Below, piece after piece: positions 1 to 39,393 of a DNA stretch of 39,393 nt (positions are counted from its first letter, which is position 1; every line of letters starts with the position of its first letter). This DNA is from Bacteroidota bacterium (GTDB lineage: Bacteria > Bacteroidota > Bacteroidia > Bacteroidales > Prolixibacteraceae): the NCBI GenBank assembly GCA_030698405.1, contig JAUYMU010000023.1, forward strand, positions 1 to 39,393, read 5' to 3'. Below the pieces are notes generated by a model, which saw only the letters and a program-made list of their open reading frames with translations, did no database searches and was not told where the DNA came from. Both the position numbers and the translations under genes were made by a program.

Positions 1-432
1 GAAAAGGAATTGCACATTGTGTTGAAAAACCTGATCGCGATCCGCAAGAAATTACATGATAGATATGCTTCGCCCGATAACTTTCCGCCCCCGCCTGAAA
101 ATGGATATAAAATTGAAGATGCGTTTATGGAGAAAGTCAGACACGTGTTGGAGGCCAACCTCGGCGATGATGAATTTGGGATTGCTCAACTTTGTCGTGA
201 ACTGGCAGTGAGCCGTACGCAACTTTACCGAAAATTCAAATCGGTTAGTAACCAATCAATTGCAGATTATTTTAAATTATTGCGACTGTTCAAATCAAAA
301 TCATTATTATCTACCACCAAAATGAATGTTACGGAAGTAGCTTTTGCTTCCGGATTTAAAAATCTATCCTATTTCAGCCGCGAATTTACCCACCAGTTTG
401 GCAAAAGTCCCAAGGAATTCAGAATAACTTAA
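1..432 (+). CDS. AraC-type HTH regulator, C-terminal end (5' truncated by window)
   Basis: The frame is open from base 1, so the TTG at 10 is not a real start and the upstream part lies outside the window. The visible 143 residues contain a linker rich in basic residues and prolines, then a complete AraC-type double helix-turn-helix domain (helix 1 around FGIAQLCRELAVSRTQLYRK, second HTH around NVTEVAFASGFKNLSYFSRE, ending GKSPKEFR). The entry sequence, with a KEL...LKNLI..RKKL pattern, resembles the end of a receiver domain plus linker in Bacteroidota response regulators or hybrid two-component proteins whose output is AraC-type. That assignment is inference because the receiver itself is not visible. 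The downstream lipoprotein gene has its own candidate promoter, so there is no evidence of an operon. Confidence 0.8.
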   Translation, partial: EKELHIVLKNLIAIRKKLHDRYASPDNFPPPPENGYKIEDAFMEKVRHVLEANLGDDEFGIAQLCRELAVSRTQLYRKFKSVSNQSIADYFKLLRLFKSKSLLSTTKMNVTEVAFASGFKNLSYFSREFTHQFGKSPKEFRIT

Positions 433-481
433 ACTGACATGCACAGCAAAAAAATAGAAACGCAGGGCAAAACTTGAGTTC

Positions 482-512
482 TTGAATTGTCGGAAATTTG
501 TGCATAAATATG
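482..512 (+). promoter_or_regulatory. Candidate Bacteroidota promoter for the 540 lipoprotein gene
   Basis: A TTG at 482-484 is followed 20 bases later by TAAATATG (505-512), an imperfect match to the TAnnTTTG -7 element, about 28 bases before the ATG at 540. The match is weak. Confidence 0.3.
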
Positions 513-539
513 AGTAATTAACCTTTAAAATTTCTGATT

Positions 540-1115
540 ATGAAAACACTGATTTCCTTTTTCTTTATCATGATGATGATGTTCGTGGCCTGTACCAAAG
601 ATCAGTTTGTTCAGGAAGAAAATCTTGAACTGAAAAAAGCCAAAGTTCCGATTCCGATGAAGGCTGATTTTTGCGCCACTCCCGACATGACTTCAACACC
701 GATGCTCATGCCTATTCCCGGTCTTGATTCCAAAGATCCTAAAAACTACCTGCCAAGCAAAATGTTTGTCAGCGGCAACGCAACACACATGGGCAAAGTA
801 ATTACTGAAAAAAGTGTATGCCTAGTTAATGAACTAAATTTTTTGGTTGAACCCGATGCAGACGGAAACCCACATTTCTTTCTGATGCAGATTGGTATCG
901 GAGTCATGACAGCTGCGAATGGCGACTCCTATCCAATCACCTGGTGGGGCAAAACTTCGCTGGCTGACTGGACATATATTGGAGAAGTTACCATGTTTTC
1001 AGGAACCGGAAAGTTTGAAGGAATGACTGGAACTGTTCAAATGGTTGGCGCTGTTGATATGGTTGCCGGAACAAACTGCTGGAAAGCTGACGGTTTTATG
1101 GAATTTGCAAAGTGA
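540..1115 (+). CDS. Exported lipoprotein of unknown function
   Basis: This 191-residue protein begins with a lipoprotein signal peptide (MKTLISFF... with lipobox FVAC, Cys near residue 18), so it should be anchored in the envelope. The mature part has few charged patches and many Gly/Thr/Met residues. Near its end it carries the pattern FSGTGKFEGMTGTV, which resembles the small beta-barrel (lipocalin/dirigent-like) repeats of secreted Bacteroidota proteins in which a G-T-G-x-F-x-G-x-T-G hairpin recurs. I do not recognise a named family. A long-loop inverted repeat just downstream (1160-1194) and a candidate promoter upstream suggest it is transcribed alone. Confidence 0.75.
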   Translation: MKTLISFFFIMMMMFVACTKDQFVQEENLELKKAKVPIPMKADFCATPDMTSTPMLMPIPGLDSKDPKNYLPSKMFVSGNATHMGKVITEKSVCLVNELNFLVEPDADGNPHFFLMQIGIGVMTAANGDSYPITWWGKTSLADWTYIGEVTMFSGTGKFEGMTGTVQMVGAVDMVAGTNCWKADGFMEFAK

Positions 1116-1159
1116 ACTCGTACATTCGAAAGTGAAAAATGTTTTTGCGGATAATTCTT

Positions 1160-1194
1160 GTTCCGGCTTCGGTGAATATTTCTGGGGCCGGAAC
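1160..1194 (+). terminator. Possible transcription terminator hairpin
   Basis: GTTCCGGC (1160-1167) pairs with GCCGGAAC (1187-1194), giving an 8-bp perfect stem around a 19-base loop, followed by an A/T-rich stretch. It sits 45 bases after the stop of the 540-1115 gene. The loop is long, so this is tentative. Confidence 0.35.
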
Positions 1195-1242
1195 TTATTT
1201 AATATCAAATGCGTATGATTTCCGGCTGTATAATTAGTCTTT

Positions 1243-1259
1243 AGTTTTAAACTAAAACT
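1243..1259. repeat. Short inverted repeat between two lipoprotein genes
   Basis: AGTTTTA (1243-1249) and TAAAACT (1253-1259) are perfect 7-bp arms with a 3-base spacer, 60 bases before the metalloprotease-like gene. It could be an operator or a weak terminator. Nothing else in the sequence decides between them. Confidence 0.35.
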
Positions 1260-1318
1260 TTCACTCAATGAAAAATTTATTTTTTCTTCAAATGTTAGCA
1301 GCAAAATAATCAGACATT

Positions 1319-2251
1319 ATGAAACCATTTCTTTGTCTTATTCTGCTTGTAAATCTGTTTTCATGCAATTCGTCTAATGAGAAAATCAAGATTGACGAAA
1401 CCAAACATATTGGTCTGAAAGAACTTAAAACGGATATGCCTTATAAAATTCTATACAGCGAGGGGTATATTGAACAAGCTGAAAAAAACGCCGGACTTTT
1501 AAAGGAAGCTTATCTTTTTTTATCGGATATCATGGGACCTAAAGAGCAGTTTTGTTTACTTGTTGTTTCTGAGAAAGACTGGGGGGAAAAGAATACCTAT
1601 TTCCCGGCATCAGTTATATTGCCATGTTACTTCATGGGAAATGTGATTATATGCACAGGGAAGGATCTCGTGGCGAATGGCATTGAAAAAAGGATTCTGA
1701 GTTTTCCAGAGGAATCAGCAAATGAGTTTATCAGAACTTTTACAAACGATATTGGGGAGCCTGACGGGAAACTTTTCTCGGAAAAACTATTAATACATGA
1801 ACTAACACATTGTTTCCAGGATCCCTGGAATAAGGAAATCCCATACGGGAGCAGATACTTATGGGAGTTACATGCCAATATGGGATTATATGCTTTTTAT
1901 AAATCAAAACGACCAAATGAATTGAAATACATTACTCAACTGGTAGATTTTTATTTCGACCATCTCCCAACAGATATAAAATATACAAGCCTTTCAGATT
2001 TTGATACACATTATATTAATGAAATGAGTGGTGAAAATTATGAATACTACCAGATGAAGTTAACAAAAGCCGCACAAATAATAATCGACTCTTTAGGAAA
2101 TAGCATTTTAAAATCCGTAAATGATTTTATTATCAAATATGATGATTCTCGTTATGAAAAACTAATCACAGAAGATTATAATAAGAAATTGGCTATTGAA
2201 ATTGACCCACGTTTTATTGAAATAGTACATTCTTTTTTGGAGATGAATTGA
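1319..2251 (+). CDS. Lipoprotein with HExxH zinc-metalloprotease motif
   Basis: This is a 310-residue lipoprotein (signal peptide MKPFLCLILLVNLFSC, lipobox Cys about residue 16). The centre carries LLIHELTHCFQDPW, a clear HExxH zinc-binding and catalytic motif. It is followed about 20 residues later by LWELHANMG, whose Glu is a plausible third zinc ligand of the gluzincin type. The C-terminal half is rich in aromatic and charged residues and looks helical. I infer an envelope-anchored zincin acting in the periplasm or on the cell surface; substrate and family are not recognisable. The gene stands alone between untranslated stretches, and no partner suggests a role. Confidence 0.65.
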   Translation: MKPFLCLILLVNLFSCNSSNEKIKIDETKHIGLKELKTDMPYKILYSEGYIEQAEKNAGLLKEAYLFLSDIMGPKEQFCLLVVSEKDWGEKNTYFPASVILPCYFMGNVIICTGKDLVANGIEKRILSFPEESANEFIRTFTNDIGEPDGKLFSEKLLIHELTHCFQDPWNKEIPYGSRYLWELHANMGLYAFYKSKRPNELKYITQLVDFYFDHLPTDIKYTSLSDFDTHYINEMSGENYEYYQMKLTKAAQIIIDSLGNSILKSVNDFIIKYDDSRYEKLITEDYNKKLAIEIDPRFIEIVHSFLEMN

Positions 2252-2356
2252 TTGCCATTAAAGAATCACTTAATGACCAAATAAACCAATTAGAGATCAC
2301 TTCAATTTTTACGATAGACAGGATTCATATCAGGATAAAGGTTTTCCAGATAAGTG

Positions 2357-2391
2357 TTTGATCTACATTTACCGTCTAATGTTTATATTTG
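2357..2391 (+). promoter_or_regulatory. Candidate promoter for the GH42 gene
   Basis: TTTG (2357-2360) and TATATTTG (2384-2391), a perfect TAnnTTTG -7 match, lie 23 bases apart and 33 bases upstream of the ATG at 2425. This fits the Bacteroidota primary sigma consensus. Confidence 0.6.
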
Positions 2392-2424
2392 TGCATTAAC
2401 TGATCAAACTTAAACCTATGAAAT

Positions 2425-4518
2425 ATGAAAAATCTGTTTATTCTTTCCCTGCTTTTACTGGTGGCCGGAACACTTTCGGCACAATCGTCCAAATTCGACA
2501 ATGTGCTTTACGGCGCAGCTTATTACCACGAATACATGCCTACTGATCGCCTGGCCGACGACCTGAAACTGATGAAAGAATCAGGAATGTCGGTAGTTCG
2601 TGTGGGCGAATCGACCTGGAGTTTGTTTGAACCTCGCGAAGGTGAATTCGAGTTCGCGTGGATGGATCGCATCATTGACGGTTTGCACGCCAATGGAATC
2701 AAGGTGATTCTTGGCACTCCAACCTATTCGATGCCTGCATGGCTTTACCACAAACATCCGGAAGTGCTGGTCGATTACGAAAAGGGAGGGAAAGCCTACT
2801 ACGGAATACGCCAGAATATGAACATTACCAGCCCGACCTTTCTGTTTTATTCTGAACGGGTGATCAGGAAAATGATGGAACATTACGCCAAGCATCCGGC
2901 CATTATTGGCTATCAGGTTGACAATGAAACTACTTCGTACGGGGTGAACAACTACAATTACCATATCAGTTTTGTGAATTACCTGAAGAAGAAATTCGGC
3001 ACCACCGAAAACCTGAATAAATTGTGGGGATTGAATTACTGGGGAATGGCCTTGAATGATTGGGATGAATTTCCGGTAAAAGACGGAGTTACCAATACAG
3101 CCTACAAGCTGGAATGGGAGCGTTTCAAACGCAAATCGGTGGCTGATTATCTTACCTGGCAGTCGGAAATTGTGGCAGAATACAAACGCGCCGATCAGTT
3201 TATCATGCATTGTTTTATGCCATCGGTTCAGGACATTGACCAGATTGAGAGCGCAAAAAGGATGGATGTGATGGCAGTGAACGTCTATCACGGTTCGCAG
3301 GATAACCTTACTGGCGACGAAATTGCTTTTTCCGGAGACTTTTTCCGTTCGGTAAAAATGAAAAACTACCTGATTACCGAAACCAACGCGCAAACCATTG
3401 GATGGGATTCAAAATCGCAATTGCCTCCGTATGATGGTCAGCTTCGCCAAAATGTGTATGCACACATGGGATCGGGCGCCAACATGGTAGAATACTGGCA
3501 TTGGCATTCGATTCATTACGGACAGGAAACCTATTGGAAAGGTGTTTTGTCGCACGATCTGCAACCAAATCGCGCTTACGCTGAATATTCGAAAACAGCC
3601 CATGAGTTGCAGAAATTTGGAAAAAAGCTGGTGAACCTGAAAATCACCAATAAAGTGGCTATTTTATTCAGTCACGATTCGAATGCCGCTCTGAATATCA
3701 TGCCTTTTAAAAGCGGAAAGCAAGATATGTGGGGCGGTTCAGGAAATATTTACCGAAATGACTTGGTCGGCCAGTTTCATAAAGTACTATTCAGAAACAA
3801 TGTGGGAGTAGATTTTATTTTTCCTGAAAACGCCCGGTTCGAAGACTACAAACTGGTGATTATTCCTGCTTTATACATTGCAAGCGACGATGTGCTGAAG
3901 AAAATCAGCGCGTATGTTGAAAATGGCGGCCATGTGATTATGCAATTCAAGAGTGGTTTCTGCGACGAGAATTCGATGGTTCGTCCGGTTTTTGCTCCGG
4001 GACCATTGCGCAAAGCCTGCGGATTTTATTACCAGGAATTTACCAATTTCAAGGAATTAGCACTGAAAGACAATCCGTTTAAGGTTGATGAAGCTTCGAA
4101 TAAAGTATATGATTGGGGAGAATACCTGATTCCTGAAACCGCGAAAACACTGGCATATTACGATCATCCTCACTTTGGGAAATATCCTGCCATTACTATT
4201 AATAGCTTCGGAAAAGGAACCTTACTTTATGAGGGAACAGGTGTTTCAGATGGCATTCAGGAGAAAATTTTATTGGACGGGCTTGAACGTGCAGGCATTA
4301 AATCCGTTGATCAGGATTTGCGCTGGCCGCTTGTTACCAAAAGCGGAGTGAACGAGGCAGGTAAAAAAGTGCATTATTACTACAATTACGCCTCGCAAAA
4401 GTCGGGTTTGGTTTATCCGCACAAAGTCGGAACCGAACTGGTTGCTGGAAAAGCTGTTGCTTCCGGAGCCAGCCTCGAAATTGGGCCATGGGATGTGCTG
4501 ATTGTGGAGGAGAATTAG
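2425..4518 (+). CDS. Secreted GH42 beta-galactosidase
   Basis: This 697-residue enzyme has a Sec signal peptide (MKNLFILSLLLLVAGTLSAQ) and the three-part layout of glycoside hydrolase family 42: an N-terminal TIM barrel, a trimerisation domain with a class-I-glutamine-amidotransferase-like fold (around LVIIPALYIASDDVL), and a short C-terminal beta domain. The acid/base is visible in GYQVDNET (Glu168) and the nucleophile in LITETNA (Glu319). GH42 enzymes hydrolyse terminal beta-D-galactosides. Export implies action on oligosaccharides in the periplasm or outside the cell. A strong candidate promoter precedes it. The next gene, a Tat-exported isomerase-like protein, follows after a palindromic repeat, so a functional link in sugar use is possible but a shared transcript is not shown. 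Confidence 0.9.
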   Translation: MKNLFILSLLLLVAGTLSAQSSKFDNVLYGAAYYHEYMPTDRLADDLKLMKESGMSVVRVGESTWSLFEPREGEFEFAWMDRIIDGLHANGIKVILGTPTYSMPAWLYHKHPEVLVDYEKGGKAYYGIRQNMNITSPTFLFYSERVIRKMMEHYAKHPAIIGYQVDNETTSYGVNNYNYHISFVNYLKKKFGTTENLNKLWGLNYWGMALNDWDEFPVKDGVTNTAYKLEWERFKRKSVADYLTWQSEIVAEYKRADQFIMHCFMPSVQDIDQIESAKRMDVMAVNVYHGSQDNLTGDEIAFSGDFFRSVKMKNYLITETNAQTIGWDSKSQLPPYDGQLRQNVYAHMGSGANMVEYWHWHSIHYGQETYWKGVLSHDLQPNRAYAEYSKTAHELQKFGKKLVNLKITNKVAILFSHDSNAALNIMPFKSGKQDMWGGSGNIYRNDLVGQFHKVLFRNNVGVDFIFPENARFEDYKLVIIPALYIASDDVLKKISAYVENGGHVIMQFKSGFCDENSMVRPVFAPGPLRKACGFYYQEFTNFKELALKDNPFKVDEASNKVYDWGEYLIPETAKTLAYYDHPHFGKYPAITINSFGKGTLLYEGTGVSDGIQEKILLDGLERAGIKSVDQDLRWPLVTKSGVNEAGKKVHYYYNYASQKSGLVYPHKVGTELVAGKAVASGASLEIGPWDVLIVEEN

Positions 4519-4543
4519 AGTCAAATTGCAAACATTAAAGAAT

Positions 4544-4605
4544 AACCACATAGGCACATAGGGAACATAGTTTATTTTCTATGTGAACTATGTACCTATG
4601 TGGTT
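4544..4605. repeat. 62-bp interspersed palindromic repeat, copy 1
   Basis: The left arm begins AACCACATAG and the right arm ends CTATGTGGTT. The two arms of about 27 bases are near-perfect inverted repeats around a T-rich centre. A second copy occurs at 17624-17688 in the same position relative to a gene start. It is a REP/MITE-like element without coding capacity and could form a long hairpin. Confidence 0.85.
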
Positions 4606-4618
4606 TTATACAGATTTT

Positions 4619-5554
4619 ATGAAACGAAGAAACTTTATCACCTTATCAGCATCAGGAATCGCAGCACTATCTGTGATGCCTTCAGGATTAACCGCCAGCA
4701 CAACTGCAAAGTCTCAAGTTCGTTTGGGCGGACCGGTTTTTGAAAAGTACAATTCTCCTGAAGAATGGGTCACCGCACTCAAAAAGTTGGGCTACCGGGC
4801 AGCTTATTGTCCGGTGTCGCCGGGAGCCGATTCTACCTTGATAAAAGCTTATCAAACTGCCGCCGCGAAAAATGACATTGTAATTTCGGAAGTGGGAGCG
4901 TGGAGCAATCCGATTTCTCCTGATAAGGAAACCTCCGGCAAAGCCATCCAAAAATGCATTGATTCGCTGGCTTTGGCCGACCAGATTGGAGCCAGTTGCT
5001 GTGTGAATATAAGCGGCTCACGAAATGTGAAACACTGGGCCGGTCCGCACAAGGATAATCTGACCGATGCCACGTTCGACCTGATCGTGGAAACGACCCG
5101 AAAAATAATTGATGCCGTAAAACCAAAGCATACTTATTTTACGCTGGAATGTATGCCCTGGGCTTATCCCGATTCTGCTGATTCTTATCTGAAACTCATC
5201 AAAGCCATTGATCGCGAGCAGTTTGGTGTACACCTTGATCCAATGAATTTAATAACCAGTCCGCAGATTTATTACCGGAATGGCGAAATGATCCGCGATT
5301 GTTTCCGCAAACTCGGGCCACAAATCAAGAGTTGTCATGCCAAAGACATTACCCTGCGGGAAGATAATTACATGCCTCAGCTCGACGAAATTGTTGCAGG
5401 AAAAGGTAATCTGGATTATTCGGTTTTTCTGACTGAATTAGCTAAACTGAAGGATGTTCCGTTAATGATGGAACATTTGAATACCGCCGAAGAATATGCT
5501 CAGGCAGCAAAATATATCCGGTCGGTTGGAAAAATGGGAAAGGTTGAATTGTAA
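4619..5554 (+). CDS. Tat-exported sugar phosphate isomerase/epimerase-like TIM barrel
   Basis: I chose the ATG at 4619 because it starts directly with a twin-arginine signal (MKRRNFITLSASGIAAL); upstream in-frame ATGs lie inside the palindromic repeat. The 311-residue product matches the xylose-isomerase-like / AP-endonuclease-2 TIM-barrel superfamily. Candidate divalent-metal ligands appear in the usual order: Glu in FTLECMPW, Asp in VHLDPMN, His in KSCHAKD and Glu in MMEHLN. Such proteins isomerise or epimerise sugars or related polyols, often as exported enzymes in Bacteroidota glycan-use loci. It lies about 100 bases after the GH42 gene. The exact substrate cannot be read from the sequence. 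Confidence 0.82.
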   Translation: MKRRNFITLSASGIAALSVMPSGLTASTTAKSQVRLGGPVFEKYNSPEEWVTALKKLGYRAAYCPVSPGADSTLIKAYQTAAAKNDIVISEVGAWSNPISPDKETSGKAIQKCIDSLALADQIGASCCVNISGSRNVKHWAGPHKDNLTDATFDLIVETTRKIIDAVKPKHTYFTLECMPWAYPDSADSYLKLIKAIDREQFGVHLDPMNLITSPQIYYRNGEMIRDCFRKLGPQIKSCHAKDITLREDNYMPQLDEIVAGKGNLDYSVFLTELAKLKDVPLMMEHLNTAEEYAQAAKYIRSVGKMGKVEL

Positions 5555-5685
5555 GGAAAGCTGAATCATATTCCGGAAATTAAAAGAATCAAAACTTCAC
5601 CGAAATCTCTAAAACTTCAAATTGCACAAAAACTGAAATTTGGGTAATATATTTTGGTAGTTAATCAGAGATCAAATGTTTTTTG

Positions 5686-5878
5686 AAATCCTGAAGGGAT
5701 TTAATGTCAATAGCCCCGGATGGAATCCGGGGTAAAATGATGATATAGAGCAACAACCCTGCAAATGGCTGAATGTCAAAGATAAACAAATTCAACCCTT
5801 TACAGGGTTGCAACACCTATCTTTTCCGTACCCCCTGAGTTTCACTCAGGGCTATTCACATTCAACCACTTTGTGGTT
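5686..5878. repeat. Intergenic array of modular hairpins, array 1
   Basis: This gene-free stretch (5555-6111) holds at least five short perfect or near-perfect hairpins: AAATCC-tgaa-GGATTT (about 5687-5702), CCCCGGAT-gga-ATCCGGGG (5714-5732), CAACCC/GGGTTG (5793-5810), CCCTGAGT-ttc-ACTCAGGG (5833-5851) and AACCAC-ttt-GTGGTT (5864-5878). The loop cores (TGAA, GATnnATC, GTTTCAC, ACTT) recur in the array at 16228-16412 with different but self-complementary stems. I saw nothing coding between 5555 and 6078. Confidence 0.8.
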
Positions 5879-6111
5879 ATTTTGTCAAAAAGGGAATTTT
5901 GTCGTACACCCGCAAATAGCGGATGCACGACAATAACAATTGCTGGAAATCCTGTCTAAACTTCAGGAAAAATAGGAAAAGTTGAAGAAAAAAGTGGTAA
6001 AATTGTCAATCGGAAGAATTTTTTGAACCATCATTCCCGGATCGGGTCAATATCACCAAAGGATGGCAGCGAGTATTGATGGAATATCCATCGGTGAACA
6101 AAAAATGCAAA

Positions 6112-8451
6112 ATGATTAAATATTTACCCCAGCTTATTGGTTTTTTATTTATAGCCGGGCTCATGGTCCCGTTACTTTATCCTATCCTGAAGGCGAAATT
6201 GGGCTTATTCCTTTCGCTTATTCCTTTGACTATTTTGATCGTGTTATTCTCTGCTTTGGCGGGATTGACTCCCGAATCATTGTATCTTTTACCTTCGTCA
6301 TGGGGCTTGTTACCTGAAATGAATTTTGGGTTCCGCATTGATGGTTTAAGCCTGGTTTTTGGATTACTGATCAGCGGAATTGGTTTTTTTATCGTGTTGT
6401 ATGCGGCCTGGTACATGTCGAAATACGAACGGCAAGGACATTTTTTCACCTATCTGATGCTTTTTATGGCGTCAATGATTGGTTTGGTTTTTTCCGACAA
6501 CCTGTTGGTTTTGTTTATTTTCTGGGAGCTTACCAGTGTTACTTCCTTTCTGCTAATCGGTTTCGACCACCATTTGGCAAAGTCGCGGCAGGCTGCACTG
6601 CAATCGTTGCTTATAACCGGATTGGGCGGTTTGTGCCTGTTGTTCGCGGTTGTTATGATTGGTCAGGTAGCCGGAACTTATGAAATCAGTGTACTTATTG
6701 AACGTGGAATACATCTGGGCGATCATCCTAAATATCGCTTAATTTTTGTTTTACTCCTGCTGGCCGTCCTTACCAAATCGGCGCAGTTTCCTTTCCATTT
6801 TTGGTTACCTGGCGCTATGCAGGCGCCCACCCCGGTTAGTGCCTATCTCCATTCGGCAACGATGGTAAACGCGGGTGTTTTTCTTCTGATGCGCATCCAT
6901 CCGGTTGTTGGCGGAACCATGGAATGGAAATACATGCTCATGTTAACGGGGATAATCACCATGTTTTTAGGCGCCTTTTTTTCGATGGGACAGCGGGATT
7001 TGAAACGCATTCTGGCGTTTACAACGATCAGCGCATTGGGTACAATGGTTTTACTGATCGGGATAGATACTCCGCAGTCAATGAAAGCAGCGCTGGTGTT
7101 TTTTATTGTGCACGGGCTGTACAAAGGCGGCTTGTTTATGGTAGCCGGAATTGTTGACAAAAGTACAGGTACCCGCGATATTTATTTACTGTCGAAACTT
7201 TTTAAACCGCTGCCTTTTACATCCATTGCTGCCGTTCTTGCATTGATTTCGATGGCAGGACTGCCTCCAATGCTTGGGTTTATCGGAAAGGAACTGGTGT
7301 ATGACGCACAGATTCAATTGCCCGGCATGTCGTGGCTGCTTTTACCATTGGGAATAGGAGCCAATATTATGATGGTGGCCATTTCAATAACCATTTTTAC
7401 TGAAGTATTTAATCCTTTTGGGAAAAGAGATCCTATAAAGGTAAAATATAGGGAGAAAGATTTTCCGTGGTATTTTTTGGGCGGTCCGATAGTCCTGGCA
7501 TTGGCTGGCCTGATGTTGGGCCTAATGCCCGGTATGCTCGATACTTTAATTGCCAACGCTTTGTATGCGGCCAAAAACCAATTGCTGAATGTCAATTTAT
7601 CATTGTGGCATGGCTTTAACGATGTTTTGCTGCTCAGCCTTTTCACTGTTGTCTCAGGGATTGTGGTATTTATTTTCCGAAGATCGTTAAATGTGCATAT
7701 CGGTCGGTTAATCGACTGGTTCGATAAATATCATTTGCCCACGCTTTTTGCAAAGGGAATTAAAATATATGTTGACAGAGCTTACAAAAGAACCCAGATT
7801 ATTCAGCATGGCTATCATCGTTTTTACCTGTTGACTTTTTTTATAGTGACAGGACTACTGATTGTGGCGCAGGTGAACTGGGATTTTTTGTCTGTTATGC
7901 CTGATGGTGGTTATACTCCTCTTCGTATTAATTTGGTTCTTCTGCTGGTTGTGGCTTCGCTGGCTGTGATTTTTGCCGTATTTTCCCGTTCGCGTTTGTC
8001 GGCTATTCTGGCCATGGGCGTAGTCGGGTATGCAGTTGCAATTCTGTACCTGATGTATGGCGCGATCGATCTGGCTATCACCCAGTTTCTGGCAGAAACC
8101 GTAATTATGGTGCTGTTTGTAATGGTTATATTATACCTGCCCAAATTCGCAGTACTTTCTACACGCAATTCGCGAATTCGCGACTGGATTATCTCCTTAT
8201 CTATCGGCGCTTTGGTTACGTTTGTCGTTCTTCATGCCCGTTTCATCAATCTGTATGAACCCATTTCAGTATATTTTATTAAGAATAGTCTGACAATGGC
8301 ACACGGTCGCAATATTGTGAATGTAATACTTGTTGACTTCAGGGCTTTGGACACTTTGGGTGAAATTACTGTTTTAACCCTGGCCGCAATGGGAGTTTAC
8401 AGTTTGTTCAGGTTTAAGGTTAAAAAAACCAAATCAAAAAAAGAATTGTAG
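6112..8451 (+). CDS. mrpA: Mrp Na+/H+ antiporter subunit A
   Basis: MrpA is the largest subunit of the multisubunit Mrp (Mnh/Pha) cation/proton antiporter and forms part of its membrane proton channel. The product of about 779 residues has NuoL-like transmembrane helices (for example FIFWELTSVTSFLLIGF and LTKSAQFPFHFWLPGAM with the conserved Lys and the HFWLP signature). A C-terminal MrpB-like/DUF4040 region follows (LMYGAIDLAITQFLAET) and then the ending NVILVDFRALDTLGE, which is typical of MrpA and absent from NuoL. I prefer the ATG at 6112 (MIKYLPQLIGFL); an ATG at 6079 and a TTG at 6076 are alternatives. It is the first gene of a seven-gene operon and its stop lies one base before mrpB. 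Confidence 0.93.
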   Translation: MIKYLPQLIGFLFIAGLMVPLLYPILKAKLGLFLSLIPLTILIVLFSALAGLTPESLYLLPSSWGLLPEMNFGFRIDGLSLVFGLLISGIGFFIVLYAAWYMSKYERQGHFFTYLMLFMASMIGLVFSDNLLVLFIFWELTSVTSFLLIGFDHHLAKSRQAALQSLLITGLGGLCLLFAVVMIGQVAGTYEISVLIERGIHLGDHPKYRLIFVLLLLAVLTKSAQFPFHFWLPGAMQAPTPVSAYLHSATMVNAGVFLLMRIHPVVGGTMEWKYMLMLTGIITMFLGAFFSMGQRDLKRILAFTTISALGTMVLLIGIDTPQSMKAALVFFIVHGLYKGGLFMVAGIVDKSTGTRDIYLLSKLFKPLPFTSIAAVLALISMAGLPPMLGFIGKELVYDAQIQLPGMSWLLLPLGIGANIMMVAISITIFTEVFNPFGKRDPIKVKYREKDFPWYFLGGPIVLALAGLMLGLMPGMLDTLIANALYAAKNQLLNVNLSLWHGFNDVLLLSLFTVVSGIVVFIFRRSLNVHIGRLIDWFDKYHLPTLFAKGIKIYVDRAYKRTQIIQHGYHRFYLLTFFIVTGLLIVAQVNWDFLSVMPDGGYTPLRINLVLLLVVASLAVIFAVFSRSRLSAILAMGVVGYAVAILYLMYGAIDLAITQFLAETVIMVLFVMVILYLPKFAVLSTRNSRIRDWIISLSIGALVTFVVLHARFINLYEPISVYFIKNSLTMAHGRNIVNVILVDFRALDTLGEITVLTLAAMGVYSLFRFKVKKTKSKKEL

Positions 8452-8452
8452 C

Positions 8453-8878
8453 ATGAGAAATATTATACTCGAAAAAATTGTAAAGCTTTTCCTGAATGTA
8501 ATGCTGATCTTTTCAGTTTATTTATTATTCAGAGGGCACAATAATCCCGGAGGTGGTTTTATTGCCGGCATCATTGCTGCCACCGGCTTTATTTTTTATG
8601 CCATTATTTTTGGCACCGAAAGCGTTAAGAAAATGATTGGTTTAAGTTCAAGAAAATGGATGGGGTTAGGCTTGCTGGTGGTTTTAATAACAGCCATTCT
8701 TCCCGTGTTTTTTTCGAAAGCAGTGTTAACCTCGCTTTGGGTTCCCGGTGATTTTCCACTTTTGGGCGCTCTTCACATCGGAACTCCGCTACTCTTCGAT
8801 AGCGGGGTGTTTCTGGTGGTTTCAGGAATGATTTTAACGATTGTAATTAGTATAATGGAGGTTTTGGAATGGAACTAA
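8453..8878 (+). CDS. mrpB: Mrp Na+/H+ antiporter subunit B
   Basis: This 141-residue membrane protein has about four transmembrane helices and the MnhB signature near the start (YLLFRGHNNPGGGFIAGI). MrpB is a required small subunit of the Mrp antiporter, which exchanges cytoplasmic Na+ for external H+. The start lies one base after the mrpA stop and the end overlaps mrpC by 10 bases, so translation is probably coupled. Confidence 0.93.
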   Translation: MRNIILEKIVKLFLNVMLIFSVYLLFRGHNNPGGGFIAGIIAATGFIFYAIIFGTESVKKMIGLSSRKWMGLGLLVVLITAILPVFFSKAVLTSLWVPGDFPLLGALHIGTPLLFDSGVFLVVSGMILTIVISIMEVLEWN

Positions 8879-9222
8879 TATTTGCAATATTCATCGGTTT
8901 GCTTTATGCCTGCGGAGTATTTCTGCTGCTCAGGAGAAGTATCGTAAAAGTAATTTTAGGTGTGTTCGTATTGGGCAACGCAACCAACCTGATCATCTTT
9001 TTGGCCGGGGGTATCAAGCGTAGCGGAGCCGCTTTTATTCCTGAAGGAGCCGAAACCATTGACCCCGCAGTTATCAGCGATCCGTTGCCTCAGGCATTAA
9101 TTCTTACAGCTATTGTTATTGGGTTGGGCATTGCAGCCTATATCCTTGCGCTAAAGTACCGTTATTTCGAAGAAACCGGGACACACGACCTGGATCAACT
9201 CAGTAAAACCGATCGAAAATGA
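8869..9222 (+). CDS. mrpC: Mrp Na+/H+ antiporter subunit C (NuoK-like)
   Basis: This 117-residue protein has three transmembrane helices and the NuoK/MnhC patterns GVFLLLRRSIVKVILG, LGNATNLIIF and DPLPQALILTAIVIG. MrpC is homologous to NuoK of complex I and contributes to the proton path. It overlaps mrpB by 10 bases and mrpD by 4 bases (ATGA). Confidence 0.94.
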   Translation: MELIFAIFIGLLYACGVFLLLRRSIVKVILGVFVLGNATNLIIFLAGGIKRSGAAFIPEGAETIDPAVISDPLPQALILTAIVIGLGIAAYILALKYRYFEETGTHDLDQLSKTDRK

Positions 9223-10703
9223 TATTACCGGCATTACTACTAATACCATTCTTATACATCATTTTAGCCATTTTGATCAAGAGCAAAAAGGTTAAAACCT
9301 GGCTTTCCTTTGCTTTTTCGCTGATAAACTTAGGATTTGCTATTTGGGTGATGGCACAAGTATTCGAAGCTGGTATGATAAAAACCCAAATGGGTTCATG
9401 GCCGGCACCATTTGGAATTACCCTGGTTGCTGATCGATTCAGCGCTTTTATGCTGCTTGTATCGGCATTGGTATTTGCGGTGGTAACCCTCTATTCCATT
9501 CAATCGGTTGATACCGCACGAATTAAAAATGGTTACTTTCTGTTTGCCCACGGTATTTTGATGGGAGTAAACGGCAGTTTTTTAGCCGGTGATTTATTCA
9601 ATCTTTACGTTTGGTTCGAAGTAATGCTCATGGGTTCGTTCATCCTGATTAGTTTCGGGGGAGAGCGCGCTCAGCTCGAAGGTGCCATTAAGTATCTTAT
9701 CTTAAACCTTATATCATCTTTCTTCTTCGTCGCCGGAATTGGTATTTTGTATGGGAAAATGGGTACGCTCAATATGGCCGATCTGTCGCAGAAAATTGCC
9801 CAATCGGGCGATGTCCTGAGCCAGTTAAGTCCGGCCATGGTTTTAATTGTAGTTGGTTTTGCCATTAAAGGAGCATTGTTCCCGTTTTTCTTCTGGTTAC
9901 CTGCCTCGTACCATACGCCTCCTCCGGCAGTTACAGCTCTTTTTGCCGGATTGCTCACCAAGGTTGGTATCTATTCACTGATCCGAATTTACACGCTTTT
10001 CCTTTATCATTCAACATCTTTCTGGAATCCGGTGGTTTTGTGGATCGGAATTTTATCGATGGTAATTGGTGTGTTTAGCGCATCATCTCAATATGATTTT
10101 CGGAAAATCTTGTCATTCCACATTATTAGTCAGTTAGGTTATGTGGTTATTGGCCTTGCTTTTTATACTGTTGCAGGTTTGGCGGCTGCCATATTTTTTC
10201 TTGGGCATAACATGATTTCAAAAACCAATGCTTTTCTTGTTGCCGGTTGGGTTCATCGCGAACGTCAAACATTAAATTTAAAAGTACTGGGCGACATGTT
10301 CAAAAAGAATACTTTGTGGGGTGTTCTTTTTTTCATCTCCGCTTTTAGTCTGGCCGGCCTGCCTCCTTTGAGCGGGTTCATCGGAAAATACCTGGTGATT
10401 AAAGCCGGTATCGAAAGTGGACACATTAACGTGGCATTGGTGGCCCTTTTTGTTGGATTTTTTACTCTCTTCTCGATGGTGAAAATCTGGATCGAGGTTT
10501 TCTGGAAGAATACTCCTCCTGAAGTTGAAGCTCCCGTAAATACAAAACCGCTTCCTCATGGATTGATGATTTCGGCTTCAATAATTCTTGCCCTGGCCAT
10601 TGTCGGAATGGGTGTTTTTGCTGGTCCGGTGGTAAACTTTTGCGAAATGGCTGCTTCTGATTTACTAAACACAGAGTTGTACATTAATTTTGTTTTGAAA
10701 TGA
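9219..10703 (+). CDS. mrpD: Mrp Na+/H+ antiporter subunit D (NuoM/N-like)
   Basis: This 494-residue subunit has about fourteen hydrophobic helices and the antiporter-like fold shared with NuoM and NuoN. Conserved elements include LYVWFEVMLMGSF (the key channel Glu), FAIKGALFPFFFWLPASYHTPP and ISAFSLAGLPPLSGFIGKY. It works with MrpA in proton/cation translocation. It overlaps both neighbours by the ATGA tetranucleotide, a classic sign of translational coupling. Confidence 0.94.
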   Translation: MILPALLLIPFLYIILAILIKSKKVKTWLSFAFSLINLGFAIWVMAQVFEAGMIKTQMGSWPAPFGITLVADRFSAFMLLVSALVFAVVTLYSIQSVDTARIKNGYFLFAHGILMGVNGSFLAGDLFNLYVWFEVMLMGSFILISFGGERAQLEGAIKYLILNLISSFFFVAGIGILYGKMGTLNMADLSQKIAQSGDVLSQLSPAMVLIVVGFAIKGALFPFFFWLPASYHTPPPAVTALFAGLLTKVGIYSLIRIYTLFLYHSTSFWNPVVLWIGILSMVIGVFSASSQYDFRKILSFHIISQLGYVVIGLAFYTVAGLAAAIFFLGHNMISKTNAFLVAGWVHRERQTLNLKVLGDMFKKNTLWGVLFFISAFSLAGLPPLSGFIGKYLVIKAGIESGHINVALVALFVGFFTLFSMVKIWIEVFWKNTPPEVEAPVNTKPLPHGLMISASIILALAIVGMGVFAGPVVNFCEMAASDLLNTELYINFVLK

Positions 10704-11083
10704 AAACGATAGTCAAATACTCGTACCAGGTTTTAAACCTGATTATTTTGTTCTTCTATTTCTGTTTCAAAATAGTCCAATCGGGTTGGATCGTTGGTTG
10801 GCTTGTGTTGAAAGGCTACCGCGGGGACAATGGAGGTATGGTTGAATACGCCGTCCAAAGCACTAATCCGTGGCACATCATACTGCTATTTAATTTAATG
10901 AGTATGACACCCGGATCGCTCAGTATCGACCTGTCGGAAGATCATCGGACAATTTCGGTGCATTTGCTAAATTTTGCTGATCGGGACAGTTTCTTAAGTA
11001 CGTCCAATAAAATTGAAAAAATGTTGATTCAGACTTTAAACGCACAGGTTATTATTAACCCAACAACGGAGGAAATGGTATGA
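10700..11083 (+). CDS. mrpE: Mrp Na+/H+ antiporter subunit E
   Basis: This 127-residue protein is somewhat shorter than the roughly 160 residues usual for MrpE. It has one clear hydrophobic segment near the N-terminus and the family pattern of a short cytoplasmic domain (MSMTPGSLSIDLSEDHRTISVHLLNF, quoted in part: TPGSLSIDL). Position between mrpD and mrpF, with ATGA overlaps on both sides, supports the call. The shortening is at the N-terminal membrane part. Confidence 0.88.
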   Translation: MKTIVKYSYQVLNLIILFFYFCFKIVQSGWIVGWLVLKGYRGDNGGMVEYAVQSTNPWHIILLFNLMSMTPGSLSIDLSEDHRTISVHLLNFADRDSFLSTSNKIEKMLIQTLNAQVIINPTTEEMV

Positions 11084-11376
11084 TGTTCTGGAGTTCAAAT
11101 TTATCTTTTCTTGAAAACGCCTCACTTACTGCACTGGCGATTATGACTTTGAGCCTGTTGTTCCCTTTGTATCGTTTGTTTAAAGGACCAAGCCTGCCCG
11201 ACCGCATTGTGGCGCTCGACCAAATTGGGATGATCATCGTAGGTATGATTCTTTGCGATGTAATTTATTCCCGCGATACGATGGTGTTGGATGTGGTTTT
11301 GGCCATTTCTTTTCTCCTTGTTTTTGGTTCGATGATTATCGCACGTTATCTATATAAAAAAACAGAGCTAAAATGA
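11080..11376 (+). CDS. mrpF: Mrp Na+/H+ antiporter subunit F
   Basis: This 98-residue protein has three transmembrane helices and the MnhF signature KGPSLPDRIVALDQIG, in which a conserved Asp sits in the membrane region of this subunit. It overlaps mrpE and mrpG by 4 bases each. Confidence 0.93.
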   Translation: MMFWSSNLSFLENASLTALAIMTLSLLFPLYRLFKGPSLPDRIVALDQIGMIIVGMILCDVIYSRDTMVLDVVLAISFLLVFGSMIIARYLYKKTELK

Positions 11377-11681
11377 TTGAAATTATTGTAGGAATATTGG
11401 TATTGCTAAGTGCAGTGACGATTTTTATCGCTTCTGTTGGCATTGTGCGATTTGATAATCTTTTTGCTCGTATGCACGTGGTAACCAAGGTTTCATCGTT
11501 TGCATCGCTGATTCTGCTTGTGGCTGTTAACCTGTTGTTCCTGGATTGGAAAGTCGCAATCATATCGGTGTTAATTTTTCATGTTTTGATTTTTCTTTCG
11601 CCAATATCGACTCACGTTGTGGCCAAAGTATCAGAAACCATTAAAAAACTGGACGAAGAATCGAATGACAATCCTATTTAA
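11373..11681 (+). CDS. mrpG: Mrp Na+/H+ antiporter subunit G
   Basis: This 102-residue protein has three transmembrane helices and the MnhG/PhaG pattern ASVGIVRFDNLFARMHVVTK. It is the last subunit of a complete A-G set. Its 3' end overlaps the end of the convergent DUF302 gene by 8 bases, leaving no room for a separate intergenic terminator. Confidence 0.92.
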   Translation: MIEIIVGILVLLSAVTIFIASVGIVRFDNLFARMHVVTKVSSFASLILLVAVNLLFLDWKVAIISVLIFHVLIFLSPISTHVVAKVSETIKKLDEESNDNPI

Positions 11682-12063
11682 GTAGGTTCATTACCCTTTT
11701 TAGCTTCTCAGTTATTTCTTTTGCGAGTGGCTCCAATGCCGGGTTTTCTATCGCCATCATCGACGCAATCGGATGAATTGCTGCAATTTGGGTGGTGCCA
11801 TTTTCTTTATCGGTAACAACAATGTTGCAGGGAAGCATCACTCCAACCATTTCTTCAGCTTGCAAAGCTTTGTAAGCAAAGGACGGATTGCAAGCCCCCA
11901 GAATTTTGTACTTTTTGAAATCCACACCCAGTTTTTCCTTTAACTTGGCTTGCATGTCAATTTCGGTCAACACGCCAAAGCCTTCTGTTTTCAAGGCTTC
12001 TGTAATTTTCGCCACCGCATCGTTAAAATCCGTATGCAAAGTGGCGCTGAAATAATATTCCAT
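11674..12063 (-). CDS. DUF302 domain protein
   Basis: The whole 129-residue protein is a DUF302 domain, with the family hallmarks ILGACNPSFAYKAL and GVMLPCNIVVTD, including the two Cys residues common in thiol-linked members. DUF302 proteins are small, often cytoplasmic, and frequently sit beside thioredoxin, rhodanese and sulfide-oxidation genes; their activity is not established. It is the last gene of the minus-strand thiol cluster, 16 bases after the thioredoxin gene. A role in handling persulfide or reactive sulfur is inference from context. Confidence 0.85.
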   Translation of the reverse strand: MEYYFSATLHTDFNDAVAKITEALKTEGFGVLTEIDMQAKLKEKLGVDFKKYKILGACNPSFAYKALQAEEMVGVMLPCNIVVTDKENGTTQIAAIHPIASMMAIENPALEPLAKEITEKLKRVMNLLK

Positions 12064-12079
12064 GTTCTTTTTTTTATGA

Positions 12080-12379
12080 TTAAAAAATAGTTGTCAATAC
12101 GTTCGTTAACTGTTGTTTCGTGTGAACTCCGGGTTGTTTGTATTTTATTTCACCGTTTTTGAAAATCATGAGTGTAGGAACACTCTGAATCTGATACCGG
12201 CCAGCTATCTGCTGATTTTGATCGACATCAATTTTGATCACCCTGACACGGTCGCCAAGTTCGGCTGCCACCGCTTTCAGAATCGGCGATTGCGCCTTGC
12301 ATGGCCCGCACCACAACGCATGAAAATCGACTACAACAGGTTTTGAATCGTTAATGATGGTTTTAAAGTTTGCTTTCAT
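12080..12379 (-). CDS. Thioredoxin
   Basis: This 99-residue cytoplasmic thioredoxin has no signal peptide. The active site is WCGPCK and the cis-Pro region is SVPTLMIFKNG, as in classical thioredoxins. It reduces protein disulfides or persulfides. The start lies one base after the stop of the SQR-like gene, so the two are co-transcribed and may form a redox pair. Confidence 0.93.
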   Translation of the reverse strand: MKANFKTIINDSKPVVVDFHALWCGPCKAQSPILKAVAAELGDRVRVIKIDVDQNQQIAGRYQIQSVPTLMIFKNGEIKYKQPGVHTKQQLTNVLTTIF

Positions 12380-12380
12380 C

Positions 12381-13556
12381 TTATGAAAATATAAATCCTG
12401 AAAAATGCCTGAAAATACCCACTTTGGTTATTTTGGAATAAGTGCCCCAGCCTCTTTTCATCCAATGGCCAACGAAGGGCATCGGAATAATAAACGATGT
12501 TTTGGTGTTCCTGAAAACAAAAGCGGCACCATCGCCTGTATCCATTACACAAAGTATGTTGGGCGATTCGTGGTAATGTTTTTTAGTGCCAGTACCAGTT
12601 TCTGTAGAAATAATATTGTGCGCAGCAACCCGGCCCATTAATTCAGCGACATGTCCCTGTTTGGCAATCCATTCGGGGCCTTCCATCGCTGAAATATCGC
12701 CAATGGCATACACGTTTTCCATTCCGCGAACCTGACACGAAGTATCAATCTGGATAAAACCAGCCTCGGTAGTAGGTAAATCGCTAGTCAGCAACACATG
12801 ATGGCCTGTCGATGCGGGGATAAACAAAGTGAGGTCGGCTTCCAATTTCAATCCATCTTCAAACACAACCGCACCTGGTTCAAATTCAGTTATCTTCTTT
12901 CCAAACCGCTTTTCAATTGTATATTGATCGAACATCTTGTTCAACATTGGCAAAGCATTTTTGCCCATTTTCGCTCCTGGTTCTTCCATTGGTGCAAAGA
13001 AAGTAAGTTCGAAATTCTGTCTGATTTTCTTCTTTTTCAGGAGATTATGAATGTTGAAAATCAGTTCAAAAGCAGGTCCACCGCGTACAGCCGATTTATC
13101 CTTCGGATTTCCGCCGAACCCAATGGCAATTTTTCCACTTCCTTTCTGAATCAATGCATCAATTCCATCGCGGATAGAGACTGAAACTTCCGGCTTTCCA
13201 CAAATTGATAAAGTATTTTCGAGGCCTTTGTGCTTCATTTTATCGGCACCAAAAGCAACCACCAGATAGTCGTAGCTCAAGGTCTGTTTTTCGCAAACTA
13301 CCTGCCGATCGGCAGCATGAATTTCCTTAACTGAATCAATGATTACTTCGAAGGGATATTTCTTCTGAATATTTACCAACGGAACTTTCACATCGTTGAA
13401 TTCTTTGATGCGTACCGGAACCCAAATTGAAATGGGAAAGAGATACAGGTAATCGCGGTCGGAAACCAGCGTTACCTTGAATTTTCCACTTTTTTGTAAT
13501 TGTATTGCTGTTTGGATACCGGCAAATCCGCCTCCAAGAATTAAAACTTTTTTCAT
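12381..13556 (-). CDS. Sulfide:quinone oxidoreductase-like FAD/NAD(P) flavoprotein
   Basis: This 391-residue protein begins with a Rossmann dinucleotide motif (LILGGGFAGIQTAI) and has a second FAD-contact motif near the end (NVYAIGDISAM). The overall plan is that of the SQR/NDH-2 family: YDYLVVAFGAD, a two-domain flavin fold, and a hydrophobic C-terminal end (FRHFSGFIFS) that could touch the membrane. Cys residues are present in SICGKPE, DTSCQV and ILCVMD, but I cannot confirm that they align with the three catalytic Cys of true SQR. Surrounding rhodanese, thioredoxin and DUF302 genes favour sulfide or persulfide oxidation. NADH dehydrogenase-like activity is the main alternative. Confidence 0.75.
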   Translation of the reverse strand: MKKVLILGGGFAGIQTAIQLQKSGKFKVTLVSDRDYLYLFPISIWVPVRIKEFNDVKVPLVNIQKKYPFEVIIDSVKEIHAADRQVVCEKQTLSYDYLVVAFGADKMKHKGLENTLSICGKPEVSVSIRDGIDALIQKGSGKIAIGFGGNPKDKSAVRGGPAFELIFNIHNLLKKKKIRQNFELTFFAPMEEPGAKMGKNALPMLNKMFDQYTIEKRFGKKITEFEPGAVVFEDGLKLEADLTLFIPASTGHHVLLTSDLPTTEAGFIQIDTSCQVRGMENVYAIGDISAMEGPEWIAKQGHVAELMGRVAAHNIISTETGTGTKKHYHESPNILCVMDTGDGAAFVFRNTKTSFIIPMPFVGHWMKRGWGTYSKITKVGIFRHFSGFIFS

Positions 13557-13569
13557 TCTAATTTAATTA

Positions 13570-13881
13570 TCACAATTTATTATTCAGGCTCATCCATCTG
13601 CCACCGTTGTGGACATTGATAAAACCGTTTGATTTCAAAATTCCCTTTGCAGAGGAACTTCTCATTCCGGATTCACAGCATGCAATTATGGGGCGTTTTT
13701 TATCCTTAAACTTGTGAAGATTCTTGTGCAATTGATCAACCGGAATATTGACCGATCCCCTGATATGTCCGGATCCATATTCACCTTTGGTTCGAACATC
13801 TAAAATTATTGCCCCTTCTTTCATTAACTGGGCATAGTCAATTGATTTTATACTAAAAAGTCTCTTAATTGCTTCAAACAT
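13570..13881 (-). CDS. Single-domain rhodanese (sulfurtransferase)
   Basis: This 103-residue protein is a complete rhodanese domain: ILDVRTKGEYGSGHIRGSVNIP at the front (quoted in part: DVRTKGEY) and an active-site loop CESGMRS whose Cys carries the persulfide. It moves sulfane sulfur between donors and thiols. It is cytoplasmic, with no signal sequence, and is co-oriented 13 bases upstream of the SQR-like gene and 24 bases downstream of the multidomain rhodanese protein. Confidence 0.92.
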   Translation of the reverse strand: MFEAIKRLFSIKSIDYAQLMKEGAIILDVRTKGEYGSGHIRGSVNIPVDQLHKNLHKFKDKKRPIIACCESGMRSSSAKGILKSNGFINVHNGGRWMSLNNKL

Positions 13882-13905
13882 AGTTGTTTATTTAATCTGT
13901 TGATA

Positions 13906-16182
13906 TTATCGCTGTCTCATCATTTGCATTAAACCACCACCGTTTTTCACGTTGGTGAATCCCATTTGCAGCAAGCCCCTTTGTCCATAAGCAGAGCGTG
14001 CGCCGGAAGCACAGTAAAGCGTAATTTCACGTGACTTACTTCCCAATTCAGCAACTCGTCTTTGCAATTCATCCAGTGGAATATTTATCGCACCTGGGAA
14101 AGCGCCGTCTTCAAACTCTTCTGAAGTACGCACATCCACTACCAAAGGTTCGTTTGAAAGACTTGCAGCAGAAGGTTTTGTGGTTCGACGGGACATCATG
14201 GAAGAAAGCCCACCACCATTTTTCACATTGGCATAACCCAAGTTCATTAACATTTGCTGGGCATAAGCTGAACGTGCTCCTGAAGCACAATACACAACAA
14301 TTTCACGAGCTGCGTTATTTCCCAGCTCTTTATACCGATGCATTAGCTCATCCAACGGAATATTGATGGCATCGGGATATGCGCCGTCTTCAAATTCTTC
14401 AGGAGTGCGCACGTCTACAACAATCGGTGAATTTACATCCGTAGCTTTTATTGCTGTTTTTTCTTCAACTTCCGGAGTTTCTTCTTCCACCGATTTTAGC
14501 TCAACAGGTAAAAGATCTATTTGAATATGCTTAAATCCAACGGTTCTGGCTTGTCTCTGAAGTGATGTATGTCCGCCTGAAATATTGGTAACATCTTTAA
14601 AACCTGCGCCCAGCAATGTACGAAGCGCCTGATGTCCTTTTTTCCCGGTTTCGTCATAAACAATTACTGTACGATTGGCCGGGATGGAATTGATTTGTTC
14701 AGGCAATAATTCCAGTGGGATATGAAGCGCTCCTTTTACATGGCTCTTTTCGAATGCGAACACATCACGAACGTCAACAAATAAAGGATTTTTCCCTTCA
14801 ATGAAAGCATCAAGTTCTGTAACTGTAACCGAAGGGCTGAATCCTGAAATCCGGTTTTCGGCGGTGTAGGCAGCCATGTTAATGGCATCGTTCGCTGTTC
14901 CGATGGGTGGCGAATACGCAAAGTCAATTTCAGACAGATCGCTGATCGTTAATTTTGAAGCTGTTGCAGTTGCAATCACATCCAGACGTTTATCTGCACC
15001 TTTGTAGCCTGCCGTTTGTCCACCGAGAATAATTCCGGTGTTACGGTCGTAAACCAACATGGTCGTTACTGTTTCAGCGCCAGGATAATAAGATGTATGA
15101 TGTTCTTTGTGAACAACAACCGCATCGGCATCCAATCCTGCTGCACGGGCTTGTTTCAGTGAGAACCCGGTAATTCCTGTTACTGCCTCAAAAACGCGCA
15201 CTACAGAAGTTCCGATTGAACCTTTGTATGCATGATTTCCACCCAATACATTTTCGGCGGCAATTCGTCCCTGTCGGTTGGCAGGACCTGCCAGCGGAAT
15301 GCGTACTTTTTTACCGTTCACGCGATGCTCGATTTCGACCATATCGCCAGCCGCAAAAATATCGGGATCGGAAGTTTGCAATTGTGCATTGACGAGCAAT
15401 CCGCCAGCCTCACCAATTTCGAGCCCTGCATCAATTGCCAGTTGCAGCGTTGGCCGAACGCCAATCGACAATAGAACCATATCGGCATCCAATTGCTGCC
15501 CGTTATCAAGTTTAACTTTACGCGGCATAATTTCGGTGACACATGCACCGGTATGAATCCCAACGCCATACGAAAGCATTTCAGTCTCAACAAATCCTGC
15601 CGTTTCGGCTTCCATAATGGCCATCACATGCGGCATCATTTCCACCACATTTACTTTTAAACCTCTTTTTACCAGGGCTTCCACCATTTCAAGACCAATA
15701 AATCCACCACCAACTACAACCGCGTTTTTGGGTATATTTTCTTCCAGATGAAATGAAATCTTGTCCATGTCTTCCAATGTCCACAGCGTGAAAACATGAT
15801 CGAGATCGGCGCCGGGCAATGTTGGTTTTATTGGACGACCACCTTGAGCAAGAATTAGTTTGGTGTATTCAAACGTTTTCACTTCACCGCTTCGGGTGTC
15901 CATGGTTTTCACTTTGTGTGCAACCCTGTCGATTGACGAAACAATGGTGTGTGTATGTACGTCAACTCCGTATTGTTCGTTAAAACTTTCAGGACTTTGC
16001 AGAATCAGTTTCGAACGGCTTTTGATGTCGCCGGCAATGTAATACGGCAATCCGCAATTGGCGAACGAAATGTCAGGTCCGGCTTCGAGCATTGTAATTT
16101 GTGCAGTCGGAGAAATGCGGCGAACTTTTGCCGCCGCAGTTGCTCCTGCTGCCACTCCCCCTATAATTAATATCTTTTCCAT
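13906..16182 (-). CDS. CoA-disulfide reductase-like flavoprotein with three rhodanese domains
   Basis: I place the start at 16182 (MEKILIIGGVAAG); the frame continues upstream only into intergenic repeats. The 758-residue protein has an N-terminal CoA-disulfide/CoA-persulfide reductase domain (residues 1-450). Its single active Cys is in SFANCGLPY, at residue 43 as in characterised CoA-disulfide reductases. Three rhodanese-like domains follow at about 455-560, 580-665 and 673-758. Domains 2 and 3 both have YCASGARSAY loops and are close duplicates. Domain 1 has YDETGKKG, with Asp where the catalytic Cys belongs. One-rhodanese relatives (Npsr/CDR) reduce polysulfide or CoA-persulfide. This enzyme is probably a cytoplasmic NAD(P)H-dependent persulfide reductase in the surrounding thiol cluster. 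Confidence 0.9.
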   Translation of the reverse strand: MEKILIIGGVAAGATAAAKVRRISPTAQITMLEAGPDISFANCGLPYYIAGDIKSRSKLILQSPESFNEQYGVDVHTHTIVSSIDRVAHKVKTMDTRSGEVKTFEYTKLILAQGGRPIKPTLPGADLDHVFTLWTLEDMDKISFHLEENIPKNAVVVGGGFIGLEMVEALVKRGLKVNVVEMMPHVMAIMEAETAGFVETEMLSYGVGIHTGACVTEIMPRKVKLDNGQQLDADMVLLSIGVRPTLQLAIDAGLEIGEAGGLLVNAQLQTSDPDIFAAGDMVEIEHRVNGKKVRIPLAGPANRQGRIAAENVLGGNHAYKGSIGTSVVRVFEAVTGITGFSLKQARAAGLDADAVVVHKEHHTSYYPGAETVTTMLVYDRNTGIILGGQTAGYKGADKRLDVIATATASKLTISDLSEIDFAYSPPIGTANDAINMAAYTAENRISGFSPSVTVTELDAFIEGKNPLFVDVRDVFAFEKSHVKGALHIPLELLPEQINSIPANRTVIVYDETGKKGHQALRTLLGAGFKDVTNISGGHTSLQRQARTVGFKHIQIDLLPVELKSVEEETPEVEEKTAIKATDVNSPIVVDVRTPEEFEDGAYPDAINIPLDELMHRYKELGNNAAREIVVYCASGARSAYAQQMLMNLGYANVKNGGGLSSMMSRRTTKPSAASLSNEPLVVDVRTSEEFEDGAFPGAINIPLDELQRRVAELGSKSREITLYCASGARSAYGQRGLLQMGFTNVKNGGGLMQMMRQR

Positions 16183-16227
16183 ATTGTTATCTATTTTTAA
16201 TTCGTAAAAACTTATCAAATTTATATT

Positions 16228-16412
16228 GAACCCACTTCGGGGTTCTAAAAACAAATATTTTATTTTCCTCCGGTTTCACCGGAGGTTATTCATATTAAAG
16301 TGCTTCGGACTTTTGCTTTGCGTAAACCCTGAAAGGGTTCAATTTGAATAACCGTCCCGATGTATCGGGACGGGAAATGGCAATGATGAGAACCCAACCC
16401 TGATAAGGGTTG
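16228..16412. repeat. Intergenic array of modular hairpins, array 2
   Basis: Between the CoA-disulfide-reductase-like gene and the membrane thioredoxin gene lie six hairpins: GAACCC/GGGTTC (16228-16245), CCTCCGGT-ttc-ACCGGAGG (16267-16285), AAAGT/ACTTT (16297-16313), AACCCT-gaa-AGGGTT (16325-16339), CCGTCCCGAT-gt-ATCGGGACGG (16352-16373) and CAACCC/GGGTTG (16395-16412). The loop cores and their cyclic order match array 1 (5686-5878), while the stems differ by compensatory changes. Confidence 0.8.
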
Positions 16413-16434
16413 AACTTGTGTTAAAACCACTTGT

Positions 16435-16854
16435 CTATCCAGCTTTCGCAATCTCTTTCAGTAAAAATTCTTTCGATTTGATTCCGACAAAACGGTTGAT
16501 TTCTGTGCCGTTTTTAAACAGGATCATTGTTGGGATGTTGCGAACTTTAAATTTGTTGGCCAGCGACTGGTATTGCTGAATGTCAACTTTCCCAACATGT
16601 GAGTTTCCTGATAATTCAGCAGAAACATCGTTTAAAACCGGCGCCATCATTCGACAGGGCGCGCACCAGCTTGCCCAGAAATCGACCAACACCAATTTGC
16701 CTTTTGTTTGTTGCTGGAAATTTTGTTCTGTAAGTGTCAATACTTTTTCGTGGTCGGCCACCAAAGGAGTATTTTTCATTTTTGCCATGGCGAAATAGCG
16801 GAATCCGATGAAAGCTGCCATTAAAATTCCGATGATAATAAATGTTGTTTGCAT
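16435..16854 (-). CDS. Membrane-anchored thioredoxin
   Basis: This 139-residue protein has an N-terminal transmembrane anchor (TTFIIIGILMAAFIGFRYF) followed by a thioredoxin domain with active site WASWCAPCRMM and cis-Pro region NIPTMILFKNG. The anchor has no signal-peptidase site, so the domain probably remains membrane-bound. The few positive residues after the helix (AMAKMKN) favour a cytoplasmic thioredoxin domain, but the opposite topology cannot be excluded. It shares the minus-strand cluster with two other thioredoxin-fold proteins. Confidence 0.88.
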   Translation of the reverse strand: MQTTFIIIGILMAAFIGFRYFAMAKMKNTPLVADHEKVLTLTEQNFQQQTKGKLVLVDFWASWCAPCRMMAPVLNDVSAELSGNSHVGKVDIQQYQSLANKFKVRNIPTMILFKNGTEINRFVGIKSKEFLLKEIAKAG

Positions 16855-16882
16855 ATTACTTGATTTAAATTTATTTTGATTT

Positions 16883-16913
16883 AAAGCCCCCTAAATCCCC
16901 CAAAAGGGGACTT
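16883..16913. repeat. C-tract/G-tract interspersed repeat
   Basis: AAAGCCCCCTAAATCCCCC is followed by AAAAGGGGACTT. This low-complexity palindrome-like unit lies in the 60-base gap between the two thioredoxin-like genes and resembles repeat units scattered in Bacteroidota intergenic DNA. It could act as an attenuator inside the operon. Confidence 0.5.
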
Positions 16914-16914
16914 C

Positions 16915-17364
16915 TTATACTGCAAGCTCTGAGGATATGTTCTTTAATGATACATTTCCAGAGGTTGCAGAGTCGAAACTCCCTTCCCTATTTTGGGGAA
17001 GGGCTGGGGAAGGGGCTATTGCTTCCGAATATTCGTTATCTAAAACGCGAATGATTTGCGCCTTGTTCTGAATACCTGTTGTGGCTTTTACCACTTGTCC
17101 GTTTTTGTAATAAATGGTAAACGGAATTCCCATAAAACTGCGAACTTCTGGCAAAGCGCGTATAACCTGCGATTCAGGATTGTCAAATTCCATATCGAAG
17201 AATTTTACTTGTGAATATTCGCCTTCCAATTCTTCGGCAATCCGGTAAACCGGAACACACATTGGGTCCATTCGTCCACAAATAACCACTACGTTTTCGT
17301 GTTCGCTGATTATTTGTGCAAGTTTATCGGCACTTTCAATGTGTTTTAAATTGGTATATAACAT
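16915..17364 (-). CDS. Thioredoxin-like protein with repeat-derived C-terminus
   Basis: This 149-residue protein is the first gene of the minus-strand cluster. Residues 1 to about 110 are a thioredoxin-like fold with VVICGRMDPMCVP, where Cys residues are separated by six rather than two positions, and a cis-Pro element MGIPFTIYYKNG. It is therefore not a classical disulfide reductase; it may bind a thiol or metal, or act as a bacillithiol/monothiol-type partner. The last 40 residues include APSPALPQNREGS, which is exactly the translation of a G/C-rich interspersed repeat (16979-17016), so this tail is probably not part of the ancestral protein. Confidence 0.75.
   Translation of the reverse strand: MLYTNLKHIESADKLAQIISEHENVVVICGRMDPMCVPVYRIAEELEGEYSQVKFFDMEFDNPESQVIRALPEVRSFMGIPFTIYYKNGQVVKATTGIQNKAQIIRVLDNEYSEAIAPSPALPQNREGSFDSATSGNVSLKNISSELAV
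16979..17016. repeat. G/C-rich repeat inside a coding region
   Basis: The unit reads CTCCCTTCCC at one end and continues TTGGGGAAGGGCTGGGG to GAAGGGGC, with a CCCTTCCC...GGGGAAGGG hairpin. It lies inside the 3' end of the thioredoxin-like gene and keeps the frame open. Its translation (SPALPQNREGS on the minus strand) is a peptide familiar from repeat-invaded Bacteroidota genes. Confidence 0.65.
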
Positions 17365-17392
17365 GTCTGCTTTGTTTAAAATTGTTACGATG

Positions 17393-17400
17393 CAAAACTA
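17393..17400 (-). promoter_or_regulatory. Candidate -7 element for the thiol cluster
   Basis: On the minus strand these bases read TAGTTTTG, a perfect TAnnTTTG match, 28 bases before the start of the first gene at 17364. The -33 element is not obvious. Confidence 0.45.
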
Positions 17401-17623
17401 CATCAGAAAATACGGTGAGTAAAGACTTTCGGGCTGAAGCGCATCGGCTCCTGAATTGAACTACGACAACTTTTTTATTGATGTACATACTGAGCGGGCA
17501 TAAATGGACGCTTTTTTTTAAAAAAATCAGGGTTGAGACCCCGCTGAAACAATTAATAACCCGAGCTATGCCCAGTCGAAGTATAATCCTAACTTTACAA
17601 TTTCAATTCAGGATAGTATGATG
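17401..17623. other. Divergent intergenic region without visible gene
   Basis: The gap between the thiol cluster and the Crp/Fnr-type regulator (17365-17705) holds the -7 candidate above and a palindromic repeat at its far end. In between I see A/T-rich sequence with a T-run/A-run at about 17511-17527 but no reading frame and no clear Crp or Fnr palindrome. Confidence 0.5.
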
Positions 17624-17688
17624 AACCACATAGATACATAGAAAACATAGTTTTAAATTTTCTATGTGAACTGTGTGCCTATGTGGTT
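17624..17688. repeat. 65-bp interspersed palindromic repeat, copy 2
   Basis: It begins AACCACATAG and ends CCTATGTGGTT, with long near-perfect inverted arms and an A/T-rich centre. It matches copy 1 (4544-4605) base for base over most of both arms. It ends 17 bases before the ATG of the regulator gene, so it may fold in the mRNA leader. Confidence 0.85.
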
Positions 17689-17705
17689 AAAAATTATTGA
17701 AGTAT

Positions 17706-18401
17706 ATGAAACCCATTCTCGAAACCGACACCGATTTTTTTTGCGATCTTCAGGCTCCATGTTTTCAAACGCTCACCACTGATGAGGTTGAGCTGGTAAG
17801 GACAAGTAAAACGCAGGTATTGTTTCGAAAAGGAGATAACCTGACCAAACAGGGGACTTTTGCATCGTATGTGCTTTTTGTGATAAAAGGGCTGGCCAGG
17901 CAATATGTTGAGGGCGACAACAATAAAACGTTCAACCTGAGAATTATCAAACCTGGTGAATTCGTCGGATTGTCTTCCGTATTCGCAAAAAATACATTCA
18001 ACTACTCATCGGTGGCGATTACCGATTGTCAGGTTTTTCTGGTTGAAAAAGAAGCCATTGCGCAGATAATCAGGCAAAACGGAACATTCGGGCTTGGAAT
18101 AATCCGCCGGTACGTTGAGCAAAATTCCAACCTTTACGATACGCTTCGAACGGTAATGTACAAACAAATGAACGGGCGAATAGCCGATACACTTCTATAC
18201 ATCGATAGTTTAAAGGCAGAAAATCCTGAAATATTTCAACTTCTGTCGCGAAAAGACCTGGCCGACTTCGCAGGCATTTCGACCGAGAGCGCTGTAAAAC
18301 TCCTGAAAAGCTTTGAAAAGGACGGATTGATTGAACTGCATGAAAAAAATATTTTGGTTGTCAATCACAGGGAATTACTCGAAATCAGTAAAAAAGGTTA
18401 A
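17706..18401 (+). CDS. Crp/Fnr-family transcriptional regulator
   Basis: I use the ATG at 17706 (MKPILETDTDFF); an in-frame TTG nine bases upstream is less likely. The 231-residue protein has an N-terminal cyclic-nucleotide-binding-type beta-roll (about 30-130, with VLFRKGDNLTKQG and IIKPGEFVGLSSVF) and a C-terminal Crp-type winged HTH (LSRKDLADFAGISTESAVKLLKSFEKDGLI). Two Cys lie near the start (CDLQAPC) and one later (ITDCQVF), fewer than the four Fe-S ligands of Fnr. It is divergent from the thiol cluster, so it is the obvious candidate to control those genes in response to redox or reactive sulfur; that is inference. Confidence 0.88.
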   Translation: MKPILETDTDFFCDLQAPCFQTLTTDEVELVRTSKTQVLFRKGDNLTKQGTFASYVLFVIKGLARQYVEGDNNKTFNLRIIKPGEFVGLSSVFAKNTFNYSSVAITDCQVFLVEKEAIAQIIRQNGTFGLGIIRRYVEQNSNLYDTLRTVMYKQMNGRIADTLLYIDSLKAENPEIFQLLSRKDLADFAGISTESAVKLLKSFEKDGLIELHEKNILVVNHRELLEISKKG

Positions 18402-18415
18402 ATATTGAATATTGG

Positions 18416-18444
18416 TGCAAGTTTTCGGAACTTGTGGTGTCAAA
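18416..18444 (+). promoter_or_regulatory. Putative ECF sigma promoter, copy 1 (sigma gene)
   Basis: TGCAAGTTTT (18416-18425), 11 variable bases, then GTGTCAAA (18437-18444). The same two blocks with the same 11-base spacer occur at 19059-19087 and 20288-20316. The GTC in the second block fits an ECF -10 element. It lies 29 bases before the sigma-factor ATG, as expected for autoregulation. Confidence 0.75.
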
Positions 18445-18473
18445 TAAACCAAATTCACGTTTGACAAAATTCA

Positions 18474-19055
18474 ATGGACGAATCCGAATTGATAAAAGGT
18501 ATTCAGCAAGGCGACAACAAAGCCTTTCGGCTACTGGTAGAAACCTATCAGCGGATGGTCGTGAATACCTGCTTCGGAATTGTTCACAACACAGCTGATG
18601 CAGAGGATCTGGCACAGGATGTATTTCTGGAGATATTCCGTACCGCCGAAAATTTCAGGGGAGATTCTAAAATTTCAACATGGTTGTACCGAATTGCCAC
18701 CAACCGGTCGTTAAATTTTGTCAGAAATAATAAACGGAAACGTTTTTTTCAATCTATTGAAGAGACATTCACTGGCGGACGAAACCGGAACAGCGAAATT
18801 TCTGAAAACCGAAATGATCAACCTGATCAAAACATTACCGACCAGCAACGATCTGACCTTCTACATCGGGCCATAGATCGCCTGCCCGAAAAACAGCGCA
18901 CAGCATTTACACTGAACAAATACGAAGAACTGCCTTATCAGCAAATTGCTGAAGTCATGGAAATCTCTTTGGCTTCGGTCGAGTCGCTCATTCACCGCGC
19001 AAAGAAGAACCTTCAGGAACAACTTTACGAGTGTTACAAAAAAAAATGTGTATAA
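18474..19055 (+). CDS. ECF-family RNA polymerase sigma factor
   Basis: This 193-residue sigma-70 family protein has region 2 (QGDNKAFRLLVETYQRM, DAEDLAQDVFLEIF, STWLYRIATNRSLNF) and region 4 (IDRLPEKQRTAFTLNKY, LPYQQIAEVMEISLASVES), joined by a short linker. This is the two-domain plan of ECF sigma factors. It should direct RNA polymerase to the conserved motif found upstream of itself, the anti-sigma gene and the small exported-protein genes downstream. The next gene is a zinc-finger anti-sigma factor, giving the usual sigma/anti-sigma pair. The inducing signal is probably an envelope stress or metal, judged from the downstream genes. Confidence 0.93.
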   Translation: MDESELIKGIQQGDNKAFRLLVETYQRMVVNTCFGIVHNTADAEDLAQDVFLEIFRTAENFRGDSKISTWLYRIATNRSLNFVRNNKRKRFFQSIEETFTGGRNRNSEISENRNDQPDQNITDQQRSDLLHRAIDRLPEKQRTAFTLNKYEELPYQQIAEVMEISLASVESLIHRAKKNLQEQLYECYKKKCV

Positions 19056-19058
19056 AAA

Positions 19059-19087
19059 TGCAAGTTTTTAATTTAAATAGTGTCAAA
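19059..19087 (+). promoter_or_regulatory. Putative ECF sigma promoter, copy 2 (anti-sigma gene)
   Basis: TGCAAGTTTT (19059-19068), 11 bases, GTGTCAAA (19080-19087). It lies 3 bases after the sigma stop codon and 18 bases before the ATG at 19106, which also helps fix that start. It would give the anti-sigma operon extra sigma-dependent expression. Confidence 0.75.
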
Positions 19088-19105
19088 CCTTTAAACAACG
19101 ATGAT

Positions 19106-19531
19106 ATGGAATGCAAAACTCTACATAAGGACTTGATTTTTTATCTCGACAATGAAGTGTCGAACCAAAAGCGAATAGAGATTGAGGAACATTTGGCAAA
19201 ATGTGTAGATTGCCGCAGTTTTCTCTCCTTCTTAAAGGAAGGGATGCAGATCATTGAGAAAGAAAAAAATCCAGAGGTATCGCCTTTCTTTTATACCCGA
19301 CTGAGTGCACGACTGGAAGAAAAACCGGAATATCAGGTTCAAAGTCAATGGGCACGGCTGGCACAACCTGCATTCTTTTCGATCATTCTTCTACTTGGAA
19401 TTTATGGGGGATCAAGATTAGGCAGCAATGCTTCATTTCCTAAAGTAAATCAACCGGCGACCAGCAGCATTCAAATGCTAAACGATTTTGAAGCGGAACC
19501 CATCGAATCATTTTTACTCGGCGAATTATGA
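19106..19531 (+). CDS. Zinc-finger (zf-HC2) anti-sigma factor
   Basis: I chose the ATG at 19106 (MECKTLHKDL) because the longer in-frame start at 19031 would place the promoter motif inside the gene. The 141-residue protein has an N-terminal anti-sigma zinc-binding motif HLAKCVDC (H-x3-C-x2-C) followed by a single transmembrane helix (PAFFSIILLLGIYGG) and a short outer tail. It should hold the ECF sigma factor at the membrane until a signal arrives. It overlaps the next gene by four bases (ATGA). Confidence 0.88.
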   Translation: MECKTLHKDLIFYLDNEVSNQKRIEIEEHLAKCVDCRSFLSFLKEGMQIIEKEKNPEVSPFFYTRLSARLEEKPEYQVQSQWARLAQPAFFSIILLLGIYGGSRLGSNASFPKVNQPATSSIQMLNDFEAEPIESFLLGEL

Positions 19532-20061
19532 AACCAACGAACAAATACCGAATATTAATCTGGATCATTGTTATCCTGATTGCAACTAATCTTTCCACCA
19601 TCGGTTCATTCTATTATCACCGGATTACCGAAATAAAAGCCGCGGTCACGAAACTAGAAGAACAAGCAACAATTTCAGGTGACCAAAGAACCCGGTTTTT
19701 CAGGGATCAATTGAATTTGGATGCCGCCCAAATCGATCAATTTAGAGAGATAAACCGGACTTTTAACCGGACGGCCAGAGGTAATGAAATGAATTTGGCT
19801 CAATTGCGCGAGGAACTGATCAATGAACTTGGAACCCAGAATCCCGATAGCACCCGCCTCGAACAGATGGCCGTTGAAGTCGGAAACAATCATCGCGAGC
19901 TCAAACAGGTAACTACCACTTTTTACCTGAATATGAAAAAGATATGTACCGCAGAACAACAAGCAAAATTGCAAGAGATATTTCAATCAATGCTCAATAA
20001 AGAAAGCCAGGTAAACCTTCCCCGACAGGGAAATCAGGGTGGCCGATGGCGTAATAAATAA
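19528..20061 (+). CDS. CpxP/Spy-like periplasmic metal-resistance type protein
   Basis: This 177-residue protein has an uncleaved N-terminal membrane helix (YRILIWIIVILIATNLSTIG) followed by a long helical region with the plan of heavy-metal-sensor/Spy/CpxP proteins: RFFRDQLNLDAAQIDQFREI, then MKKICTAEQQAKLQEIF, the equivalent of the LTxxQ repeats. Such proteins sense metals or misfolded proteins in the periplasm and often accompany ECF sigma systems (compare CnrX). The basic Gly/Asn/Arg-rich end (GNQGGRWRNK) recalls the tails of the small exported proteins downstream. Co-translation with the anti-sigma factor suggests it belongs to the sensing complex; this is inference. Confidence 0.78.
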   Translation: MKPTNKYRILIWIIVILIATNLSTIGSFYYHRITEIKAAVTKLEEQATISGDQRTRFFRDQLNLDAAQIDQFREINRTFNRTARGNEMNLAQLREELINELGTQNPDSTRLEQMAVEVGNNHRELKQVTTTFYLNMKKICTAEQQAKLQEIFQSMLNKESQVNLPRQGNQGGRWRNK

Positions 20062-20091
20062 ACCTACCAGGTTGAATACACTCCGGAATTA

Positions 20092-20223
20092 ATGAAAACC
20101 GCTGATTTTACTTCCATCATCGAATCGTCAACCGAAAGAGGCAATCCGAATGGCCAGCACATGGGGAATGGGAACAAGAATTGCAAGAATAAAGGCAACA
20201 GAAAAGGCAGGGGGAATAACTGA
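20092..20223 (+). CDS. 43-residue Gly/Asn/Lys-rich mini-protein (tentative)
   Basis: An ATG at 20092 opens a 43-codon frame ending TGA at 20223, in the gap after the CpxP-like gene. The N-terminal half is ordinary (MKTADFTSIIESS). The second half is a Gly/Asn/Lys/Arg run (MGNGNKNCKNKGNRKG) very like the tail of the 20413 protein and the GRGNGNCNG region of the 20764 protein. There is no signal peptide, so it may instead be a displaced or decayed tail of a related gene. I see no separate promoter; it would ride on the anti-sigma transcript. Confidence 0.4.
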   Translation: MKTADFTSIIESSTERGNPNGQHMGNGNKNCKNKGNRKGRGNN

Positions 20224-20287
20224 AAATTGCATCGTGGCAAAAAATGAGAGAGCGTGAAAAATTAATGTTGAAAAAAGTTGATTTAAA

Positions 20288-20316
20288 TGCAAGTTTTCAA
20301 ATTCATTGGTGTCAAA
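20288..20316 (+). promoter_or_regulatory. Putative ECF sigma promoter, copy 3 (exported-protein operon)
   Basis: TGCAAGTTTT (20288-20297), 11 bases, GTGTCAAA (20309-20316). It lies 96 bases before the ATG at 20413 and probably drives the run of four genes to 22635, which ends at a strong hairpin terminator. Confidence 0.75.
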
Positions 20317-20412
20317 CATTAAACAGCAAAATTGATACACAAAACAGTAGTTAAAGAAAAATAGAATTAACAGAGTAAAAGCAATTAAACAATCATTTAA
20401 AAAGTAACAATC

Positions 20413-20712
20413 ATGAGAACAAGTCAATTAAATCGATTCATGGGCGCTTTCATCGCCCTGACATTAACTGCCGGGATTGCAGTTTCAAGTAACAATTTTT
20501 CAGAAAAAGGTCGCAACAACACTAAAAATGCGACATGTGTCAACCAGATTTCAGGTCTGAGCCAGGATCAGAAAGACCAGATGACTTCTATGGAGTCACA
20601 ATATCAGGCAAGCGTTAAAGAAAAAGGAAAAGGAAAAGGCAAGGGAGATGGAAGTGGTAATGGTAAACAAAAGGGAAAAGGGAATGGAAACGGCAGCAGT
20701 CGCAATGCTTAG
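20413..20712 (+). CDS. Small exported Lys/Gly-rich protein
   Basis: This 99-residue protein has a Sec-type N-terminus (MRTSQLNRFMGAFIALTLTAGIAVSS), a short central segment with one Cys (NATCVNQISGLSQDQK, a faint LSxxQ pattern like Spy/CpxP proteins) and a 35-residue tail made almost only of Lys, Gly, Asn and Ser (KGKGKGDGSGNGKQKGKG). The tail is strongly basic and unstructured, so it could bind polyanions or metal-phosphate surfaces. No family is recognised. It is the first gene after the third ECF promoter copy. Confidence 0.7.
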   Translation: MRTSQLNRFMGAFIALTLTAGIAVSSNNFSEKGRNNTKNATCVNQISGLSQDQKDQMTSMESQYQASVKEKGKGKGKGDGSGNGKQKGKGNGNGSSRNA

Positions 20713-20763
20713 TAAAAAATCAAAAAATTTCAAATAGAATTATAACAATTAAAAACAAAGATT

Positions 20764-21063
20764 ATGAAAGCAAGAATTTTTTTAACAGGATTGGCTCTCG
20801 TGGCATTAACAAGTTTTGCAAGTGCTCAAAACCCTCAGGGTGGAAGAGGAAATGGAAATTGTAACGGAACTGGCAAAGGAGTAGCCTTTGTTGACACGAA
20901 CAAGGACGGTATTTGTGATAATTACGGAACCGGAAAATCAGATGCCCAGAAAGGTAAAAAAGATGGCACTGGCCAGGGCCAGGACAAAGGGACAGGGAAA
21001 AACTTTGTTGATGCCAACAATAATGGAATTTGCGACACCTACGAAGCCCGTACAAAAAAATAG
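20764..21063 (+). CDS. Small exported protein with two calcium-loop-like repeats
   Basis: This 99-residue protein has a cleavable signal peptide (ending SFASAQ). The mature chain is Gly/Asn/Lys-rich and contains two copies of FVD-x-N-x-(D/N)-G-I-C-D: FVDTNKDGICDNY and FVDANNNGICDTYE. The DxNxDGxxD spacing is that of EF-hand or thrombospondin-3/dockerin calcium loops, with an added Cys in each loop that could pair as a disulfide or bind metal. Between the loops is a Lys/Gly run like that of its upstream neighbour. A calcium- or metal-binding envelope protein is likely; no named family is recognised. Confidence 0.75.
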   Translation: MKARIFLTGLALVALTSFASAQNPQGGRGNGNCNGTGKGVAFVDTNKDGICDNYGTGKSDAQKGKKDGTGQGQDKGTGKNFVDANNNGICDTYEARTKK

Positions 21064-21102
21064 GCCTCGATCAATTAATGTTTAACAATTAAAACAAAAG
21101 TC

Positions 21103-21759
21103 ATGAAAACAAGGAATCTAATTTTATCATTGGCAATACTGGGGGTTCTGATATTGCCGAGTGGATGTTCAGAAGAGATTGCAGGAACTGATGAATCTGT
21201 AACAGAAGATGTAGCTGCTGATTTGAAAAGCGCTACACTGCCAGTTCCTTTTATTTTAGCAGGAACTATCGCTGATGTGCCAATCCCTGTCTGCACAATT
21301 ACAGGAACGGTTACTGAAGCAGAAGCTGCAGGCCTGTTGTTTATGCGTGAAGAAGAAAAAATGGCCCGCGATGTTTACTCGTACTTATACCTGAAGTACA
21401 AATTACCGGTGTTCAATAATATCTCGAAAAGCGAAACTGCCCACATGTCATCGGTATTGAGGTTGATCGCGGGGTTTAAAATTACCGACAACAGCAACAA
21501 CAATTCAGGTGAATTTACCGACACTCAAATTGCTGAACTTTACAAACAGTTGATTACAATGGGAAATGTATCGGTGATTGACGCTCTAAAAGTGGGTGTG
21601 CTGATTGAACAAACAGACATTGCCGACCTTAAAAACGAACTGCTTGCAGTCGAAAATGCCTCTGTAAAAACAGTTTATTCCAATTTACTGAAAGGATCGG
21701 AAGCCCATTTAAAAGCTTTTACCTGGAACCTGAAAATCAGGGGTGTAGTTTATCCATAA
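21103..21759 (+). CDS. DUF2202 ferritin-like lipoprotein, copy 1
   Basis: This 218-residue protein has a lipoprotein signal peptide (LILPSGC) and a DUF2202 domain from about residue 75 to the end. The core motifs are LLFMREEEKMARDVYSYLY, SKSETAHMSSVLRL (ExxH) and LKGSEAHLKAF (Glu and His), consistent with a four-helix ferritin-like metal site. The function of DUF2202 is not established; metal or redox chemistry is plausible from the fold. It lies in the ECF-driven gene run, and a second DUF2202 lipoprotein occurs at 35692. Confidence 0.88.
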   Translation: MKTRNLILSLAILGVLILPSGCSEEIAGTDESVTEDVAADLKSATLPVPFILAGTIADVPIPVCTITGTVTEAEAAGLLFMREEEKMARDVYSYLYLKYKLPVFNNISKSETAHMSSVLRLIAGFKITDNSNNNSGEFTDTQIAELYKQLITMGNVSVIDALKVGVLIEQTDIADLKNELLAVENASVKTVYSNLLKGSEAHLKAFTWNLKIRGVVYP

Positions 21760-21795
21760 ATTCAATTATTAACAAACAATTAAAAAACAGTGATC

Positions 21796-22635
21796 ATGAG
21801 AAATTTAAAAGTAATTCTTTCTGCTCTCATAGCAGTTGTTGCAATTGTTGCAGTTGTTGGCCTGAATTCGTGCAACAAGACAGATGATTCAGTTTCTACA
21901 GCGGAAGCTTCGAAAACAACCATTACAGATTATGCAAACATTGTCACTTCATTCACGTCTGATTTTGATGATGAGCTGATCAGTGGCGAAGAGTCTGTTT
22001 TAAAATCGGCAAGCCTGGCTAGTTGTTTTACGGTAACTGTTACTAAAAACGCCGATGGCGCTTTCTACCCAAGAATCTGGACTGTGGATTATCTGGGCGG
22101 AACTTGTACCTTGCTAAGCGGTAACACCAAAGAGGGGAAAATACATGTCAGCCTTACTGATTTATGGAAAAACAAAGGCTCATTGAAAACAGTAACATTT
22201 GAAGATTACTATTTTAATGGAAACAAAATGGAAGGGGTTAAAACCATACTGAACACAGGCTTGAACGAGAAAGGCAACCTTACCTTTTTGAAAACCGTAA
22301 GTGATGCATCGTTGAAATATGCCGACGGTTCATCTATAAGCTGGGAATGTAAAAAAACGAGTGAACTGATTGCCGGCGGAAGTACCATTCTTTTTGCCGA
22401 TGATGTATATTCGGTAACAGGTACAGGTTCGGGCGTTAACCTCGATGGAAAAAAATACACTTTGACCATCACTACTCCAATGATCTATAAAAACGGATGT
22501 TTTTATCCGGTTAGTGGTATCGTGAAGATTGATACAGTCGGCGGTGATTTGCAGACCATTGACTACGGCAACGGAGAATGTGATAATCTGGCAAAGCTTA
22601 CTGTCGGCGGAGTTACTACGGAAATTAAGTTATAG
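21796..22635 (+). CDS. Exported lipoprotein of unknown function
   Basis: I use the ATG at 21796 (MRNLKVILSAL); a GTG six bases upstream is possible. The 279-residue protein has a lipoprotein signal peptide (VVGLNSC). The mature part is predicted beta-rich, with repeated short Gly-turn strands (for example VYSVTGTGSGVNLDGKKYTL) and several Cys (SCFTV, GGTCTLL, WECKK, NGCFY, GECDN) that could form disulfides. No family is recognised. It is the last gene of the ECF-linked run and is followed by a strong hairpin terminator. Confidence 0.75.
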   Translation: MRNLKVILSALIAVVAIVAVVGLNSCNKTDDSVSTAEASKTTITDYANIVTSFTSDFDDELISGEESVLKSASLASCFTVTVTKNADGAFYPRIWTVDYLGGTCTLLSGNTKEGKIHVSLTDLWKNKGSLKTVTFEDYYFNGNKMEGVKTILNTGLNEKGNLTFLKTVSDASLKYADGSSISWECKKTSELIAGGSTILFADDVYSVTGTGSGVNLDGKKYTLTITTPMIYKNGCFYPVSGIVKIDTVGGDLQTIDYGNGECDNLAKLTVGGVTTEIKL

Positions 22636-22680
22636 AGCTTTAGTTGAAAGGATTAAACAACCATTCTTAAGACAATGATT

Positions 22681-22720
22681 GGGATGTTGGCTGTCAAAAC
22701 AGTCAATATCCCATTTCTTC
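22681..22720 (+). terminator. Rho-independent-like terminator of the ECF-linked operon
   Basis: GGGATGTTGGCTGT (22681-22694) pairs with ACAGTCAATATCCC (22699-22712) over 14 positions with two G-T wobbles and a 4-base loop, followed by a T-rich stretch. It lies 45 bases after the last stop codon. The remaining gap up to the kinase gene at 22935 shows nothing else I can support. Confidence 0.8.
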
Positions 22721-22934
22721 GTTTTTCCAAAACAAAACTCACAGGTTCTGTTTTTTTACCGTTATCTTTATTATTTCAATATACCTTAGTAGCCTTGTTC
22801 TTTTCCTTATTCTGAATAACCTTATTTGCTTCATCTGCATGGAAATAGAATTCAATAATAGATACACCCAATTTGTTTTCACCACTTTGGAAAGGCAAGT
22901 CACTAATTCAAATGAAACAAATTAAGATACCATT

Positions 22935-25900
22935 ATGACTGATCAAAAAAAAGCCAAAGAAGAACTCATCAATGAGTTACAGGAATTACAGCAAGCTCCC
23001 AATTCCTTAGCTGAACGTTTAACTCAAAAAATGCTTAATAAAAAGAGCCATTTCGTCATCTTGGGATTAATTATTTCGGTCCTGTTAATTTTAGGCGGGT
23101 ATTTTTATTACAGCCATTCTTACAGGCAGTTACGTACTGAAAAGGAAAATGATCTAAAAGCAATCGCGGAATTAAAAATTGACCAGCTCGTTCAGTGGAA
23201 CAAAGAACGAACGGCCAATGCAAAAGTAATTTCATTGTCGCCACTTTTTAGTAATGGAGTCGAAAAATGGCTTCTGGATAAAAGGAACAAGAAAAATGAA
23301 CTGAACATTAAGGAACGCCTTTCATTAGCGCAAAAAGAATATGGTTACGAGTCAATTATTCTCGCTTCAACAAAAGGCGATATTTTGCTTTCTATAGGTT
23401 TAAAATCAGAAATATTTGATGATATCACAACAGAAAAAATTATAGAATCAGCAAGGAAAGACCAGATCACTTTTACCGATTTCTACTCCTGCAATAAACA
23501 CAATAAAATTCATTACGATATTATTGCCCCCATTAAAAACGAACGCAACATCATCATTGCTAACTTATTATTCCGTATTGAGCCTTCGAAATATCTTTAT
23601 CCTTTAATACAAAAATGGCCTACACCGAGCAAAACGGCAGAAACATTGTTGTTTAAGAAAGATGGCGACAGCGTTTTATACCTGAACGAATTGAGGCATC
23701 AAGAAAATACTGCATTAAAACTAAGGTTCCCGTTAACCAGAAAAGATTTACCGGCTGTTCAGGCAGTTTTAGGCAAGACCGGTTTCTTTTATGGAAAAGA
23801 TTACCGTGGCGCTGATGTCCTGGCTTATTTAAGCCCGGTTCCCGGAACGGATTGGTATATGAGTTCTAAGATTGACAGCAGCGAAATTCTCTCGGAATTA
23901 AAATTCAGAGGTATTGCAGTTGCTCTTTTTGTTATGATGCTCTTGATAGCTTTAAGCATAGGGATAGCCTGGATTTATCAATACAGCCAAAAAAATATTT
24001 ACCAAAATTTGTGGCAGGTTCAGGAAGAATTCCAAGCTACACTTTACAGCATAGGCGATGCGGTTATTTCAACCGACAAAAAAGAGAAAATAAAATATCT
24101 TAATCCTGTAGCCGAACAGTTAACCGGATGGAAAATGGCCGAAGCTATTGGGGAAAAATTAGAAAAAGTCTTCAGGATTATTAACGAGGAAACCAGAAAT
24201 ACTGGTGAAAACCCGGTTGAAAGAGTATTAAGGGAAGGTGTTATAGTAGGGCTCGCAAACCATACACTTCTTATTGCTAAGGATGGAACTGAAAGACCAA
24301 TAGCCGACAGCGGCGCACCGATCAAAGATGAAGAGGGTGAAATTATTGGCGTTGTCCTTGTTTTCAGGGACCAGACAGAGGAACGGTTACAGCAAAATTT
24401 GCTAAATGCACGTTTATCGTTATTTGAATTCGCTGCATCGCATACACTAAACGAAATCCTCACAAAAACTTTAGATGAAGTTGAAGTATTAACAAACAGC
24501 AAAATCGGTTTTTATCATTTTATCCTGCCCGATCAGGAAACGCTTCATTTACAGGCATGGTCAACCAGAACAGAAAAAGAATATTGCAAAGCAGTTGGGA
24601 AAGGACTTCATTATAAATTGAGTGAAGCGGGTGTTTGGACCGATTGCGTTCATCAAAAGAAACCAGTCATTCATAACGATTACGCATCGCTGCCACACAA
24701 AAAAGGAATGCCTGAAGGTCACTCCCTTCTCACACGCGAACTTGTTGTCCCTATTATACGAAACGATCAAATTGTTGCCGTGCTTGGCGTAGGCAATAAG
24801 CCGGGCGATTACACGGATAAGGATGTTGAGGCAGTTGCTTTTATAGCAGATGTAGCCTGGGAAATCGCACAGAAAAAAATAAAAGAAGAAGAGATTTATC
24901 GCTTAACCCAACTTTATGCAATGCTAAGCCAAACCAACCAGGCGATTGTCCGGATGAAAGGAAAAGAGGAACTGTTCAGAGAAGTTTGCCGGGTTGCCAA
25001 AAACTTTGGCGAATTTCAATTAGCCTGGATTGGTCAATACAACTCAGAAAAAAATCAGGTTGAACCTTTTGCCTGGGAGGGGGAAGAAAATGGATTTATC
25101 CAAAATGAACTGAATGACGCACCCGAAGAGATGCGTAATCTGATGCCATGTTTTCGGGCTTACAATGAAAACCGCATTGTTGTTGCAAATGATGTTGCCG
25201 TTGACCCCAATTGTGATTACTACCGTGAAGCGGCCCTCAAACGCAACTTCAAATCTTTAGCCGCAACCCCAATACATTTACTTAATCATGTCATTGGAGT
25301 ATTTGTGCTCTATTCTTCAGAAGCCAATTTCTTTGGTGAAAAAGAAGTTAAATTGCTCGAAGAAGTTGGAATAGACATTTCATTCGCATTAGACACCTAC
25401 GACAAAGAAGGGAAACGCCTGATCGCGGATGAATTATTAATGAAGAGTGAAAGACAGTTAATAGAAAGTGAAGAAAAATTCCGCAATTTATTTGAAAACC
25501 ATTCTGCCGTTAAACTTCTAATTGACCCTGAAAACCAAAACATTGTAGAGGCAAATAAAGCCGCTGCCTTGTTTTACGGCTGGCCTGTTGAAGAACTTGA
25601 AAGAATGAAAATTTCACAATTAAATGTTCTTTCTCCCGATGAAATTAGAAGAGAAATGGAAAAGGCCCTGAATCGGCAACGGATTTCCTTTGAATTTAAG
25701 CACCGAAAGGCGAACGGCTCAATCATCGATGTTGAAATCTATACCAGTCCCATAAACATTGGGGAGAAAGTTTACCTGCATTCAATTATTCACGACATTA
25801 CAGAAAAGAAACTAACGGAGAAGGAGTTACAGAAGCGTTCATTAGCAGTTGAGCAAAGCCCTGTTTCGGTTGTTATTACTAATCTGACGGGAAATATAGA

Positions 25901-27359
25901 ATATGTGAATACGAAATTCTGTACGATTACAGGCTATTTAAAAGAAGATGTTATCGGTAAAAATCCGCGTATCTTAAAATCTGGACATCAGGATGATAGG
26001 ATCTATAAAGAACTGTGGAATACTATCTTATCGGGCAAAAAATGGAAAGGTGAATTGCAGAATAAAAAGAAAAACGGGGAGGTGTATTGGGAATCGGCAT
26101 TAATTTCGCCGCTCTTCAATGAAGATAGAGCTATAACCCATTTTTTAGCAGTCAAAGAAGATATTACCGAGCGTAAAAATATGCTGTCCGAATTAATTAC
26201 AGCCAAAGACCACGCCCAGGAAAGCGACCGGTTGAAATCAGCATTTTTAGCCAACATGAGCCACGAAATCCGCACGCCAATGAATGGCATCCTCGGTTTT
26301 TCCGAATTACTGAAAGAACCCGGCTTGTCAAACGAACAGCAGCAAGAGTATATTCGTATCATCGAAAAAAGCGGCGCCCGGATGCTCAATATCATCAACG
26401 ATATTGTCGATATTTCGAAAATTGAATCCGGACTGATGAAACTTGATTTGAAGCAATCGGATATAAATGAGCAAATCCAATACATTTATACCTTTCTCAA
26501 GCCCGAAGCGGAAGCCAAAGGAATTCAGCTTTCTTATAAAAACTTCTTACCAGCAAAAGAAGCCATCATTAAAACAGACCGCGAGAAAGTTTATGCCATA
26601 CTTACCAATCTGGTAAAGAATGCCATTAAATACACCGATAAAGGTTCGATAGAATTTGGGTATGACCGTGTAGAAACGTTGCATGCAACGTCTCTACGGT
26701 TCTACGTGAAAGACACCGGTATTGGGATTCCCCAAAACCGGCAGGAAGCTATTTTCGAACGTTTTATTCAGGCCGATGTTGTTGATAACCAGGCACGACA
26801 AGGAGCTGGTTTGGGTCTGGCAATTACCAAATCGTATGTTGAAATGCTGGGCGGCCGAATTTGGATCGAAAGCGAACAGGGAATTGGTTCAACCTTTTAT
26901 TTCACTTTGCCTTATCTCCCTGAAGCAGAAGAAAAAATAATTGTTGAAAATATGGTTTCGGCTGGGGTTGAAGAAAACCACGTGAATAAGCTGAAAATAT
27001 TAATTGTGGAAGATGATGAATCGTCCCGAAAATTCATTTCAATTGGTATTCAGGAATTTGGAAAGGAAATTATCAATGTACAAACCGGAACCGAAGCAGT
27101 TGAAACGTGCCGCATTCATCCGGATATTGAGCTGATTCTGATGGATATTCAGTTGCCAGAAATAGATGGATATGAGGCTACCCGACAAATCCGAAAATTC
27201 AACAGCAAGGCGATTATTATTGCCCAAACAGCTTATGCACTTGAAGGCGACAGGGAAAAGGCAGTTGAAGCCGGTTGCAACGATTATATGTCGAAACCGA
27301 TTAAGAGAGATCAGTTAACAACGCTGATAAAGAAATATTTCAATAAAACGAAAGTATAA
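22935..27359 (+). CDS. Hybrid histidine kinase with Cache-like sensor, PAS and GAF domains
   Basis: This 1474-residue protein runs: transmembrane helix (39-58), periplasmic sensor region of Cache type (60-325), second helix (326-348), PAS (360-480), GAF (493-650), GAF (655-822), PAS (840-958), PAS (965-1085), HisKA with phospho-His1110 in NMSHEIRTPMNG, HATPase (about 1210-1330, with NLVKNAIKYT, DTGIGIP and GAGLGLAI), and a C-terminal receiver with Asp1404 in LMDIQLPEIDG. It has no DNA-binding output, so it must signal to another protein. The AraC-type gene eight bases downstream is the natural candidate but has no receiver. A palindromic repeat lies inside the HATPase domain, encoding residues 1245-1255. 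Confidence 0.93.
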   Translation: MTDQKKAKEELINELQELQQAPNSLAERLTQKMLNKKSHFVILGLIISVLLILGGYFYYSHSYRQLRTEKENDLKAIAELKIDQLVQWNKERTANAKVISLSPLFSNGVEKWLLDKRNKKNELNIKERLSLAQKEYGYESIILASTKGDILLSIGLKSEIFDDITTEKIIESARKDQITFTDFYSCNKHNKIHYDIIAPIKNERNIIIANLLFRIEPSKYLYPLIQKWPTPSKTAETLLFKKDGDSVLYLNELRHQENTALKLRFPLTRKDLPAVQAVLGKTGFFYGKDYRGADVLAYLSPVPGTDWYMSSKIDSSEILSELKFRGIAVALFVMMLLIALSIGIAWIYQYSQKNIYQNLWQVQEEFQATLYSIGDAVISTDKKEKIKYLNPVAEQLTGWKMAEAIGEKLEKVFRIINEETRNTGENPVERVLREGVIVGLANHTLLIAKDGTERPIADSGAPIKDEEGEIIGVVLVFRDQTEERLQQNLLNARLSLFEFAASHTLNEILTKTLDEVEVLTNSKIGFYHFILPDQETLHLQAWSTRTEKEYCKAVGKGLHYKLSEAGVWTDCVHQKKPVIHNDYASLPHKKGMPEGHSLLTRELVVPIIRNDQIVAVLGVGNKPGDYTDKDVEAVAFIADVAWEIAQKKIKEEEIYRLTQLYAMLSQTNQAIVRMKGKEELFREVCRVAKNFGEFQLAWIGQYNSEKNQVEPFAWEGEENGFIQNELNDAPEEMRNLMPCFRAYNENRIVVANDVAVDPNCDYYREAALKRNFKSLAATPIHLLNHVIGVFVLYSSEANFFGEKEVKLLEEVGIDISFALDTYDKEGKRLIADELLMKSERQLIESEEKFRNLFENHSAVKLLIDPENQNIVEANKAAALFYGWPVEELERMKISQLNVLSPDEIRREMEKALNRQRISFEFKHRKANGSIIDVEIYTSPINIGEKVYLHSIIHDITEKKLTEKELQKRSLAVEQSPVSVVITNLTGNIEYVNTKFCTITGYLKEDVIGKNPRILKSGHQDDRIYKELWNTILSGKKWKGELQNKKKNGEVYWESALISPLFNEDRAITHFLAVKEDITERKNMLSELITAKDHAQESDRLKSAFLANMSHEIRTPMNGILGFSELLKEPGLSNEQQQEYIRIIEKSGARMLNIINDIVDISKIESGLMKLDLKQSDINEQIQYIYTFLKPEAEAKGIQLSYKNFLPAKEAIIKTDREKVYAILTNLVKNAIKYTDKGSIEFGYDRVETLHATSLRFYVKDTGIGIPQNRQEAIFERFIQADVVDNQARQGAGLGLAITKSYVEMLGGRIWIESEQGIGSTFYFTLPYLPEAEEKIIVENMVSAGVEENHVNKLKILIVEDDESSRKFISIGIQEFGKEIINVQTGTEAVETCRIHPDIELILMDIQLPEIDGYEATRQIRKFNSKAIIIAQTAYALEGDREKAVEAGCNDYMSKPIKRDQLTTLIKKYFNKTKV
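26665..26700. repeat. Palindromic repeat inserted in frame in the kinase gene
   Basis: ACCGTGTAGAAACGTTGC (26665-26682) is followed by its near-perfect reverse complement ATGCAACGTCTCTACGGT. The core ACGTTGCATGCAACGT is a perfect palindrome. It encodes RVETLHATSLR, in the loop between the strand IEFGY and the strand FYVKD of the ATPase domain, where related kinases have a shorter, variable turn. Confidence 0.75.
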
Positions 27360-27367
27360 CAGATAGA

Positions 27368-27961
27368 ATGGACTCACAAAACAGCGATGTCAGCCAGCGG
27401 ATTTTTATCCGGAACATGATGTGTTCCTGTAGTAAACGTATGGTGAAAGAGGAACTTACAAAACTAGGCATAACTGTACTTGATGTTAAACTGGGAGAAG
27501 CTAACATTGTTTACGATCCTGAAAAAATAAGCAGAAGCCAGATCGACAATATGTTGCAGGATTTGGGGATGGGACTGATTAGCGATAAAGACGAGATATT
27601 GGTTGAACAAATCAAACAAACAATCATCGAACTGGTACACTACATGAATAATGTGGATTCCATTGTCCGGAAATCGGAATACCTGGTCGAGAAAATGGGT
27701 AAAAGTTACCAGACTTTATCCAAACTGTTTTCAAAAGTTGAGCCCATTACCCTCGAAAAATACATCATCCTCCAAAAAATTGAGCGCGTTAAAGAACTGG
27801 CCATGGAAGACAAAATCTCGTTGAGCGAAATTGCATGGATGATGGATTACAGCAGTCCTCACCACCTTTCCAATCAATTCAAGATTATTACCGGTATTTC
27901 GCTGTCCGACTTTAAAAAAGACCCTGCCGCTTACAAAAAACCAATCAATAATTTGTATTGA
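27368..27961 (+). CDS. AraC-type regulator with HMA-like N-terminal domain
   Basis: This 197-residue protein joins an N-terminal domain of about 70 residues, resembling a heavy-metal-associated ferredoxin-like fold (FIRNMMCSCSKRMVKEELTKLG, then VKLGEANIVYD), to an AraC-type HTH domain (TLSKLFSKVEPITLEKYI, LSEIAWMMDYSSPHHLSNQF, TGISLSDFKK). Relatives of this layout are widespread in Bacteroidota, often near metal-transport genes. Here the expected CxxC reads CSC, so metal binding would be altered. It starts eight bases after the hybrid kinase and lies just upstream of the first copy of a four-copy operator. I infer, without proof, that it binds that operator. Confidence 0.85.
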   Translation: MDSQNSDVSQRIFIRNMMCSCSKRMVKEELTKLGITVLDVKLGEANIVYDPEKISRSQIDNMLQDLGMGLISDKDEILVEQIKQTIIELVHYMNNVDSIVRKSEYLVEKMGKSYQTLSKLFSKVEPITLEKYIILQKIERVKELAMEDKISLSEIAWMMDYSSPHHLSNQFKIITGISLSDFKKDPAAYKKPINNLY

Positions 27962-27978
27962 GCCTCGAACTATACCTT

Positions 27979-28038
27979 ATTATATAAATCTTTTACCAAA
28001 TTGTGTAATATCTGCCCTTTTTGTATGGAGTATTTTTG
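27979..28038 (+). promoter_or_regulatory. Operator-promoter module, copy A (TonB receptor operon)
   Basis: The operator at 27979-28008 contains TTTTACCAAATTGTGTAA, and TATTTTTG (28031-28038) matches the -7 consensus exactly. Operator start to -7 is 52 bases, identical to copies C and D. CATA follows 3 bases after the -7. The leader to the ATG at 28158 is about 110 bases. Confidence 0.85.
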
Positions 28039-28157
28039 CTCCATAAAGCTTCATCGGTTACGATTATCCGAAAACAATCAGATCATCCTCGCGATTTATC
28101 CATTTAGCTTTCAATTCTAATATTTATAGTTAATATAACTTATTCACCTGGCAAAAA

Positions 28158-30887
28158 ATGATACAACTCGTAAAAAGAATTGCTCTTACAGGCCTGATTA
28201 TTTATATGTTCCAATCACTCGGGTTCACCCAGGCGCCGGAAAAAATTATAATCGACAAACAGTACTACGGAACATTGGACCAGGTACTTGACCGGATTTC
28301 CCTTGATAAAGGGATTTTGTTTTCGTACAACAAACGAAAGCTTTCGCAAATACAGTTGGATGATAACACTTTAAACCAACCTCTGGATAAATTATTGGAC
28401 AAGTGGTGTTTGAAATCAAAAATGGAATGGTACCGGAATACCGACGGCATCGTAAATATTGTAGGACTGAACAGAACTCCCGGATCAGCCGCTGCAAAAG
28501 CGGAAGCCGTAAAAACTTATTCAGGAGCGCCAAAAACATTCAATATCCTGATCAGTGGGAAGATCGTTGATTTGGAAACCGGAGAGGCTGTGCCTTATGC
28601 TTCGGTAGTTATAGCCGGAACCACCAGAGGAACACAAACCAATCAGGACGGGTATTACACCCTGCAAAATGTGCCAACTGATACTTCAACCGTTTTAGTC
28701 TCATCTATTGGGTACAAAACCGGGCTCATTTTCCTGACACCGGATTTACCAAAAACCAAAATGGTTGTTCAGATCGAACCTTCTACTATTGAGATGGATG
28801 AAGTTGAGGTGAAAGCTCAAAGGAACACCGTGATGAGTACCAACGATAAAATCAGCACCATACAAATTACTCCACGAAAACTGGCTGAACTGCCGAACAT
28901 TGGCGAAAAGGATATTTTGCGGGTATTTCAGCTCATGCCCGGTGTTTCGGCTGCGAACGAAGGAACATCAGGCTTGTTCGTTCGTGGTGGAACTCCCGAT
29001 CAAAACCTGATTTTGTATGATGGATTTACCGTTTATCACGTCGATCATTTATATGGTTTCTTTTCAGCTTTCAACTCGAATGCGGTAAAAGATGTTCAGT
29101 TGTATAAAGGCGGTTTCGAGTCAAAGTATGCAGGCCGCCTTTCAAGTGTTACCGACATCACCGGAAAGGATGGCAATTCAAAAGATTTCAATATTGGTGG
29201 CGATTTGAGCCTGCTTAGCGCCAATGTATATGCCGAATTACCAATTGGCGATAAATTCACATCCTTGTTTGCTTTCCGGAAATCGTACAAAGGCCCCATT
29301 TACAACAAGATATTCGACCAGTTTAACACCAAAAGCGAAGTGGCATTACCACAAACCACCGGCAGAGGATTAAAATCGGGCAATAATTTTGCCACAGAAG
29401 TATCATCGTATTTTTACGATTTAAATACGAAATTAACTTACCGGCCAACCGACAAAGATGTTGTTTCGTTCAGTCTGTTTAACGGAACCGACAATCTCGA
29501 CAACAGCGTTAAAATTGATGTACCAGCTTCAGGAGGTGGAATGGGCAGGTCAATGGGCTCCGACAACAGCGACCTTACCGAATACGGAAATCTGGGAACC
29601 AGCCTTAAATGGTCAAGAAGATGGAATGAAAAACTTTACGGCAATTCTCTGATCAGTTTTTCGAACTATTACAGTAACCGCGACCGGAGCAGCAACCGGA
29701 CTACCACTGATGCCGATGGAGTTGAGACAATTGTTAAAATCGGGACGCTCGAAAATAACGACCTGAAAGATTTTAGCTTTCGTTCGGATTATACCTTTGA
29801 TGTTTCGTCGAAAAGTCAGATTGGCTTTGGATTAAAAGCTACGAATTACAACATTGACTATACTTACAGCCAGAATGACACTTCTACCATTCTGAATATC
29901 GCGAATAAAGGAAACTTAGTGGGAGGCTATCTTCAAAACAAATTCAAATTTCTGGATAATAAACTGACCATAACCCCCGGAGTTCACACAACCTTTTACG
30001 ATGTTACCAAAAAGTTCTACGCAGAGCCGAGGCTTTCGGCAACTTATGGCATTAACGATAAAATAAAACTGATTGGAGCCTGGGGAACCTATTATCAGTT
30101 TGCCAACCGCATAACGCGTGAAGATATTCTGGCAGGCAGCAGCGATTTCTGGATTCTGTCGGACGATGTAAAAGTACCGGTGAGCAAAGCCATCCATTAC
30201 ATAACAGGTATCAACTACGAAACCCCTGATTATCTTTTCAGTGTTGAGGCTTATTACAAGCAGCTTACAGGCCTTTCTGAATATTCCTTACGCTTCGAAC
30301 CCGCCAGAAGAATGCAGACCATCAATTACGAACAGAATTTTTTTACCGGAAATGGTTTTGCCAGAGGCATCGAATTTCTGGCCCAGAAAAAATTTGGAAA
30401 CCTGACAGGCTGGGTATCCTACACGCTGGCACAGGCACGAAATCAGTTTGATGTTTATGGTCAGGATTATTTTCCTGCCGCTCAGGATGTGACCAACGAA
30501 TTCAAAGCAATCGGAATCTACAAATGGAGAAAATGGAGCCTGGCAGCCACCTGGATTTATGCTACCGGCCGGCCATATACTGCTCCTGAAGGTGGGTATA
30601 ACATCACGCTATTGGATGGAACAGAGAAATCATTTATTACCGCCGGAACAAAAAACAGCCGACGCCTACCCGATTATCACCGGCTCGACTTCGCGGTTAA
30701 TTACCTCCTGAAATCGGTTGATCAGAAAACTGAAAGAGGCAATATCAGCTTCTCACTGTTCAATGTTTACGACCGCAAAAATACCTGGTACAAGGAATAT
30801 CAAATCCTTGACAGTGAAATCATTTCGATTGACAAACAATTCTTAGGCATTACTCCGAACGTAACCGTTACCTTAAAACTTAAATAA
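28158..30887 (+). CDS. TonB-dependent outer-membrane receptor with STN domain
   Basis: This 909-residue protein has, in order: a signal peptide (ending GFTQA), an STN domain (about 30-95, YGTLDQVLDRISLDKGILF), a carboxypeptidase-regulatory-like beta-sandwich (about 128-215, ISGKIVDLETGEAVPYASV), a plug domain (about 225-330, LMPGVSAANEGTSGLFVRGG) and a beta-barrel reaching the C-terminus (NVTVTLKLK, an outer-membrane end signature). It should import a ligand powered by TonB. STN domains usually relay ligand signals to a FecR-type anti-sigma factor, but no FecR-like gene is visible here. The gene after it encodes a DUF4249 lipoprotein, its usual partner. Confidence 0.93.
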   Translation: MIQLVKRIALTGLIIYMFQSLGFTQAPEKIIIDKQYYGTLDQVLDRISLDKGILFSYNKRKLSQIQLDDNTLNQPLDKLLDKWCLKSKMEWYRNTDGIVNIVGLNRTPGSAAAKAEAVKTYSGAPKTFNILISGKIVDLETGEAVPYASVVIAGTTRGTQTNQDGYYTLQNVPTDTSTVLVSSIGYKTGLIFLTPDLPKTKMVVQIEPSTIEMDEVEVKAQRNTVMSTNDKISTIQITPRKLAELPNIGEKDILRVFQLMPGVSAANEGTSGLFVRGGTPDQNLILYDGFTVYHVDHLYGFFSAFNSNAVKDVQLYKGGFESKYAGRLSSVTDITGKDGNSKDFNIGGDLSLLSANVYAELPIGDKFTSLFAFRKSYKGPIYNKIFDQFNTKSEVALPQTTGRGLKSGNNFATEVSSYFYDLNTKLTYRPTDKDVVSFSLFNGTDNLDNSVKIDVPASGGGMGRSMGSDNSDLTEYGNLGTSLKWSRRWNEKLYGNSLISFSNYYSNRDRSSNRTTTDADGVETIVKIGTLENNDLKDFSFRSDYTFDVSSKSQIGFGLKATNYNIDYTYSQNDTSTILNIANKGNLVGGYLQNKFKFLDNKLTITPGVHTTFYDVTKKFYAEPRLSATYGINDKIKLIGAWGTYYQFANRITREDILAGSSDFWILSDDVKVPVSKAIHYITGINYETPDYLFSVEAYYKQLTGLSEYSLRFEPARRMQTINYEQNFFTGNGFARGIEFLAQKKFGNLTGWVSYTLAQARNQFDVYGQDYFPAAQDVTNEFKAIGIYKWRKWSLAATWIYATGRPYTAPEGGYNITLLDGTEKSFITAGTKNSRRLPDYHRLDFAVNYLLKSVDQKTERGNISFSLFNVYDRKNTWYKEYQILDSEIISIDKQFLGITPNVTVTLKLK

Positions 30888-30888
30888 G

Positions 30889-31755
30889 ATGAACAAATCT
30901 ATATTTTTCAATCGCTCAGTAAAAATGAAGCAACAAGTACAAACGGGTTTAATTGGATTGATCTTCGGAATTAGCTTCATGCTCACTTTAAATTCGTGCG
31001 AAACAGAAGAGGCCCAACTGGCCTTCAACGATATTCCGGTTGTCGAATCGTATCTGATACAGACCAAGCCTGTTTCAGTAAAAATAACCCGTAAAACTCC
31101 TTACGACTACAATGTAGCCCTATCCGATGAAAATCTGGATTTGCTTCAGGTAAAAATCCTGTACGACGATCAAATAAGATTGATTCCTTCAGTTGGCAGC
31201 GGTGAATATAAAGATGCCACTTTCTTCCCTCGGGAAGGGATAACTTACAAGCTTGAATTCGTATTCAACAATGAAACAGTGTCCTCATCAACCGAAATTC
31301 TTTCAAAACCTGTTAATTACAAACAGTCGGTTTCCCAAATAAATATGGGGAGTATCGATTTCAGCACCAGGCCACCCACCCGGCCTGTAATGCCAGATCC
31401 GGTGAAACTTAGCTGGACAAACGACGACAATAGCTATTACATGGTTGTTATCGAAAATATGGAAACCACTCCAATCGCAATCAACGATTACGGAGACAAA
31501 CAAGCTCCCGGTCGGTTTTTTCGTAACGCGCCAACGCAAACAAATCAGTACGAAATACAGTCCATGCGTTTTCAATATTACGGAAGGCACCGTTTGATAC
31601 TTTACCATTTAAATGCCGATTATGCTGCGTTGTACAACGACACCGGAAACAGCTCTCAGAATCTGACCAATCCGACTACCAACATCGAAAATGGTTTGGG
31701 AATTTTCACCGGAATTAATGCCGATACGCTTTTCCTGAATGTAATTAGGCCATGA
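30889..31755 (+). CDS. DUF4249 lipoprotein, partner of the TonB receptor
   Basis: This 288-residue lipoprotein has its lipobox in MLTLNSC after an extended N-terminus; an internal ATG at 30925 gives a more compact signal peptide. It shows the DUF4249 opening: a conserved VVESYL followed by KPVSVKITRKTPYD and later beta-rich segments. DUF4249 proteins are encoded directly after TonB receptors in Bacteroidota and probably act as surface or periplasmic accessories to them. It begins one base after the receptor stop codon, so the pair is co-translated. Confidence 0.85.
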   Translation: MNKSIFFNRSVKMKQQVQTGLIGLIFGISFMLTLNSCETEEAQLAFNDIPVVESYLIQTKPVSVKITRKTPYDYNVALSDENLDLLQVKILYDDQIRLIPSVGSGEYKDATFFPREGITYKLEFVFNNETVSSSTEILSKPVNYKQSVSQINMGSIDFSTRPPTRPVMPDPVKLSWTNDDNSYYMVVIENMETTPIAINDYGDKQAPGRFFRNAPTQTNQYEIQSMRFQYYGRHRLILYHLNADYAALYNDTGNSSQNLTNPTTNIENGLGIFTGINADTLFLNVIRP

Positions 31756-31769
31756 TAAAATACTATCTT

Positions 31770-31827
31770 ATTTTGTAAGTCATTTACAAAAATTTGTGCT
31801 ATGTTCGTTCGGGTTGTAATTTTTTTA
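31770..31827 (+). promoter_or_regulatory. Operator-promoter module, copy B (LamG gene)
   Basis: The operator at 31770-31799 contains ATTTTGTAAGTCATTTACAA, closely matching copies C and D over the first 20 bases, but its second half (AAATTTGTGC) is diverged. The region aligned to the -7 is T-rich (31820-31827) and two bases closer than in the other copies. CATA follows at 31831. This is the weakest of the four. Confidence 0.65.
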
Positions 31828-31848
31828 CATCATACAAAATAAAAAAAA

Positions 31849-34800
31849 ATGAAAAAAAACCTGGTTACACTTGCAATCTTATTGCTCACTTGTTATATCG
31901 GCGTTTCGCAAAGTATTTCGGGAGTTTACAATACCGACTTCAAAGAAATGACCATTACTCAGAATGGGAACAAGGTAACCGGAACATATAAGCACCAAAA
32001 CGGACGTATTGACGGAACATTGAACGGCCACACTTTAACAGGCTTTTGGTTCCAGGATAATGGCAAAGGAAAGTTAGTTTTTGAGTTTAATTCCGATTTT
32101 TCAGGATATACAGGTAAATGGGGTTACAATGATGCTGCGCCTGCAAGTAAATGGAACGGAACAAGAATAGCTGCGGCATCTCAGCAGAGTATACCTGTAG
32201 AAATAATTCCTTCAGCAACAAAAACAACATTTTCAAAGAACGCGATTGAGAACGGACTTGTTTCCTGGTACCAATTCGACGGAGATTTTAATGACTATTC
32301 CAGCAATAGTTACCATGCAACAAATGTTGGTGCTTCATGGACTGAGAACAGGCTTGGCGAGGCCAATAAAGCGCTCTCATTTGACGGCAACAGTTCAGGA
32401 GTAAGACTTGACAAAGGATTTCCAAATGTATTTAACGGAAGTCTAACTGTGTCAATGTGGGTCTATTTTAAGGATGACACCAGATCTGTTTTATTTGGCA
32501 GCTACAACACAGCTAATAATGTGGTTTTTGAAAAACACACCAATAACAGGTTAAGAATATGGTGGAATAACGGTCAAATAGATTTTTTCTCTCCGGACAA
32601 TGTTGTTACAACAAACAAATGGTTTTTTGTAACTTTTGTAAGAGATAAAGGACAAAATAAATTCATTATTTATGTAAACGACAAGGAAGTTGCCAGCACG
32701 TCCGGCATCGGTACAGATGTGACACCGGCAGGTCCTTTCTATATCGGCAGAGATTCCAGAACCGGAACTACAGTAACTAATGGAATGATTGATGATGTTA
32801 AGATTTATAACAGGGCAATAACAACCCCAAAAACAGAAAGTGTGTCAGCTCCAAATGTATTTCCTGATGCACCCTCGGCTCCATCAGCAAAATTGAGTGT
32901 CAACTTGAATAATACTGATGCTGTGGCGGGTAACTTAAACCAACATGCAATTCAGCTAAACGTATTGAAGGGAACGTTCGATCAAGAAGTTAAACTGGAG
33001 GTTAAAGAAAATAGTAGTGTTCCTCAATTCGACAAGAATAGAGCAACTCTTATTGGCGCGCCTTTCGAAATTACGATTGACCAAAAATCAAAAAGGCTTA
33101 ATAAACCAGTTCAGGTGAAAGTAAAACTTGAACAAGCGGAGATAGCGGCATTAAACCACCCCGGAGACTTGTGGATCGGTTATTTTAACGGGAAAGGCTG
33201 GGATTATTTCAAGCCACTCGAAGTAAATCTGAATGAAAAGTATGTAAAGTTTGAGACTTACCACTTCAGTGATTATGCAAAAGCCCAACTCACGAAGGGT
33301 GAGATAATCAATGATTTTGCATACAAAAACGCGGTTAGTCAATGGGTTGAAAACGACAACAATGCGTTGACCAAACAAGCCACCGAACAGATGGTGAGTG
33401 AAATTTTAAGTAAAAAGATGGGGCTGAATAATAAGTCGCTGGCGCAGGATGTTGTTGAAGCCATGATGCAGGAGAATGATTACACAACGCTTCTTGTGAA
33501 TTACAACGACGGAAATATGGAGGATTTCAGCCAGAATGTAGCCGTTTTAGCCGGAAAAAAAATATGCGACATCGTTACCAGCGACAGTAATGCAAAAGGT
33601 TTGTTGGGGATGGTGACAGAAAACAGTTCGAAGGTTGGGGCTGCGGTTAAGGTGGCTGTTGCACTTTCGGAAGGTGATGGAGAAGCGGCTGCTAAAGAAT
33701 TATCGATGGAAATATTGAATTCGTTTCCGCTAACAAAATTGCTCACTACAACTGCCCGGCTGACTGAAATGCAAATTAACAGATGGAAGAATCAGGAGCT
33801 CGAAGCAGCTTATCAGGCTTTTGTAAATGGCGCTGACAGCAGTCGCCCTTGGGGATTTCAGGTTGAGAAGGGAAATTTCGAAGAGTTGTGGAGCCAGTTG
33901 CGAGGACTTGAACCAAAGATTTACGGCGATGTCATCGATAATTATGCAGCTTTAAAAGGAATGAAAACCAGCGAATTGAATTCGGTTGTCTTAGATAAAA
34001 TACGGAGAGATGCCAAAGAAAATATGCGACTGGAGTTTGAGAAAAGGAAAAATCAGGAATCAAAAATTGAAACGATAAAAGCTGAAAACATCAAACTTAT
34101 CAGCGAATTCGAAAGAGCAAATCTTTTATCGCGCAACCGGTTTGGGTTTACAGATGCCACCGATTTTGATTTTCGAATCGAACGGTTGTTCCGAATCAAA
34201 GATATGATACTGAAGGATACCAAAAGTCGCCTGGGATTTACCGGTGTTGATGATGGTGGTATTATCTCTGCACAGACCATTGCTGCTCTAACGCAAATAT
34301 GGTACTCGGACAATGGCAAGGAAAAATATCGTCAGGAATTAATTCGTTTGGGATACAACAAGGAAGATAAGAAGCCAGTTTTTGCCGAAGCAAAAATTCA
34401 GCAACCGGTTTCAGGCTCAAATCTGGATGGGGTATGGGTTGGCACATTAACTCATTCCAACTTGCAAGATTACTGGGATCAACCCAGATTTGAATGGATT
34501 GATGGTGTTACAGAAAGACCACTGCTTTTTATAGTGTATGATGCAGGGGAGACATCAAAACCTGAATACCGTGTTTTATCTCTGGATGTTTTCAGTGTTT
34601 CGGTTGGATTTCTACAAGTGCCAACAACTAAAATAATCTCCGGATTTAATAATGGCAGTTTTTCATTTCGTGAAAAAATTCAAGGTAGGGATGGGGATAC
34701 TGATCTAAATGCTTTCCACGTTTATAAGGCGACAAAGCTTAAAACTCCTGTTAGCCCCGCTACATTTCCCGCCACAGTGAACATTTCAACTCTGAAGAGC

Positions 34801-35073
34801 AAATCAGACAACTACATAGAAGAAAAGGGAACGAAAGATGACATAGATAACGAAGGTACTATTCAGGCGATGAAAGACGCGGCCGGAGTTAAAATTCAGG
34901 AGGCTAAGGAATTTTACAACAAAACCCCTGTTTTTCAGCGGGCAGCAGAAATCTGGCTAAAGGAACGAAAATTCAAAATAGATGGTACCAACAGCGAAAG
35001 TAATGTTAATTCTGATCGTTTAGCCTTCGAAAAATTGTATAAAGATTTACTTAAAACGCCAGCCAATAAATAG
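31849..35073 (+). CDS. Large secreted LamG-domain protein
   Basis: This 1074-residue protein has a signal peptide (LLTCYIGVSQ) and several regions. Residues 22-105 form a small beta domain with TITQNGNKVTGTYKHQNG and TLTGFWFQDNG. Residues 135-325 are a LamG/concanavalin-like jelly roll (LVSWYQFDGDFNDYSSN, SLTVSMWVYFKD, GMIDDVKIYNRAI). About 345-480 is a beta-sandwich of ZU5-like appearance ending in TYHFSDYAKA. About 480-870 is a long helical region with many Lys/Glu, and about 875-980 is a beta domain that opens LDGVWVGTLTHS. The helical middle and C-terminus match no family I know. LamG domains bind glycans or proteins at the surface. A shared operator ties its expression to the TonB receptor and to the PqqD-like operon. 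Confidence 0.8.
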   Translation: MKKNLVTLAILLLTCYIGVSQSISGVYNTDFKEMTITQNGNKVTGTYKHQNGRIDGTLNGHTLTGFWFQDNGKGKLVFEFNSDFSGYTGKWGYNDAAPASKWNGTRIAAASQQSIPVEIIPSATKTTFSKNAIENGLVSWYQFDGDFNDYSSNSYHATNVGASWTENRLGEANKALSFDGNSSGVRLDKGFPNVFNGSLTVSMWVYFKDDTRSVLFGSYNTANNVVFEKHTNNRLRIWWNNGQIDFFSPDNVVTTNKWFFVTFVRDKGQNKFIIYVNDKEVASTSGIGTDVTPAGPFYIGRDSRTGTTVTNGMIDDVKIYNRAITTPKTESVSAPNVFPDAPSAPSAKLSVNLNNTDAVAGNLNQHAIQLNVLKGTFDQEVKLEVKENSSVPQFDKNRATLIGAPFEITIDQKSKRLNKPVQVKVKLEQAEIAALNHPGDLWIGYFNGKGWDYFKPLEVNLNEKYVKFETYHFSDYAKAQLTKGEIINDFAYKNAVSQWVENDNNALTKQATEQMVSEILSKKMGLNNKSLAQDVVEAMMQENDYTTLLVNYNDGNMEDFSQNVAVLAGKKICDIVTSDSNAKGLLGMVTENSSKVGAAVKVAVALSEGDGEAAAKELSMEILNSFPLTKLLTTTARLTEMQINRWKNQELEAAYQAFVNGADSSRPWGFQVEKGNFEELWSQLRGLEPKIYGDVIDNYAALKGMKTSELNSVVLDKIRRDAKENMRLEFEKRKNQESKIETIKAENIKLISEFERANLLSRNRFGFTDATDFDFRIERLFRIKDMILKDTKSRLGFTGVDDGGIISAQTIAALTQIWYSDNGKEKYRQELIRLGYNKEDKKPVFAEAKIQQPVSGSNLDGVWVGTLTHSNLQDYWDQPRFEWIDGVTERPLLFIVYDAGETSKPEYRVLSLDVFSVSVGFLQVPTTKIISGFNNGSFSFREKIQGRDGDTDLNAFHVYKATKLKTPVSPATFPATVNISTLKSKSDNYIEEKGTKDDIDNEGTIQAMKDAAGVKIQEAKEFYNKTPVFQRAAEIWLKERKFKIDGTNSESNVNSDRLAFEKLYKDLLKTPANK

Positions 35074-35125
35074 CGAAATCAGAAATAATAAATCATCTAA
35101 ACTGCCGGCAACTATTTTCATCACA

Positions 35126-35524
35126 TTGCTGGGTTTTTCCTTTATCATCTGGGGGCTTACTATAATTACATTGGGTTTTATCGGGGATAAAGGAACGGCA
35201 GTGATCACCGATATCCGGCGTGAAGGTGGAGAACGGAATGAAGTTAAACGCGGCAGATATACTTATAATATTAGCTACACATTTACACTACCCAATGGTA
35301 AAAGTGTGAACGGATTCACCAGAAGAATTGGCAGTGCAGTCTTTCTGAAAGCGGATGGAAAATCAAAAGCGGCGGTTAAATACTTCACATTCTTCCCTTA
35401 CATCAATGCCCTGGAACAGGATACAAAACCGGGGTTCGGGCAATTAATACTTTTCGCGGCAGGATGTTTCCTGATTTTTTTAATGAACAGGCGCAAAAAG
35501 GAAGTGGCAAAAAAAACATTGTAG
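35126..35524 (+). CDS. Small DUF3592-like membrane protein with unusual start
   Basis: The 132-residue frame from TTG at 35126 has a transmembrane helix at each end (LGFSFIIWGLTIITLGFI and GQLILFAAGCFLIFLMN). Between them is a beta domain with the DUF3592 pattern (GTAVITDIRRE, YNISYTFTLPNGKSVNG, VKYFTFFPYINAL). The frame stays open upstream with protein-like sequence (NNKSSKLPATIFIT), but the only stop-free extension has no ATG or GTG; an ATA at 35066 overlaps the end of the LamG gene. The true start may therefore be a rare codon, or an ATG has been lost. Function unknown; the gene is co-oriented with the LamG gene. Confidence 0.6.
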   Translation: MLGFSFIIWGLTIITLGFIGDKGTAVITDIRREGGERNEVKRGRYTYNISYTFTLPNGKSVNGFTRRIGSAVFLKADGKSKAAVKYFTFFPYINALEQDTKPGFGQLILFAAGCFLIFLMNRRKKEVAKKTL

Positions 35525-35600
35525 CTGTGAGTTTCCAACAATCAGTTTGTCAGATCACAAAATTTGTTCTTGAATACATAAAATGAGGGCTTTATACCGT

Positions 35601-35660
35601 ATTTTATAAATCATTTACTAAATTCTGTAATAACCGCCTTTGTTGTTTCAGGTATCTTTG
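35601..35660 (+). promoter_or_regulatory. Operator-promoter module, copy C (DUF2202 gene)
   Basis: The operator at 35601-35630 begins ATTTTATAAATCATTTACTA and ends AATTCTGTAA. TATCTTTG (35653-35660) is a perfect -7 match at the same 52-base distance as in copies A and D, followed by three bases and CATA. The ATG is at 35692. Confidence 0.85.
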
Positions 35661-35691
35661 TTTCATAAAATAGCAATTTAAAACAAGAGTC

Positions 35692-36339
35692 ATGAAAACA
35701 ACAGTATTATTAGTAGCAATTGCAGTGAGCCTGGCCTTTACGAGTTGCCAGAAAGATGAAGAAGTAACATCAAATCTCAGCGTTACTTCACAGATTGAAG
35801 CGTTCCCGGTAGAAGCATTAAATGCGGATGAATTAAACAGCCTTCAGTGGATGAGGGAAGAAGAAAAATTGGCCAAAGATGTTTACACCACCTTGTATGC
35901 AAAATGGAATGTAAGTGTTTTTATAAATATTTCATCCAGCGAGCAGCAGCATACCGATGCGGTTTTGACATTGATCAACAAGTATGATTTGTCCGACCCG
36001 GTTGGCAGTAATGTAGTTGGAGTATTCTCTAACCCTGAGTTGCAGAGTTTATACAATCAGTTGGTGGCTCAAGGAAATCTTTCGGTTCTTGATGCATACA
36101 AAGTTGGTGCAACCATTGAAGATCTGGATATTTTCGATTTGAAAGAGGCAATATCAAAATCAGATAATCAGGACATCATATACGTTTATGAGTTACTTTC
36201 GATGGGAAGCAGAAACCACATGCGTGCGTTTTATGGACAAATTATTAGTTTGGGAGGCACTTATTCCGCCCAGTTTATTTCACAGGCCGAGTTAGATGCC
36301 ATCGTTACCAGTGCGAGGGAAAAGGGAAGTTCATGGTAA
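35692..36339 (+). CDS. DUF2202 ferritin-like lipoprotein, copy 2
   Basis: This 215-residue lipoprotein (lipobox LAFTSC) has a DUF2202 domain from about residue 50: LQWMREEEKLAKDVYTTLY, SSSEQQHTDAVLTL (ExxH) and LLSMGSRNHMRAF. It is clearly homologous to the 21103-21759 protein, with the same motif order and spacing. Placement of the Glu and His residues on helices suggests a di-metal centre, but the activity of the family is unknown. It has its own copy of the four-copy operator and lies just upstream of the operator of the PqqD-like operon. Confidence 0.88.
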   Translation: MKTTVLLVAIAVSLAFTSCQKDEEVTSNLSVTSQIEAFPVEALNADELNSLQWMREEEKLAKDVYTTLYAKWNVSVFINISSSEQQHTDAVLTLINKYDLSDPVGSNVVGVFSNPELQSLYNQLVAQGNLSVLDAYKVGATIEDLDIFDLKEAISKSDNQDIIYVYELLSMGSRNHMRAFYGQIISLGGTYSAQFISQAELDAIVTSAREKGSSW

Positions 36340-36387
36340 ACGTGGCATTCATGCACATAAATATTCAATAGGAGTGTTTTCTACCTT

Positions 36388-36447
36388 ATTTTGTATATCA
36401 TTTACAAAATTGTGTAACAACTTCATTTGTGGATTGTAGTACTTTTG
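36388..36447 (+). promoter_or_regulatory. Operator-promoter module, copy D (PqqD/ATP-grasp operon)
   Basis: The operator at 36388-36417 begins ATTTTGTATATCATTTACAA and ends AATTGTGTAA. TACTTTTG (36440-36447) is a perfect -7 match 52 bases from the operator start, then three bases and CATA. The PqqD-like ATG is at 36470. Confidence 0.85.
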
Positions 36448-36469
36448 ATTCATACAAAAAAACAAGAAA

Positions 36470-36733
36470 ATGAAAATAACAGACGAAGTAAGAATTAGCG
36501 ACAACGGATTTGTTTTCAATTCAAAGACCGGCGATTCGTTTAACGTAAACCCAACCGGGCTGGAACTCACCAAGCTGATTGCCCAGGGACAAGATTTTGA
36601 CACGATCAAAAACATGTTTCTTGAGAAATATGAATTGGATGATCTGACCTTTGAAAAAGACTTTTATGAGTTTTGCGCGTTGATCAAATTTCATCAGATT
36701 ACCACCACCGAAGATCCACTCGATTTTAAATAA
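36470..36733 (+). CDS. PqqD-like peptide-recognition protein
   Basis: This 87-residue protein fits the PqqD/RiPP-recognition-element fold: an N-terminal beta-hairpin (NGFVFNSKTGDSFNVNPTGLE, quoted in part: FVFNSKTGDSFNVNPTG) followed by three helices (LIAQGQDFDTIKNMFLEKYE, then FEKDFYEFCALIKF). PqqD domains bind the leader of a precursor peptide and present it to a modifying enzyme. It is the first gene of a three-gene operon, 10 bases before an ATP-grasp gene. No obvious precursor peptide lies next to it. It may bind a peptide encoded elsewhere, or work as a carrier-like chaperone for the two enzymes. Confidence 0.82.
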   Translation: MKITDEVRISDNGFVFNSKTGDSFNVNPTGLELTKLIAQGQDFDTIKNMFLEKYELDDLTFEKDFYEFCALIKFHQITTTEDPLDFK

Positions 36734-36743
36734 ACAAACGACC

Positions 36744-37790
36744 ATGTCAAAAACAAAAATTACAATAGCTGTAACCGGGCTGAATAATACCGATAATCCC
36801 GGGCCGGGCGTACCGGTAATCCGATCGCTAAAAGACTCGGAAGAATTTGATATCCGGATTATAGGGCTGGTTTACGAAACGCTCGAACCGGGAATATACA
36901 TGGAGGGCTTGTGCGATAAAATATTTCAGATTCCTTATCCATCAACCGGATCCGACGAATTGATAGATCGCATCGAGGAAATACACCGGCGTGATCCAAT
37001 TGATGTGTTGATCCCCAATTTCGACGCTGAACTGTTTTCGTTTATGAAAAATGAAGAACGTCTTTTACGGAGCGGAATCCATACTTTTTTACCAACGATC
37101 AAACAGTTTCAGGAACGCGACAAAGACAAACTTCCAGAGTATGGCGAAAAATATGGCATCAGTGTCCCGGCGAGTTTAAACCTGGGCAGCCAGAACCAGA
37201 TTTCGGAGATCAAGGATAAATTTAAGTATCCGGTGATGGTTAAGGGAAAGTTCTACGATGCTTACATGGCTTACAACTCGGAGCAAGTCAAACAGGCTTT
37301 TAACAAGATTTCGTCGAAATGGGGCTTGCCGGTAATTATTCAGGAATTTGTGAAAGGCACCGAAGTCAACGTTATCGCTTTGGGCGACGGGCAGGGAAAC
37401 ACCATTGCAGCCGTTCCGATGCGGAAACAATACATCACCGACAAAGGGAAAGCCTGGGGCGGAATCACATTGTCGGACGATAAAATGCTCGAAATTACCC
37501 GGAACCTTATCCGTCAAACCAAATGGAAAGGCGGAATGGAGCTCGAACTGATAAAAACTGTAAAAGGCGAATATTACCTCATCGAAATCAATCCGCGTAT
37601 TCCGGCATGGGTTTACCTCGCCGTTGGCGCCGGGCAAAACATTCCTGAAGCTTTGGTAAAACTGGCTTTGGGGCAGGAAGTCGCGCCAATGGAATCGTAT
37701 GCTTTCGGAAAAATGTTTGTGCGTTACTCGTACGACATTATTGTTGACCTGGAGAAATTTGAAACAATAGCAATGAACGGAGAAATTTAA
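36744..37790 (+). CDS. ATP-grasp ligase (carbamoyl-phosphate-synthase-like)
   Basis: This 348-residue protein has an N-terminal Rossmann-like pre-ATP-grasp domain (ITIAVTGLNNTDNPGPGVP, DVLIPNFDAELFSF) and an ATP-grasp domain with the nucleotide-binding Lys in YPVMVKGKFYDAY, the hinge strand VIIQEFVKGTEVNV and metal-binding Glu/Asn in YYLIEINPRIPAW. ATP-grasp enzymes join a carboxylate, through an acyl-phosphate, to an amine or thiol. Between a PqqD-like gene and a PLP decarboxylase gene (13-base gap), a role in ligating an amino acid or peptide is likely; the exact substrate is unknown. Confidence 0.88.
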   Translation: MSKTKITIAVTGLNNTDNPGPGVPVIRSLKDSEEFDIRIIGLVYETLEPGIYMEGLCDKIFQIPYPSTGSDELIDRIEEIHRRDPIDVLIPNFDAELFSFMKNEERLLRSGIHTFLPTIKQFQERDKDKLPEYGEKYGISVPASLNLGSQNQISEIKDKFKYPVMVKGKFYDAYMAYNSEQVKQAFNKISSKWGLPVIIQEFVKGTEVNVIALGDGQGNTIAAVPMRKQYITDKGKAWGGITLSDDKMLEITRNLIRQTKWKGGMELELIKTVKGEYYLIEINPRIPAWVYLAVGAGQNIPEALVKLALGQEVAPMESYAFGKMFVRYSYDIIVDLEKFETIAMNGEI

Positions 37791-37803
37791 AAATAGATCA
37801 ATC

Positions 37804-39156
37804 ATGGAAAAACTAAAATACGATAAACCGACAATCAGTAAGATTAATGCAGGAATGCCCAGTAAATTCGGATTACCTGTAAAACAAAAAGTAATAGCAG
37901 ACATTGATGGGATTAAAGTTTCTTCGCTGATTGAAGAATACGGATCGCCACTATTTGTTATTTCAGAAAAAACCATGCGTGAAGTACATGCCGAGGCAAA
38001 ACGGGCCTTCGAAACCCGCTACCCCAAAGTTCAGTTTGCATGGTCGTACAAAACCAATTATCTGGATGCCGTTTGCAGCATTTATCACGACGAAGGTTCG
38101 TGGGCCGAAGTAGTTTCAGGTTTCGAATTCGAAAAAGCGCTCTCGAATGGCGTACACGGTTCGCAAATTTTGTTTAACGGGCCAGACAAATCGAAAGCTG
38201 ATTTAACTTTGGCCATCGAAAACAATGCCTGCATCCACGTCGACCATTTCGACGAGCTCTATTTGCTGATTGAAACCAGTCGCGAATTAAAGATGAAAGC
38301 CAGGGTGGCCATTCGTGTAAACATGGATGCGGGGATTTATCCGATCTGGGACCGATTTGGTTTTAATTACGAAAACGGCGATGCCTGGAATGCCATCAAC
38401 CGCATTATGCTGGCCGAAAGCCTCGAAATGATCGGTTTGCATACCCACATTGGAACCTACATTATGGTACAGTCTGCCTATGCCATTGCTGCGGCCAAAC
38501 TAGCCAACCTTTACATGGCAATTCACCGGAAATTCGACCACTGGTTAAAATACATCGACATGGGTGGTGGTTTTGCCTCAAAGAATACGCTCAAAGGCGC
38601 GTACATGCCAGGCAACGAAACCTGTCCGTCGTTCGACGAATATGCCGAAGCCATTTCAAACGCATTGATTTCTTCTGAAATCCCTCACGAAAACTTGCCG
38701 GTACTGTTTCTTGAAACCGGACGCGCTTTAATTGACGATGCTGGCTATTTGCTCACCACGGTTATTGCAAACAAACGGTTGAACAGCGGAAGGCGTTCGA
38801 TGGTTATCGATGCAGGTGTCAATCTGTTATTCACCTCGTTCTGGTATAATTTGGGGGTTTATCCAACACGGGAATTGGGAAATGCTGAGGAATCAACCAT
38901 TTACGGTCCATTGTGTATGAATATCGATGTCGTCCGCGATGCCATTGTTTTTCCACAGGTAAAAACTGGCGAACAATTGGTGATCGAACGGGTTGGCGCT
39001 TACAACATCACACAATCGATGCAGTTTATTACCTACCGGCCAAACGTGGTTTTGATCGACAACGACGGCAAAACACATATTATCCGAAAAAAAGAAGGAC
39101 TGGAAACATTCAAAAACAGCGAGTTAAATCCGAAGAGGAATTATCAAAAACCCTAA
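37804..39156 (+). CDS. PLP-dependent decarboxylase of the diaminopimelate/ornithine decarboxylase fold III type
   Basis: This 450-residue fold-type III enzyme has the PLP Schiff-base Lys83 in FAWSYKTNYL. Further matches are GSWAEVVSGFEFEKAL, HTHIGTYIM, the phosphate-binding DMGGGFAS, FLETGRALIDDAGYL, and active-site Cys371 in YGPLCMNID. It resembles LysA (meso-diaminopimelate decarboxylase), but a stand-alone lysine-biosynthesis role is unlikely given its operon with PqqD-like and ATP-grasp genes. I infer decarboxylation of an amino acid, or of the C-terminal residue of a conjugate made by the ligase. The reading frame is intact and no further co-oriented gene is certain in the window. Confidence 0.88.
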   Translation: MEKLKYDKPTISKINAGMPSKFGLPVKQKVIADIDGIKVSSLIEEYGSPLFVISEKTMREVHAEAKRAFETRYPKVQFAWSYKTNYLDAVCSIYHDEGSWAEVVSGFEFEKALSNGVHGSQILFNGPDKSKADLTLAIENNACIHVDHFDELYLLIETSRELKMKARVAIRVNMDAGIYPIWDRFGFNYENGDAWNAINRIMLAESLEMIGLHTHIGTYIMVQSAYAIAAAKLANLYMAIHRKFDHWLKYIDMGGGFASKNTLKGAYMPGNETCPSFDEYAEAISNALISSEIPHENLPVLFLETGRALIDDAGYLLTTVIANKRLNSGRRSMVIDAGVNLLFTSFWYNLGVYPTRELGNAEESTIYGPLCMNIDVVRDAIVFPQVKTGEQLVIERVGAYNITQSMQFITYRPNVVLIDNDGKTHIIRKKEGLETFKNSELNPKRNYQKP

Positions 39157-39337
39157 TACAATGTTTTAAAAAACCTTATTTTAAAGAAAAAACCTTAGTA
39201 GTCCCACAGTATTAAAAAATGCAACCCATAAATGAATAACTGGGGAATGCAGGGAAACAGTTGAAGGCGATGGTGAATTTTGAAATCGAAATGTTTCGTA
39301 CCTATGGCACTCTGGACTTGGTGGTGGAGATTCCTGT

Positions 39338-39357
39338 CCGTCACATGAATGTGACGG
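39338..39357. repeat. Perfect short hairpin near the window end
   Basis: CCGTCACAT and ATGTGACGG form a perfect 9-bp stem with a 2-base loop. It resembles the interspersed hairpins elsewhere in the window. The gap 39157-39393 holds no gene I can support; a frame open from ATG 39270 to the window edge is too short to judge. Confidence 0.6.
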
Positions 39358-39393
39358 CAAAGGATAATGCTCTAATCAGCGAAACAGCTTATT

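Follow-up and report, generated by a model that had tools for sequence, protein, structure and literature searches.

Four promoters in a Prolixibacteraceae genome (Bacteroidota) share one operator–promoter module, and each copy is quite probably an operator of HMA-AraC, a small protein encoded in the same window (i.e., the whole 39,393-nucleotide stretch of contig JAUYMU010000023.1 analyzed here). The protein joins an HMA-like domain to an AraC-type DNA-binding domain and would work as a class II-type activator of all four promoters. The features involved are the following.

27368..27961, + strand: HMA-AraC, candidate regulator with an N-terminal HMA-like domain and a C-terminal AraC-type DNA-binding domain (Pfam, AlphaFold, PDB folds)
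27973..28010, + strand: predicted operator A, with units at 27973-27987 and 27994-28008 repeated in tandem at a 21-bp step
28031..28038, + strand: -7 element of promoter A, TATTTTTG, 52 bases from block start
28158..30887, + strand: target A, carboxypeptidase-regulatory-like domain/TonB-dependent receptor plug protein (Pfam)
30889..31755, + strand: DUF4249 protein, second gene of target A (Pfam 1.6e-9)
31764..31801, + strand: predicted operator B, proximal unit diverged (profile E 2.1e-11)
31817..31824, + strand: possible -7 element of promoter B, TAATTTTT, at a distance shortened by five bases relative to A, C and D (sequence reading)
31849..35073, + strand: target B, Laminin_G_3 (LamG) protein (Pfam 2.1e-23)
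35595..35632, + strand: predicted operator C (sequence reading, module set)
35653..35660, + strand: -7 element of promoter C, TATCTTTG (module set)
35692..36339, + strand: target C, DUF2202 protein (Pfam 1.4e-57)
36382..36419, + strand: predicted operator D, best profile match in the genus (E 3.7e-19)
36440..36447, + strand: -7 element of promoter D, TACTTTTG (module set)
36470..36733, + strand: first gene of target D, PqqD-like protein (Pfam PqqD 7.8e-5, at the gathering score)
36744..37790, + strand: ATP-grasp ligase of the PqqD operon (Pfam)
37804..39156, + strand: PLP-dependent decarboxylase, DAP/ornithine decarboxylase fold (Pfam; NCBIfam FslC-like and LysA-like matches below cut-off)

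A preliminary description of this DNA had reported a 30-base block at 27979, 31770, 35601 and 36388, and the window sequence bears out both the positions and the description of copies A to D. With up to three mismatches, a degenerate pattern of the block has exactly four matches, both in the window and across all 5,486,406 bases of the genome; the pattern was derived from these four copies, so their recovery is by construction and the informative part is the lack of any extra match. The reverse strand and a backward control pattern gave none across the genome at the same tolerance, nor did 100 shuffles of the window. A 75-bp profile was also run against the genome, where it scored 150 out of 6137 first-look candidates; it returned the same four sites (E 3.7e-19 to 2.1e-11), and the next match, on the strand opposite copy D, has E=0.027. 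The regulon here is a local cluster of four promoters.

The block had been described as a dyad built of two overlapping inverted repeats. Both inverted repeats exist, but the core that is kept across the order is a tandem direct repeat: a unit of ~15 bp, TACnnnATTnTRTAA, is present twice in direct orientation with a 21-bp step. A TACC six bases upstream of the block (TATC in copy B), absent from the preliminary description, belongs to this repeat. Close relatives favor the palindrome, as its arms agree at 78% over 11 pairs in 24 near modules, versus 60% over 17 for the 21-bp repeat. The more distant loci were compared as 115 distinct upstream regions of the same PqqD operon outside the genus, with the genus and its nearest loci excluded. 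Pairs of ATTNYRTAM with at most one mismatch occur at shift 21 in 39 of the 115, and no other direct shift between 9 and 35 has them in more than eight; 18 of the regions have inverted pairs at shift 14. Exact unit pairs are found at shift 21 in 23/115 and at other shifts from 14 to 30 in no more than one. The contrast narrows as mismatches are allowed, to 51 versus up to 15 upstream regions with two and to 60 versus up to 47 with three. The unit was chosen after part of the compared upstream sequences had been seen; comparisons that use no motif give the same step. Among 64 distant upstream regions, self-similarity peaks at shift 21, where 16 have at least 12 of 16 matches (seven or fewer at other shifts from 8 to 45) and the mean is 10.39, versus 8.94 +/- 0.15 for shuffled sequence. 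In a second upstream set, shift 21 was found in 12/52, and elsewhere in four or fewer. The symmetry therefore reads better as a tandem direct repeat, with inverted pairing surviving in a minority, and the dyad was demoted as the conserved core. Everted unit pairs also peak, at shift 18 (12/115), perhaps because ATTTTATAA is nearly self-complementary.

The phasing of the operator to the promoter is fixed. In copies A, C and D, TAnnTTTG begins exactly 52 bases after the block start and is followed by three bases and CATA, as had been noted. Also as noted, copy B has diverged: it has no exact -7 element, its proximal unit differs, and the candidates for the element are an in-register A/T run and TAATTTTT, the latter at 47. 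The tree partner of B, the G014 (L126) module, has TATATTTG at 48. The module is also found upstream of orthologous genes in relatives, a check the preliminary description had called for, and TAnnTTTG lies at 52 bases in 16 and at 51 in 5 of the 24 modules that scored at least 20 (G403, L128, with a score of 16, was dropped). Measured from the start of ATT in the proximal unit to the start of the -7 element, the distance is 31 bp both in the window and in distant upstream regions; 19 of the 51 distant regions with a tandem pair have an exact TAnnTTTG at +31. The consensus of the Bacteroidota housekeeping promoter combines a -7 TAnnTTTG with a -33 TTTG. A TTTG located 17–23 bp upstream of the -7 element was found in 0/24 modules, and the modules read as an activator-dependent form of that promoter.

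HMA-AraC is a protein of 197 amino acids. Its C-terminal half matches Pfam HTH_18 above the cut-off (8.7e-12), placing it with the AraC/XylS proteins that have two helix-turn-helix motifs, and the AlphaFold model (pLDDT 84.8) has helices across residues 99-189 that match the AraT, AdpA, MarA and AraC DNA-binding domains in the PDB. The N-terminal half has a Pfam HMA match of 3.3e-4, at a score of 21.4, below the gathering score of 24.8. In the model its elements run E8-15, H20-32, E36-41, E44-49, H56-65 and E69-71, the beta-alpha-beta-beta-alpha-beta order of the HMA fold, and PDB matches include CopZ and MerP. In place of the CxxC metal-binding loop, the window protein has CSCS, because of which it is not classed as a metal-binding protein. 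Among orthologues the loop is CSSC or CSCC in several, and CSCS and GYCC also occur.

The preliminary description had suspected this AraC-type protein, and co-occurrence with the operator in both the genus and the order makes it the best-supported candidate; it is probably the regulator of the four operators. Within the genus, an HMA-AraC orthologue (83-100% identity) and the ATP-grasp gene are found in the same 11 of 23 genomes, and PqqD is preceded by a module in all 11 that have the operon. All 22 profile matches with E<=3.5e-9 fall in these 11 genomes, and the best in the other 12 is E=5e-4; because these 22 sites, together with two from beyond the genus, were the ones used to build the profile, the information lies in the absences alone. 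In the order, loci without an adjoining HMA-AraC gene comprise 18 with the operator and 34 without, of which 12 and 15 were tested, plus G414, for which the upstream sequence covered is 1.2 kb and gene adjacency is unassigned, making 28 genomes. An HMA-AraC gene elsewhere in the genome, at a threshold of at least 226 bits set after the scores had been seen, is found in 11 of the 12 genomes with the operator versus 1 of 16 without (p 6e-6). Excluding G414 gives 1/15 for the latter (p 1e-5), and scoring the G113 gene, which has three in-frame stops, as absent gives 10/12 versus 1/16 (p 5e-5). Direct adjacency is weakly associated, the operator being present at 24 of 42 loci with the gene adjoining versus 18 of 52 (p 0.038; 21 loci unassigned), and 18 loci have the gene next door and no recognizable operator. 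Marinifilum sp. D737 (L264), a cultivable environmental relative, is an example with the two side by side. Other HMA-AraC genes may have similar sites. Among the 121 weak profile matches listed outside regulon sites (E<=0.43), 10 have another HMA-AraC gene no more than 600 bp away, all on the same strand, versus 0.12 expected, and a motif-free shift test of paralogue flanks found shift 21 in 7/59 versus 5 at the next best shift. A possible family-wide 21-bp operator rests mainly on these weak matches.

We infer from these observations that two HMA-AraC monomers would bind the same face of the DNA, one per unit, with the 21-bp step equal to two helical turns. The proximal unit would occupy the place of the missing -33 element, and therefore HMA-AraC is most likely a class II-type activator; activation is suggested by this operator position together with the missing element. 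The protein would recruit RNA polymerase to the TonB receptor-DUF4249, LamG, DUF2202 and PqqD/ATP-grasp/PLP-decarboxylase promoters, with the HMA-like domain perhaps sensing a metal or thiol signal.

Alternative explanations differ in how they treat the same modules. A plain dispersed repeat, such as the remnant of a mobile element, or a general housekeeping promoter present in several copies and served by no regulator of its own would explain why the likeness between copies spans the whole ~75-bp module, as duplication predicts. Yet there are exactly four copies, in one orientation and at one locus, and the many random copies that the preliminary description had named as the mark of a plain repeat are absent from the genome by both pattern and profile. 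In addition, modules group by target gene across species, and operator presence tracks the regulator gene. This explanation is hardly credible and was rejected; the idea of one regulator bound next to the promoter is instead supported by the fixed phase, the placement before orthologues and the lack of further copies. A different role for HMA-AraC at the same operator is rather unlikely but carries more weight: the protein could repress, or switch like AraC, bound without signal and activating with it. The proximal unit does lie over the -33 place, where unliganded protein would block polymerase, but with -33 TTTG in none of the 24 modules, unaided activity should be weak and repression needless.

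A homodimeric regulator on a palindromic site is quite unlikely, the candidate being the Crp-like protein at 17697-18401 acting on ATTTTGTAAATCATTTACAAAAT. The 23-bp palindrome is real, the inverted pairs at shift 14 recur in distant upstream regions, and a Crp regulon predicted in Bacteroides has a palindrome of 22 bp as its site (PMC3878776). The excess of direct over inverted pairs argues against the palindromic site. The distribution of the gene cuts both ways. It lies in the window, and each of the 11 genus genomes with the regulon has an orthologue, but so do 10 of the 12 without the regulon (21/23 overall); with these whole-genome counts, its presence at 4 of 35 loci in a first look carries little weight. 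Across the order, a match of at least 218 bits is weakly associated with the operator (7/12 versus 3/16, p 0.0497), and a close orthologue is missing from 5 of 12 operator-bearing genomes, versus 1 of 12 for HMA-AraC. That one, G255, gave no HMA-AraC match in a genome search and has a close Crp-like orthologue. The Crp-like protein is thus the weaker candidate, and HMA-AraC is preferred.

The four targets differ in their apparent age. DUF2202 modules are 89% identical between genomes, versus 71% for different targets within a genome (G002_x, G014_x and G341 excluded). The PqqD operon has the look of the original target, and the module would have been copied to the other three promoters later. 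In relatives the gene row runs on beyond the PLP-dependent decarboxylase, and of the 393 genomes sampled in the order, 154 have an ATP-grasp match of E<=1e-40. The graspetide work in PMC8939145 deals with other ATP-grasp loci.

The proposed arrangement has counterparts in known systems. E. coli AraC binds araI1-I2 as tandem half-sites with a 21-bp step, of which the proximal half-site overlaps the -35 region; every unit has two boxes one turn apart, and arabinose is sensed by a cupin domain. The operators predicted here resemble araI1-I2 in the tandem 21-bp step, in the placement of the proximal unit and in the two boxes per unit. They differ in having a TAC/TGTAA unit and the TAnnTTTG -7 element of the Bacteroidota, and the candidate regulator has an HMA-like domain in place of the cupin. 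Compared with the metallochaperones CopZ and MerP and the metal domains of copper ATPases, residues 8-71 have the same predicted ferredoxin-like fold (Foldseek TM up to 0.81 over the target), but fused to an AraC domain and with a variable CxxC loop, because of which metal binding by the HMA-like domain is no more than putative. For the AraC-type hybrid two-component systems (HTCS) of Bacteroides, the predicted operators are direct repeats whose step averages 21 bp, which has been taken to mean that two monomers bind the same face of the DNA; these proteins also contain a periplasmic sensor, a kinase and a receiver domain and act in the use of glycans (PMC3878776). HMA-AraC shares their DNA-binding domain and 21-bp direct repeats but has only its two domains and other targets, and is not an HTCS. 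The hybrid kinase at 22935-27359 was rejected as an HTCS, since it ends in a receiver domain and has no AraC domain. None of the literature matches listed, judged by title and the start of the abstract, concerned HMA-AraC or the PqqD operon. What is new, against the tandem 21-bp AraC-type operators of Bacteroides already described in PMC3878776, is the HMA-AraC regulator, its operator and its regulon.

A broader picture is possible, if somewhat doubtful. HMA-AraC proteins may be widespread one-component activators of the Bacteroidota, whose metallochaperone-like domain senses a metal or thiol and which use stereotyped 21-bp tandem operators at a fixed distance from TAnnTTTG. An old subfamily would run a PqqD/ATP-grasp/PLP-decarboxylase/UT-M23 operon that makes a metal-linked small molecule or envelope modification, and this genus would have gained the TonB receptor, DUF2202 and LamG genes by copying of the promoter module. 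The findings connect a regulator type for which no paper was found among those matches with an exactly defined operator and with an operon present in 154 of the 393 sampled genomes of the order. The operator offers a direct handle on the signal of the HMA-like domain and, by way of the receptor under the same control, on the purpose of the operon. The modules also suggest how regulons can expand, namely when an entire operator–promoter module is copied to a place before unrelated genes.

Re-reading the window confirms the four blocks of the operator-promoter module at their positions. The genes and sites concerned are as follows.

27368-27961, forward strand: gene for HMA-AraC, 197 aa, upstream of copy A; its N-terminal part is HMA-like and its C-terminal part of AraC type
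27979: start of copy A; downstream, a TonB-receptor-type protein with DUF4249
31770: start of copy B; downstream, a LamG protein
35601: start of copy C; downstream, a DUF2202 protein
36388: start of copy D; downstream, the PqqD/ATP-grasp/PLP-decarboxylase operon (PqqD operon)
28017-28023, 35638-35642, 36426-36429 and equivalents: TTTG near the -7 promoter element (TAnnTTTG)

The preliminary description placed TAnnTTTG 52 bases past the block start in three copies, and this spacing is exact in A, C and D, not in B. The genome-wide scan that it proposed returned no extra copies: a pattern from the four blocks, with three mismatches allowed, has four matches in the window and the identical four in the whole genome, while the reverse strand and a backward-control pattern give none in the same 5,486,406 bases. 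A 75-bp profile made from 24 related modules finds the same four own-genome sites (E 3.7e-19 to 2.1e-11; 150 of 6137 first-look candidates scored), and the next-best match (E 0.027) is the opposite strand of copy D.

The window is an entire contig (C47) that ends directly past the decarboxylase gene. Beyond this point, the gene row of relatives includes a urea-transporter/M23 fusion in 27, a ~450-aa protein without a Pfam match in 24, a TPR protein in 24, a T9SS-sorted protein in 15 and an acyltransferase in 9 of 35 compared loci, some of them cut short. The fusion carries a urea-transporter domain and an M23 peptidase in one protein (L034:14961-17228 and homologues). Farther upstream in the window, 17697-22635 holds genes for a Crp-like protein, an ECF sigma factor, a zinc-finger anti-sigma candidate, a Metal_resist protein and a second DUF2202 protein, a neighbourhood partly conserved beside HMA-AraC within the genus.

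HMA-AraC orthologues (83-100% identity) occur in 11 of 23 genus genomes, and the ATP-grasp gene occurs in the same 11; the chance of this coincidence is 7e-7 if the two are independent, a guide only, given shared descent and linkage. All 22 profile matches at E<=3.5e-9 lie inside these genomes, and the best in the other 12 is 5e-4; since the profile holds all 22, the informative part is the absence in the other 12. The module also stands upstream of orthologues in relatives, as the regulon reading called for. When 17 loci were scored with a matrix built on the four copies of the window, 24 modules reached at least 20, the next gene downstream being PqqD in 13, TonB receptor in 4, DUF2202 in 4, LamG in 1 and unassigned in 2. 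TAnnTTTG lies at a distance of 52 in 16 modules, 51 in 5 and 48 in 1, and is absent from 2.

By identity, modules group by target gene. DUF2202 modules from different genomes share 89% identity (6 pairs), PqqD modules 76% (66 pairs) and TonB-receptor modules 70% (6 pairs), and modules before different targets in the same genome share 71% (14 pairs). At least for DUF2202, copying of the module predates the divergence of these species. The close relatives that have names are MAGs of Prolixibacteraceae, and further relatives include Ancylomarina and Marinifilum. ATP-grasp proteins 92% (L127, G097) and 90% (L128, G403) identical to that of the window occur in genomes of other families. Four sampled members of G403's genus show 90, 85, 69 and 67% identity, a spread by which the operon there looks like a horizontal transfer.

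The logo of the 24 modules reads TACCnnATTnTRTAAATCATTTACnnAATTnTGTAAYA, in which positions 1-3 (TAC), 7-9 (ATT), 11 and 13-15 recur 21 bases on. The palindromes described earlier arise because the repeated unit is itself partly self-complementary (TAC...GTA). A motif-free self-comparison at shifts 8 to 45 covered 64 distinct PqqD-gene upstreams, with the genus and its closest relatives set aside: 12 of 16 matches were reached at shift 21 by 16 of the 64 and at other shifts by at most 7, with a mean best match of 10.39 versus 8.94 +/- 0.15 in 200 shuffles. Another 52 upstreams, none of them among the 64, yielded 12 at shift 21 and no more than 4 at any other shift. The unit ATTNYRTAM, picked after part of the tested upstreams had been seen, forms exact pairs at shift 21 in 23 of 115 upstreams and, at any other shift in the range 14 to 30, in at most 1. 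With up to one mismatch the count is 39 of 115, versus at most 3 over shifts 14 to 30, a maximum of 8 (at shift 33) when the range is widened to shifts 9 to 35, and 0 or 1 in shuffled upstreams (20 rounds); with up to three the contrast fades (60 of 115 versus up to 47). Inverted pairs peak at shift 14 (18 of 115), the arrangement that forms the window palindrome. Among the 51 distant upstreams with a unit pair at up to two mismatches, 19 have an exact TAnnTTTG 31 bases from the proximal unit (the one nearer the -7), the same spacing as in the window; the distance is 30 in one case, and in two cases the element is also seen at 44.

No TTTG or TTG stands 17-23 bp before the -7 in any of the 24 modules, and the proximal unit occupies the place expected for a -33 element, which suggests that the regulator would act at these promoters as a class II activator. 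Of the 24 near modules, 11 do have a TTTG 10 bp before the -7 and 5 have one 7-8 bp before it, distances other than that of a -33 element.

HMA-AraC adjoins the PqqD operon in 24 of 60 named loci, commonly and not universally, and its adjacency is weakly associated with the operator (24/42 versus 18/52, p 0.038; 21 more loci unassigned). The stronger test is in trans. HMA-AraC scores at least 226 bits elsewhere in 11 of 12 genomes that have the operator and no adjacent gene, and in 1 of 16 (G158) with neither operator nor a gene found next door (p 6e-6, at a threshold fixed after the scores were seen). Other HMA-AraC paralogues of the same genomes reach 203 bits or less; the one exception is G265, whose second copy scores 240. 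One of the 11 trans genes (G113:C21:8799-9362) has three in-frame stops, and its genome keeps the operator. The Crp-like protein (17697-18401) is the rival candidate; in the same trans test it scores at least 218 bits in 7/12 versus 3/16 (p 0.0497), a weaker association and not an empty one. Within the genus it occurs in 21 of 23 genomes, 11/11 with the regulon and 10/12 without. One genome (G255, 97% complete) has an operator with an exact unit pair and TAnnTTTG at 31 (L140), no HMA-AraC match at E<=1e-25, and a Crp-like orthologue of 75% identity. No operator was recognised in named Maribellus and Draconibacterium strains (L201, L203, L204, L209, L216, L217), whose loci carry the operon with no HMA-AraC gene within 1.5 kb upstream.

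The predicted HMA-AraC structure (pLDDT 84.8) consists of a beta-alpha-beta-beta-alpha-beta domain followed by a linker helix and an AraC-type domain. Its two halves are matched by different solved structures (CopZ and MerP for one; AraC, MarA and AdpA for the other), and none of the 50 matches listed is by title an HMA + AraC fusion. The Cys loop differs from one orthologue to another and reads CSCS in the window protein, so metal sensing is a candidate function of the HMA-like domain. The operator shares its layout with AraC-type hybrid two-component systems of Bacteroides, for which PMC3878776 already describes direct repeats of about 21 bp, and searches of an open-access library brought up no paper on HMA-AraC regulators or the PqqD operon. 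What is new is the type of regulator; the operator architecture was already known.

Related sites may extend to other HMA-AraC genes, 65 of which were considered in the genus. Independently of the trans test, 10 of the 121 weak profile matches listed outside the regulon sites (E<=0.43) are no more than 600 bp away from one, all on the same strand, against 0.12 expected with a uniform model, an excess that intergenic bias should lower but hardly remove. In four paralogue flanks (L064, L066, L074, L080), GTGTAAC-centred units form a 21-bp repeat directly before the gene of the paralogue itself, which suggests that HMA-AraC paralogues may be autoregulated through the same kind of site. Another paralogue (L190, G000:C98) adjoins genes for a metal P-type ATPase, a cation-efflux protein and DUF302; it has a candidate repeat at 21 bp (10/16) and TATCTTTG downstream. 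Its position beside the ATPase and cation-efflux genes suggests a link of the HMA-AraC family to metals.
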